From: an uncultured Mycoplasmatota bacterium
GTDB lineage: Bacteria > Bacillota_I > Bacilli_A > RF39 > UBA660
DNA length: 47,491 nt
Assembly: GCA_947642475.1 (NCBI GenBank)
Contig: CANRSQ010000004.1
Span: 1-47,491, forward strand
Reading direction: 5' to 3'
In this document: positions 1 through 47,491 of the stretch, in pieces
How positions within the stretch are numbered: position 1 is the first letter of the stretch
Layout: every line of letters begins with the position of its first letter
The notes under the pieces: model-generated
The model's database searches: none
Told to the model about the DNA's origin: nothing
What the model saw: only the letters and a program-made list of their open reading frames with translations
Made by a program: the position numbers and the translations under genes

Positions 1-10
1 AGAAAAGTGA

Positions 11-16
11 TATAAT
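11..16 (+). promoter_or_regulatory. -10 element for the deacetylase gene
   Basis: TATAAT sits 22 bases before the ATG at 39, followed by a GGGGGAAG ribosome binding site. The -35 region falls at or before the window edge, so only the -10 can be judged. Confidence 0.5.
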
Positions 17-38
17 GTAAGTACTTGGGGGAAGTAGT

Positions 39-872
39 ATGAATAATAAATTAAAAATAATATCAATTATATTATTAACCTTTTTAATTATTGTTTTTGC
101 CATGCGAAGTTTATTTAAAAAAGTAGAAATAGTTGAAGTAGGAGAAATACCAGTCGCTTTCAATCAAATAAAACCAGAATTACCACTAAAAAGTCCCAAA
201 ACACCAGAGCCAAGAACAAACGAAATACCATCAGTAGTCTCAGATAAAACAATATATTTAACCTTTGATGATGGGCCAAGCTACTTAACAAATCAAATTT
301 TAGATATTCTAAAACAAGGAAACGTTCCTGCCACATTTTTCGTAATAGGCACACACATTGACGAATATAAAGATACCGTAAAACGCGCCCACAACGAAGG
401 TCATACCATCGCCTTACATTCATTTACCCATAACTATAAATACATCTATAGTATCGATCAAAACTATTTTGACGATTTAAATAAAATAAAAAATAAAGTT
501 TATAATATAACCGGCAATAATTCAAGAATCATTAGATTACCAGGTGGATCATCAAACACCGTAAGTAAAAAATATAATCAAGGCATCATTACTAGAATAA
601 CAAATAAATTAAACGATAACGATTACTACTATTTTGATTGGAACGTTGATTCCGGTGACGCATCAGGTAAATTAACCAAGGAACAAATATATCACAATAC
701 AACTTCAGCCCTTCACCAAGGCCAAAACGTCATTTTAATGCACGATACAGCCGTTAAAAAATCAACCGTCGAAGCCCTCCCAGACATTATAAAATACGCC
801 AAAGATAATGGTTATACATTCGCCCGTATTACTAAAGATACAAGAACTACCCACCATCACATAAACAATTAA
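39..872 (+). CDS. NodB-domain polysaccharide (peptidoglycan) deacetylase, membrane anchored
   Basis: Predicted extracellular metal-dependent deacetylase acting on a cell-wall glycan, most likely peptidoglycan N-acetyl groups. One hydrophobic segment (residues 7-22) anchors or exports the protein; a linker precedes a NodB domain (about 70-265). The family motifs are readable: TFDDGP (75-80, catalytic base and metal Asp), HSFTH (127-131, metal His pair), RLPGG (166-170), DWNVDSGDA (200-208) and the terminal ILMHD (232-236). The length, 277 aa, is normal for PgdA/PdaA-type Bacillota enzymes. It stands alone, with its own -10 and a strong RBS. Exact substrate (GlcNAc, MurNAc or a secondary polymer) cannot be read from sequence. 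Confidence 0.93.
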   Translation: MNNKLKIISIILLTFLIIVFAMRSLFKKVEIVEVGEIPVAFNQIKPELPLKSPKTPEPRTNEIPSVVSDKTIYLTFDDGPSYLTNQILDILKQGNVPATFFVIGTHIDEYKDTVKRAHNEGHTIALHSFTHNYKYIYSIDQNYFDDLNKIKNKVYNITGNNSRIIRLPGGSSNTVSKKYNQGIITRITNKLNDNDYYYFDWNVDSGDASGKLTKEQIYHNTTSALHQGQNVILMHDTAVKKSTVEALPDIIKYAKDNGYTFARITKDTRTTHHHINN

Positions 873-893
873 AAATCATCCAGTATACACAAT

Positions 894-922
894 TTGACAC
901 AAATCACAAAATTAGGTATAAT
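894..922 (+). promoter_or_regulatory. Consensus sigma-A promoter
   Basis: TTGACA (894-899), a 17-base spacer and TATAAT (917-922): a perfect consensus promoter upstream of the orphan gene at 953. Confidence 0.85.
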
Positions 923-952
923 TAAAAATGTCTGCGAAAGTAGGGGGATATT

Positions 953-1327
953 ATGAATAATAAACAATTAATTGAAGAATTAAAAAAACAAAAAGAAATG
1001 CTTGGACAAGGATTTTTCAACGAAGAATTACTAGAAAAATACCTTGAAGCATCTTATTTAAATAAATGTAACAAGCCAGTAGAAGAAAACATAGTAGAAA
1101 AAGAAAACATTGAACTATCTGGTATCGACTCACTAGAAAATCTTCATAATTCATTAGAAAAAATATATCCATATAAAGTAACAAACCCTAGATTTAAAAG
1201 AATTAAAAACACCTGGGATAACTTAAGTTTAATAACCAAAACAAATAAAGAAACTATAAATATAAGTATAATTAAACCAAAAGAAAATGGGTATCAAAAA
1301 ACCTTTAAACAAGAAAAAGCCGCTTAA
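953..1327 (+). CDS. Uncharacterised 124-aa cytoplasmic protein
   Basis: I do not recognise a family. The gene is real by context: perfect promoter 31 bases upstream, RBS (AGGGGG) at good spacing, and a terminator hairpin that contains its stop codon. The product is charged, lysine- and glutamate-rich, with no signal peptide or membrane segment. The N-terminal 30 residues look helical (MNNKQLIEELKKQKEMLGQG); a second predicted helix lies near 55-70, and the last 60 residues are basic. It is monocistronic, between the deacetylase and uppP. A strong promoter with such a short gene suggests an abundant small protein, but no function is assigned. Confidence 0.75.
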   Translation: MNNKQLIEELKKQKEMLGQGFFNEELLEKYLEASYLNKCNKPVEENIVEKENIELSGIDSLENLHNSLEKIYPYKVTNPRFKRIKNTWDNLSLITKTNKETINISIIKPKENGYQKTFKQEKAA

Positions 1328-1336
1328 GGCTTTTTT
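1314..1336 (+). terminator. Rho-independent terminator containing the stop codon
   Basis: Stem AAAAAGCC (1314-1321) pairs with GGCTTTTT (1328-1335) around a 6-base loop; the TAA stop of the preceding gene (1325-1327) lies in the loop. Confidence 0.85.
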
Positions 1337-1350
1337 CCATGCAAAAATGT

Positions 1351-1379
1351 TTGTTAAAGATAAAAATAAATGATATAAT
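1351..1379 (+). promoter_or_regulatory. Promoter of uppP
   Basis: TTGTTA (1351-1356), 17-base spacer, TATAAT (1374-1379), 43 bases before the uppP start. Confidence 0.75.
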
Positions 1380-1421
1380 TAGTAAGAGAAAAATATATAA
1401 TTAAAGTATGGAGGATGATTT

Positions 1422-2222
1422 ATGTTACTTATATATCTACTTTTAGGGTTCATTCAAGGTTTAACTGAGCCAATACCAATCTCATCAAGTGGGCATCTAG
1501 TTATATTTAAAAATCTATTCGATTTAGACGCTTTAAAAGATTTAAACTTTGAAATATTCGCTAATTTTGGTAGTTTAATTGCCATTATAATCGTTTTTAG
1601 AAAAGATATCGCCAAACTATTTTGGGACTTTATCAATTATATAAAAACCAAAGACAAAAAATATAAAAGTGGTTTTCACTACGTTATTCTAGTTATCATT
1701 GCCACAATCCCAGCCGGACTATGCGGTTTAATCTTCAATGACCTAATCGAAAAATACCTAAGCAATGTCAAATATGTTGGAGTAGCCCTATTAGTAACCG
1801 CTTTATTCCTATTTTTAATCAGAAAATTAAAAGGAAGAAAAGATGATAACCAAATAACAATAAAAGACGCCATTACCATCGGACTATTTCAAGTAGTTGC
1901 CTTACTTCCAGGCATAAGCCGTAGTGGAGCTACATTAGTCGGCGGAATGTTCTCAGGGCTAAAAAGAGAAGTAGCCTTCAAATTTTCATTTATGTTATAT
2001 ATACCAATAAGCTTCGCAACAATGATTTTAGGCGTTAAAGACGTCGCTGAAGCCGGTATAGACGCAAATCTTTTAATAGGTTATATCCTAGGTGCCATAG
2101 TCGCCTGCATCGTAACCTTCTTCTCAACAAAATGGTTTAAAGGAATTATGCTAAAAGGTAAACTTATTTACTTCGTATGGTACTGTTTAATCGTTGGATC
2201 ATTAGTCTTACTATTCTTATAA
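1422..2222 (+). CDS. uppP: Undecaprenyl-diphosphatase UppP (BacA family)
   Basis: Integral membrane phosphatase that recycles undecaprenyl diphosphate to the monophosphate carrier used for peptidoglycan and surface-glycan synthesis; the family also confers bacitracin tolerance. The two signatures are present: E16 followed by PISSSGH (19-25), and PGISRSGAT (163-171) with the catalytic-region arginine R167. Seven to eight hydrophobic segments and 266 aa match the family. RBS GGAGG at good spacing. It has its own promoter and terminator and precedes a two-component pair, whose control of uppP is possible but not shown. It would supply the lipid carrier needed by the glycan island at 18-41 kb. 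Confidence 0.96.
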   Translation: MLLIYLLLGFIQGLTEPIPISSSGHLVIFKNLFDLDALKDLNFEIFANFGSLIAIIIVFRKDIAKLFWDFINYIKTKDKKYKSGFHYVILVIIATIPAGLCGLIFNDLIEKYLSNVKYVGVALLVTALFLFLIRKLKGRKDDNQITIKDAITIGLFQVVALLPGISRSGATLVGGMFSGLKREVAFKFSFMLYIPISFATMILGVKDVAEAGIDANLLIGYILGAIVACIVTFFSTKWFKGIMLKGKLIYFVWYCLIVGSLVLLFL

Positions 2223-2238
2223 GACAAATGGTCTTTTT
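2221..2238 (+). terminator. Terminator overlapping the uppP stop
   Basis: AAGAC (2221-2225) pairs with GTCTT (2231-2235), followed by a T run. The stem begins inside the TAA stop codon. Confidence 0.75.
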
Positions 2239-2290
2239 TTCACTAAAAACACATATTTTCGTAGTATAATTAATCTAGGAAGGTGATAAA

Positions 2291-2956
2291 ATGAGAATCC
2301 TTATAGTCGATGACGAAAAACTAATTAGAGACGTTATTAGAGAATATGCCATAAACGAAGGCTTCGAAACAAAAGAAGCCGAAAATGGTAAAGAAGCTCT
2401 AGAAATAATCGAAAAAGAAAAAATAGATCTCGTCGTATTAGACGTGATGATGCCCAAAATGGATGGTTTAACATTTCTAAAAGAAATGAAAAAAATAAAA
2501 AATATCCCCGTTATAATCTTATCAGCCAGAAGTGAAGAATACGATAAACTAATCGGCTTTGATCTAGGAACCGATGACTATCTAACAAAGCCCTTTAGTC
2601 CAAAAGAACTAATCGCTAGAATAAAAGCCATTCTAAAACGAAGCGGTAAAACAAACGATAATCACTTCATATATAAAGATTTAAAAGTCGATTATAATGC
2701 TCACAGCGTATATATAAACGATAAAGAACTAAAACTAACCCCAAAAGAATATGAATTGTTATGTTACTTCATAAAAAATGAAAACATCGCCTTATCAAGA
2801 GAACAACTACTAAGTAATTTATGGGGATATGATTTTTATGGCGATGATCGAACTGTAGATACCCATATAAAAATGCTAAGAAATAACCTAGGAAAATATA
2901 GAAATTTAATAGTTACAGTTAGAGGAGTAGGTTATAAATTTGTCACAAATAAGTAA
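2291..2956 (+). CDS. OmpR/PhoB-family response regulator
   Basis: DNA-binding half of a two-component system. Receiver domain (1-115) has acidic residues D7-D8, phosphoacceptor D51 in VVLDVMMPKMDG, switch Ser78 and conserved K100 in the LTKPF motif. A winged-helix effector domain (about 125-221) carries the typical DDRTVDTHIKMLRNNLG recognition-helix region and ends RGVGYKF. The 221-aa length is typical. RBS AGGAAGGTG precedes the ATG. It overlaps the histidine kinase by 17 bases, so the two are translationally coupled. The signal and regulon cannot be inferred; uppP upstream is a candidate target only by position. Confidence 0.95.
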   Translation: MRILIVDDEKLIRDVIREYAINEGFETKEAENGKEALEIIEKEKIDLVVLDVMMPKMDGLTFLKEMKKIKNIPVIILSARSEEYDKLIGFDLGTDDYLTKPFSPKELIARIKAILKRSGKTNDNHFIYKDLKVDYNAHSVYINDKELKLTPKEYELLCYFIKNENIALSREQLLSNLWGYDFYGDDRTVDTHIKMLRNNLGKYRNLIVTVRGVGYKFVTNK

Positions 2957-4367
2957 TAAAATTAAAAAAATAACAAATTACCTAAAAAACAAAATAAAAA
3001 GAAATAGCCTAAATACCAAAATCTGGTTTTTCTTAATCTTATTTTCCGTACTAATACTCGCATTTATATGGATAATAGAAATAGTATTTTTAAATACATA
3101 TTATAGAAACTATAAAATAAATGAACTAAATAACGCTACTAAAGAATTATATAAAGACTTTAAACAAAATAACCTAAACTCATTATCACAAATCGCCATT
3201 AATAATAACGTATGCATAGAAATATACGGCGAAAATTCAGACTATGAAGCAAGATATTTTAACCAAGGATGTATGGAATTTGGCAATACCAATTTTGAAG
3301 TAAAAAAAGACTTTATAAATAGTAATATAAATCACAAAAAATATAAATTAATAAATAATAAACTTAAAAACGACATATTGATATATGCCTTAAAATTAGA
3401 TGATTCAACATATGCCTTTTTAAACGTTTCCTTACAGCCTATAGATGGCACCGTAAACATACTTAAAAGCCAAATGATATATGTAACCATAGTAACCCTT
3501 ATTTTGGCCCTAATAATCGGTTACTTCATCTCAAAAAAAATATCAAAACCAATCACCCAAATTTCCGACAAAGCCAAAAAAATGGGTGAAGGAAACTACG
3601 ATATAGATTTTAACGTTAATATCGACATCTATGAAATTCGTGAACTAGCCGAAACCTTAAACCAAGCCAAAAATGAATTAGCAAAAATGGATGAATTAAA
3701 ACGTGATTTAATCGCCAACGTTTCCCACGATTTAAAAACACCACTTACCATGATTAAAGCATATGCCGAAATGGTTAGAGATTTAAGTTATAAAAACAAA
3801 GACAAAAGGGAAGAACACCTAAATACAATAATCACCGAAACCGATAGATTAAACGCCTTAGTTAATGATTTATTAGATTTATCATCATTAGAAGAAAAAA
3901 GCGGCTTTCTCGACATAAAAAAATTCGACATCGTCAAAATAACCCAAGAAGTAATAAAAAAATTCGGCATCTTAACCGAACAAGAAGGATATAATTTCAT
4001 CTTCAAGCATCCAAAAGAAGCAATAGTAACCGCCGATGAAAAAAGAATTTATCAAGTAATATATAATCTAATAAACAACGCCATTAACTATACTGGAGAA
4101 GATAAGAATGTCACAATAACCATCGAGGAAAAACCAAACACATATTTAATCAGTATAAAAGATAGTGGTAAAGGCATTCCCAAAGAAGAAACAAAACTAA
4201 TTTGGGACAAATACTATCACAATAAGAAAAAACATAAAAGAAACGAATATGGAACAGGACTAGGGCTATCGATAGTTAAAAATATTTTGATAAACCATAA
4301 TTGTAAATATGGCATAACAAGTTCAAAAAAAGGAACAACTTTCTATTTTGAATTAAGCAAAAAATAA
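2940..4367 (+). CDS. Two-component sensor histidine kinase
   Basis: Membrane sensor kinase, partner of the regulator it overlaps. TM1 (about 28-50), an extracellular sensor of about 125 residues with Cys92 and Cys111, TM2 (about 178-197), HAMP (198-250), HisKA with phospho-acceptor H263 in VSHDLKTPL, and HATPase_c with N-box (IYNLINNAINY, 374-384), DSGKGIP (408-414) and YGTGLGLSIVKN (437-448). It must start with TTG: no ATG or GTG lies in frame before TM1, and GGAG is 14 bases upstream inside the regulator gene. The two external cysteines could respond to redox or form a disulphide; that is inference. Confidence 0.94.
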   Translation: MSQISNKIKKITNYLKNKIKRNSLNTKIWFFLILFSVLILAFIWIIEIVFLNTYYRNYKINELNNATKELYKDFKQNNLNSLSQIAINNNVCIEIYGENSDYEARYFNQGCMEFGNTNFEVKKDFINSNINHKKYKLINNKLKNDILIYALKLDDSTYAFLNVSLQPIDGTVNILKSQMIYVTIVTLILALIIGYFISKKISKPITQISDKAKKMGEGNYDIDFNVNIDIYEIRELAETLNQAKNELAKMDELKRDLIANVSHDLKTPLTMIKAYAEMVRDLSYKNKDKREEHLNTIITETDRLNALVNDLLDLSSLEEKSGFLDIKKFDIVKITQEVIKKFGILTEQEGYNFIFKHPKEAIVTADEKRIYQVIYNLINNAINYTGEDKNVTITIEEKPNTYLISIKDSGKGIPKEETKLIWDKYYHNKKKHKRNEYGTGLGLSIVKNILINHNCKYGITSSKKGTTFYFELSKK

Positions 4368-4394
4368 AACTTTGGAAATTCCAAAGTTTATTTT
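4367..4394. terminator. Bidirectional terminator between convergent genes
   Basis: AAACTTTGG (4367-4375) and CCAAAGTTT (4381-4389) form a 9-bp stem with a 5-base loop. It serves the kinase gene and, on the other strand, the 167-aa gene ending at 4388. Confidence 0.85.
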
Positions 4395-4891
4395 CTTTTA
4401 AATAATTTTTTAACCCTAGATGTCACTTTATCAAGTTCGCATTTAGCTTCTTGACCCTTAGCTTCATCCGCAAGCATTGCTCTTGTATCAAATTCATCAC
4501 GAAGTCCATATTTAATTTTGCTAGCTCTAAACATTGCATTCGCTGGAACGCAACTAAATAAATCACCCATTTGTAAACTACGTTCGCCTCTTAATTCAAT
4601 TGCCATATAATTATTATAACGTTCAACATCACTAAAAATACTTAATATTTTATCTAATGAAAGATCTACATCCATAGAAGCAATAGGAACCTCAGAAATA
4701 ATATTTTCAGGTTTTACTTCAATTCCACTAACTAAGTCAACTAAAACACCATCACCGCAATAAAGTAAACCATTCCTTTGGCCATTAACTACTACATAAT
4801 TTTCCCCGCAACTATCATAATAATTAAACCTATATTCATATTTAAATTCTGCAAACTTCAAGTCCTTCGTATTATATACTTTTTTCTTCAT
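4388..4891 (-). CDS. Uncharacterised 167-aa soluble protein
   Basis: No family recognised. The start is placed at the ATG at 4891 (MKKKVYNTK) because AAAGGTG lies six bases upstream; the in-frame GTG three codons earlier is part of that RBS. The N-terminal 70 residues look like a small beta-rich domain (repeated Tyr/Val, YVVVNGQRNGLLYCGDG), the middle is acidic and helical, and the C-terminus ends in a basic tail (KKLFKRK) that could bind nucleic acid or membrane. No signal peptide. It has its own promoter, divergent from holA, and shares a terminator with the kinase. Confidence 0.7.
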   Translation of the reverse strand: MKKKVYNTKDLKFAEFKYEYRFNYYDSCGENYVVVNGQRNGLLYCGDGVLVDLVSGIEVKPENIISEVPIASMDVDLSLDKILSIFSDVERYNNYMAIELRGERSLQMGDLFSCVPANAMFRASKIKYGLRDEFDTRAMLADEAKGQEAKCELDKVTSRVKKLFKRK

Positions 4892-4938
4892 AAAATTCAC
4901 CTTTCTCTAACTTTATAAAATCCCCATAAAGTCCCTAT

Positions 4939-4967
4939 ATTTTACCACATTTTCGCCAAATATACAA
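4939..4967 (-). promoter_or_regulatory. Promoter of the 167-aa gene
   Basis: On the minus strand, TTGTAT (4967-4962), 17-base spacer, TAAAAT (4944-4939). Confidence 0.65.
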
Positions 4968-4982
4968 ATTATAATCAAAATA

Positions 4983-4991
4983 TGCTATAAT
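4983..4991 (+). promoter_or_regulatory. Extended -10 promoter of holA
   Basis: TGCTATAAT (TGN plus a perfect -10) lies 15 bases before the holA start; the -35 is weak, as is common for extended -10 promoters. The -10 is about 20 bases from the divergent promoter at 4939-4967. Confidence 0.6.
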
Positions 4992-5006
4992 TATATAGGT
5001 GATACA

Positions 5007-5927
5007 ATGATATATCTATTATATGGTACTAAAAATCATTTAATTCAAAATGAAATCAAAAAAATATCAAAAACTTTCGAAAATATAAATATAAGTAAAT
5101 TTGATTTAGATAGTGAAAATATCGAAAATATAATCAACGACTGTATGACGCTGCCACTTTTTAGTGAAAAAAAACTCGTAATCTGTGAAAATGCCAATAT
5201 GTTTACCGCCTCAACCAGCAAAGATAGTGAAATAATTGAACAATATTTAAACAATCCCAACCCAGATACAACCTTAATATTCACCATTAACCAAGAAAAA
5301 ATAGATGAACGAAAAAAAATAACCAAATTAATAAAGAAAAACGGAACCGTAAAAGAATTTAACGAAAATATAAGCCCCGTTCAAATAATCAAAACAGGTC
5401 TAAAAGACTATCAAATAGATAATAGTCTAATAAACCTATTCATAGAAAGAGTAGGCGACAATTCATTAATCTTAGAAAATGAAATTGAAAAATTAAAACT
5501 ATATAAAGAAGATCAAATAATTACCAAAGAAGATATATTAAATGTAACTACAAAAAAGATAGATACCGATATTTTTAAATTACTAGACCACATAGTAAAA
5601 AATAATAAAAGTGAAGCCCTAGAAATATATCATGAAATGATAAAAATGAACGAAGAACCAATAAAAATAATAATCATGCTTGCAAATCAATTTAGAATCA
5701 TGTATCAATCAAAAGAATTATTAAAAAAAGGATTATCCGAAAAAGATATCGCCAGTACTTTAAAAATCCATCCATATAGAATAAAATTAGCCATTCAAAA
5801 TGGAAAAAAATATAGTTCAGACTTACTATTACAATATCTTTCCGATTTAGCCGATATCGATATCAATATCAAAACCGGTAAAACCGATAAAAATCTCGCA
5901 CTAGAACTTTTCATACTAAAAAAATAG
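5007..5927 (+). CDS. holA: DNA polymerase III subunit delta
   Basis: Clamp-loader delta subunit, which opens the beta sliding clamp during replication. The 306-aa protein has the family layout: a degenerate AAA+ N-terminal domain starting IYLLYGTKNHLI with the usual weak P-loop-like region, a middle domain with LPLFSEKKLVICENAN (about 50-65), and a C-terminal helical domain with the family-typical MLANQFRIMYQSKEL. The ATG is preceded by AGGTG at six bases. It is monocistronic and ends in a bidirectional hairpin. No comEA/comEC genes are next to it, unlike many Bacillota. Confidence 0.93.
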   Translation: MIYLLYGTKNHLIQNEIKKISKTFENINISKFDLDSENIENIINDCMTLPLFSEKKLVICENANMFTASTSKDSEIIEQYLNNPNPDTTLIFTINQEKIDERKKITKLIKKNGTVKEFNENISPVQIIKTGLKDYQIDNSLINLFIERVGDNSLILENEIEKLKLYKEDQIITKEDILNVTTKKIDTDIFKLLDHIVKNNKSEALEIYHEMIKMNEEPIKIIIMLANQFRIMYQSKELLKKGLSEKDIASTLKIHPYRIKLAIQNGKKYSSDLLLQYLSDLADIDINIKTGKTDKNLALELFILKK

Positions 5928-5946
5928 GAAAAATCCTATTTTTTTT
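5918..5946. terminator. Bidirectional terminator, holA versus XRE gene
   Basis: A-rich stem with core ATAGGA (5924-5929) pairs with TCCTAT (5934-5939), extended by A/T runs on both sides. The holA TAG stop (5925-5927) lies within the stem. Confidence 0.85.
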
Positions 5947-6148
5947 CTATAGTAATTTCAATATCGTACTTTTTAGCAATTTCAAGTAATGTATTTAAGA
6001 AAATACGATTACGTCCATTTTCAATATTATTAATACTATCACGGCTTCTCCCTAAAGATTCAGCAAAATCTTTTTGAGATAGTTCTGTCCATTCCCTAAT
6101 AATTTTTACTATTTCAGCCGCACTATAATCATTTGCCTTTATTTTCAT
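5936..6148 (-). CDS. Small XRE-family helix-turn-helix regulator
   Basis: A 70-residue protein consisting almost only of an HTH_XRE domain (about residues 8-65): TELSQKDFAESLGRSRDSINNIENGR is the classic helix 2-turn-helix 3 region, followed by the helix LNTLLEIAKKYDI. It is likely a DNA-binding repressor or activator acting as a dimer. The start is set by GAGGTG six bases before the ATG at 6148. It is divergent from the large secreted protein at 6284, and the 135-base gap carries a palindrome (6198-6220) covering the -35 of that gene, which makes the surface gene the likely target and autoregulation plausible. Confidence 0.9.
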   Translation of the reverse strand: MKIKANDYSAAEIVKIIREWTELSQKDFAESLGRSRDSINNIENGRNRIFLNTLLEIAKKYDIEITIEKK

Positions 6149-6197
6149 CTAAACACCTCTAACACAGTCTATCAATAAAAGATACAAAAATGAGCTG

Positions 6198-6252
6198 TTT
6201 GAGTATTGATTGTACTCAAATATAGTGATATAATTAACGTATAATTGAGTAT
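6198..6252. promoter_or_regulatory. Palindromic operator over the surface-protein promoter
   Basis: TTTGAGTA (6198-6205) and TACTCAAA (6213-6220) form an 8-bp inverted repeat with a 7-base centre. The -35 TTGATT (6206-6211) sits inside the centre, with TATAAT at 6229-6234 after 17 bases. A further half-site TTGAGTAT lies at 6245-6252, in the expected leader. Dimeric regulator binding here would block RNA polymerase; assignment to the neighbouring XRE protein is inference. Confidence 0.7.
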
Positions 6253-6283
6253 AAATAATAATCAACAAAGTAGGTGTAATAAA

Positions 6284-8515
6284 GTGAGACAAAAAAGAAA
6301 AAACAAAATAATAATATTTTCGTTACTAGGACTATTATGTATAATGATGACAGGATATGCCGCATTTCAAACAAATTTAAAAATAAAAGGAACATCAGGA
6401 ATAAGTTCTAACTGGGATATTAAAATAACAAGTGTAACAGAATCAGGTAAAGAAGGCAGCGCCGAAACAGCAAAAGCTCCATCATGGACAAATTTAACCG
6501 CATGCATGGAAGCAAACTTATATGAAAAAGGAGACTCTGTAGAATACGATGTAACAGTAGAAAATAATGGAACATTAGATGCTAAATTAGAAAGCATTAG
6601 TAATAACATAAAATCAACAAATGAAGCCGTAAAAATAACCTTTTCAGGATACAAAAAAGGAGAAAAACTATTTAAAAATTCATCTAAAATAATAAAAGTA
6701 AAAATAGAATATAATCCAGACTTTACAGGAATCCCAGAAGAAGGTTCTGGAGAAGTAAGTATAGAATTGAATTATACTCAAGCCGAAGGCGGAACAATAA
6801 CCCCAACTAATAATTATTTACTAACTTATGATTATGCTACCAATGGAGGTTCTAATACGACCGGTTCAGAATACTATGCCTCAGAAACAGAAGAAGTAGA
6901 TTTAAGTCCAATCGCCGAAAAAGAAGGCTATGAATTTATAGGCTGGAATACAAATAAAGACGCCACCGAAGGATTAGAATCATTACAAATGCCAAGTGAA
7001 GACACAATGCTTTATGCAATATTCAAAAAAGCTTTAACTGTAAATTATACAAAAAATGACAATATAACATCTATAAGTAAAGAAAATGATATCTGTTATT
7101 TATATAATCAAAATGCAACATGTGAAATAACATTACCAACTATAACCGCCAAAGGATACAATATATTAGGCTGGTATAAAAATTCCGAAAAAGTTGGAGA
7201 TAGTAATGATAGATATGCTATAACAGAAAGTACAAATTTAACCGCAAAAGCCATTGATGATATAAAGCCATCAACACCAACAATAACAAATAACAGCAAT
7301 GGAAACTGGAGTACTAATGATGTAACAGTAACAATAACAAGTACCGATGAAGGTAGTGGAATAGACCATTATGAATGGTACGAAAATAACGCATGGACCG
7401 AAAGAGCTATGACAACATCAGATGGACAAGGAACAATAACGTATACAACAAATAGAAACGAAACAATCAAATTTAGAGCCGTAGATAAAGCCGGAAATAC
7501 ATCAGAAGAAGCAAGCACAACCGTAAAAATAGATAAAAGTGACCCAACTCTAAGTATAGCAACAAGCAAAACAACAAAAAGCATAACAATCGTTTCTACT
7601 GCCACCGCAACAAGTGGAATAACCAAATATGAATTTAGTAAAGATGGTGGAAGCACATGGACTACAGGAAGTAGTAATACCTATACATTTAGTGGATTAA
7701 AAAACAATACTGCCTATAGTATAAAAGCCAGAGTCACCAGTGGAGTAGGAAAGCAAACAACAAGTGGTGCAACTTCAGTTACTACAAATAATATACCAAC
7801 ACCAACATATTCAGTTAGTGGAACTGCTCCAAAAACAGTAAAAATTACATTCCCAAGTGGATGTGGCTCTACATATACCTGTACTTATAAACAAAATAAC
7901 GGAACAGAAGTAAAAGTCACCAGCACAACCGCCAGTGTATCATTTACAGCCTCAGGAACATTAGTTGGAAAAGTAAGTGACGGAGCCAATACCGTTAGTA
8001 GTTCTTATAGCGTAACTATTAATTATTCATTTAGTAATACAGAACAAACACTAACATCATGCACAGCTACAAGTGCCATCACATGTAATTATTCTAATTT
8101 AAATAAGACATATCGAACTTGTGCACCATATTATTACACTCGTGAAGTTAATAAAATAGAGTTAAGATGTGGCCACGGATCACCAATACAATGCCGCATT
8201 GGAAACACTTCCTCATCTTATGATGTCTACTATAATACATCATTTTCCTATACAAATTCAGGCGTTTTCAGATTAGCAGAACCACCGAAGAGACTTGATT
8301 TAAGTAGTCAGTGGACTAGCGGTCAGGTCAGCGACCTTTATAAGCTAATTGCTGATACCATAAAAGGAAATTATATCACACTTAATAGGTCGACGGCAGA
8401 TACTATGTATTATGTTAAAACAATAAATGATTCCTATAATACAATTAAATTTAGTGGAACAGTGTATGAATCAAACTATTATAAAGTTACTATCCATACA
8501 TGTGTAGCTAGTTAA
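6284..8515 (+). CDS. Large secreted surface protein with InlB-type, Ig-like and fibronectin-like repeats
   Basis: Predicted exported protein of 743 aa. GTG at 6284 is chosen over the upstream in-frame TTG because AGGTG lies seven bases before it. A basic start and hydrophobic segment (about 9-28, ending TGYAAF) resemble SipW-type signals of TasA/camelysin-like proteins, followed by a beta-sandwich region. Next come two Listeria-Bacteroides (InlB B) repeats with the hallmarks GYEFIGWNT and GYNILGWYK, an Ig-like domain around GSGIDHYEW and VDKAGNTS, a fibronectin-III-like domain, and a cysteine-rich C-terminus (about eleven Cys in the last third). There is no LPXTG motif, so attachment is unknown. 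Likely adhesin or matrix component under XRE control. Confidence 0.82.
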   Translation: MRQKRKNKIIIFSLLGLLCIMMTGYAAFQTNLKIKGTSGISSNWDIKITSVTESGKEGSAETAKAPSWTNLTACMEANLYEKGDSVEYDVTVENNGTLDAKLESISNNIKSTNEAVKITFSGYKKGEKLFKNSSKIIKVKIEYNPDFTGIPEEGSGEVSIELNYTQAEGGTITPTNNYLLTYDYATNGGSNTTGSEYYASETEEVDLSPIAEKEGYEFIGWNTNKDATEGLESLQMPSEDTMLYAIFKKALTVNYTKNDNITSISKENDICYLYNQNATCEITLPTITAKGYNILGWYKNSEKVGDSNDRYAITESTNLTAKAIDDIKPSTPTITNNSNGNWSTNDVTVTITSTDEGSGIDHYEWYENNAWTERAMTTSDGQGTITYTTNRNETIKFRAVDKAGNTSEEASTTVKIDKSDPTLSIATSKTTKSITIVSTATATSGITKYEFSKDGGSTWTTGSSNTYTFSGLKNNTAYSIKARVTSGVGKQTTSGATSVTTNNIPTPTYSVSGTAPKTVKITFPSGCGSTYTCTYKQNNGTEVKVTSTTASVSFTASGTLVGKVSDGANTVSSSYSVTINYSFSNTEQTLTSCTATSAITCNYSNLNKTYRTCAPYYYTREVNKIELRCGHGSPIQCRIGNTSSSYDVYYNTSFSYTNSGVFRLAEPPKRLDLSSQWTSGQVSDLYKLIADTIKGNYITLNRSTADTMYYVKTINDSYNTIKFSGTVYESNYYKVTIHTCVAS

Positions 8516-8550
8516 AAATAACATCAAATATAAACTTAACGCATACTAAA

Positions 8551-8576
8551 AAATAGGGGAAGCCCTATTTATTTTG
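8551..8576. terminator. Terminator between surface protein and rarA
   Basis: AAATAGGG (8551-8558) pairs with CCCTATTT (8563-8570) around GAAG; T-rich on one side, A-rich on the other, so usable in both directions. Confidence 0.8.
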
Positions 8577-9764
8577 TATCTTATCATAAATTTGTTTAAT
8601 CGAAATTTCATACTTACTTGTAGTTTTAGGTACATAATATTTTTTACCAAGAAGCTCATCAGGCAAATACTGCTGTTTAACATAACTACCTTTGTAACTA
8701 TGTGGATACTTATAATCCTTAGAATTAGTTTTTAAATGACTAGGAACCTTACCAACATTACCCTTATAAACATCATTTAAAGCCGTATTAATCGCATCAT
8801 GAGCACTATTACTTTTAGGTGATAACGCCATTTCAATAACAATTTCCCCTAAAGGAATGCGAGCTTCAGGTAAGCCTAAACGTTCACAAGCCGCAATACA
8901 AGCATTTAATCTAGGCCCAATCGCTGGATTCGCAAGCCCAATATCTTCATAAGCAATAACAGATAACCTTCTAAAAATAATATCCAAATCTTCCGCCGCA
9001 ATAAGCCTAGCTAAATAATGTAAAGCCGCATCAACATCACTACCACGTATCGACTTTTGAAATGCACTAATAACATCATAATAACCATCATCATTCTTAT
9101 CAATATATAAATTAGGTTTATTATTTATTCTTTTAACCACTTCTAAATCAACCTTAAAATCACTAGTAGAGTAGTAAGAAACCTCAAGTAAATTATATGC
9201 AAACCTTAAGTCACCACCAGCCAAAGAAGCAATATAATTAAGTGCTTCGTCAGTAACTTCAATGCCATTTAAAGAATCTAAACTACCTCGAAGACCATCC
9301 AAAATATCTTCCTCACTTAAAGGCCTAAGTTCAAATAATTGACATCTGCTTCTAATAGCCGGATTAATAGAATGATAAGGATTCGCCGTCGTCATCCCAA
9401 TTAAAGTAATAATCCCACTTTCTAAATAAGGTAAAAGTAAATCCTGTTTATCCTTATTCAAACGATGAATTTCATCCATAATTAAAATGAAATTATCTTC
9501 AGCCTTTGCCCTTATAACCATCTCATCAAAATTTTTTTTACTATTAATAACCGCATTTAAAAATCCAAAAGGTAAATTAAGTTCATTAATCATCGCATAC
9601 GCCAAAGTCGTTTTACCAGTACCTGGAGGGCCATATAAAATCATCGAAAAAATCTTTTTATTATTTATTAAGTTACTTAAAACCTTATTTTCACCAATCA
9701 AATGTTTTTGTCCAATAACATCTGAAAGCTTTTCCGGTCTACTTAAATGTGCTAAAGGTTCCAT
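8565..9764 (-). CDS. rarA: Replication-associated recombination protein RarA (MgsA/WRNIP1 family)
   Basis: AAA+ ATPase that acts at stalled replication forks. The 399-aa protein has Walker A GPPGTGKT (45-52), Walker B ILIMDE (93-98), the sensor/arginine-finger region PAIRSRCQLFEL, and the family C-terminal tetramerisation region (SVIAYEDIGLANP, HYKGSYVKQQYLP-type end). The start is set at the ATG at 9764: GGTG lies six bases upstream and the conserved opening PLAHLSRPEKLSDVIGQ follows at once. TATAAT at 9786-9781 on the minus strand is the probable -10. Its 3' end meets the terminator shared with the surface-protein gene. Confidence 0.94.
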   Translation of the reverse strand: MEPLAHLSRPEKLSDVIGQKHLIGENKVLSNLINNKKIFSMILYGPPGTGKTTLAYAMINELNLPFGFLNAVINSKKNFDEMVIRAKAEDNFILIMDEIHRLNKDKQDLLLPYLESGIITLIGMTTANPYHSINPAIRSRCQLFELRPLSEEDILDGLRGSLDSLNGIEVTDEALNYIASLAGGDLRFAYNLLEVSYYSTSDFKVDLEVVKRINNKPNLYIDKNDDGYYDVISAFQKSIRGSDVDAALHYLARLIAAEDLDIIFRRLSVIAYEDIGLANPAIGPRLNACIAACERLGLPEARIPLGEIVIEMALSPKSNSAHDAINTALNDVYKGNVGKVPSHLKTNSKDYKYPHSYKGSYVKQQYLPDELLGKKYYVPKTTSKYEISIKQIYDKIQNK

Positions 9765-9802
9765 ATACATCACCACTAATATTATACCATCTTTACCCAA
9801 TA

Positions 9803-9832
9803 CCACAAAACAAAAACCGTTATATTAACGGT
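9803..9832 (-). terminator. mscL terminator overlapping its stop
   Basis: ACCGTTA (9816-9822) and TAACGGT (9826-9832) form a 7-bp stem with a 3-base loop, followed on the minus strand by a T-rich tail. The mscL TAA (9827-9825) lies in the hairpin. Confidence 0.85.
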
Positions 9833-10211
9833 CTTTTTCCTTTTTAAGTAAATCTCTAATCTCTTCAAGTAAAATAACTTCCTCAGATTTCTTATTTTCT
9901 TCTTCTTTTTCCTTTTTATCTTCATGTCTAGCAATCTTATTAATAAGTTTAATAAACACAAAAATACAAAAAGCAATAATAAGAAAATCAACAATATTTT
10001 GAATAAACATTCCATAATTTATGCTCGCGCTACCAATCTTTAAAGTAAGACCGCCAAAATCAAGGCCACCTAAACATATCCCAATAAGCGGCATCAAAAC
10101 ATCATTAACCAAAGAAGAAACAATTTTCCCAAAAGCGCCACCAACAATAACACCAACAGCCAAATCAATAACGTTTCCTCTAGAAATAAACTCTTTAAAT
10201 TCCTTAATCAT
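9825..10211 (-). CDS. mscL: Large-conductance mechanosensitive channel MscL
   Basis: Homopentameric membrane channel that opens on hypo-osmotic shock. The 128-aa length is typical. N-terminal amphipathic helix then TM1 with the pore-lining signature [20 protein letters not shown] (residues 12-31), a periplasm-equivalent loop, TM2 (about 75-96), and a charged cytoplasmic helix ending [19 protein letters not shown] three bases before ATG 10211 decides the start over an upstream in-frame codon. An extended -10 (TGCTATAAT on the minus strand, about 10239-10231) is the probable promoter, divergent from the recombinase gene. Confidence 0.96.
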
Positions 10212-10242
10212 AAATCCTCCTTCATTCCCATTATAGCACACA

Positions 10243-10271
10243 TTGTAAAATAAGCATATTTTTGCTAAAAT
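10243..10271 (+). promoter_or_regulatory. Promoter of the recombinase operon
   Basis: TTGTAA (10243-10248), 17-base spacer, TAAAAT (10266-10271), 18 bases before the ATG at 10289. Confidence 0.65.
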
Positions 10272-10288
10272 AATAATAGGTGAAAAAC

Positions 10289-11173
10289 ATGGATTACAAA
10301 CAAAAAATAGAAGATTTTAAAAACTACTTATTACTAGAAAAAAAATACAGTCAAAATACCATTAATTCATATAATAACGATTTGATCAAATTTGAAAAGC
10401 ATTTCAATAACAAAAAAACCTTAAAATCATTAACCAATAAAGACATAAGAGATTATATTCAAGAATTAAACAAAACAGAAAGTCCAAGAAGCGTCGCTAG
10501 AAATATAAGTACATTAAAAAGCTTCTATAAATTTTTACTTATCGAAAAATACGTAACCAAAAATCCATTAGATAATATAACCCAACCTAAACTAAAAAAA
10601 TCCCTGCCCAAAGTTCTAACCGAAACCGAAGTTGATAATCTCCTAAATATCAAACTAACCGATAATTATAGTTACCGTAATAAAGCAATGTTAGAACTCA
10701 TGTACAGTAGTGGTCTTCGAGTAACTGAATTAATAAACCTCGAAATGACCGATATCGACCTCGATATGGCCTTAGTAAGAATATTTGGTAAAGGAAGTAA
10801 AGAAAGAGTAATTCCGCTCGGACAATACGCTGTAAATGCCCTAAACGAATACATTACATGCCATAGACCAGGTATGCTTAAAAATAAAACCACAAATTAT
10901 CTTTTTTTAAGTAGTAGAGGCGATAAAATGACCAGACAAGCCTTATTTAAAATATTACAAAAATTAGCAAAACAACAAGGTATTAAAACCGAATTTTCAC
11001 CACACACCCTAAGACATTCATTCGCCACCCATCTTCTCAAACACGGAGCTGATTTAAGAAGTATCCAAGAATTACTAGGACATAGCAACGTCTCATCAAC
11101 ACAAATATATACCCACATAACTAACGAAAAACTAAAAGAAAATTATCAAGATTTTCACCCACATGGAAAGTAG
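10289..11173 (+). CDS. Tyrosine recombinase, XerC/XerD type
   Basis: Site-specific recombinase, 294 aa, the size of chromosomal Xer proteins. It has an N-terminal SAM-like core-binding domain (1-85) and a catalytic domain with the complete set R144 (SSGLRVTEL), K168 (GKGSKER), H239-x-x-R242 ([11 protein letters not shown]), H265 ([10 protein letters not shown]) and nucleophile Y274. Likely resolves chromosome dimers at dif, possibly paired with a second Xer elsewhere. The start is ATG 10289 with AGGTG six bases upstream. It heads a tight operon with guaD, an AlkD-like gene and a permease, which is an unusual set of partners. No att-like repeats or phage genes adjoin, so it does not look like a mobile-element integrase. 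Confidence 0.92.
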
Positions 11174-11180
11174 GAATAAT

Positions 11181-11645
11181 ATGAATAAATATATGTTAGA
11201 AGCTATAAACGAAGCAAAAATAAATGAAGACAATAACTTTAAAGATGGTGGACCATTTGGAGCCGCTATCGTTAAAGACGGTAAAGTTATCGCCACTAGT
11301 CGTAATACCGTTATAGAAAGCAAAGATCCAACCGCCCACGCCGAAATAAACGTCATTAGAACTGCCGCACAAATACTAGAAACACACGATTTAAGTGGAT
11401 GTACACTATATACAACATGTTATCCATGCCCAATGTGCTTATCCGCCATTATTTGGGCCAATATAAAAGAAGTATATTACGGAAACACCAAAAAAGATGC
11501 TGAAAATATTGGTTTTAGAGATAATAAAATATATGAATTATTAAATAACTTAGATAATAATGATATAATAAAATTTACCCAAATAGATAGAGAAGAAACT
11601 ATAAAATCATTCGAAAAATTTAAAAACAATCAAAATTTATATTAA
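11181..11645 (+). CDS. guaD: Guanine deaminase (cytidine deaminase fold)
   Basis: Zinc hydrolase predicted to convert guanine to xanthine in purine salvage. The 154-aa protein resembles the short Bacillus GuaD rather than the large amidohydrolase form. Zinc and catalytic residues are visible: H53 and E55 in PTAHAE, and C83/C86 in PCPMC; GGPFGAAIVKDG (23-34) and the C-terminal FRDNKIYELL region, where Bacillus GuaD has a domain-swapped active-site tail, also match. A tRNA adenosine deaminase (TadA) is less likely because of these GuaD-specific parts. Start ATG 11181 with AGGAA; 7 bases after the recombinase stop. Confidence 0.87.
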   Translation: MNKYMLEAINEAKINEDNNFKDGGPFGAAIVKDGKVIATSRNTVIESKDPTAHAEINVIRTAAQILETHDLSGCTLYTTCYPCPMCLSAIIWANIKEVYYGNTKKDAENIGFRDNKIYELLNNLDNNDIIKFTQIDREETIKSFEKFKNNQNLY

Positions 11646-11654
11646 GGAAAACAA

Positions 11655-12347
11655 ATGACATACACAAAAGAAACATATCAAAACTTTATAAATGAACTAT
11701 ATAAAAATAAAGATGAAAAATATAAAGAATTTCATTCAAAATTATTAAAAAACGAAAATATCACAGTTATCGGCATAAGAACACCAGGCTTAAAAAAGCT
11801 AGCCAAAGAAATTAGTAAAAATGATTATCAAAGTTTTATCAAGCAAAATACCCATAAAACTTATGAAGAGTGCATATTACACGGTTTAATACTTGGATAT
11901 ATCAAAATAGACGAAAAAGAATTATTCAAATTAATTGATGACTTTATTCCATATATCGATAACTGGGCTACCAACGATCTTACAGTTTCTAATCTAAAAA
12001 TCTTTAAAACCATAAATATAAATAAACTAAACAAATACCTAAAATCAAATAACCCTTGGGAAATTAGATTCGGTATAACGCTTTTATTAAGTTACTATAT
12101 AAAAGAAGAAAACCTTGACAAAATATTTAATATATGCGATTCTATTACAAGCGATCACTACTATGTCAAAATGGCAAATAGCTGGCTTATATCAATGTGT
12201 TATATTAAATATCCAAAAGAAACCCATAAATATTTACAGAAAAACAATCTAGATAAATTTACTCATAATAAAGCCATAAGTAAAATATGTGATTCATACA
12301 AAGTTTCCAAAAAAGATAAAGACGAAGTAAGAAAACTAAGAATATAG
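11655..12347 (+). CDS. AlkD-like DNA alkylation repair protein
   Basis: HEAT-like-repeat DNA glycosylase family (DNA_alkylation). 230 aa, all helical, with the family hallmarks GIRTPGLKKLAKEI (about 40-53), the central DNWATNDLT (about 106-114) where AlkD has its catalytic Asp and DNA-facing Trp, and NPWEIRFGITLLLSYY (about 136-151). It would remove bulky or positively charged alkylated bases without base flipping. RBS AAGGA five to eight bases before the ATG, nine bases after guaD. Pairing with a purine deaminase suggests damage or salvage roles, but this is inference. Confidence 0.88.
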   Translation: MTYTKETYQNFINELYKNKDEKYKEFHSKLLKNENITVIGIRTPGLKKLAKEISKNDYQSFIKQNTHKTYEECILHGLILGYIKIDEKELFKLIDDFIPYIDNWATNDLTVSNLKIFKTININKLNKYLKSNNPWEIRFGITLLLSYYIKEENLDKIFNICDSITSDHYYVKMANSWLISMCYIKYPKETHKYLQKNNLDKFTHNKAISKICDSYKVSKKDKDEVRKLRI

Positions 12348-12363
12348 AAAGTAGGGGAAGATC

Positions 12364-13203
12364 GTGAAAGAAGTCATCATTGAAACAATAGTTGATAGTC
12401 TAAAACTGCTACCGTTTTTATTTGTAGCCTTTTTAATCATAGAATTCTTTGAACATAAATTAACTCAAAAAAGTAAACAACAAATAGAAAAAGCTGGCAA
12501 ATTAGGACCACTAGTAGGTGCTTTAGCTGGAATATTCCCACAATGCGGTTTTTCAGTTATCGCCACAAACCTATATATAACTAGAATAATTAGCTTAGGA
12601 ACATTAATAGCCGTTTATCTATCAACAAGCGACGAAATGCTTCCAATATTAATCGCTGAAGGCGCAAACATAACCACAATCATAACCCTTCTTGGTATAA
12701 AACTAATAATCGGTATAATCTTTGGATTTATATTAGATTTAATTATAAAACCAAATAAAGAACAAATAACTTATCATATATGTGAAGAAGAACATTGCGA
12801 TTGTAAACACGGAATTATCAAATCCAGTTTAAAACATACAATAAAAACCTTTATTTTTATTCTAATAATAACTTTCATTTTAAATACATGTATGTATCTT
12901 TTAGGTGAAGACTTCCTTAAGAATCTATTTATCAATAATAATTGGTTCGCACCATTCGTCGCCAGTTTAATAGGTTTAATTCCAAACTGTGCTTCAAGCG
13001 TTGCCTTAACAGAACTATATATAAATGGTGTTCTACCACTCGCGCCAACAATATCAGGCTTACTTACTAATAGTGGAGTCGCGCTAATAATTCTATTTAA
13101 ATCCAATAAAAATATTAAAGAAAATTTAAAAATAGTTTCAATAGTATATATAATAGGAGTTTTTGTAGGATTATTAATTGAACTAATTAATTTACTAGTA
13201 TGA
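12364..13203 (+). CDS. Two-repeat metal/arsenic-type permease (ArsP_2-like)
   Basis: Polytopic membrane protein, about eight to ten hydrophobic segments, resembling the putative heavy-metal or manganese exporter family annotated as ArsP_2. It contains an internal duplication: GIFPQCGFSVIATNLYI (about 58-74) in the first half matches GLIPNCASSVALTELYI (about 203-219) in the second. A hydrophilic centre (about 132-155) carries CEEEHCDCKH, a His/Cys/Glu cluster that looks metal binding. GTG start with AGGGGAAG upstream; last gene of the recombinase operon. UGA is the stop codon. The transported ion is not determined. Confidence 0.78.
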   Translation: MKEVIIETIVDSLKLLPFLFVAFLIIEFFEHKLTQKSKQQIEKAGKLGPLVGALAGIFPQCGFSVIATNLYITRIISLGTLIAVYLSTSDEMLPILIAEGANITTIITLLGIKLIIGIIFGFILDLIIKPNKEQITYHICEEEHCDCKHGIIKSSLKHTIKTFIFILIITFILNTCMYLLGEDFLKNLFINNNWFAPFVASLIGLIPNCASSVALTELYINGVLPLAPTISGLLTNSGVALIILFKSNKNIKENLKIVSIVYIIGVFVGLLIELINLLV

Positions 13204-13219
13204 GAAATCATACTTTTTT
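13197..13219 (+). terminator. Operon terminator overlapping a UGA stop
   Basis: AGTATGA (13197-13203) pairs with TCATACT (13208-13214) around GAAA, followed by T5. The UGA stop is the end of the 5' arm. Confidence 0.88.
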
Positions 13220-13255
13220 AATACCAAAAAGCATAAAATTTACTTAGGTGAGAAC

Positions 13256-14011
13256 ATGTCTAATATATTAGTCGCATTTATTTTAACCCTAATTGCCGGT
13301 CTTTCAACAATGTTAGGATCAATTCTAATATTTATAAAAGATAAAAGGGGAGTAGTACTAAAATATTCACTTAGTTTTGCAGCCGGTGTAATGATTTGTG
13401 TATCAGTAATAGATCTTATCCCAGAATCGCTAGAACTACTAATAAAAAATAATAAAACAAGCACCTTTATTCTAACATTTATTTTTATTTTAATAGGAAT
13501 GTTTCTATCATACATAATAGATAAACTAATTCCCGAAAACCAAAACAAAAAAGAAAATAACAAACTATTAAAAGTAGGTATATTTTCTATGATTGCCATT
13601 ATACTACATAATATTCCAGAAGGAATAGCCACATTTCTTTCATCGGCTACAAATATAAAACTAGGAATAGCCCTTACAATCGCCATAGCGCTCCATAACA
13701 TCCCAGAAGGCATTAGTATATCAATCCCTATCTTTAAAGCCACCAAAAGCCATAAAAAGGCCTTATTATATACATTTGTATCAGGTATGTCAGAACCATT
13801 CGGCGCCATACTAGCTTTTCTTTTTCTAGCACCTATTATTAATGATACAATTATGGGTATTTTATTAGCTATAATTGCTGGTATTATGATTCACATTGGG
13901 TGGGTCAAGCTATTACCAACCGCACTAAATTATAATAATAAAAAAAGAACATTTTTGTTCTTTATAATAGGTATATTATTTATGTATATTAGTCATCTAT
14001 TAATGAATTAA
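13256..14011 (+). CDS. ZIP-family divalent metal transporter (ZupT-like)
   Basis: Eight-TM membrane importer for zinc or other divalent metals. The 251-aa protein shows paired metal-binding signatures HNIPEG in TM4 (ILHNIPEGIATF, about 118-129) and TM5 (ALHNIPEGISIS, about 146-157), the early SFAAGVMICVSVIDLIPES segment (about 40-58), and a charged loop between TM3 and TM4. AGGTG six bases before the ATG. It sits right after the terminator of the permease operon. Its last four bases overlap the convergent 142-aa gene. Confidence 0.93.
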   Translation: MSNILVAFILTLIAGLSTMLGSILIFIKDKRGVVLKYSLSFAAGVMICVSVIDLIPESLELLIKNNKTSTFILTFIFILIGMFLSYIIDKLIPENQNKKENNKLLKVGIFSMIAIILHNIPEGIATFLSSATNIKLGIALTIAIALHNIPEGISISIPIFKATKSHKKALLYTFVSGMSEPFGAILAFLFLAPIINDTIMGILLAIIAGIMIHIGWVKLLPTALNYNNKKRTFLFFIIGILFMYISHLLMN

Positions 14012-14436
14012 TCAGAAATCTTATAAATATAATAAATAGCAAATAAAGCAATAGCAATGCATAACAACATAAGTAATGGTTTAGCCGCACTACTAAATAA
14101 TAAAGCGGCAAAAGAAACAGCAAACGCACATATAGAAATTATAAAAGGAAATAATTGAAATCTATAATTTTTATTATCTTTAACCACTCTGTCTAGCCAT
14201 AAATAATCAGAGTAGGAGAGGGTTACATTATTAAAACGGACGTTTTTGTTAAGACCACCTAAAACTCGTTTAATAATAAATAAATTTTCTTCAGTATTTT
14301 CTCCCATAAATCCAGCAACTTCATTAACATTAATTTTTTCATTCTCGCTTTTCAAATAAAAATACATAAGCACAGCGCAACAATTAACATATTTAGCATT
14401 TTCTTCATTTGAAAAAGTATTTTCTTCTTCCATCAT
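14008..14436 (-). CDS. Uncharacterised 142-aa protein with C-terminal membrane hairpin
   Basis: No family recognised. An acidic cytoplasmic domain of about 92 residues, with a Cys-Cys pair at 19-20, is followed by two adjacent membrane spans (about 95-115 and 119-138) and a short tail. The RBS region (GGAGGTTAGTTTT before ATG) is identical over 17 bases, start codon included, to that of the 58-aa gene upstream, which suggests shared control or duplication of the leader. It overlaps the convergent ZIP gene by four bases, and no terminator is visible between them. Confidence 0.7.
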   Translation of the reverse strand: MMEEENTFSNEENAKYVNCCAVLMYFYLKSENEKINVNEVAGFMGENTEENLFIIKRVLGGLNKNVRFNNVTLSYSDYLWLDRVVKDNKNYRFQLFPFIISICAFAVSFAALLFSSAAKPLLMLLCIAIALFAIYYIYKISD

Positions 14437-14506
14437 AAAACTAACCTCCCAACTTCCCTATAAATTCAAATAACACTCTCACCAAATTAAATAAAATAGG
14501 GGAGAG

Positions 14507-14683
14507 TCAACCATTAAAAACGCTAACTCCAGCAATTAAAATAATATCAAACAATAACAGAAATATTAATACATTTATCAATATTGTACCAATTGCAAAT
14601 CCAACACCAAATCTAACACCATCGCCAATGCTTAAACTAAATCCTTCAGCTTTATTTTTATTATTTGCACCATCATCTTTCAT
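14507..14683 (-). CDS. 58-aa single-span membrane protein
   Basis: Short ORF supported by a GGAGG RBS seven bases or so before the ATG at 14683 and by a promoter further upstream. The product starts with a hydrophilic Asn/Lys/Asp segment (1-22) and continues with one strongly hydrophobic helix (about 27-55, FGVGFAIGTILINVLIFLLL), ending VFNG. It resembles holin-like or small toxic membrane peptides in layout only; no homologue is recognised. UGA stop. It lies 70 bases upstream of the 142-aa gene on the same strand with the same RBS sequence, so the two probably act together. Confidence 0.62.
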   Translation of the reverse strand: MKDDGANNKNKAEGFSLSIGDGVRFGVGFAIGTILINVLIFLLLFDIILIAGVSVFNG

Positions 14684-14705
14684 AAAACTAACCTCCTACT
14701 TTTAT

Positions 14706-14734
14706 TCTATATATACTATAACACATTTTTTCAA
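14706..14734 (-). promoter_or_regulatory. Promoter of the 58-aa gene
   Basis: Minus strand TTGAAA (14734-14729), 17-base spacer, TATAGA (14711-14706). The right inverted repeat ends just upstream of the -35, a position suited to a regulator. Confidence 0.55.
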
Positions 14735-14777
14735 AATTGACTCCCCCTATTCGCATATTTATTAAAAAGAGGGGAGT

Positions 14778-15009
14778 TTACTAAAATAAATAGACGCATT
14801 TTAAGCCAAAAAACTTTAATTAGATGGATAGTTATTCATCTCAATTAAAAATAGAAAAGCATAATTTCCCGGAAATAATTATAAATGAATAATAAAAATA
14901 AAATTTCCTAAAAAATAATCTAAAAATATTTTAAAATAAATTTAAATAATCAATATATAATTCTAAATGAAAGATAATTACTTTAACTATATTAGAGTAG
15001 TAGTAATAC
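14778..15009. other. Non-coding AT-rich stretch
   Basis: No gene with start, RBS and useful length was found on either strand. The only structure seen is an imperfect hairpin, AATTAGATG (14818-14826) against CATCTCAATT (about 14837-14846), with one bulge. The rest is low-complexity A/T sequence. It may be remnant DNA or hold an unrecognised small RNA. Confidence 0.5.
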
Positions 15010-15049
15010 AAAAAACAAAAACTACCTATATTATTTAATAGATAGTTTT
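15010..15049 (-). terminator. Terminator of the 260-aa HTH gene
   Basis: AAAACTACCTAT (15018-15029) and ATAGATAGTTTT (15038-15049) form a 12-bp stem with one wobble and an 8-base loop; on the minus strand it runs into TTTTGTTTTTTG. Confidence 0.85.
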
Positions 15050-15092
15050 ATTTTTATATTAACAAGTTAACATAATATATATTATAGGATTT

Positions 15093-15875
15093 TTAATTAC
15101 CAACTTTTCTAGATTGAATTTCAACGATTTTAGCAAGTACTTCAGCTGCATTAGATTCATCAATACCAGTATATCCTAATTCCTTTAAAGCTTGTACTTT
15201 AGCAGAATTAATTTCTAATGTACGACTCATCTTATCTTCTAATTTTTGTTCAATTTGTTGTACAAAACGTTTATGAGTTGCAGCTATCTTAGATTTACTA
15301 GCACTACCACCATGGTATAATGTTATAGCTGAAAATAAGATACTTTCAAAAATAAATTGTTCATTTTCATCATATACAAATTCATAAGGTTTTGTAAATC
15401 CTGCTGCTTTAGACATATAAGCTAAAATATACTTAAGTTCTTTTGAGCTTTCCATAGTTTGTAAGAAATGATATAAATATAAAATAGAATTATAAGCATT
15501 TTCATCTTTATCATCGCTTAAACGTTCTTTAAGTTCATCTACGATACTATGTAATAGTTCCTTTTGCTTAGGTTCAAGTCCACTAAAAATTACATTTGTA
15601 TCTGTAACATCACTTTTATTAGTATTTTCAAATAAACTATTTACACGAGTTTCAACATCCATAATATAATCAGTATCAACTTTAATTTTATCAATTTCAT
15701 CAGCAGATTTAACTCCTAAAATATTTAATAAAATAACTTTTTTATCTTTTGGCCATTTATTAATATCATCTAATTCTAAATAATTATATATCATTTGTCT
15801 AGAAACACCTAGACACTTTGCTAATTTAACCTTTGAAATTCCTAGTTCTTTTAATATTTCGTTTAATCTTTCCAT
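15093..15875 (-). CDS. 260-aa protein with N-terminal helix-turn-helix, function unknown
   Basis: Residues 1-60 form an XRE/Cro-like HTH (LNEILKELGISKVKLAKCLGVSRQMIYNYLEL), with an unusual LxxWPKDKKVILLNILGV continuation. The remaining 200 residues are helical and acidic, with a middle segment (about 95-120, LEPKQKELLHSIVDELKERL) and a C-terminal region rich in Lys/Glu (about 185-255) that could oligomerise. No enzyme motif is seen. RBS GGGAGG eight or nine bases before ATG; strong promoter upstream. Probably a DNA-binding regulator with a ligand or partner domain. The two small membrane genes downstream are potential targets by position only. Confidence 0.75.
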   Translation of the reverse strand: MERLNEILKELGISKVKLAKCLGVSRQMIYNYLELDDINKWPKDKKVILLNILGVKSADEIDKIKVDTDYIMDVETRVNSLFENTNKSDVTDTNVIFSGLEPKQKELLHSIVDELKERLSDDKDENAYNSILYLYHFLQTMESSKELKYILAYMSKAAGFTKPYEFVYDENEQFIFESILFSAITLYHGGSASKSKIAATHKRFVQQIEQKLEDKMSRTLEINSAKVQALKELGYTGIDESNAAEVLAKIVEIQSRKVGN

Positions 15876-15897
15876 ATCTCAGGCCTCCCTATTATTA

Positions 15898-15925
15898 ATT
15901 TTATCATAACCAATAAAAATGTCAA
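15898..15925 (-). promoter_or_regulatory. Promoter of the 260-aa HTH gene
   Basis: Minus strand TTGACA (15925-15920), 16-base spacer ending in TGA, then TAAAAT (15903-15898): consensus -35 with an extended -10. Confidence 0.75.
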
Positions 15926-15993
15926 GTAAAATGTAAAGAAAAAGTATACAATAAAAACATAAGTTATCTGTTTGAATTAATATTTTATAACAT

Positions 15994-16019
15994 AAAAAAG
16001 AAGTTAATTATCTAACTTC
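15994..16019 (-). terminator. mnmA terminator containing the stop codon
   Basis: GAAGTTA (16000-16006) pairs with TAACTTC (16013-16019); the TAA stop of mnmA is in the loop, and the minus-strand tail is T6. Confidence 0.87.
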
Positions 16020-17024
16020 TTTAATAATTCCGCCACCTAGACATTCATCACCGTTATAAAATACACATGCTTGTCCAGGAGTAACCGCTTTAACACCTTC
16101 AGGATATTTAACAAGTAAATTACCATCTTCCATTTTAGAAACAAATACTTTATTATCAGCCTGACGATACCTAAATTTAGCCATACATTCACTAGGTAAC
16201 TCATCTAATAGATTAACATCTTCAACAATACATTCATAACTTAATAAATAATCATTTTCATCGCCCATAGCAACATATAAAATATTATTATCTAAATCTT
16301 TTTTACAGACAAATAACCTATTTTCAGTTCCACCAATATTTAAGCCTCTTCTTTGACCGATAGTATAATACATAAGCCCCTTGTGCTTGCCCAAAACCTC
16401 GCCAGTATTAATATCGACAATATCACCTGAGGAAGATTCTATATTATTCTTAACATATTCTTTAAATCCCCCCCTGCCAATAAAGCAAACATCAGTAGAT
16501 TCTTTCTTCTGAGCCACAGTCAAATTAAATTCCGACGCTAACTTCCTGACATCATCCTTAGTATAATTTGCAAGCGGAAATATGACTTTCCCTAATTGCT
16601 CCTTAGTTAAATTATATATAAAATAGCTTTGATCCTTATTTTTATCATCAGCTTTAAACAATTTACCATTTTTAATTAAAGCATAATGCCCTGTCGCAAT
16701 ATAATCAGCACCATATTTTAAAAGTTCGTCATACATCAAGCCAAACTTAATATATTTATTGCACAAAACACAAGGATTAGGTGTAATTCCTTTTTTATAA
16801 TCATTTAAAAATCTATCTTTAATTATCTCTTTAAACTTATCCCGCAAATCAAGTAAATGAAATTCAATTCCTAAATCATCACAAACTCTTTTTGCATCCC
16901 CATATTCAAAGTCATCATTAAGAAGCATAGTAAGGCCAATAACCTGATAACCTTCTTTTTTTAACAAGGCTGCCGTAACCGCACTATCCACTCCCCCACT
17001 CATTCCAACAACAACTTTTTTCAT
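16008..17024 (-). CDS. mnmA: tRNA-specific 2-thiouridylase
   Basis: Thiolates U34 of tRNA-Lys, -Glu and -Gln using sulfur relayed from a cysteine desulfurase. Adenylation PP-loop GMSGGVDSA (7-15); nucleophile C85 in TPNPCVLCN and the persulfide-forming C180 in KESTDVCFIG; GQRRGLNIGG (about 227-236) and the C-terminal beta-barrel ending in PGQACVFY are all present. 338 aa, slightly short of the usual 360. Start ATG 17024 with AGGTG six bases upstream; the three codons before it are untranslated leader. Stop lies inside its terminator. Confidence 0.96.
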   Translation of the reverse strand: MKKVVVGMSGGVDSAVTAALLKKEGYQVIGLTMLLNDDFEYGDAKRVCDDLGIEFHLLDLRDKFKEIIKDRFLNDYKKGITPNPCVLCNKYIKFGLMYDELLKYGADYIATGHYALIKNGKLFKADDKNKDQSYFIYNLTKEQLGKVIFPLANYTKDDVRKLASEFNLTVAQKKESTDVCFIGRGGFKEYVKNNIESSSGDIVDINTGEVLGKHKGLMYYTIGQRRGLNIGGTENRLFVCKKDLDNNILYVAMGDENDYLLSYECIVEDVNLLDELPSECMAKFRYRQADNKVFVSKMEDGNLLVKYPEGVKAVTPGQACVFYNGDECLGGGIIKEVR

Positions 17025-17050
17025 GTAAATCACCTTATATAATTATACTA

Positions 17051-17072
17051 AAAAAACGATAGAAAATCTATC
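17051..17072 (-). terminator. Terminator after the SpoIIM-like gene
   Basis: GATAGA (17058-17063) pairs with TCTATC (17067-17072) around three bases, with a T-rich minus-strand tail. The UGA stop (17073-17071) overlaps the stem. Confidence 0.8.
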
Positions 17073-17700
17073 ATTTTATAAATCCCATAATTAAATTTAA
17101 TAATTTAGGAACAATATACACCTCATATAAGCTTGTTATAACAAGTAAAACTATAGATACACCTAGTACAACTAAATATCTATGCATTATATACTTTAAA
17201 TCCAGTGGTTTCTTCGAAGTAATACATTTTATCAGTTTAAACGAAATAATAAGCGCATAAGCTGTTAAAAGCATAAATACAAGAACATTTATAATATGAT
17301 GCGGAAAAGCATATACCAAAGCTAACAAAACACCTTTAAAGCCAAAACTAGCAATTATACTGCTAATAGAAAAGCCTAAAATAAAAGCTTTCATAAATAA
17401 CATAAATATAACAACAAAAAATCCAATAACAGAAACCCCAAGAAGCCACATTGCAAAAGCAAACCCAACAGTAAAAACTAATGTATTAACAATAGAAATA
17501 TCATAATTAAGTTTACCATCTTTAACATTATCAAAAAAACTATTCAAATAATCTAAAACCATCTTTTTATCATCAGTATCAATAATTATAGAAAATAAAG
17601 ATCCCGCCACAACCCCAACAATTACTATAACTAATAAAAAAACAAATAAATTTTTATTGATGTGAATATTTTTCTTTAACTTGTCCATATATTTTTTCAT
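17071..17700 (-). CDS. spoIIM: Stage II sporulation protein M-like membrane protein
   Basis: Polytopic protein of 209 aa, five or six TM segments, matching the SpoIIM family in length and motifs: GVVAGSLFS after TM1, the central FILGFSISSIIASFGFKGVLLAL (about 111-133) and FPHHIINV (about 137-144). In Bacillus SpoIIM forms part of the DMP (SpoIID-M-P) peptidoglycan remodelling machinery needed for engulfment. Start is ATG 17700 with GGGAG seven bases upstream; earlier in-frame TTG/ATG codons lie too near the RBS. Non-sporulating relatives carry SpoIIM-like proteins too, so function in this host is not certain. Confidence 0.85.
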   Translation of the reverse strand: MKKYMDKLKKNIHINKNLFVFLLVIVIVGVVAGSLFSIIIDTDDKKMVLDYLNSFFDNVKDGKLNYDISIVNTLVFTVGFAFAMWLLGVSVIGFFVVIFMLFMKAFILGFSISSIIASFGFKGVLLALVYAFPHHIINVLVFMLLTAYALIISFKLIKCITSKKPLDLKYIMHRYLVVLGVSIVLLVITSLYEVYIVPKLLNLIMGFIK

Positions 17701-17766
17701 AATCATTCTCCCTATCAAATTATATTGTTTTAAATAAAAAATATTCCAAAAATATCAAAAAAATAG

Positions 17767-17772
17767 TATAAT
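17767..17772 (+). promoter_or_regulatory. -10 of the 46-aa gene
   Basis: TATAAT (17767-17772), with a weak -35 TTCCAA 17 bases upstream (17744-17749). Confidence 0.5.
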
Positions 17773-17791
17773 TAAAACTGAGGTGTTTAAC

Positions 17792-17932
17792 ATGAGCAAA
17801 AATAAAGAAAAACAAAAGAAAAATAAAAAGCCAGTTAATTGGACTAAATTATTTACCAGAATAATAGTTTGGTTTATGCTTCTTATAATGGTAGCATTCT
17901 TTATAACAACTATTGTATGGGGATTAAATTAA
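17792..17932 (+). CDS. 46-aa single-span membrane peptide (DUF4044-like)
   Basis: Small gene with GAGGTG seven bases before ATG, a -10 element upstream and a strong terminator directly downstream. The product has a lysine/asparagine-rich cytoplasmic start (1-18) and one hydrophobic helix (about 22-44, with three Trp in the protein). The Lys-rich start plus short VWFMLLIM-type helix recalls the DUF4044 group of tiny Bacillota proteins; this is a resemblance, not a proven match. Function unknown. It is convergent with the GT-C-like gene. Confidence 0.7.
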   Translation: MSKNKEKQKKNKKPVNWTKLFTRIIVWFMLLIMVAFFITTIVWGLN

Positions 17933-17961
17933 AAAAAGTTGATAAAAAATATCAACTTTTT
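17933..17961. terminator. Strong bidirectional terminator
   Basis: A perfect 12-bp stem, AAAAAGTTGATA (17933-17944) with TATCAACTTTTT (17950-17961), loop A5, between convergent genes. Confidence 0.92.
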
Positions 17962-19600
17962 AATTACCATAATATTCAATAACAAATTCTACAATATTAA
18001 TATATTCAGGAATATTTTTAGCACAAAGAAGCAAGCAAATCGCAACTACCACAAAAATTTTAACTTTAGAATTTTTAATAATTTTGTCTATAAGCAAATA
18101 TAATAAAACAATAAATGCCCAAGAAAAATATAAAGAATATAAAATTAAACCATTCTCGGCAGTTCCCCATCCAGCTACACACAATAAAATAAATGAAAAT
18201 AAAATCCATAATCCAGAAATAATAGCCATTTTATTTTTTCTATTTAAAATCACACTTATTAAACATAAAAGCAAAATAAATATCCCAACAAAGCTATACC
18301 CCACAACTGGGTATAAACGATAAGAAGGAAAATTTCCATTCACATCAATTATAAAACTTGCAGGCGCCGCCATAAAAATACTTTTAACAAATGCTAAATA
18401 TTGCATAAGCCTATCAACAAACGATAATTTTTCACCAGAAAATGACATCAATTTTCCCATATTGTCGCCAATATTAAATACTTGTGATAATTGGCCAAAA
18501 ATAACCACTAATACAACAAAAGCAATAAAGCATTTAAATATGTTTTTTAACCAATATTTCCAGTTTTTAAAACGTGAAATAAAAGGAAATAACACGCCTG
18601 AAGTTAATAAAGTAGAAACCGCTCCTAAATATATATAATTAACATCTTTTTTATATTCATAAAATAAATAAATAGTTAAAATCAAATAAAATAAACCAAT
18701 TATATATTGTTCCATTACGAAACTAAATATAACTGTAGAAAAACTGCAGAAATAAAGTAAAATAAATAAAACAATATTTAACTTATCAAATTTCAATAAT
18801 TTACAAACCATAAGCATAGAAACATTTAGTAATAAAATCTGAATTGTTGTCAAAAAAACTGCATAACCATTTGGAACAAAAAAGAAAATTTCAGAACACA
18901 GTTTAGCCACCAAAGCAAAAGGTAATGCAAATAATCCAAAAAGTGGTTGCCTTAAATCATTTTCATCCATGTTTATATTAAAAAATGCATCACCCCTAAA
19001 TAAAGAGGAACTATCAGAAGTATACAAAATATCATAATAAACATAATCAGAAAAATAAAAACCTTGAGCAAAATAATAAAGTACCATAGTTGCAAAAAAA
19101 GTAATGCCTAAACTGATTTTCAAATATTTCTGTTCCCCATTCGATAAATTTAAATAAAATTTCTTAATAGCTGGCCAAGCTTTTAAAACCACTAAATATA
19201 CAAGAGTTATAATCGCAAAAACAGCTAAAACAACAATAATTCTACTAAACAAAACGCTATCGATTGGCAACCCCAAATCATTGTAATTTAATGTTAAGTC
19301 CCTCACAGTACCATAGATATGAATGTAATAATAATACCTAGCAATATATAATCCCAATAAACATGATATTAAAAAATAACCAAAATTTATTTTCGAAAAT
19401 AAATTTTTAAATACAAATTTTAAAAGTAATATTCCCACTATAAAAGTAGCAATTATAGATAAAACTATAAGCCACATGCCATTGTCATCAGAGTTATTAA
19501 CACCACGTAATAAAAGCAAAGTCATAAAAGGAAGCGAGCAAGCGAATAACACGCGCAAAACTAACTGACTTTTTTTCGAAAGTTTCTTTTCAACAAACAT
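17960..19600 (-). CDS. Multi-span GT-C-like membrane glycosyltransferase (putative)
   Basis: A 546-aa protein with about 12-13 TM helices and one larger loop (about 200-235, YTSDSSSLFRGDAFF then DENDLRQPLFGLFALP) on the side expected for catalysis. Acidic residues in this first loop and the overall plan resemble lipid-linked-sugar GT-C enzymes, but I cannot name the family. It sits 11 bases after the UbiA-family gene and likely uses the polyprenyl-phosphate sugar made through that enzyme. GGTAGGTG RBS before the ATG. Sugar and acceptor unknown. Confidence 0.68.
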   Translation of the reverse strand: MFVEKKLSKKSQLVLRVLFACSLPFMTLLLLRGVNNSDDNGMWLIVLSIIATFIVGILLLKFVFKNLFSKINFGYFLISCLLGLYIARYYYYIHIYGTVRDLTLNYNDLGLPIDSVLFSRIIVVLAVFAIITLVYLVVLKAWPAIKKFYLNLSNGEQKYLKISLGITFFATMVLYYFAQGFYFSDYVYYDILYTSDSSSLFRGDAFFNINMDENDLRQPLFGLFALPFALVAKLCSEIFFFVPNGYAVFLTTIQILLLNVSMLMVCKLLKFDKLNIVLFILLYFCSFSTVIFSFVMEQYIIGLFYLILTIYLFYEYKKDVNYIYLGAVSTLLTSGVLFPFISRFKNWKYWLKNIFKCFIAFVVLVVIFGQLSQVFNIGDNMGKLMSFSGEKLSFVDRLMQYLAFVKSIFMAAPASFIIDVNGNFPSYRLYPVVGYSFVGIFILLLCLISVILNRKNKMAIISGLWILFSFILLCVAGWGTAENGLILYSLYFSWAFIVLLYLLIDKIIKNSKVKIFVVVAICLLLCAKNIPEYINIVEFVIEYYGN

Positions 19601-19611
19601 AAGTCACCTAC

Positions 19612-20487
19612 CTAAATCCAAATTAAAATAATTGCAATAACATAAATAAGCACAGTAGCCATTAAAGACTTACTATTTACCAAAACCTCAACAGGATCAC
19701 CGTCTGAATCTTTTTCAACCGATAAACTATATTGAAATAAAATAATCATTAAAAGAGGCACTGTCCAAATCAATAATTGATTACCTAACTTCCCTACTAT
19801 CACAGGATCAACAGTCCACATTGAATAAAAAACAATAGTCAAAGTTAAACAAACATACATGCTTTTATCTAGAAAATCCTTATTGTAATATTTTAAAACC
19901 TTACGAGTTTTTTCTTTGTTACGAATAAATTCATTTCTGCGTTTACCAAACCCCATATAAAAGGCCCCAGACATGACAGTTAAATATAGCCAGTTAGAAA
20001 CTTCTGCATCAACCAAAATGCCGCCAAAGAATAAACGAATTAAGAATCCAGAAACCAATATGACTACATCAAGTAAAACTACATTCTTAAGCCCTTTACT
20101 ATATAAAATATTAATAATCACATAAAGTAAAGGCAATAATAAAGCATATAAATTACCATTAAGAAAAATAAGTACCCCAATTAATAACAAACAGCAAAAC
20201 ACTAAAGAAAAAATTACAGCATAAGCACTTTTAATAGAAATAGCACCAGAAGCTAAAGGCCTATTCTTTTTTGTTTCATGTAAACGGTCTTTTTCAATAT
20301 CAGACATATCATTAATAACATAAATAATTGAAGACACTAAGCAAAAGAAAATAAACCCCGCTATACAAATTAAAGTTTTATCTATATCTTTATAAAGTCC
20401 ACTAAAAAATAAAGGTAAAAATATCAACAAATTTTTAACATAATGTTTTACCCTAATCAATTTTAAATATTCTTTAATTTTACTCAT
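19612..20487 (-). CDS. UbiA-family prenyltransferase, decaprenyl-phosphate phosphoribosyltransferase-like
   Basis: Membrane enzyme of 291 aa with eight or nine TM segments. Both aspartate motifs of the superfamily are seen: VINDMSDIEKDRLH (57-70) followed by KKNRPLASG (73-81), and a second weaker one in the later loop. The opening IRVKHYVKNLLIFLPLFFSG and NDxxDxExDRxHxxKxxRP pattern are those of 5-phosphoribosyl-1-diphosphate:polyprenyl-phosphate transferases (Rv3806c type), not of menaquinone or haem enzymes. It would make polyprenyl-phosphoryl-ribose-5-phosphate, a ribofuranose or arabinofuranose donor. No DprE1/DprE2-type epimerase is in the window. Confidence 0.82.
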   Translation of the reverse strand: MSKIKEYLKLIRVKHYVKNLLIFLPLFFSGLYKDIDKTLICIAGFIFFCLVSSIIYVINDMSDIEKDRLHETKKNRPLASGAISIKSAYAVIFSLVFCCLLLIGVLIFLNGNLYALLLPLLYVIINILYSKGLKNVVLLDVVILVSGFLIRLFFGGILVDAEVSNWLYLTVMSGAFYMGFGKRRNEFIRNKEKTRKVLKYYNKDFLDKSMYVCLTLTIVFYSMWTVDPVIVGKLGNQLLIWTVPLLMIILFQYSLSVEKDSDGDPVEVLVNSKSLMATVLIYVIAIILIWI

Positions 20488-20506
20488 AAAATCACCTTAC
20501 TATCAT

Positions 20507-21388
20507 TTACTCATATATTATACAATGATTTGTAATATAATTCAATATACTCTGGCCAGTGTTTCTGTCGTAATGAAGACCGTCTCTACTTTTAAATTCT
20601 AATTCATGATAAGAATCACACATTTTAAAATTAGACAAATCTAATTTTTTAACATCATTAAACATAGTCCCATTAAATTTTTCAATAAATTCACTAGTTG
20701 CCTTTAAAGATGGAAAATATTTTCTTACCACATTATCATTAATCGGATTAACCGACAAGAAATAGAAAGTTACTTCCGGATATTCATTAGCCAATTCCTT
20801 ATAATGTTCAAAATAATTATTTACCATTTCAGGAACATTAGTATTAGTATAAAAATCATTAACGCCCAAATTAAAGACAACATGACATTTATTGTCTTTA
20901 CAATCGTTTAAATATGTTTTTAAACGTTTTAAAGCATTGGTTTCAAGCCATTCAATTTCTGCCCCACTTTTAGCAATAAATGCAAAATTTGAAGGAATAT
21001 CGAATTTACCATGTTTTCCGTCAATAATAAACTCCATTCTAGAATCGCCAACAATAATAACTTTGTTCACGCCATACCTTTTAATTTCTTTTTCTTCCTT
21101 TAAATCCTTTTTTGTGCTATTCAAAGTGGTCCTACAAGTACAGCCCTCATAACCTTTAGAAATAAAAGTATTAAATATTATTATTAACAAAAATATCAAA
21201 AACATAAACATTACAATAGATAAAAATATTTTTTGAAAAACAAAATTTTCTTTTTTATTAAATTTACTATTCATAAGTATAATAGTGCACAATAAACAAA
21301 TAAATATTACGACATAACAAAAAATATCCAAATATTTTGAATGTTCAACAAAAAAAAGTATGTTATCATCGCATATCATTGATATCAT
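20507..21388 (-). CDS. Membrane-anchored SGNH-family hydrolase/acyltransferase
   Basis: Two N-terminal TM segments (about 20-40 and 53-75) lead to an SGNH domain (about 105-293). Block I GDSR has nucleophile S116, block III is NLGVND (173-178), and block V is D269-G-L-H272, giving a complete Ser-Asp-His set. It may add or remove O-acyl groups on a surface glycan. The start is set at ATG 21388 with GTGG/GTGA upstream; the longer frame has no RBS. It is first in an operon with the UbiA-like and GT-C-like genes and is divergent from an acyltransferase-3 gene, its likely partner. Confidence 0.82.
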   Translation of the reverse strand: MISMICDDNILFFVEHSKYLDIFCYVVIFICLLCTIILMNSKFNKKENFVFQKIFLSIVMFMFLIFLLIIIFNTFISKGYEGCTCRTTLNSTKKDLKEEKEIKRYGVNKVIIVGDSRMEFIIDGKHGKFDIPSNFAFIAKSGAEIEWLETNALKRLKTYLNDCKDNKCHVVFNLGVNDFYTNTNVPEMVNNYFEHYKELANEYPEVTFYFLSVNPINDNVVRKYFPSLKATSEFIEKFNGTMFNDVKKLDLSNFKMCDSYHELEFKSRDGLHYDRNTGQSILNYITNHCIIYE

Positions 21389-21404
21389 CAAATCACCACA
21401 AAAT

Positions 21405-21433
21405 ATATTACCATATTTAAGACAAAATTTCAA
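21405..21433 (-). promoter_or_regulatory. Promoter of the SGNH-UbiA-GT operon
   Basis: Minus strand TTGAAA (21433-21428), 17-base spacer, TAATAT (21410-21405). Confidence 0.6.
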
Positions 21434-21481
21434 AAAAAACATTTATTTAATAACAAATACAAAGAAAATAAAATAAACCTA

Positions 21482-21510
21482 TTTAAAAAAAAACAAAAAT
21501 ATATTATAAT
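21482..21510 (+). promoter_or_regulatory. Promoter of the acyltransferase-3 gene
   Basis: TTTAAA (21482-21487), 17-base spacer, TATAAT (21505-21510). The leader downstream contains TTGAGTAC (21521-21528) and GTACTAAA (21538-21545), a near-palindrome. Confidence 0.55.
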
Positions 21511-21565
21511 TGTTATAGAGTTGAGTACACAATGTAAAGTACTAAAATTCAGGGGGAGTATACTT

Positions 21566-22678
21566 ATGAAAAAAGAAAGACAATCTAATTATGAACTAAT
21601 GCGTATAATATCTATGTTTTTTATAGTGATTTATCACATCATTTATCACGGAAAACTTTTAGATAATACTAATGGTACTATCCATTTAATGTTACTTTTA
21701 ATATTATGTATAAGCTTAGTGCATGTCAATTCATTTATTTTAGTAAGCGGGTATTTTCAATATAATAAGAAATTTTCAATAAAAAGTTTCTTTCAAACCT
21801 TAAATTCTGCATGGTTTTATAAAATAGTCATTGCCACAATTTTGTTAGTAACAGGAATTTATGGTTTAACAAAAATGCAGTATATAAACGCCTTCAATCC
21901 AATATATTTAGCTGGTTACTGGTTTGTAGCATGTTATTTGATTTTATATATTCTAAGCCCATTTTTAAATATATTAATCCAACATATGAATCAAAAAATA
22001 CATAGAAGATTAATTATTATTTCAATCCTATGTTTTACAATTTTTCCATTCATATCTGAACATTATTTAGGTCCAAATGACGGATTTACAGTAATACAAT
22101 TTATAATTCTTTATTTTATAGGAGCATATTTCGCCAAATACCCTATCCAAAATAATATTCATTTTAAAAATTATTCCAAAAATAAACTTCAGTCATTATT
22201 ATTTATAGGATTCTTTGGTTTTGCGTTTATAAACTTTATTTTCTATTGTTTCGGAACTACATTAGAAAGTTTCCAAACAACAATTGGGACTTATATCGGA
22301 AACCAAATAACATTCAACGCATTACATTATAATTGCTTATTTGTTCTAGCTCAATCAATATGTTATTTCTTGTGGTTTGGAACTCTAAATATAAAAAGCA
22401 AAATAATTAACTTTATTAGTCCATTAGTATTTGGAGTATATTTAATTCACGATAATCCATATATACAAGTAATGTTATATAAATGGTTAAAAATAGACAC
22501 AGGTATTCTTGTTACCAGCCCTATTATTTTTGTAAAAATATTTGTTATAGCAATATCAATATTTATCATATGTGCATTTATAGAATTTATCAGACAAAAA
22601 ATATTTGGTTTTATCAAAAAAAGAAAAACCTACAAAAAAATAACAGACAAATTCTATAATTATATTCAAAACTACTAA
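21566..22678 (+). CDS. Acyltransferase family 3 membrane protein
   Basis: O-acyltransferase of 370 aa with about ten TM segments. The family opening is clear: NYELMRIISMFFIVIYHIIYHG (8-29), with the conserved R13 and H24; the C-terminal LVFGVYLIHDNPY segment is also typical. It would move acetyl or other acyl groups across the membrane onto surface glycan or peptidoglycan. Start ATG 21566 with AGGGGGAG upstream; the longer frame begins before the RBS. It lacks a fused SGNH domain, but an SGNH gene lies divergently next door, which resembles a split OatA/OafA arrangement. Confidence 0.88.
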   Translation: MKKERQSNYELMRIISMFFIVIYHIIYHGKLLDNTNGTIHLMLLLILCISLVHVNSFILVSGYFQYNKKFSIKSFFQTLNSAWFYKIVIATILLVTGIYGLTKMQYINAFNPIYLAGYWFVACYLILYILSPFLNILIQHMNQKIHRRLIIISILCFTIFPFISEHYLGPNDGFTVIQFIILYFIGAYFAKYPIQNNIHFKNYSKNKLQSLLFIGFFGFAFINFIFYCFGTTLESFQTTIGTYIGNQITFNALHYNCLFVLAQSICYFLWFGTLNIKSKIINFISPLVFGVYLIHDNPYIQVMLYKWLKIDTGILVTSPIIFVKIFVIAISIFIICAFIEFIRQKIFGFIKKRKTYKKITDKFYNYIQNY

Positions 22679-22680
22679 AA

Positions 22681-22706
22681 AAATGAAACGATATGTTTCA
22701 TTTTTT
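22681..22706. terminator. Bidirectional terminator
   Basis: AAATGAAAC (22681-22689) pairs with GTTTCATTT (22695-22703), five-base loop, T run on one side and A run on the other, between convergent genes. Confidence 0.88.
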
Positions 22707-22722
22707 ATAATTTCTTAAGACA

Positions 22723-25263
22723 TTAATCAAAAATATCATAGCCCAAATCCAAGTCAACATTACCACTTATTCCATTAACATTTCCTTTAGACGTAAATTG
22801 CCAATATTGATAAGGAGTTGTTCTATAAAAATCATAACTAGGTGAAGCTACGAAATTTTTAGCTTGTTCGAAGCTCATACCATTTACATAAGGATATTGA
22901 GCAAGCCAAATAGCATAATTTTTGCTTATTTCAGGAGCATCTAAATGCGTAGTCAACCACTCTTTATTGGCATATACTCCACAAGGATACTTATTATCCT
23001 CAATTTTTTTGCAGAAAGTATTTGCCATAGCAGTCAACGTAACTTGTCCTTTATTAGGATCAATGCCAATACTTTCCATATCAATAAATACCTGCGTTCC
23101 TAAATTAGGCTTATACCCAGACAGTCCAATACTATTTAACAAATTTAAAGCTAAACTAGCTTCGCTTTCAGCACTTTTTTTGTCTCCAGTAATAAAATCA
23201 GCATATGAGAAAATATAAAGTGCGTAAGGAATATTATATTTTTCGCAATTAGCAACATATTCGCGGAACTTAGCATCCTCTTTTTGTCCACTATCAGTTT
23301 CATAGCCAGCTCTTATAATCACAAAATCAATACCTGTGTTAGCAACCTTTTCCCAATCAATTGTTTTTTGATGATAAGAAATATCAACACCCTTATATAC
23401 TTTTTTATCAGTATTTTTAACTAATTTCCATTTTTGAGCATCATTCCCATTACCCTGATACAACTGAATATTTGTACCATTATTTTTATAGGCTCCATAA
23501 ACATCCAAATATAAACCGTTTTGTTTTGAAATTATAGATACATAACCATTACCTACATCTTTTAATAACCATTGCTGACTATTAGAACCATTATTCTTAT
23601 AAATTTGAATATTTGTTCCATCTTGCATTCCTGCACCAGCAACATCCAAAGATACAGCAGGGTTCATGGCTGTTGTAATTGAATAATATCCGTTATCCAA
23701 ATATTTTAAATACCATATTTGAGCATTATTTCCATTATTTTGGTATAATTGTACATTAGTACCATTAGCTTTGACAGCGCCTGCAACATCTAAAGATTTA
23801 GACAAGTCTAAAGCGCTATAAATATTGTAATAACCATCCTCATAAGTACGTTGTAACGGATTTATTTCTGTTTTATTAAATATAAACCTTTGAGCATTAT
23901 TCCCATTACCTTGATATAATTGAATATTTGTTCCATCAGCACTATAAGCACCATAAACATCCAAATATAAACCACTATTATTATCAATTAACTGATACGT
24001 TCCATCAGAGGCATACTTAATTTTCCATTTTTGTGAGGCAAGATTAAGCCAATTATATAATTGAACATTCGCCCCATTGTATTTGCCACCACCAGAAACA
24101 TCTAAAGCTTTTGAATTATCCAGCGCCGAAGTAATACTGTATACCCCATTAATTAAATGTTTTACATACCATTTTCTCGAATTTAAATCATCCAAATTTT
24201 TAAGTTGAACATTTAAAGCGTTGTATGCCACTTCTGAACCAACGCCAATTCCTTTATTTTTATCAAGCAATGAACCTATAGTATAAAGTCCATCTTCAAG
24301 CTTTTTAGCATCAACCTTAGTAAAAATAAAATCTTGGGCTTTATGTCCATTACCATGATAAATTTGAATATTAGTGCCATTCCAAGTTACAGCACCTGTA
24401 ACATCTAAATACATATTATCAAGTTCAGAAACAATGTTATAAGTTCCATTCTTAGACTCTTTAATAATCCAGCGTTGTGCCTTGCTACCATTATTTTGAA
24501 ATAGCTGAATATTAGTTCCATTAACTGAACTAAGGCCTGTAACATCTAAAGATAAATTTTCATCTAAAAATGTTGTAATTGAATAATAACCATCATTTAA
24601 ATATTTAACATTCCAAATTTGAGCCCAACCATCATTTTTAAAATATAATTGTACATTAGAATTGTTTTTAGCCACCGCACCTGTAACATCTAATTTCATG
24701 TTAGGATCTAAAGAACTACCAATTATGTAAGTTCCATCTTCAATAGTTTGTTTTGGTTCAACAACCTCAATAAATTTCCATTTTTGGGCATTATGACCGT
24801 TGTTTTGGAACATTTGAACCTCAGTACCATCCGCACTAACCGCGCCTGTAACATCAACATTTAAATTGTTGCATTTGGAAATTATATTATAATATCCATT
24901 ACCAACATATTTAATATACCATTTTTGAGCATCATTCCCATTTCTAGCATAAAATTGAATTGGTGTTCTATTCGTTTTATAAGCACCATAAACATCCATC
25001 ATTTGATTGCAATTATTAACATTAGTTATTTCATAATAATTGCCACCAATATGTTTTACATTCCATTTTTGGCTATCAGAACCATTATCACTGTAAATTC
25101 CGATACGTGTATTATTTTTAATATCACCTTTTGCCGTTAAAAGTTTATTTGCCAAAGCACTTTGTATTTTATACGTACCATCCGCAATCTCCTGCGCATT
25201 TACATCTGCTTTTCCAAAAACAAAAAGCGCTACAAATAAAATAATATATATATACTTTTTCAT
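22723..25263 (-). CDS. Secreted GH25 lysozyme with twelve ricin-type lectin repeats
   Basis: Exported 846-aa muramidase. Signal peptide 1-24. Residues about 25-620 hold twelve repeats of roughly 47 aa in the ricin-B style (DGxYxIxS...LDVxGA...NGTNIQLYQxNGxxAQxW). Every third repeat is followed by a short linker, so they make four beta-trefoil domains. Residues about 621-846 are a GH25 catalytic domain: D627 in GVDISYHQ, D728 and E730 in FIDMES, and the closing YWQFTSKG...VDLDLGYDIF. It would cleave peptidoglycan while binding galactose-type or other surface sugars. RBS AGGAG before MKKY; extended -10 upstream. It lies within the glycan island, suggesting it recognises that glycan. Confidence 0.93.
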   Translation of the reverse strand: MKKYIYIILFVALFVFGKADVNAQEIADGTYKIQSALANKLLTAKGDIKNNTRIGIYSDNGSDSQKWNVKHIGGNYYEITNVNNCNQMMDVYGAYKTNRTPIQFYARNGNDAQKWYIKYVGNGYYNIISKCNNLNVDVTGAVSADGTEVQMFQNNGHNAQKWKFIEVVEPKQTIEDGTYIIGSSLDPNMKLDVTGAVAKNNSNVQLYFKNDGWAQIWNVKYLNDGYYSITTFLDENLSLDVTGLSSVNGTNIQLFQNNGSKAQRWIIKESKNGTYNIVSELDNMYLDVTGAVTWNGTNIQIYHGNGHKAQDFIFTKVDAKKLEDGLYTIGSLLDKNKGIGVGSEVAYNALNVQLKNLDDLNSRKWYVKHLINGVYSITSALDNSKALDVSGGGKYNGANVQLYNWLNLASQKWKIKYASDGTYQLIDNNSGLYLDVYGAYSADGTNIQLYQGNGNNAQRFIFNKTEINPLQRTYEDGYYNIYSALDLSKSLDVAGAVKANGTNVQLYQNNGNNAQIWYLKYLDNGYYSITTAMNPAVSLDVAGAGMQDGTNIQIYKNNGSNSQQWLLKDVGNGYVSIISKQNGLYLDVYGAYKNNGTNIQLYQGNGNDAQKWKLVKNTDKKVYKGVDISYHQKTIDWEKVANTGIDFVIIRAGYETDSGQKEDAKFREYVANCEKYNIPYALYIFSYADFITGDKKSAESEASLALNLLNSIGLSGYKPNLGTQVFIDMESIGIDPNKGQVTLTAMANTFCKKIEDNKYPCGVYANKEWLTTHLDAPEISKNYAIWLAQYPYVNGMSFEQAKNFVASPSYDFYRTTPYQYWQFTSKGNVNGISGNVDLDLGYDIFD

Positions 25264-25329
25264 CATACCACTCCTAGCTTTATACATTATATCAAATAAC
25301 AACAAAATATGCTAGACCTGTTATAAAAT

Positions 25330-25362
25330 AAAAACACAAAAACCACCATTAAATTGGTGGTT
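25330..25362 (-). terminator. Terminator of the DUF6020 gene
   Basis: AACCACCA (25341-25348) pairs with TGGTGGTT (25355-25362), followed on the minus strand by TTTTGTGTTTTT. Confidence 0.9.
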
Positions 25363-25369
25363 CAATACA

Positions 25370-27139
25370 TCAATTTTTATTACTAGATTTTTTAGTAAAG
25401 ATAAAAGGTAAAAACACGATAAGTGGTAAGCAAGTAAATAAACCGTAAACATATCTATATTCAGCAAACACTGGAGAAGCAATTAGCATTGTAATCCATA
25501 AACCTACAAAACTAGCAAACCATACAAAAATCATTTTCTTATCAATTTTTCTCACAACACAAGTCATTATAGAGAAAAATAATGTCATAAATCCTAAACC
25601 AATCCCCCAAATAATTGGTGCAAACAAAAGATCCAATGAAGTAGTTTTATCAACCACCTTCGTCATAACAGCTGGCAATAAATTTTTATTTTTAACGCCA
25701 TAACTATCTTGATTATCAATAGTACTAGTGGTCCAATATTTTACACTAGGATACCAATAACCTAAAGTTTGTGATAAATAAGCTTCAATATAAGTATCTG
25801 GATGAGCAATAAATAGTCTAAACCAAGTACTGTAAAAATCATTTTTAGTTCTCTCTAATTTACCCTTATCCAAACTATTTTTCGTCGGATCAACAATATG
25901 TGCCTTATAAGCCTCTTCAACATCATTAAAATCAAATAAACTTTTCAAATATTTTTCGGATTTTGAATCAATAGAAGCTCCAGAAGCCACAACTCTACCA
26001 ACTTGTTGAATAGGTATCGCAAGTGATTCAACACTAAGTCCCCTACCAACCTTCAAATAATCATAAATCGGGCCAGTAACCACAAAATAAGTAATTACAA
26101 CGCACGCCAAACTAATGCCAATAGTTTTTATTTGTTTCCTAAATCCATATAAGAAAAAAGGAATGCAGAACAATAAAACGTATATACCATTATTTCTAAA
26201 AAACACAATCAATAAACAAGATAAGATAAACAAACATAAATTACCATTTTTTATTTTTTCTTGCACTGACATCTCAACTACAGAAATCAAAAGCAAAACA
26301 AAAGCTCCGCCAAACAAAACATCTTTCCATACCGTTACAGCATAAGTTGTAAACTGCGGTAATAATGCATATACAAGTAAAACACCAACAACTACGAAAG
26401 AATGAAATTTATGTTTATATAAAAACCTTACCACATAAGCAAATAGAGCTGATAAAATAAGCATTTGAATAAAAACATAAAAACCCATAGCTAAAGTCGA
26501 ATTATGAAATAAAAGTTTTCCCAAATTATATATTCCACCTTCAAACCAAGTTTGAACAAAAGGATGGTTATTCATAAAAATTAAATCCTCAATATAATAT
26601 AATTGGAACCTAGAATCCAAAGACATAATCCCTGGAAAATAACGTAAAAAATATGGAAGCCAAGCAATTAATATAACGGCCCAACTAATAAAAAATACCT
26701 TATTACATTTTTGTCTTTCATTTTTAACAATTAAATTTACCTTTTTTACATTAGCAAAAAACAAAGTATTTAAATATAAAAATAAAATAAATATTCCAAT
26801 AAATAAAAATATAAAATACAAAATAGTTTTATAATCAAATATATTAACCGCACCTTCAGAGATATGAGAATTTATAATACTGCCCAAAGAAAATGAAAGT
26901 GCACATACTATCGCAGTAAATATAACAACTTTTTTATTTGATTTATCTTTAGTTAAATCAACCTTTATAAATAAAATAATTAACACCACTAATATCAATA
27001 ATAAAAGCGCATTATAGTTACCCCTCAAATCTAAAATTGATAAAACGCTCCAATATGACCAAATAGCTAACAATACCTTAAGGAAATTAATTTTATATTT
27101 AGAAAACGCTTTTCGTAATTCTCCGAAAAAATCTGACAC
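25370..27139 (-). CDS. DUF6020-like polytopic membrane protein, probable glycan enzyme
   Basis: A 589-aa protein with about 13-14 TM helices. The region WLPYFLRYFPGIMSLDSRFQL...NNHPFVQTWFEGG (about 180-225) with its acidic loop, then YAVTVWKDVLFG, matches the DUF6020 group found in Bacillota surface-polysaccharide loci and resembles GT-C enzymes. Start is GTG 27139 with GAGGGGTG upstream, four bases after the GtrA stop; the longer frame would overlap gtrA by 74 bases without an RBS. Likely transfers a lipid-linked sugar supplied by the GT2-GtrA pair. UGA stop. Confidence 0.72.
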   Translation of the reverse strand: MSDFFGELRKAFSKYKINFLKVLLAIWSYWSVLSILDLRGNYNALLLLILVVLIILFIKVDLTKDKSNKKVVIFTAIVCALSFSLGSIINSHISEGAVNIFDYKTILYFIFLFIGIFILFLYLNTLFFANVKKVNLIVKNERQKCNKVFFISWAVILIAWLPYFLRYFPGIMSLDSRFQLYYIEDLIFMNNHPFVQTWFEGGIYNLGKLLFHNSTLAMGFYVFIQMLILSALFAYVVRFLYKHKFHSFVVVGVLLVYALLPQFTTYAVTVWKDVLFGGAFVLLLISVVEMSVQEKIKNGNLCLFILSCLLIVFFRNNGIYVLLFCIPFFLYGFRKQIKTIGISLACVVITYFVVTGPIYDYLKVGRGLSVESLAIPIQQVGRVVASGASIDSKSEKYLKSLFDFNDVEEAYKAHIVDPTKNSLDKGKLERTKNDFYSTWFRLFIAHPDTYIEAYLSQTLGYWYPSVKYWTTSTIDNQDSYGVKNKNLLPAVMTKVVDKTTSLDLLFAPIIWGIGLGFMTLFFSIMTCVVRKIDKKMIFVWFASFVGLWITMLIASPVFAEYRYVYGLFTCLPLIVFLPFIFTKKSSNKN

Positions 27140-27143
27140 GCAA

Positions 27144-27554
27144 TCACCCCTCACCCTTCTGTACAAAAATAATAGTTTTCTGAATAAAGTAGTTAATAAT
27201 AAATAGTATAATATCAACTACAAATTTAATAACAACTGCAAATGTATCAATTAAATATTTATTGATAAAATATACCAAAATACTAGAAACTAGCATCTGA
27301 ATAATAACTAAAATATAATATTTTAAAAGCATAACCTTACTATATTGTTTAAATACATACTTAGAATTAATCGCAAAATTATATAACGAAGACAAAATCC
27401 TCGCTACAATAGTAGCAACAATAATAGACTCATACCCCATGACCATTCCAAATAAATAATTAAATAAAGTAAATAGCCCTAAATCTAAAACAAAAGAAGA
27501 ACCAGCAGAAAAAACATATTTAATAAAAGTTTTATTTTTTCTTAGAAAGTTCAT
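27144..27554 (-). CDS. GtrA-family membrane protein
   Basis: Four-TM, 136-aa protein typical of GtrA, thought to flip or help flip polyprenyl-phosphate-linked monosaccharides. Family features: YVFSAGSSFVLDLGLFTLFNYLFG in TM1, ATIVARILSSLYNFAINSKYVFK in the TM2 region, and a terminal NYFIQKTIIF. It overlaps the preceding DUF2304 gene by 23 bases and is followed after four bases by the DUF6020 gene: a translationally coupled module GT2-DUF2304-GtrA-DUF6020. Confidence 0.9.
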   Translation of the reverse strand: MNFLRKNKTFIKYVFSAGSSFVLDLGLFTLFNYLFGMVMGYESIIVATIVARILSSLYNFAINSKYVFKQYSKVMLLKYYILVIIQMLVSSILVYFINKYLIDTFAVVIKFVVDIILFIINYFIQKTIIFVQKGEG

Positions 27555-27879
27555 TTTTTATAATTCCTATTTCTTGTGCTAAAGCAATGTTCTTCTTTTT
27601 CTCCATATTATATATTCTGTATAAATCAAAAGATAAAATTAGTAAACACATTACCCCTGCAAATAACACTAAATTAGATATCGTTTTTATTCCAACTATA
27701 GAAGCAAAATCTACAAGTACCTTTGGAAATAAAATGAAAACAATCATCAAAATACCAAATAAAAACCATAAAACAGAACTTTTAATAGGCATTTTTTCTT
27801 TTCTAACAGCTCTTAAAACAATTATGAAATATAAAATAGTAACAACTGTTAAAAAAATTTGTAATTTAATCGATAACAT
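27532..27879 (-). CDS. DUF2304-family small membrane protein
   Basis: 115 aa, three TM helices followed by a charged helical tail (about 92-115, KKKNIALAQEIGIIKNELSKKK). The sequence SVLWFLFGILMIVFILFPKVLVDFASIVGI is typical of DUF2304, which nearly always neighbours a dolichyl-phosphate-sugar-synthase-like GT2, as here. Role unknown; likely an accessory of the GT2. Its start overlaps the GT2 stop (TAATG), and GGGGG lies nine bases or so upstream. Confidence 0.85.
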   Translation of the reverse strand: MLSIKLQIFLTVVTILYFIIVLRAVRKEKMPIKSSVLWFLFGILMIVFILFPKVLVDFASIVGIKTISNLVLFAGVMCLLILSFDLYRIYNMEKKKNIALAQEIGIIKNELSKKK

Positions 27880-28595
27880 TACTTTCTACCCCCAAACTTC
27901 TTATAATTTAATATAACAATAGAAAGGCAAACATTAAACATATAATAAATAGATTTTAAATAGCTAATAGAAGATTGGCCCCCTACGCGTTCATACATAT
28001 TAACGCCGACTTCCTTTATCTTAAAATTATTTTTTAATAATGCATAATTAGTAATCGGTTCAGGAAAATCAAAAGGATAATTATTAGAAAAAACTTCAAT
28101 TATTTTTTTATTAACAGCTCGATATCCACTAGTTACATCTTTAATTTTTTTACCAGAACATAACTTAATTAAACCAGAAATAACATTAATTCCAAATTGC
28201 CTAGCTTTAGTTGATTTAAAAGAACTAGTATCATCAATGAACCTAGATCCTATTACCATATCAGCGTCACCACTTATAATCGGATCAACTATTTTATCGA
28301 TATAATTAATATCATGCTGCCCATCACCATCGAATTGAACCGCAATATCATATCCATTATAATAAGCGTACCTATAACCCGTTTGAACTGCCGCACCAAT
28401 TCCTAAATTAAATGGTAAATCAATAAAATTAATATCACTTTGTTTTAAAACATCGCGTGTACCATCAGAACTTCCATCATTAATAACTATATAATCAAGT
28501 TTAATTTTTTTATATTCTTTTATATTATTAATCGTTTTTAAAATGTTTTTCTCTTCATTATATGCAGGAATGATTATTAAAATCTTTTTACTCAC
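27879..28595 (-). CDS. GT2 glycosyltransferase, polyprenyl-phosphate sugar synthase-like
   Basis: 238-aa cytosolic GT-A enzyme of the DPM1/Ppm type: IIIPAYNEEKNI, VINDGSSDGT, FDGDGQHD (DxD region, about 88-95) and the ADMVIGSRF motif. It would transfer a hexose from a nucleotide sugar to undecaprenyl phosphate for use by the GtrA/DUF6020 genes downstream. GTG at 28595 is chosen: AGAGAGGA lies nine bases upstream, whereas the upstream in-frame TTG abuts that RBS. First gene of its operon, with a consensus-like promoter. Confidence 0.9.
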   Translation of the reverse strand: MSKKILIIIPAYNEEKNILKTINNIKEYKKIKLDYIVINDGSSDGTRDVLKQSDINFIDLPFNLGIGAAVQTGYRYAYYNGYDIAVQFDGDGQHDINYIDKIVDPIISGDADMVIGSRFIDDTSSFKSTKARQFGINVISGLIKLCSGKKIKDVTSGYRAVNKKIIEVFSNNYPFDFPEPITNYALLKNNFKIKEVGVNMYERVGGQSSISYLKSIYYMFNVCLSIVILNYKKFGGRK

Positions 28596-28618
28596 CGTGA
28601 TCAATCCTCTCTAAAAAA

Positions 28619-28647
28619 ATTATATAACAATTAATATAACAAGTCAA
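28619..28647 (-). promoter_or_regulatory. Promoter of the GT2-DUF2304-GtrA-DUF6020 operon
   Basis: Minus strand TTGACT (28647-28642), 17-base spacer, TATAAT (28624-28619). Confidence 0.8.
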
Positions 28648-28659
28648 ATATTACAAAGA

Positions 28660-28690
28660 AAAACAAGCCCAAAAAGGCCTATTTTTTAAA
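28660..28690 (-). terminator. Weak terminator after the DUF2142 gene
   Basis: On the minus strand AGGCC and GGCTT form about five pairs (one wobble) around TTTTTG, then GTTTTT. Stem is short; efficiency doubtful. Confidence 0.45.
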
Positions 28691-30244
28691 TTACACAAAT
28701 TGCGTAAAAATAGTTAAAACAGTAGGTATCCACAAAAGTAAAATTAAATCAATAAGTAATTGATCATCAACAAATTTGCGTTTACAATTAACAATAAAAA
28801 TAAGTAAAAAGCAAATAGGAAGCAGATATCTACCTTGAATACCAGTTATAAACAAATTACCAATAGATGCCCATTCAGATGTGTATTGTACATACAAAGC
28901 CGCACCTATTAAAATCATAATCACAAAAATTAAAATACCAATCCAAATTTTTATTTTATTAGTTATTATCATTTTTGTCTTTTCATTAAATAAAGCCATA
29001 AATATAATAACTAAATAAGCAATCGAAAACAATGAATAAACTTTTAATTGTGAATGATAAAGTTGTTCACCAAAAAATAAATTTTCAGCGTAAATAGTAA
29101 TGTTTTCAAAATATGTACGCATAGTAATAAAAACATAATCAATTAAATGTGTTAACATAAAAGTAATTTGCTTGCTAGAAGCATCAGAAGCCGATTCTAA
29201 AGAAGATGAAGCAATACCAAACCATAAAGCGCCAATAATTAAGCCAAAAGCAATGCTTAAACTTTTAAACAATATACTATTTTTATTATTTTTAAAACAT
29301 TCTCTTGGGATTAACAAAACTAGAAAAATTATTGGCAAATAAACAATTTTGCATAAAGATATAAATAAAATCAAAGCACTTAAAACACAAACATTTTTAC
29401 CAGTTATATTTTCTTTTGTATTCATAAATTTTAAAATATAAGCAATAAATAAAAATATTGAAGCATATGTAAATCCATCTGCAGAAAAAGTAGAAGCACC
29501 TATAAGCATTACTGGACTTAACAATACTAGCATAGCAAACAATTTATTTTTAGGTAAAATCTTAAGCCCAAAAGCCGTCATAAAAGCATATGCAATAAGA
29601 TTAAATAATCTACCAAACATAAGCAAAAAGAAAGGCCCTAAATTTAAAATTTTGCCAATTATTATTCCAACCGAATGAGGTAAATATTGTAATGGAGAAT
29701 ACAAAGCAGCGCCCTTATAATCAGTAGCATAGCCCCTACCATAAACTATCTTATCATTTTTTTCTAAAGGAACATTAAGCATAGAATCTATATCACTATA
29801 CTTTATAGATGCATTCCTAAACGCCTTAACATCCTCACTACCCGCATAAGTTTTATACAATGAGCTAGGCAATTTAGAAAGTTTACCTTCACTATCAGCT
29901 TTAGTTACAAAATGGCCATCGGTAATTTCATAAGCACGATAAAAATGACTTTGCTCATCACTGCTAGTAAATGGCGGAGATAATGCTATTAACGCCAAAC
30001 CAATAATTAAAACAAATACAAAATACGGTTTATAATAATTATCAGGTTTTATTTTGCTAAATTTTATCATCACTGCAAAAATAATACTAACAACAAAAAC
30101 AAATACACATGCATATAAAATATAAGTCTTTAAATTGTGATCCCCCATCGATTTAAAATCAAATAGAAAAAGAAAAAAGAATATTAAAGCAAAGAAAGCA
30201 TATATCCAATATCTTAATTTTATTTTTTTAACACGTTCAAGCAC
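28691..30244 (-). CDS. DUF2142-family membrane protein
   Basis: 517 aa with about 12 TM segments. The DUF2142 signature is clear: SPPFTSSDEQSHFYRAYEI (about 89-107) after TM3, then a soluble loop (108-180), and near the end ITGIQGRYLLPICFL. The family is common in polysaccharide and teichoic-acid loci and looks like a GT-C-type or lipid-linked-sugar enzyme, but biochemical activity is not established. GTG start with AGGTG five bases upstream. It follows the O-antigen-ligase-like gene after eight bases. Confidence 0.82.
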   Translation of the reverse strand: MLERVKKIKLRYWIYAFFALIFFFLFLFDFKSMGDHNLKTYILYACVFVFVVSIIFAVMIKFSKIKPDNYYKPYFVFVLIIGLALIALSPPFTSSDEQSHFYRAYEITDGHFVTKADSEGKLSKLPSSLYKTYAGSEDVKAFRNASIKYSDIDSMLNVPLEKNDKIVYGRGYATDYKGAALYSPLQYLPHSVGIIIGKILNLGPFFLLMFGRLFNLIAYAFMTAFGLKILPKNKLFAMLVLLSPVMLIGASTFSADGFTYASIFLFIAYILKFMNTKENITGKNVCVLSALILFISLCKIVYLPIIFLVLLIPRECFKNNKNSILFKSLSIAFGLIIGALWFGIASSSLESASDASSKQITFMLTHLIDYVFITMRTYFENITIYAENLFFGEQLYHSQLKVYSLFSIAYLVIIFMALFNEKTKMIITNKIKIWIGILIFVIMILIGAALYVQYTSEWASIGNLFITGIQGRYLLPICFLLIFIVNCKRKFVDDQLLIDLILLLWIPTVLTIFTQFV

Positions 30245-30252
30245 ACACTCAC

Positions 30253-31827
30253 CTATTCTTCTTCCTTATTATTTATACTAAGTAATAACATACCACATAT
30301 TAATCCTAAATATAAAGTTACTATCCATTCATCAAATACATTACCGCTTACTATACCAGCAAAGAATACTAATACAATACTAAATGCCATAGTTACATTA
30401 ATAAAAGTAAACTTTTTATTATAATCTCTAAACATTTTATAAAGCGCATAACCAAGAACTACTAAATATGGACAGATAAACAATATAATACCTATAATTC
30501 CAATAGAATACATATGAACATAAATATCATTTTCCATATAACATAAAGCATTTCTAAGTCTAGTAAAAGACATACCAACAACATAATCTATACTATTATC
30601 ATTAAGTTCAATAACACGTTTAGTAACATCCTTTTTAAGTTGACGATGATTAGCTCTATCAGCAAAAGGAATTTCATACTCAGCAAGCCAAAAATCTGGA
30701 TCATCAGTGTAAGGATAAATTTTTTCAACAAAAGTACGATCTACACCATAAGTACCAAAAGAATTTTTAATAAAGTTGCTTTTTTCAAGTTGCAAAGCTT
30801 CTCTTTCCTCTTTTGTAAGATCTTCTTTTTCTTTTTCAGCAATATACTTTTTAAACTTTTTCAAAGTCTTAGTACCATCGCTGTTTTCGATATTTTCTTC
30901 AACCACTTCAGAATTATCGTTAATATAAGTTCTATTCATAACTGGTGAAAAAGGTAAAATCGCCCCACCAATTACAATCATAACAATAAAGACTAATAAA
31001 GGTTTCAAACTAAATGTAATCTCTTTTTTTATAAATGCAAAGAATAAGTAAATTATAATCATTGCCACTGCAATCGCAATCCACCCCATAGATGCTACAC
31101 GTGTTCCTAACATCAACATAGAAATTATCGTTAAAAATAAAGTAATACCATGTAGAACATTTGGCTTTTTAAAATAAATATAAATTAACAAAGGTAATAA
31201 ACAAACCAATACTCCACTAACTTGATTGGCCATATGAAATATTCCCTTAGAAGCAATATCAAGATATTGATATTTAGAATATATATCACCATAAAACCAT
31301 TCAAAGAAAGTAGCCTTAATCGCATGAGTTCCCCCACCATAAGAAGCAAGCGCTAAACCTAAAAAGTTAGTAACTACCATAGTTACACTAAATATTAAAG
31401 CAACAGCTACGATAATATTTTTAAAATATTTAACACTTAAATTCTTTTCATAAGTAATAAAAATTATTAATAACGGCATTATCATTCTAACTAAATAAAA
31501 CATCTCTTTTACAAAAGAATATTGTTCGAAATTACCATAGGCAACATAAAAATTTGTAGAATTTATATGATGGAATATCGCATAGATCAAATAAATAATA
31601 GAAGCCACTATTAAAAATTTATATTTCCGCTTATCTTTAAACCAAATAAAACTTGTTATAAATAAAACGCCCATTATAAGCATTCTTATAATAGTAGATG
31701 GCGAAAACTTAAATATAGCAATTAAATTATCACTATATAGCCAAAAAATATCAAATAATGGCTGTGCAATCATAAAGCCAATAAATAAATATAACATACA
31801 TTTTTTAAATTTTTCATTTTTAAACAT
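30253..31827 (-). CDS. O-antigen ligase/polymerase-like membrane protein
   Basis: 524 aa, about 12 TM segments, with one large soluble loop (about 300-425) between late TM helices, as in Wzy polymerases and WaaL ligases. The conserved-type loop carries charged residues (KKFKKYIAEKEKEDLTKEE, then DRANHRQLKKDV) and the region HMANQVSGVLVCLLPLLIYIYF and TRVASMGWIAIAV fits the O_ligase family. It probably polymerises repeat units or attaches the finished glycan. GAGGTG RBS is made from the last codons of the upstream GT4 gene, three bases away. Confidence 0.78.
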   Translation of the reverse strand: MFKNEKFKKCMLYLFIGFMIAQPLFDIFWLYSDNLIAIFKFSPSTIIRMLIMGVLFITSFIWFKDKRKYKFLIVASIIYLIYAIFHHINSTNFYVAYGNFEQYSFVKEMFYLVRMIMPLLIIFITYEKNLSVKYFKNIIVAVALIFSVTMVVTNFLGLALASYGGGTHAIKATFFEWFYGDIYSKYQYLDIASKGIFHMANQVSGVLVCLLPLLIYIYFKKPNVLHGITLFLTIISMLMLGTRVASMGWIAIAVAMIIIYLFFAFIKKEITFSLKPLLVFIVMIVIGGAILPFSPVMNRTYINDNSEVVEENIENSDGTKTLKKFKKYIAEKEKEDLTKEEREALQLEKSNFIKNSFGTYGVDRTFVEKIYPYTDDPDFWLAEYEIPFADRANHRQLKKDVTKRVIELNDNSIDYVVGMSFTRLRNALCYMENDIYVHMYSIGIIGIILFICPYLVVLGYALYKMFRDYNKKFTFINVTMAFSIVLVFFAGIVSGNVFDEWIVTLYLGLICGMLLLSINNKEEE

Positions 31828-31830
31828 TTT

Positions 31831-32988
31831 TTACACCTCATCTAATAATTTTTCAATATCATTAATTATACTTGCTGTATCATAACTATAACTTTGTAAA
31901 TTTTGTTTATATTTTTCTAACTTATTCTTATCTTCTAAAATTGAAGAAATTGCCGAGTACAACCCCTGTTCACTATTATCAGTAATAATTCCTAAATCAT
32001 CATTCATAATTTCATGAATACTAGCAACTTCAGTTGATATAACTGGAGTTCCCAAAACCATAGACTCTAAAATAACAAGTCCAAACGGTTCGTATCTAGA
32101 ACACATCAAAAAAGCATCAGAGCTTTTAACATAAGGAAATGGATTTTTAACACTTCCCAAAAGTTCTATTTTATTTTCCAAATTATACTCTTTAATCAAG
32201 TCCTTAACCATATTAAAATCAGGGCCATCACCAATAATTCTTAAATAAACATTATCAAGTTTCCCATTTTCATTTAATTGATTAAAAACTTTAACCAATC
32301 TGTCATAACCTTTCATATTATGAATACGTCCCACAGATACCAAATTAATCACACCATCAGAAAACTCTACACTACTATTATCCGACATATTTATAATTTT
32401 ATCTACATTAATTAAATTATAAATAACTTTACATTCTGTATTAGGATACTTACTCTGAAATTTTTGAACAACCGAATTGGAAATTCCAATTATTTTATTA
32501 AATTTTTTAAAAGTTTCATCAAATACCTTTTTATATTTAGCCGTACAATCATACATAGAATAATCAGTATGAAGCCAATGATATTTGTATTTACTATCGC
32601 CATAAGCAGTAAATAAAGCCGTAAAACCATCCTTAAAAGCAACTTCAACATCATATTTTTTATGAACACATTTTTTTCTTTCATTTATTATTTTTCTTTT
32701 AATTAAACCAGTTTTCATTAAAAACACTAAATAAGCCTTTTTAAAAATTTTATCAATTTTCTTAGTTTTTAAAACCTCATTAAAAGATAAATCAACAACG
32801 TCAAAAAACGAAGAACCATAAATTAAATTTACCTCACTTGGCAAATCATCCAAACAGTCACCATTGTTATGTAGGACCATAACATCAACATTATACTTAG
32901 AAAGGTTAATATTATTTAAAATGTCACTCAATAAAACTGACACCCCGCCCATTCGCTTTTCATCAACAACAAACAATACATTTTTCAT
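31831..32988 (-). CDS. GT4-family glycosyltransferase
   Basis: Retaining GT-B enzyme of 385 aa. N-terminal acceptor domain opens VLFVVDEKRMGGVS with the glycine-rich loop; the C-terminal donor domain has SVGRIHNMKGYDRLV, IIGDGPDFNMV, and the E-x7-E motif EPFGLVILE (about 296-304), followed by GTPVISTEV. Transfers an unknown sugar from a nucleotide donor to the growing lipid-linked glycan on the cytosolic face. Part of a co-directional run; three bases from the ligase gene. Confidence 0.92.
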   Translation of the reverse strand: MKNVLFVVDEKRMGGVSVLLSDILNNINLSKYNVDVMVLHNNGDCLDDLPSEVNLIYGSSFFDVVDLSFNEVLKTKKIDKIFKKAYLVFLMKTGLIKRKIINERKKCVHKKYDVEVAFKDGFTALFTAYGDSKYKYHWLHTDYSMYDCTAKYKKVFDETFKKFNKIIGISNSVVQKFQSKYPNTECKVIYNLINVDKIINMSDNSSVEFSDGVINLVSVGRIHNMKGYDRLVKVFNQLNENGKLDNVYLRIIGDGPDFNMVKDLIKEYNLENKIELLGSVKNPFPYVKSSDAFLMCSRYEPFGLVILESMVLGTPVISTEVASIHEIMNDDLGIITDNSEQGLYSAISSILEDKNKLEKYKQNLQSYSYDTASIINDIEKLLDEV

Positions 32989-32998
32989 TTTAGCACCT

Positions 32999-33985
32999 CT
33001 AGCTTTTCTTTCGAAAGTTTTTTATATAAATAATTCGCGCAAATAAATTATTAAAGAAAATAAAGTATATTGAATTACATAAAGATTTAATGCCATTTAT
33101 TTTTAAAATATATTTGTTATGGCGATAATTAGGAAAATGTTCTTTAACCTGGCCCTTAGCGTATTTAACGCCTAACATAAATTCAGTAAAATCGCCACAT
33201 TTAGCTAGTCCATTAATAAAAGTATTATACAAATATCTTACATAACAATATTCAAGTTCACTAAAATATTCATCATAAAAACCATTTTCCTTATAGTAAG
33301 AAACAATTCCATTCCAATTTTCAATATAATTAAAAATCCTCTTATCGAAAGTTTTTGAAATAGCCCCGTCCCTCTGAACATAATTAATCAAAGGCTCATT
33401 AACTGTCCCAATGCTTTTAACATAAGGAAATAAACGATATAAAAATTCAACGTCTTCATACCACACACTTTTCTTAAACCTAACGCCACTTTCAAATAAA
33501 CTTTTTTTATAAATTTTATTCCACGCAACCGGATAAATGTTAACCATTTGTTTTTTTAATAATTCTTCATCAAAAACATCGCTATTAACTAATGAAGAAA
33601 TAAATTCAGTATGATCCGGATATACCGAATTAACATCACAAACAACCATATCAAAATTTTGAGAAATTGCTTTATTATATAATTTTTCGAACATATCACA
33701 TTCTACATAATCATCACTATCAACAAAACCAATATATTCTCCTGTCGCAAATTGTAATCCATAATTGCGCGCATCACTAAGACCACCATTTTCTTTAATA
33801 TAACCTTTAACAAAATCTGGATACTGTGCTGTATACTTATCAATAATAGCTTGGCTATTATCAGGAGAACCATCATTTACCACAATAATTTCTATATTTT
33901 TTAAAGTTTGATTAACCAAACTATTTAAACATTTATCTAAATAATCTTCCACGTTATAAACTGGAACAATCACACTTACCTTCAT
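32999..33985 (-). CDS. GT2-family glycosyltransferase
   Basis: Inverting GT-A enzyme, 328 aa. SVIVPVYNVEDYLDKCLNSL, VVNDGSPDNS, and DSDDYVE (DxD region) mark the catalytic domain in residues 1-110; the remaining 200 residues are a helical accessory domain of the CpsI/EpsJ type. Start ATG 33985 is chosen because GGAGG, encoded by the last codons of the upstream GT2, lies five bases upstream. Close paralogue in layout of the GT2 gene before it. Confidence 0.92.
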   Translation of the reverse strand: MKVSVIVPVYNVEDYLDKCLNSLVNQTLKNIEIIVVNDGSPDNSQAIIDKYTAQYPDFVKGYIKENGGLSDARNYGLQFATGEYIGFVDSDDYVECDMFEKLYNKAISQNFDMVVCDVNSVYPDHTEFISSLVNSDVFDEELLKKQMVNIYPVAWNKIYKKSLFESGVRFKKSVWYEDVEFLYRLFPYVKSIGTVNEPLINYVQRDGAISKTFDKRIFNYIENWNGIVSYYKENGFYDEYFSELEYCYVRYLYNTFINGLAKCGDFTEFMLGVKYAKGQVKEHFPNYRHNKYILKINGIKSLCNSIYFIFFNNLFARIIYIKNFRKKS

Positions 33986-33987
33986 CA

Positions 33988-34938
33988 CTACCTCCTAAGT
34001 AATTTTCTAGCCAAACTAATTTGATTATTAAAAAACAAATTACATATAATTTTATATTTAATATTTTCTTTTTTATAATATTTATTATTACGCCATTTAG
34101 GAAATTTTTCCTTCATAGTTTTAGATACTAAGGCAACATTTTTTATACCTTCATTATAACTAATAAAACGTAAATTAGCAGCATGAAGTAAGTATTCGAT
34201 GTAAATATATTCAAGTTCATCAAAATATTCATCATATTTGCCAAGACTAACAAAACCATCATATAAATAATCTAACACTTCAAATATATCTTCCCATTTT
34301 GGATTATAAACAGACTTATTTAAAGATGATCCCTCTCTTTGTAAATAATAATATTTTGGTTCTTTTAAGTAAGCAACATCATTAGCAAACGCACTTATCA
34401 AAGGCATAACAGCATTATCCTCAAAACATTTTCCGTTTAAAAAATACAAATCATTATCTAAAAATAATTCTTTTTTTATAAGCTTACACACCGGTCCAGG
34501 CATAGCCAATATATGCGTTTTATAATTATCTGTATCAAAAGGAATTAATTTAACAGCTTCCTTATTTCCATCTTCAAAATATTTATAATAATCACAATAA
34601 ACAATATCTTTTTGGCCATTATCAGTCAAATTAACCATTTTTTCAATAGTATCTAAATCAATATAATCATCGCCATCAACAAAAAACAAATAATCTCCAG
34701 TAGCATTCTTTATAGCAAAATTACGCGCAGCAGCCGCCCCACCATTTTCTAAATGAAAAACTTTAATACGCTCATCTTTATTTGCATATTCATCACACAA
34801 CAAAGAAGATCCATCACTACTCCCATCATCAACAACCAAAATTTCCAAATTACTATATGATTGATTAATAATAGATTCAAAACATTTATCTAGATAATCT
34901 TTAACATTATAAACTGGTATAATTACAGATATTTTCAT
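33988..34938 (-). CDS. GT2-family glycosyltransferase
   Basis: 316-aa GT-A enzyme: SVIIPVYNVKDYLDKCFESI, VVDDGSSDGSS, ENGGAAAARN and DGDDYID (DxD region). C-terminal accessory domain with EDNAVMPLISAFANDVAYLKEPKYYYLQREGS, typical of capsule/exopolysaccharide GT2 enzymes. Start ATG 34938 with GGCGGTGG upstream. It begins a new transcript, since a terminator lies just upstream (34998-35017); a weak TATAGT is present about 20 bases before the start. Sugar specificity unknown. Confidence 0.9.
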   Translation of the reverse strand: MKISVIIPVYNVKDYLDKCFESIINQSYSNLEILVVDDGSSDGSSLLCDEYANKDERIKVFHLENGGAAAARNFAIKNATGDYLFFVDGDDYIDLDTIEKMVNLTDNGQKDIVYCDYYKYFEDGNKEAVKLIPFDTDNYKTHILAMPGPVCKLIKKELFLDNDLYFLNGKCFEDNAVMPLISAFANDVAYLKEPKYYYLQREGSSLNKSVYNPKWEDIFEVLDYLYDGFVSLGKYDEYFDELEYIYIEYLLHAANLRFISYNEGIKNVALVSKTMKEKFPKWRNNKYYKKENIKYKIICNLFFNNQISLARKLLRR

Positions 34939-34989
34939 AAGCCACCGCCTTACCATACTATAACAATTTTATCAAAAAATATCCTATAT

Positions 34990-35017
34990 GTCTATAAAAG
35001 AGTGTCTATACACTCTT
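34990..35017 (-). terminator. Internal terminator of the glycan island
   Basis: AAGAGTGT (34998-35005) pairs with ACACTCTT (35010-35017), 4-base loop; overlaps the stop of the GT4 gene at 35016. The T tail is short (four), so partial read-through is likely. Confidence 0.75.
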
Positions 35018-36089
35018 ATTTTTCAATAACTTCAGTAAGTTTTCCTAAAACATCTTGGTTAAATTTCTCCGGATCAAATGATTTACATATAAAACCATCA
35101 TCCAAAAATTGTTTCAATCCAGCAGTATAAGAATCTTCATTTATTTCTGTTACAATCCCATATTTATCCTTTATATCAACCAAAGCATCGCTAACATTTG
35201 TTGTAATAAGTGGTTTCCCTAAAATTCTAGCTTCAACAAACACAACTGGATTTCCCTCCATAACCGATGAAAGCACGACAGCATCCGCTGACTTATAATA
35301 AACAAACGGATTAGATTTTCGTCCAAAAAAAGTAACAACATCTTGAAGATTATTTTCTTTGACAAAGTCCGTATACATTTTAGAATCTGGGCCATCACCA
35401 ATCATCCACAAATTAAAATCATAACCATCATCAATTAATCTTTTAACCGACTTTAAAAGAAGCATTAAATTTTTAGCTTTTTCCTCATGACGGCTAACAT
35501 TAACGAAAGTAACTTTTTCTTTTTCAATTACTTCTTCCTCGGCTTTTTTTAAAACCTTGTTATAATCAATAAAATTATTAAAAACATAAGTTTTTCCATT
35601 AAAAATAATTCCTCTTTTTGTAAAAGAATCTAAAATAGAATTCGCCACAAAAACAATTTTTTGATATTTTTGAACATTTATATAATCAACAAATTTATTA
35701 AGCCCTTTATCATCAAATTCAATAGTATAATCGCCATGAATCCAAATCGCATTATTTTGAGAAAAATGATACGCTAATTTTGTACAAGATTTAATTGTTG
35801 TCGCATATGCGGCCGCAAAATCAAATTTATTCTTATATTTTAATTTAAAATAATTTAACTTAACAAAGTTAACCAATTTTCTAAATAAAATATTTTTACT
35901 TTCACATATATTAAAATCAATAATTTTTACTTCCTTAGGAATATCATTTAAAAATATCCCTTCTTTTTTAGTCAAAAATAAACTAACATTATACTTAGAA
36001 TAATCTAAATTATTAAGCAAACTTACTAAAGCAGTTTCTATCCCACCCAAATCTAAATTATAAGCACAAAAAACAATATTTTTTTTCAT
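35016..36089 (-). CDS. GT4-family glycosyltransferase
   Basis: GT-B enzyme of 357 aa, similar in plan to the other GT4 of the island. N-terminal IVFCAYNLDLGGIETALVSLL; donor domain NVSRHEEKAKNLMLLL, MIGDGPDSKMY, FGRKSNPFVYYKSADAVVLSSVMEGNPVVFVEA with the E-x7-E pair, and GKPLITTNVS. Predicted cytosolic. AGGTGA RBS eight bases before the ATG; follows the Stealth gene closely. Ends at an internal terminator. Confidence 0.92.
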   Translation of the reverse strand: MKKNIVFCAYNLDLGGIETALVSLLNNLDYSKYNVSLFLTKKEGIFLNDIPKEVKIIDFNICESKNILFRKLVNFVKLNYFKLKYKNKFDFAAAYATTIKSCTKLAYHFSQNNAIWIHGDYTIEFDDKGLNKFVDYINVQKYQKIVFVANSILDSFTKRGIIFNGKTYVFNNFIDYNKVLKKAEEEVIEKEKVTFVNVSRHEEKAKNLMLLLKSVKRLIDDGYDFNLWMIGDGPDSKMYTDFVKENNLQDVVTFFGRKSNPFVYYKSADAVVLSSVMEGNPVVFVEARILGKPLITTNVSDALVDIKDKYGIVTEINEDSYTAGLKQFLDDGFICKSFDPEKFNQDVLGKLTEVIEK

Positions 36090-36097
36090 AAAATCAC

Positions 36098-37102
36098 CTA
36101 TTTTTCAAAACTAGATTTCAAAGGAAACTTTTCATCAAACACACTAATTAATTCATTTGAAACTTTTTCAAAATCAAGATTAGTATTTACATCATTAATA
36201 CAAGCAATCGTTGATTTGTCACTTCTAATATAATCAAACAAATCCTTATTATCATTTTTTAAAACAAAATACTTCCCAAAATCATCATATGATTTTACGG
36301 CAAAATTTCCCTTCAGCATTTGCCACCATTGAACCGCCCATTGATTAACATCAAAAACACTTCTAAATTTATTTTGGCATGTTCTATCAAGCATCTTATA
36401 TTCTTTATCCCAAACCTCCTTAAAAGAAGATTTTAAAAACGCATTAGCTGTATGAGGAATATCAAAACCACAAAAATAATTCCATCTGTTAAGCATCAAA
36501 TATCTTACATTTCTTTTCTTATATTTTAAATTAAACACTTTAGAAAAATTTTCTTTAACAAATTTTCTTTTATCAAAATTCTTATTAACTAAAAACAAAT
36601 CATTCAAAACAATATGGTCAAAAAAATTATCATCAGCATCCTCGGTTTTAAAAGTATTTTCCTTCCAAAAATCACAAGGTAAACCATCCCTAAAAAAGTA
36701 TTCTGGATCTAACTTATTCAAAATAAACATATCATCATTAAAGAAAACAAAGCGTTCCTCTAATTCATCAATTCTATGCAAATTAAGTTCGATTGGATTA
36801 GCATTAAAAACAGGTAAATATTTTTTTGGAATATAATCTTCATGTTTTACTATGTTAAGTTTTGGATTTGTAGTATCAAGCCATTCTGGCAAATGTCCCC
36901 AAGTAACAAAATGTATTTTATTGACCCAAGGAGTATATTTCTCTACTGCTCTAAACCAATATTTTAATGTCCCCATATCCCTATATCTATTAATCTCAGC
37001 ATCAATATCAATTTTTTTATCACTATATTTATTCTTTTCTTCAAGCCACTTTGGATCACTACCATCAACCCATAAAACAACAAAATCTATTTTTTCTTGC
37101 AT
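36098..37102 (-). CDS. Stealth-family capsular polysaccharide phosphotransferase
   Basis: Predicted sugar-1-phosphate transferase joining glycan units by phosphodiester links. 334 aa with the conserved regions of the family: CR1 IDFVVLWVDGSDPKW (5-19), CR2 RDMGTLKYWFRAVEKYTPWVNKI-HFVTWGHLPEWL (41-75) with FNDDMF (121-126), CR3 PHTANAFL (about 213-220) and a degenerate CR4 near INDVN. The start is ATG 37102, GGAGG eight bases or so upstream. Its presence predicts a phosphodiester-containing, teichoic-acid- or capsule-like polymer. Sits after the PssE/PssD-like pair. Confidence 0.92.
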   Translation of the reverse strand: MQEKIDFVVLWVDGSDPKWLEEKNKYSDKKIDIDAEINRYRDMGTLKYWFRAVEKYTPWVNKIHFVTWGHLPEWLDTTNPKLNIVKHEDYIPKKYLPVFNANPIELNLHRIDELEERFVFFNDDMFILNKLDPEYFFRDGLPCDFWKENTFKTEDADDNFFDHIVLNDLFLVNKNFDKRKFVKENFSKVFNLKYKKRNVRYLMLNRWNYFCGFDIPHTANAFLKSSFKEVWDKEYKMLDRTCQNKFRSVFDVNQWAVQWWQMLKGNFAVKSYDDFGKYFVLKNDNKDLFDYIRSDKSTIACINDVNTNLDFEKVSNELISVFDEKFPLKSSFEK

Positions 37103-37121
37103 TTTACATACCTCCGTATAA

Positions 37122-37601
37122 TTAATTATTATCAATATAATCTTTTATTTTTGAAATAAATTTTTCATTATTAGAAACAAATTTCTTTGGTTTAAATTTT
37201 TTTGCATCTTCCAAAACTTTATCCAAATTATCAAAGTCATCAAGTTTTAAAATATAACCCTTATTATAAAATGTTTCCGTTATTTGTAATTGATGATCAT
37301 TAGTATGCTCCCCATATATTTTAAGTCTAGGCGCTGCGATAACCCTTTTACCACGTTTTAAAGCATCAATTATACACCCTACTCCAGCATGAGTAATTAA
37401 TAAATCACAATCATTAATATATTTATTAAAATCATCCATTGAAACAAGATCAAATATTTCCATATCATTACTTTGATATTTTGTATATCCCGCTTGGACA
37501 ACAACTTTCTCATTAATATTTCCTAAATCAATTTGTTTTTGAATAGCATCTAATAAACGTTTAAAACTTTTGTCTTGAGTCCCTAAAGTAACAAATATCA
37601 T
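37122..37601 (-). CDS. PssE/EpsF-like (Alg13-type) glycosyltransferase subunit
   Basis: 159-aa catalytic half of a split GT28-type enzyme. MIFVTLGTQDKSFKRLLDAI (1-20), then ITHAGVGCIIDALKRGKRVIAAPR (about 69-92), the donor-binding glycine loop, and GEHTNDHQLQI. Works with the membrane-bound PssD-like partner encoded just upstream to add the second sugar to the lipid-linked unit. 12 bases separate the two genes. Confidence 0.9.
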   Translation of the reverse strand: MIFVTLGTQDKSFKRLLDAIQKQIDLGNINEKVVVQAGYTKYQSNDMEIFDLVSMDDFNKYINDCDLLITHAGVGCIIDALKRGKRVIAAPRLKIYGEHTNDHQLQITETFYNKGYILKLDDFDNLDKVLEDAKKFKPKKFVSNNEKFISKIKDYIDNN

Positions 37602-37613
37602 ATTTTCACATCC

Positions 37614-38090
37614 TTAAAATAAACTACCATAAAATTTAGCTTTCGGATAAAGTTCAAGCATACTTTCCCACTGTACAATAAATAAATCCGCAAATTTATA
37701 TACTAATTTGCCAGTAACAGTTTTAGTTTGACTATTCGCAAAAGTTTCAATAAAAATAATCTTACTACCAAAAATCTTACCAATACAGCACATTGGGCCA
37801 GCAATATGAGCCCCCGTACTAACAATATACTTAGGTCTTACTTTAATATAAGTAAATAATTCAATCCAGCAATTAATAAATAATTTAAATAAATATGTAA
37901 ATTTATGGTCTTTGGTTCCATAAATAACATAACTAATTTTATTACCAAATTTCTTTTTCAAATTAAGATTACTCGCAGTTTTTTCTGTAACAATATAATA
38001 ATCATAATTATCAAATAAAGGTTCTAATTGTAAAAGTTCATTTAAATGCCCACCAGTACTAGCAATAAACATAACTTTTTTCTTTTTCAT
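37614..38090 (-). CDS. PssD/EpsE-like (Alg14-type) glycosyltransferase subunit
   Basis: 158-aa membrane-associated partner of the PssE-like enzyme. KVMFIASTGGHLNELLQL (5-22), YIVTEKT, VSTGAHIAGPMCCIGKIFGSKIIFIETFA (about 95-123) and FIVQWESMLELYPKAKFYGSLF at the C-terminus are the family landmarks. The start is ATG 38090; the longer frame has no RBS of its own. It is first of a transcript with its own promoter behind the flippase terminator. Confidence 0.9.
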   Translation of the reverse strand: MKKKKVMFIASTGGHLNELLQLEPLFDNYDYYIVTEKTASNLNLKKKFGNKISYVIYGTKDHKFTYLFKLFINCWIELFTYIKVRPKYIVSTGAHIAGPMCCIGKIFGSKIIFIETFANSQTKTVTGKLVYKFADLFIVQWESMLELYPKAKFYGSLF

Positions 38091-38113
38091 AAGTATCACT
38101 ACTTTCTATCAAT

Positions 38114-38142
38114 ATTTTACCAATTTTATAATTAAATTACAA
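38114..38142 (-). promoter_or_regulatory. Internal promoter driving the PssD-like gene
   Basis: Minus strand TTGTAA (38142-38137), 17-base spacer, TAAAAT (38119-38114), downstream of the flippase terminator. Confidence 0.65.
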
Positions 38143-38151
38143 CCACGCAAA

Positions 38152-38171
38152 AGAAAAAAGGCATCAGCCTT
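38152..38171 (-). terminator. Terminator after the flippase gene
   Basis: AAGGC (38158-38162) pairs with GCCTT (38167-38171), loop ATCA, minus-strand T6 tail. Overlaps the stop codon of the flippase gene. Confidence 0.75.
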
Positions 38172-39690
38172 ATTTATTTCTTTTAATAAATTTCTTTAAT
38201 AACCATTTAAAATATTCATATTCACCGGTTTTTCTATAAACGATAAAGAAAATTAAATTGACAACAACTAATGTGATAATACCATTTATAACAAATTGTA
38301 AGAACGGATGAGATACCGTAATCACATTAATAAGTACTAAAGTAATTCCAAGCATTACTAACATTAAAATAAATAATTTAAATTGTTCAATTATAAAATC
38401 TTTTTTTGGTTTATGAAAAATTGGTTCATAAACATACTTTGGATAACTATATAGATATAGGATTAAAGAACTTATAACACCAGCAATAAACACACCGGCT
38501 ATTCCGTACATTTTAACAAAGAAAATAGCACAAACTAAATTTACAATTGATTCAACAATAGGTATTCTTCTATCTTCGTAAAATATACCAGCTGCCTCTT
38601 TAAACAAATTAATAGTCTTTCGCATACCTTGAACATAAAAGTAAATAGCAAGCCATACAACAGCATATAATGGAAGTAAATATTTTTCTCCTATCCACCA
38701 TGTTATAAACGGTTGTAAAGTAGCAAACAATCCTACAGAACAAAGTGCATATATCCAAAAATCAAATAAAGTTAATTTTTTATAAACTTCAAAACTCTTT
38801 TCTGTATTTTCTTTAACAAGTAAATTACCCACACTAGAAACAATAGAGAAGAAAATTTGCGATAACAATATTGAAATAGAATTAAAAATCAAGAAATAGT
38901 TATTATATATACCAGCTTGTTTTAAACCTAATAACATAGAAATTACAATATAAGCAGTACCCATAACTATAAATGAGCCAATTTTATGACAGAATAATCC
39001 CTTAATTTTAGTAAAAATATCATCTTTAGTTTCTTTATCCATAGGAGCATAATCTTTTTCTTTAATATAAGGATATTTCCTATTTGCGATAAAGTTAATA
39101 ACTAAATTTTCTAAAACTCTAAACACAATTCTTAAAACTAAATATACAATATAATTTTTAAGTAAGAATAATAGCCAAATTTCAAATAAATTTAATAATA
39201 CTAAATAAACTAAATGAACAATATTTATAATATAATTCTTTTGATTGGCAATCAAAATAGAACGCTTATACGTTATCAAATAAGAAAATACAACATCAAT
39301 TAAAGCTAAATAATATAATAAATATATATTTTCTGGTATTGACGTTTCACCAACAAAGATTGGAATTAAAGGCGTAATAGCAATACCAATTATCAAAATA
39401 ACTCCAGCTATTGTATTATAGCATTTCTTATAAAACCCCATTAAAGTCTTAATTTTTTCCGTATTATTTTCAGCAATTGGTTTGTATAAATTATAAACAA
39501 TTGCACTACCAATACCCATTTCTACAATACCTAGCATTGACATGATATTAGTAAATAATCCATTAGCGCCCGAATACTCTAATCCAAGGCACATTAAAAA
39601 TATTTTTTGCGTTACAAAGCCAAAAACCATTCCTACTAAACTTGCCAAAGTAGAAAATACGGCATTATAAATTGAATTTTTGGTTCTCAT
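38170..39690 (-). CDS. Wzx-like polysaccharide flippase (MVF/MATE-type)
   Basis: 506 aa with 12-14 TM helices. Opening MRTKNSIYNAVFSTLASLVGMVFGFVTQKIFL and GLEYSGANGLFTNIMSMLGIVEMGIGSAIVYNLY (about 36-69) are typical of oligosaccharide flippases of Gram-positive surface loci. It would move undecaprenyl-pyrophosphate-linked repeat units to the outer face for the ligase/polymerase-like protein. Follows the GT2 at 39714 after 23 bases; ends in a terminator. Confidence 0.9.
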   Translation of the reverse strand: MRTKNSIYNAVFSTLASLVGMVFGFVTQKIFLMCLGLEYSGANGLFTNIMSMLGIVEMGIGSAIVYNLYKPIAENNTEKIKTLMGFYKKCYNTIAGVILIIGIAITPLIPIFVGETSIPENIYLLYYLALIDVVFSYLITYKRSILIANQKNYIINIVHLVYLVLLNLFEIWLLFLLKNYIVYLVLRIVFRVLENLVINFIANRKYPYIKEKDYAPMDKETKDDIFTKIKGLFCHKIGSFIVMGTAYIVISMLLGLKQAGIYNNYFLIFNSISILLSQIFFSIVSSVGNLLVKENTEKSFEVYKKLTLFDFWIYALCSVGLFATLQPFITWWIGEKYLLPLYAVVWLAIYFYVQGMRKTINLFKEAAGIFYEDRRIPIVESIVNLVCAIFFVKMYGIAGVFIAGVISSLILYLYSYPKYVYEPIFHKPKKDFIIEQFKLFILMLVMLGITLVLINVITVSHPFLQFVINGIITLVVVNLIFFIVYRKTGEYEYFKWLLKKFIKRNK

Positions 39691-39713
39691 TTAAATTTCA
39701 CCACCCAATAATT

Positions 39714-40694
39714 TTAATGATTAATAGCACGCATATATAAATATAATAAATTAAGCTGATTATTTAAATTTAAATATATAAATAATTTCGCACCCTTACC
39801 AAATTTGTTTAAATCAAATTCTTTAAGCATAGTATTTAACGTTTTATTTAAATCATATATAGTTTTTTTAAATTCTTTTCTATTTAACATTTTAGCTAAA
39901 TTTGAATAATAAATAATTAATTTTCTAGATATCTGCATATTATACAAATTAATATATTCATCATTACCACCTAAAATATGTAAAACTTTATTTCTTAACA
40001 ATGGAAACTTTTTTAAATTACGTATCATATTATCAATACCACGCGTTAAACTAGTTTCAGTTTCACAGTATTGATATAATGGCTTTGCGATAAGTGTAAT
40101 ACTATCAATATTAAGCATATAATTTAAAACAAACAAAAAATCTTCACCATAATCTAATTCTTCATCAAATAATAAATTCTTATTTTTAATAATATCTGTT
40201 TTGTATAAATAAGTACAACTACCACACGAAACTTGACCAGAAAGTAATAAATTTATTACTTTATTTAAATCAAGTTCACCATCGTTATAATCATTATATA
40301 TATTAGTGTATAATCCAACACTACCATCACTATAAACAGAATTCATTAAAAACTGCACAGCATCAAAATCAGAAACACTATTAATACAATTTTCAACCGC
40401 ATCACTAGTAATTAAGTCATCCGCATCCACAAACATTAAATATTTGCCACCAGCATTTTTAATCCCTAAATTTCTTGCTGAAGAAACACCACCATTACTT
40501 TTATCAAAAACTTTAACTCTATTATCACTAAGCGCAATATCTTGTATAATTTGCAGACTATTATCTTTAGAGCCATCATTAACTGTAATTATTTCAATAT
40601 TCTCATATGTTTGATTTATTAAAGATTCCAAGCATCTCTTAATATTATCTTCTGCATTATAAACCGGCACAATAATGCTAACCAATTTTTCCAT
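39714..40694 (-). CDS. GT2-family glycosyltransferase
   Basis: 326-aa GT-A enzyme: SIIVPVYNAEDNIKRCLESL, TVNDGSKDNS, SNGGVSSARN, FVDADDLI (DxD region). The C-terminal third is helical and basic (KLIIYYSNLAKMLNRKEFKK), a likely membrane-association region. ATG 40694 with AGGTG six bases upstream. It is the first gene of the main glycan run and has its own promoter. Confidence 0.9.
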   Translation of the reverse strand: MEKLVSIIVPVYNAEDNIKRCLESLINQTYENIEIITVNDGSKDNSLQIIQDIALSDNRVKVFDKSNGGVSSARNLGIKNAGGKYLMFVDADDLITSDAVENCINSVSDFDAVQFLMNSVYSDGSVGLYTNIYNDYNDGELDLNKVINLLLSGQVSCGSCTYLYKTDIIKNKNLLFDEELDYGEDFLFVLNYMLNIDSITLIAKPLYQYCETETSLTRGIDNMIRNLKKFPLLRNKVLHILGGNDEYINLYNMQISRKLIIYYSNLAKMLNRKEFKKTIYDLNKTLNTMLKEFDLNKFGKGAKLFIYLNLNNQLNLLYLYMRAINH

Positions 40695-40711
40695 GAAAAT
40701 CACCTATTATC

Positions 40712-40740
40712 ATTTTATAACAAATAACATTATTTTACAA
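40712..40740 (-). promoter_or_regulatory. Leading promoter of the glycan island
   Basis: Minus strand TTGTAA (40740-40735), 17-base spacer, TAAAAT (40717-40712), 18 bases before the first GT2 start. Same hexamers as the internal promoter at 38114-38142. Confidence 0.65.
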
Positions 40741-40743
40741 GTT

Positions 40744-40772
40744 AGAAAAAAATTAGGGAATAAACCCCTAAT
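40744..40772 (-). terminator. Terminator after the SpoIVB-like gene
   Basis: ATTAGGG (40752-40758) pairs with CCCTAAT (40766-40772), 7-base loop; minus-strand T7 tail. Contains the UAG stop (40770-40768). Confidence 0.88.
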
Positions 40773-41760
40773 CCTCTGCTTCTTCTAACATATTAGTTAT
40801 AAATATACCATATCCCTTATGCGGATTATCAACAACCACATGAGTTACCGCACCAACAATGTAATCTCCCTGAACAATTGGTGATCCACTCATTCCCTGA
40901 ATAATCCCATTAGTTTTTTCTAATAAATCTTTATCAGTAATTTCAAAGACAAAATTTTTAGTATCCTGTTGTTTTTTATTAACTTTAGTAATATTAATTT
41001 CATATTCCTTAATTTCTTTACCATCAAGAACAGTTAAAATTTTAGCCTTACCAGTTTTAATATCAGAAGGCTGAGCTACATTATAAGTATCTTTATCAGG
41101 TAATGTACCAGTATATGTACCAAAAATTCCCTGAGTTGTATTTTCTGCTACCTCACCAGTTGTTTTATTAGCGTCATACTTAGCTTGTTTTTCACCTGGA
41201 TTACCATCAGAACTTGGAACAACTCCAGTAACCGTAGAATCAAAAATTTTACCATCTTTAATTTCTAATAATTTACCAGTAGTCTGTTCTTGTATTTCAT
41301 GACCTAAAGCACCAAATAATTTAGTTTCAGGATCAATAAAAGTCAAAGTCCCAATTCCAGTAACACTATCCTTTACATAAAGACCAGTTTTATAAATATT
41401 GTCATCATCTTTATATAATTTTAAAGTTGCAGTTTTCTCTTTACCACCACGCAAATATCCCACCGATACAGCACCATCACTAGAATCATTAATTTTAGCC
41501 GCCATATCTTCAATATTATTAACTTTATTATCATTGATAGTAGTTATAATGTCACCAGTTTTTAAACCTGCATCAGTTGCTGGAGAATTTCCATCAACAT
41601 CATAAACACCAACAATTAAAACACCATTAGAATTTAAAGTAATACCAATATTTTCACCTGAGGCAATAATTTTGTCAGAATATGCTAAAGCATTTATGGG
41701 TATAATAAAAAATGATAAAAGAAGCATGATGATAGTTTTTTCAAAATTTTTAAAAAACAA
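40768..41760 (-). CDS. spoIVB: SpoIVB-like S55 serine peptidase with PDZ domain
   Basis: Secreted or membrane-tethered protease that in Bacillus triggers pro-sigma-K processing across the forespore membrane. N-terminal hydrophobic signal/anchor (10-27), PDZ domain (about 45-115, AGLKTGDIITTINDNKV), S55 domain with GIGTLTFIDPETKLFGALGHEI (H154 predicted catalytic) and QGMSGSPIVQGDYIVGAVTHV (S291 nucleophile), ending GYGIFITNMLEEAE. It must start at TTG 41760, eight bases after GGAG; the next ATG would cut the signal. At 330 aa it is shorter than the about 425-aa Bacillus protein, mainly before the PDZ. Confidence 0.92.
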   Translation of the reverse strand: MFFKNFEKTIIMLLLSFFIIPINALAYSDKIIASGENIGITLNSNGVLIVGVYDVDGNSPATDAGLKTGDIITTINDNKVNNIEDMAAKINDSSDGAVSVGYLRGGKEKTATLKLYKDDDNIYKTGLYVKDSVTGIGTLTFIDPETKLFGALGHEIQEQTTGKLLEIKDGKIFDSTVTGVVPSSDGNPGEKQAKYDANKTTGEVAENTTQGIFGTYTGTLPDKDTYNVAQPSDIKTGKAKILTVLDGKEIKEYEINITKVNKKQQDTKNFVFEITDKDLLEKTNGIIQGMSGSPIVQGDYIVGAVTHVVVDNPHKGYGIFITNMLEEAED

Positions 41761-41810
41761 AAAATCATCTCCTATAACATAAATCAGACTACACTATTAT
41801 TATAATTCAA

Positions 41811-41841
41811 AATAAAAAAAATAAAGGTAGAATATTCTACC
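41811..41841 (-). terminator. galE terminator
   Basis: GGTAGA (41826-41831) and TCTACC (41836-41841) form a stem around ATAT, with a T-rich minus-strand tail. Confidence 0.85.
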
Positions 41842-41849
41842 ATTTATCT

Positions 41850-42848
41850 TCATTGTTTTTTAGAAGCAAATCTATAAGCATCTCTGCACATATCTTCTAT
41901 ATCTTTTTCCGCTCTCCATCCAAGCTTTTCATTAGCTAAACTAGGATCAGCATAACAACTAGCAATATCTCCAGGTCTTCTTCCTTCAACAACATAAGGA
42001 ACCTTAACATTATTAACCTTTTCAGTCATTTTAATTAATTCCATAACACTATATCCATTACCAGTTCCTAAATTAAATATGCCAAGACCACCATTACTAT
42101 TCAAATAATCAATTGCCTTAATATGACCTTTCGCCAAATCAACAACATGAATATAATCGCGAACACCAGTACCATCTTCAGTATCATAATCATCGCCAAA
42201 AACATGAACCATTTCATATTCACCTGTTGCAACTCTCATAATATATGGCATAATATTATTAGGAATATCTTTAGGATTCTCACCAATTAATCCGCTTTCA
42301 TGAGCACCAATCGGATTAAAATATCTTAATAAGACAATATTCCATTTATCATTAGATTTACTTAAATCTTTTAAAATTTGTTCTATCATTAATTTAGTAT
42401 ATCCATAAGGATTGGTTGCCGATAAAGGAAAATCTTCTTTTATTGGCAAAGTATGAGGTTTTCCATAAACAGTCGCTGAAGAAGAAAATACCAAATTATA
42501 AACGCCAAATTTTTCCATAACCTCAAGCAAATTTAAAGTAGATCCAATATTATTCTGATAATACATGAGTGGCTTTTCTACAGATTCACCAACTGCCTTA
42601 TAACCTGCAAAATGAATAACAGAATCAATGTTTTCGTTTGTAAAAATCTCTTCTAAAAACTTTTTATCACAAACGTCACCTTCATAAAAAATAAACTCTT
42701 TATCTGTAATCATAGAAATCTTATCAAGAACACTAGAATCAGAATTAGAAAAATTATCAACAATAACAACCTCATATCCAGACTCTAATAACTCTACAAC
42801 TGTATGACTTCCAATATATCCAGCACCACCAGTAACAAGTACTTTCAT
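41850..42848 (-). CDS. galE: UDP-glucose 4-epimerase
   Basis: Extended short-chain dehydrogenase interconverting UDP-glucose and UDP-galactose (possibly the GlcNAc/GalNAc pair). NAD-binding GGAGYIG (7-13), catalytic S122-S124 region SSSATVYG, and Y148-x3-K152 in NPYGYTKL; RPGDIASCYAD and the C-terminal GW are typical. 332 aa. Start ATG 42848 with AGGAG. Likely supplies galactose units to the glycan island, from which it is separated by the SpoIVB-like gene; galactose would fit with ricin-type lectin domains of the GH25 protein. Confidence 0.96.
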   Translation of the reverse strand: MKVLVTGGAGYIGSHTVVELLESGYEVVIVDNFSNSDSSVLDKISMITDKEFIFYEGDVCDKKFLEEIFTNENIDSVIHFAGYKAVGESVEKPLMYYQNNIGSTLNLLEVMEKFGVYNLVFSSSATVYGKPHTLPIKEDFPLSATNPYGYTKLMIEQILKDLSKSNDKWNIVLLRYFNPIGAHESGLIGENPKDIPNNIMPYIMRVATGEYEMVHVFGDDYDTEDGTGVRDYIHVVDLAKGHIKAIDYLNSNGGLGIFNLGTGNGYSVMELIKMTEKVNNVKVPYVVEGRRPGDIASCYADPSLANEKLGWRAEKDIEDMCRDAYRFASKKQ

Positions 42849-42890
42849 TTTATCACTCTCCTAATACATCAATATTAACACATTTTATAA

Positions 42891-42951
42891 TATAATTCAA
42901 TTTTGCCTAATATTGTCATAAATAAAAAATAAAGGCAGAATCAATTACCAA
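42891..42951. repeat. Left copy of a dispersed intergenic repeat
   Basis: Part A at 42891-42916 begins TATAATTCAATTTTGCC; part B at 42928-42951 begins AATAAAGGCAGAA. Part A matches 43695-43720 in 24 of 26 positions; part B matches 43664-43687. Short related segments lie at 41801-41810 and 41820-41841 by the galE terminator. Confidence 0.65.
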
Positions 42952-42979
42952 CGGTTTTAAATGAATTAACCCAAAGTTA

Positions 42980-43008
42980 TTGACAAAGAAGAATAAAAAT
43001 TATATAAT
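42980..43008 (+). promoter_or_regulatory. Perfect consensus promoter of a small RNA
   Basis: TTGACA (42980-42985), 17-base spacer, TATAAT (43003-43008). No plus-strand protein gene follows within 700 bases; transcription would begin near 43015, at the base of a hairpin. Confidence 0.85.
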
Positions 43009-43014
43009 AAAAAA

Positions 43015-43068
43015 GAATTAACGAAGTCCTTGAGCAATTGTAGCTCTATGGAGGGAGTTAATTTTTTT
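43015..43068 (+). ncRNA. Putative self-terminating structured small RNA, antisense to the 3' end of the nuclease mRNA
   Basis: The predicted transcript is about 54 nt. AATTAAC (43016-43022) pairs with GTTAATT (43057-43063); inside, TCC (43027-43029) may pair with GGA (43050-43052) and GAGC (43032-43035) with GCTC (43043-43046). The outer stem runs into T7, an intrinsic terminator. There is no RBS-ORF of useful size. The 3' arm covers the stop codon of the convergent gene (43060-43058), and the whole RNA is complementary to that gene's 3' untranslated region, for which the same hairpin acts as terminator. Function as antitoxin or antisense regulator is inference. Confidence 0.62.
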
Positions 43069-43597
43069 CTATTATAAATATAGCAATCGATAAATCATAA
43101 TTTTTATCATTAACATAATTAAACGACGACATTTCTTTTGGTAATTTAACACCAATAGCCTCTAGCCACTCCCCACCTTCTCTATTAAAAAATAAAATTT
43201 TATTTTCTTTATATAATCTTTCAATAAATAAATCAGCATTATTTCTTCCATATATGCTAGTTATTTTATGAACTTTAAAATTTTTTTCATTTTTATTTAA
43301 AGCAATAGACAACATAATTGGTTTACCGTTGGTATCCCATTGTTTAATAAAAACCACTATAGAGTCTTTTCTTGTAACTGATGTTGCTGCCAAAATAGCA
43401 TCTTTAATTTGTTCATCTAATAAATATAAATTATTTTTAGATATGCCATGCTTTTCAAAAATTTTATTAATAGTCTTCCAATTAATAACTAATTTTTTAT
43501 CATCACAAATAGTTGGATTATTTGGGAAACAATCACTAATAGAAATCACAGAACTTTTTTCATTTTGGTTTAATTGATTATAAATTTCTTTCGACAT
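43058..43597 (-). CDS. Stand-alone MuF-C/PBECR-like putative nuclease (toxin-like)
   Basis: 179 aa, no signal peptide. The layout matches the C-terminal toxin-like domain of phage MuF polypeptides (barnase-EndoU-colicin-RelE-like nuclease superfamily): an early His-containing helix end FEKHGISKNNL (47-57), strands SIVVFIKQWDTNGKPIMLSIALNK (79-102), then HKITSIYGRNNADLFIERL (110-128), KILFFNRE and the closing EWLEAIGVKLPKE (143-155). Here it is encoded alone with no phage genes around. No RBS precedes the ATG and the promoter places transcription start at the ATG. A convergent small RNA overlaps its end. Likely an RNA-cleaving toxin or stress nuclease; that activity is inferred from family membership. 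Confidence 0.72.
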   Translation of the reverse strand: MSKEIYNQLNQNEKSSVISISDCFPNNPTICDDKKLVINWKTINKIFEKHGISKNNLYLLDEQIKDAILAATSVTRKDSIVVFIKQWDTNGKPIMLSIALNKNEKNFKVHKITSIYGRNNADLFIERLYKENKILFFNREGGEWLEAIGVKLPKEMSSFNYVNDKNYDLSIAIFIIEKN

Positions 43598-43604
43598 ATT
43601 TTAT

Positions 43605-43633
43605 ATAATAGCATAATTAAAAAGCAAAGTAAA
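43605..43633 (-). promoter_or_regulatory. Promoter predicting a leaderless nuclease mRNA
   Basis: Minus strand TTTACT (43633-43628), 17-base spacer ending TGC (extended -10), TATTAT (43610-43605). Seven bases separate the -10 from the ATG at 43597, so transcription would start at or next to the A of the start codon. Confidence 0.55.
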
Positions 43634-43663
43634 CATTTTTTAATAACATTAATTTAAAGCAAA

Positions 43664-43720
43664 AATAAAGGTAGAAAAAATTGCCAATAACTTTTATAAT
43701 TCAATTTTGCCCAATCTTGT
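43664..43720. repeat. Right copy of the dispersed intergenic repeat
   Basis: Part B at 43664-43687 (AATAAAGGTAGAA...) precedes part A at 43695-43720 (TATAATTCAATTTTGCC...). The order is reversed relative to the left copy, and the two copies flank the nuclease/small RNA locus on both sides. Confidence 0.65.
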
Positions 43721-43745
43721 TTTTACATAAAAATTATGTTAAAAT
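43717..43745 (+). promoter_or_regulatory. Promoter of the CDP-alcohol transferase gene
   Basis: TTGTTT (43717-43722), 17-base spacer, TAAAAT (43740-43745); the -35 lies at the end of the repeat copy. Confidence 0.6.
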
Positions 43746-43770
43746 AACAAGCAAAAAAGAGGTGTATTAT

Positions 43771-44547
43771 ATGGCAATAACAACCAAAGAACAATTAATA
43801 AAAGATTTAAAAAATCCAAGAGCAATCATCCCTAATCTTTTAAGTGCATCAAGAATGTTTGCCCCGCTTGTTATCCCACCTCTTGCCTTATCAGGCAATA
43901 TTCCTCTTACTTTAATAGCTACAGCAGCTTTTTTATCAACTGATTTTCTAGACGGAAAAATTGCCAGAACTCTTAATGGGCAAACCAAATTAGGTCAGCT
44001 ATTAGACCAAATTTCAGACAAAATATGTTCAATTGGTCTTTTACTCGCATTAGTTCCTTCTATTCCGCTAATGATCGTTCCATTAATTTTAGAAAGTACA
44101 ATCGCATTAATAAATATTAACGCATCTACAAAAGAACATAAAGGTGACGGAAAAAGTACTCAAAACGGTCGATTAAAAATGTGGCCACTTAGCGTCTCAC
44201 TAATTTCCGGTTATGGTATGTTATTATCACCTTCAATAATTTTTAAAGCTATAACATATCTAGGAATATTAACTACAGCCGCTTTAGAAGTAGTAAACAT
44301 CAAAGAATATTATGAATTATCAAAACCAAAAGATAATGAAGAAAAAGAAGAAAGAATTAAACCAATCACTAATACCCAAAACCAAAAATCAAAAACAAGC
44401 GAAAAACAAAAAGCCATTGCCTATACAGAAATAACAGAATATATTGAGCAATGTCCAAGCATATCAGAATTAACCGAAATAAAAGAACTAATTAATCCAA
44501 TCATAGAAATGCAAGCAAAAGAAAAAATCAAGCAAAAAAAGCGATAA
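43771..44547 (+). CDS. CDP-alcohol phosphatidyltransferase with charged C-terminal extension
   Basis: Membrane phospholipid synthase of the PgsA type, 258 aa from ATG 43771 (GAGGTG upstream). The full CDP-OH motif is present: D58, D61-G62, A65-R66, G75, D79 and D83 (the last Asp the catalytic base). Five or six TM segments end near residue 185. About 70 further residues (KDNEEKEERIKPITNTQNQKS...) form a charged, probably cytosolic tail not usual for PgsA. It could be phosphatidylglycerophosphate synthase, but the alcohol substrate is not fixed by sequence. Convergent with the rhomboid gene. Confidence 0.88.
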   Translation: MAITTKEQLIKDLKNPRAIIPNLLSASRMFAPLVIPPLALSGNIPLTLIATAAFLSTDFLDGKIARTLNGQTKLGQLLDQISDKICSIGLLLALVPSIPLMIVPLILESTIALININASTKEHKGDGKSTQNGRLKMWPLSVSLISGYGMLLSPSIIFKAITYLGILTTAALEVVNIKEYYELSKPKDNEEKEERIKPITNTQNQKSKTSEKQKAIAYTEITEYIEQCPSISELTEIKELINPIIEMQAKEKIKQKKR

Positions 44548-44562
44548 CAAAATCGCTTTTTT
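44536..44562. terminator. Bidirectional terminator containing a stop codon
   Basis: AAAAAGCGAT (44536-44545) pairs with ATCGCTTTTT (44552-44561), 6-base loop. The UAA of the phosphatidyltransferase gene (44545-44547) lies at the loop edge. Confidence 0.9.
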
Positions 44563-45700
44563 ATTGTATATTCATACCACTAAAAGTCATATAAAGTAAA
44601 AATCCCACTAATATAATATATAATATTGTTCCATTAATCATTTCAAATCTAGTAGACTTGTATTTAACACCTACAGCCATAGTTGCAAATACACCACCAA
44701 TTAAACCACCAATATGTCCCCAATTATCAATTCCAGGCGCCATACCAATAAGTAAGTTCAAAATAATCAAAGGAATAATTTGCGATTTAACAACAGATTC
44801 TAAATATACACGATAATGATATCCAAAATATACTAAAGAACCAAGTAAACCAAAGATTGCACCAGAAGCACCAACACTATAACCAGTACTCATAAATATA
44901 GATAAACAGTTTCCAGCAAAACCACTAAGTAAATATACAATAATATATTTAGCCTTACCTAAGAAACTTTCCAGTTGCATACCAATAACATAAATGGCAT
45001 AACAGTTAAATAACAAATGAAGTAAATTAGCGTGTAAAAACATTCCCGTAAATAAACGATAAAACTCTCCATGCGTAACCATAAATCTGTTAACCGCAAA
45101 ATCATCAACCACACCAAACATATGGCTTAAAAAATAAATAATTACATTAATCAAAATAAGCGCATAAGTAACAACAGGTCTTTTCATTGTAAATACTTCT
45201 TCATTCATCTTCGCATCACCTTCATTCTTCTGATAAATATCGCCAGTTAACTTCATAAAAAGTTCCGCCCCTTTTTCTGTAAAAGTCATTTCATTAGTAA
45301 TATCTGGAAACGTATCAATAATAAAATTATAATTATTTAAATCATCAGTATCACTAACAGACGCTATATCAATTTTTGGAATATCTTCAAACTTATTTAA
45401 ATCAACATTATCATTAAGATTAACAAAAATACTAAGCGCATTCATTTTAAAAGAAAGAGTCTTTTTCTTAATCATTTTCATAAGTTTTTTAGTTTTAAAT
45501 AAATCAAATTCAAATTGTTCATCATTATGAATATAATTAGAAACAATTCTAACAATTTTATAATCCTCTTCTAAATTTTCAAGCCAAATTTCACCTTGAA
45601 CTCCTCTAATTACAATCGGAGTATAATTTTTTTCAGAAATGAAATACCTAAGTAATTTCATAACAAGCTCGTCATTTGGATCCGTAAGCATCTCTTCCAT
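44561..45700 (-). CDS. Rhomboid intramembrane serine protease (GluP/YqgP-like)
   Basis: 379-aa protein with a 170-residue N-terminal cytosolic domain and a seven-TM-type rhomboid core. Catalytic S279 in GASGAIFG and H329 in NWGHIGGL; LFTGMFLHANLLHLLFN (216-232) carries the conserved His/Asn of TM2. The plan matches Bacillus GluP, which cleaves membrane proteins and helps in metal-transporter quality control. ATG 45700 with GGAGG is chosen over the upstream GTG/ATG frame. Downstream of rluD in the lspA-rluD-rhomboid operon. Confidence 0.92.
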   Translation of the reverse strand: MEEMLTDPNDELVMKLLRYFISEKNYTPIVIRGVQGEIWLENLEEDYKIVRIVSNYIHNDEQFEFDLFKTKKLMKMIKKKTLSFKMNALSIFVNLNDNVDLNKFEDIPKIDIASVSDTDDLNNYNFIIDTFPDITNEMTFTEKGAELFMKLTGDIYQKNEGDAKMNEEVFTMKRPVVTYALILINVIIYFLSHMFGVVDDFAVNRFMVTHGEFYRLFTGMFLHANLLHLLFNCYAIYVIGMQLESFLGKAKYIIVYLLSGFAGNCLSIFMSTGYSVGASGAIFGLLGSLVYFGYHYRVYLESVVKSQIIPLIILNLLIGMAPGIDNWGHIGGLIGGVFATMAVGVKYKSTRFEMINGTILYIILVGFLLYMTFSGMNIQ

Positions 45701-45710
45701 AAAAAACCTC

Positions 45711-46586
45711 CTATTCAAAATGTTTCATTATATTTATAAATTTCAAAGGTAGTTCACTATCAAACTGCATATATTCACCACTAGTAGGATGAATAAAACC
45801 TAACTCCTTCGCATGTAAACATTGTCCAGAATCATCAATTAACTTTCTTTTGCCATAAACGGGATCATTAACAACCGGATGTCCAATATAGTCCATATGA
45901 ACCCTAATCTGATGAGTACGCCCAGTTTCTAATTTCAATTCAATCAAAGTAACCTCATCAAATCTTTTTAAAACCTTAAAATGCGTAATAGCTTCCTTCC
46001 CATCAGGATTAATCGCCATTTTTTTACGATCGTTTAAAGATCTACCAATAGGCGCATCAATTAATCCAGTATCATTAGGAATAACGCCCCAAACTAAAGC
46101 TACATATTTTCTATAAGTTTTCTTTTCAGCAAGTTCCTTAGCTAAAATATCATGAGCCTTGTTGTTTTTAGCCACCATCAATAAACCAGTCGTATAAGCA
46201 TCTATCCTGTGAACAATGCCTGGACGAAACTCCCCATTTTTATCACTTAATTTACTATGGTATAAAAGGCCATTAACTAAAGTGCCATGATAATTTCCTG
46301 GTGCTGGATGAACCACTACCCCATTAGCTTTATTAACGACAATCACATCATCATCTTCATAAACAATATCTAAATCCATTTTTTCAGGAGTAACATTCAT
46401 ATCCTCTTCTACGTGATTAACACTAATCTCATCACCCTCACGAGTAATATATCCAGCCTTTACAACCTTACCATTAACTAAAACTTCACCATTTTTAATC
46501 ATCTTAGTAATGCTACTACGGCTAACATCCATTTCCTTAGTTAAAAAATTATCTAAACGTTCACCAGTTTCACTTACCTTATACAT
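45711..46586 (-). CDS. RluD-family ribosomal large-subunit pseudouridine synthase
   Basis: 291 aa. An S4 RNA-binding domain (about 8-60, RLDNFLTKEMDVSRSSITKMIKNGEVLVNG) precedes the catalytic domain with HRIDAYTTGLLM (126-137) and active-site D129; ETGRTHQIRVHM is also present. Probably modifies 23S rRNA at the RluD sites. The start overlaps the end of lspA by eight bases, and the RBS lies within lspA; lspA-rluD is a frequent Bacillota pair. Confidence 0.94.
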   Translation of the reverse strand: MYKVSETGERLDNFLTKEMDVSRSSITKMIKNGEVLVNGKVVKAGYITREGDEISVNHVEEDMNVTPEKMDLDIVYEDDDVIVVNKANGVVVHPAPGNYHGTLVNGLLYHSKLSDKNGEFRPGIVHRIDAYTTGLLMVAKNNKAHDILAKELAEKKTYRKYVALVWGVIPNDTGLIDAPIGRSLNDRKKMAINPDGKEAITHFKVLKRFDEVTLIELKLETGRTHQIRVHMDYIGHPVVNDPVYGKRKLIDDSGQCLHAKELGFIHPTSGEYMQFDSELPLKFINIMKHFE

Positions 46587-47037
46587 CTTCCTTTTCCCCC
46601 TTTAAAATAAATATAACAATTAAAAATATAGAAATAACAATACACATATCCGCAAAATTAAATACCGGAAAACTATAACCAAATAAATTAAAATCTAAAT
46701 AATCAACCACATGACCACGGAAAATTCTATCAATTAAATTCCCTAAAATTCCGCCAATTAAAACACCATAAGTTATTTTTTCAAATCTATTAAGTTCCTT
46801 ACCCTTAATCAAAAAGAAATAAATTAAAATAAGCACAAAAATAGAAATGAAAATCAAAAACAATGTACTAGAACTTAAAATACTAAAAGCAGCTCCAGTA
46901 TTATTAAGCATGGTTAAAGCAAAAAATCCAGATATAACACTTATACTACTTCCAGCCTCAAGAAGACTTCCTAAAGCAAACTTAATCAATTGATCAACAA
47001 AAGTAACAATAAATGCAATTATAAGAATTTTTTTCAT
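46579..47037 (-). CDS. lspA: Lipoprotein signal peptidase (signal peptidase II)
   Basis: 152-aa aspartic membrane protease with four TM segments that removes signal peptides from prolipoproteins. Motifs: NNTGAAFSIL (45-54), GNLIDRIFRGHVVDYLDF (99-116) with catalytic D112, and FPVFNFAD (123-130) with D130. Start is ATG 47037, GGTG six bases upstream; the earlier in-frame GTG is part of the RBS. A TATAAT lies about 16-20 bases upstream of the RBS. Confidence 0.96.
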   Translation of the reverse strand: MKKILIIAFIVTFVDQLIKFALGSLLEAGSSISVISGFFALTMLNNTGAAFSILSSSTLFLIFISIFVLILIYFFLIKGKELNRFEKITYGVLIGGILGNLIDRIFRGHVVDYLDFNLFGYSFPVFNFADMCIVISIFLIVIFILKGEKEDV

Positions 47038-47160
47038 TTTCTTCACCAGATAGTATTATATCAAAATTATAAACAAAAAGATAGATTTACATCATATCAC
47101 CAATAATTTTCATTAAAATTTCATTATTTTGTAACTTTTTTCATTTTTAACAAGGAATTC

Positions 47161-47195
47161 GCCCTACAAATATCGTATGTTATATATATAGGGGC
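47161..47195. promoter_or_regulatory. Promoter region with bracketing inverted repeat
   Basis: An extended -10, TGTTATATA (47178-47186), is bracketed by GCCCTA (47161-47166) and TAGGGGC (47189-47195), which pair with one bulged base. Possible operator for the following gene; weak -35. Confidence 0.4.
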
Positions 47196-47223
47196 AATTT
47201 AAACTATCAAACAAGGAGGAAAT

Positions 47224-47491
47224 ATGAACAAAATAAAAGAAGATATCTATACATCAAATATTAAAACATTGATTGAAAATAATCTAGTTAATAACAAAGT
47301 AAGAAATATCCAAAAAGAAAATGATAAATTAACTACAAACTGGAGCATTGGAAAAGAAATAGTAAAAGCCCATAACGAAGATAAAATTAAATATGGAAAT
47401 AGTTTTATAAAAAATCTAAGCATAGAATTAACCAAGTTGTATGGTCCTGGATATGATTATAGTGATTTAAGGCAAATGAAAAAATTTTATC
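47224..47491 (+). CDS. DUF1016/YhcG-like PDDEXK nuclease family protein, N-terminal part
   Basis: Open frame running off the window: 89 codons from ATG 47224, with AAGGAGG eight bases upstream. The visible part matches the DUF1016 N-terminal domain: NWSIGKEIVKAHNEDKIKYG (about 40-59) then FIKNLSIELTKLYGPGYDYSDLRQMKKFY (about 61-89). Full-length members carry a C-terminal PDDEXK nuclease domain and often lie in restriction or mobile gene neighbourhoods. The catalytic part would be beyond the edge, so activity cannot be judged here. The preceding 180 bases hold no gene. Confidence 0.85.
   Translation, partial: MNKIKEDIYTSNIKTLIENNLVNNKVRNIQKENDKLTTNWSIGKEIVKAHNEDKIKYGNSFIKNLSIELTKLYGPGYDYSDLRQMKKFY

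Follow-up and report, generated by a model that had tools for sequence, protein, structure and literature searches.

The stretch of DNA analysed here (the window, 47,491 nucleotides) makes up the entire contig G000:C4. The genome, from an uncultured member of the Bacilli, measures 1.10 Mb and is 91% complete. The nearest named contigs came from MAGs of uncultured Firmicutes/Bacilli; Candidatus Onthousia faecavium (L093) was one of the farther ones. The minus strand carries a polysaccharide cluster, with UbiA, SGNH and acyltransferase-3 (AT3) genes at its edge. The features considered were:

17960..19600, minus strand: GT-C-fold glycosyltransferase, 546 aa, candidate pentofuranosyltransferase (predicted fold, no Pfam match over cutoff)
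19612..20487, minus strand: predicted UbiA-superfamily polyprenyl-phosphate phosphoribosyltransferase (PPPRS/DPPRS-like), 291 aa (profiles, PRPP-site residues)
20507..21442, minus strand: membrane-anchored, predicted extracytoplasmic SGNH acyltransferase or esterase, 311 aa (Pfam, residues, model)
21443..21565, no strand: divergent intergenic region, with TATAAT at 21505-21510 (plus strand) upstream of AT3
21566..22678, plus strand: stand-alone AT3, 370 aa, divergent from the SGNH gene (Acyl_transf_3, PF01757, 6.6e-20)
27144..27554, minus strand: GtrA-type small membrane protein, candidate polyprenyl-phosphate-sugar flippase (PF04138, 2.4e-8)
27879..28604, minus strand: GT2 polyprenyl-phosphate sugar synthase-like protein (Pfam; PpgS 93 bits, below the cutoff of 370)
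30253..42848, minus strand: remaining polysaccharide cluster, with Wzy-like, GT4/GT2, Stealth-like, PssD/PssE, Wzx-like and GalE genes (sequence reading)

The ORFs and their gaps confirmed the layout described in an earlier sequence-only reading, in which the SGNH gene heads an operon with the UbiA and GT-C-like genes and AT3 diverges from it; the UbiA, two-TM SGNH and stand-alone AT3 ORFs were found at the positions it gave. The three minus-strand genes form one tight run, with 19 bp between SGNH and UbiA, 11 bp between UbiA and the GT-C-like ORF, and a GGTGA-type site at each gap. The AT3 ORF spans 21521-22678 (plus strand), and the ATG at 21566, which has a good ribosome-binding site, gives the 370-aa protein. 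Promoter-like matches over the whole divergent region were not above chance (48 observed, 42.7 expected). A homologue of the PssD-like ORF (L076:12570-13037) matched NF041549. From its sequence, the GT2 synthase-like protein is a putative second lipid-linked donor line within the same cluster, and the GtrA-type protein may serve such a DPM-type donor instead of the UbiA product. Neither the GtrA gene nor the Wzx-like gene of the cluster adjoins UbiA.

The UbiA protein and its GT-C neighbour

The UbiA protein matched its Pfam family at 5e-23, and its best NCBIfam model was NF008977 (decaprenyl-phosphate phosphoribosyltransferase) at 191.8 bits, under the curated cutoff of 234. Other models scored far lower (UbiA_proteo 42 bits, CyoE 28 bits). 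Clustering with unrelated prenyltransferases, which the sequence-only reading had named as grounds for its refutation, was thus not seen, and its description of the protein as phosphoribosyltransferase-like is supported. The PDB sequence matches were led by Rv3806c entries (8j8j, E 8e-30; 8j8k, E 9e-22), followed in third place by an archaeal UbiA (E 3e-4). The available passages of PMC10994848 describe 12 PRPP/Mg-contact residues for Rv3806c and give Tyr157 as Phe in some mycobacteria. Ten of these 12 residues were identical in the UbiA protein (R22, K28, Y70, N73, D77, K87, R90, Y138, K143 and K208 in Rv3806c numbering), and the two substitutions were Q135 to N and Y157 to F. Across 16 UbiA homologues the PRPP-site positions were fixed, with the exception of K208.

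The gene was the only UbiA-superfamily member found in the 91%-complete genome, which speaks for a protein that makes a quinone, haem or another prenylated product. However, the profile scores, the PRPP-site residues and the neighbours of UbiA in the genus, which are mostly glycosyltransferase and GT-C genes, make that reading very improbable. From profile and PRPP-site residues together we strongly infer that the predicted activity is that of a polyprenyl-phosphate phosphoribosyltransferase. Of 196 relatives, 32 had a homologue, that of G107 only at E 8e-5; among the 44 members of the genus the count was 22. The module is thus patchy, as surface antigens would be. PHROGs gave only a weak match for UbiA.

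We surveyed 80 named UbiA loci and built a UbiA tree of 99 rows by a quick method. UbiA adjoins a GT-C gene of the same family as that in the window in 34 of 98 tree rows. The 546-aa protein itself had no Pfam match over cutoff. Its AlphaFold model had a pLDDT of 89.4, and Foldseek returned nothing below E 0.001, with ALG12 as the best match (E 0.012, probability 1.00). VIA-align Z scores were 20.4 for ALG12, 18.1 for ArnT and 16.6 for Pmt1-Pmt2, then 13.7 for AftD, 13.1 for AftA and 11.7 for AftB; the best unrelated fold scored 3.8. The predicted fold is thus clearly GT-C, as the sequence-only reading had suggested for this neighbour. The core comprises residues 151-546, and residues 1-150 hold four additional N-terminal TM helices; a GtrA-like flippase fused at this N-terminus was considered and rejected for now (hhalign probability 1.1). 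D190, D196 and E297 were invariant in 24 homologues.

The predicted pathway, its sugar and the 5'-phosphate

In the available passages of Kelly et al. 2024 (PMC11127046), a PPPRS, a HAD phosphatase, a flippase and a GT-C together give side-chain ribofuranose, epimerases are added for Xylf or Araf, and Gram-positive candidates for the pathway are stated to exist. The kind of system is therefore already known, and the UbiA/GT-C set is a variant of this type of pentofuranose pathway. PMC11127046 was the one description of the pathway found in the literature, as far as the accessible text goes, and the accessible literature on the genus held nothing useful. The gene set probably decorates a surface polysaccharide with a furanose sugar of the ribose type and with an acyl group, and we lean, by a little, towards a side-chain decorating module within the surface-polysaccharide cluster of this uncultured Bacilli genome. 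In such a module, the enzyme that takes the 5'-phosphate off the UbiA product would be encoded elsewhere and may be the generic PAP2; this is the weakest step. The lipid-linked ribofuranose would then be flipped, perhaps via the GtrA-type protein, and transferred to the polymer outside the cell by the GT-C protein, as its predicted fold suggests. AT3, to judge by its family, would move an acyl group across the membrane, and the decorated polymer would be esterified by AT3 itself or via the separate SGNH protein.

The resemblance to actinobacterial arabinan chemistry proposed in the sequence-only reading fared poorly. A search for DprE1-type FAD_binding_4 gave no match in the 91%-complete genome, where 13 of 14 controls were detected and MurB, which belongs to the same family as DprE1, was likewise absent. 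DprE1-type arabinose formation is therefore unlikely, with the caveat of the undetected MurB, and ribofuranose is the likelier product, being simpler and in keeping with the lack of a detected DprE1-type gene. The same entry enzyme serves Araf and Xylf in other bacteria, according to the passages of PMC11127046, and this would allow for arabinofuranose or another epimer. However, besides the missing FAD_binding_4 match, 127 UbiA neighbours held 136 Pfam families, of which the 25 most frequent included neither an epimerase nor FAD_binding_4, and we regard a sugar other than ribofuranose as unlikely.

A HAD phosphatase lay within two genes of UbiA in 44 of the 80 named loci and in 51 of 98 tree rows. 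It occurred as a free HAD (~190 aa), as HAD-GtrA (Pfam, L043), a form that also follows UbiA in the cultivable relative Clostridium puniceum DSM 2619 (L120), and on a polytopic protein of 690-1080 aa (L069 and L088 by Pfam, L067 by an in-house profile); the HAD-GtrA and HAD-polytopic fusions of these relatives are not described in the accessible parts of PMC11127046. In contrast, none of the 12 rows of the clade that holds the window's UbiA (SH-aLRT 99) had a HAD near UbiA, two of the 12 having partial context, and the clade seems to be without the usual HAD phosphatase. The search of the whole genome for a phosphatase that the sequence-only reading had proposed yielded no HAD over cutoff (PF12710, three matches below cutoff). 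An HAD A4 profile also gave no match in the window's genome and was positive in six of the 44 genus genomes, five of which belong to the 22 that have UbiA. No HAD-GtrA homologue was found in the window's genome, in a search run without a positive control, and no flippase lies beside UbiA.

The genome has a single PAP2 gene, part of a genus-wide set (37 of 44 genomes), located by ORFs that we read from sequence as sigma-factor-like and YitT-like. As a dedicated phosphatase it was rejected, being genus-wide, with different neighbours and no tie to UbiA. In mycobacteria, Rv3807c is of the PAP2 type. The accessible passages of PMC11127046 describe Rv3807c as unrelated to the HAD PRPs. The window's clade may instead keep the phosphate, its GT-C protein transferring ribofuranose-5-phosphate to give an anionic side chain, as the contrast between 51 of 98 rows and none of 12 (two with partial context) and the lack of a HAD over cutoff in the genome would suggest. 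However, the genus-wide PAP2 could act as Rv3807c does in mycobacteria, and GT-C proteins of the same family stand beside a HAD in L066, L093, L114, L121 and L136; we consider retention of the phosphate improbable.

The AT3 and SGNH proteins

The AT3 gene was the only one found in the window's genome, and it adjoins the SGNH gene. The protein carries R-X10-H, a motif placed in TM1 in the available passages of PMC9833829; inspection by eye of the aligned stretch showed no RxxR. A search of the genome for an MBOAT gene found none. The SGNH protein matched Lipase_GDSL (1.3e-6) and has the full catalytic set (S134, G160, N195, D287 and H290), invariant across 13 homologues. Two hydrophobic segments (34-62 and 65-99) flank a lysine-rich turn, and from the positive-inside rule we infer that the catalytic part is extracytoplasmic. 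The true start of the protein could be closer to codon 18. The earlier description of a membrane-anchored protein with an intact triad was thus upheld. The model (pLDDT 70.8) had an SGNH fold, and its matches included sialate O-acetylesterase (6xpg, E 4e-7), PatB (8tlb, E 8e-7) and the OafB SGNH domain (6se1, E 5e-5). The genome has a second SGNH gene, on contig C40 beside an ORF read from sequence as MurA-like; it was weighed as an alternative partner for AT3 and is located on another contig.

Among the 44 genus genomes, SGNH was present in 33 and AT3 in 40: both in 32, SGNH alone in one (G005), AT3 alone in eight and neither in three. Statistically this co-occurrence is marginal (Fisher p 0.04); of the four genomes without AT3, three reach a completeness of only 62-74%. 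Presence showed no correlation in the same genomes between SGNH and UbiA (p 0.49) or between AT3 and UbiA (p 1.0). By position, 29 of 34 SGNH places shared a contig with AT3; the distance was at most 300 bp at nine of them and at most 1300 bp at 15. Under a gene-order null, the nine close pairs had P 0.0005-0.009, a value that varied with the cluster size assumed and was uncorrected for kinship. For the 23 UbiA places, AT3 lay within 300 bp of UbiA on eight of 17 shared contigs and SGNH on three of 15. At the 80 UbiA loci, AT3 adjoins seven of 12 SGNH genes, while making up about 2% of ORFs. Outside the genus, AT3 is followed in tandem by an SGNH gene of another subfamily in L088, L108, L118, L146, L149 and L099, with gaps of 24-46 bp; the tandem stands directly before UbiA-HAD in L146 and L149, which are near-identical, and directly after it in L099. 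The grouping of UbiA, AT3 and SGNH exceeds chance and its combinations recur in relatives; the three genes tend to cluster, and AT3 follows UbiA no less closely than it follows SGNH.

The sequence-only reading had proposed a split OatA-like pair, which is plausible but unproven. AT3 and SGNH do recur as neighbours in other lineages, but most loci keep them apart, G005 has SGNH without AT3, AT3 is equally tied to UbiA, and RxxR was not seen in the AT3 protein. One explanation is that SGNH is an independent deacylase or esterase at the cluster border and that AT3 acts by itself, chiefly alongside the UbiA/GT-C genes. The frequent placing of SGNH beside ORFs of the border (209-aa, 330-aa and mnmA-type) instead of AT3, the G005 genome, the eight contigs with AT3 close to UbiA and the sialate O-acetylesterase among the nearest folds all point this way, whereas the nine close SGNH-AT3 pairs, the seven of 12 SGNH genes adjoining AT3 and the PatB and OafB fold matches speak against it; we hold it to be a strong contender, with a chance somewhat short of even. 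The alternative, a natural split in which AT3 passes the acyl group to the anchored SGNH protein and the two together acylate the polymer that carries the furanose, we put forward tentatively, at about one chance in three. The phosphoribosyltransferase/GT-C part is the more certain and the split pair the more interesting, all activities being predicted.

Comparison with known systems

With this locus, the range of the polyprenyl-phosphoribose route grows to include uncultured Bacilli. With the PPPRS pathway of Citrobacter youngae O1/O2, in the passages available of PMC11127046, it shares a UbiA-family phosphoribosyltransferase beside a GT-C in a surface-glycan locus. It differs in having no HAD PRP fused or nearby, no adjacent MATE flippase and no adjacent epimerase, in its attached AT3 and SGNH genes, in its Bacilli host, and in a GT-C recognised by its predicted fold rather than by a GT136 assignment. 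The mycobacterial Rv3806c/arabinan pathway has the same UbiA subfamily, PRPP pocket and GT-C partners, and the succinylation of mycobacterial arabinan by SucT (PMC10503756, available passages) is a precedent for an acylated furanose polymer; in contrast, the window's genome has no detected DprE1-type gene, and its AT3 and SGNH are separate genes. OatA and OafB share the AT3 R-X10-H and an extracytoplasmic SGNH with the full catalytic set, whereas here the two are unfused genes on opposite strands, the SGNH protein is anchored by two TM segments of its own and no RxxR was seen in AT3.

The MBOAT-SGNH pairs (PatA/PatB; PMC12148441, accessible passages) also combine a separate membrane acyl transporter with an SGNH protein, and PatB is a fold match, but the transporter here is an AT3. 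Whether a stand-alone AT3 uses a separate SGNH partner is posed as a question in the available passages of PMC9558356 and PMC9833829, and the titles, abstracts and passages covered held no description of such an AT3 alongside an SGNH that is encoded separately. If the split-pair reading is true, it would answer for one group whether a stand-alone AT3 needs an SGNH partner, and lineages with separate, neighbouring AT3 and SGNH genes, here without a detectable MBOAT, offer a direct test of that question.

Genes beyond the acyltransferase

Beyond the gene for the stand-alone acyltransferase-3 (AT3), the window carries:

22723-25305: GH25 lysozyme-type protein of 860 aa, convergent with the AT3 gene
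25370-30244: membrane proteins of the DUF6020 and DUF2142 families, plus GtrA, DUF2304 and a DPM-like GT2

The GH25 protein contains about ten ricin-type lectin repeats. By their family matches, the genes at 25370-30244 would add another lipid-linked sugar line to the surface-polysaccharide cluster.

FAD_binding_4 and MurB

The search for FAD_binding_4, the marker family for DprE1-type arabinose formation, gave zero matches across the whole genome. MurB belongs to this family and was therefore not seen there either, despite a MurA-like gene on contig C40. The absence of MurB reflects either an assembly gap or a real loss.

UbiA loci of relatives

Three UbiA genes lie alongside large polytopic proteins (695-1078 aa) with an N-terminal HAD domain:

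L067:6158-9394: HAD-polytopic protein
L069:10091-12190: HAD-polytopic protein
L088:9790-11877: HAD-polytopic protein

The 1078-aa and 699-aa proteins of this set also matched the GT-C profile.

At L037:5630-9293 (genome G007), and also in L035 (G021), a pair of paralogous sulfatase-domain proteins, each preceded by a small membrane protein, lies directly before UbiA; the second L037 paralogue matched PF00884. Genome G013 holds two UbiA copies (contigs C2 and C26), one belonging to the HAD-less clade and the other adjoining a HAD fusion.

At L043:6442-7410 a HAD phosphatase is fused to a GtrA-type four-TM domain (Pfam calls for this locus alone, in-house profiles for the remainder). L094 has the same gene, and 305-341-aa ORFs with this fusion occur in L086, L100, L111, L112, L115, L120, L142 and L147. 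UbiA adjoins most of these fusion genes, whose domain composition suggests one chain uniting a phosphatase with a candidate flippase.
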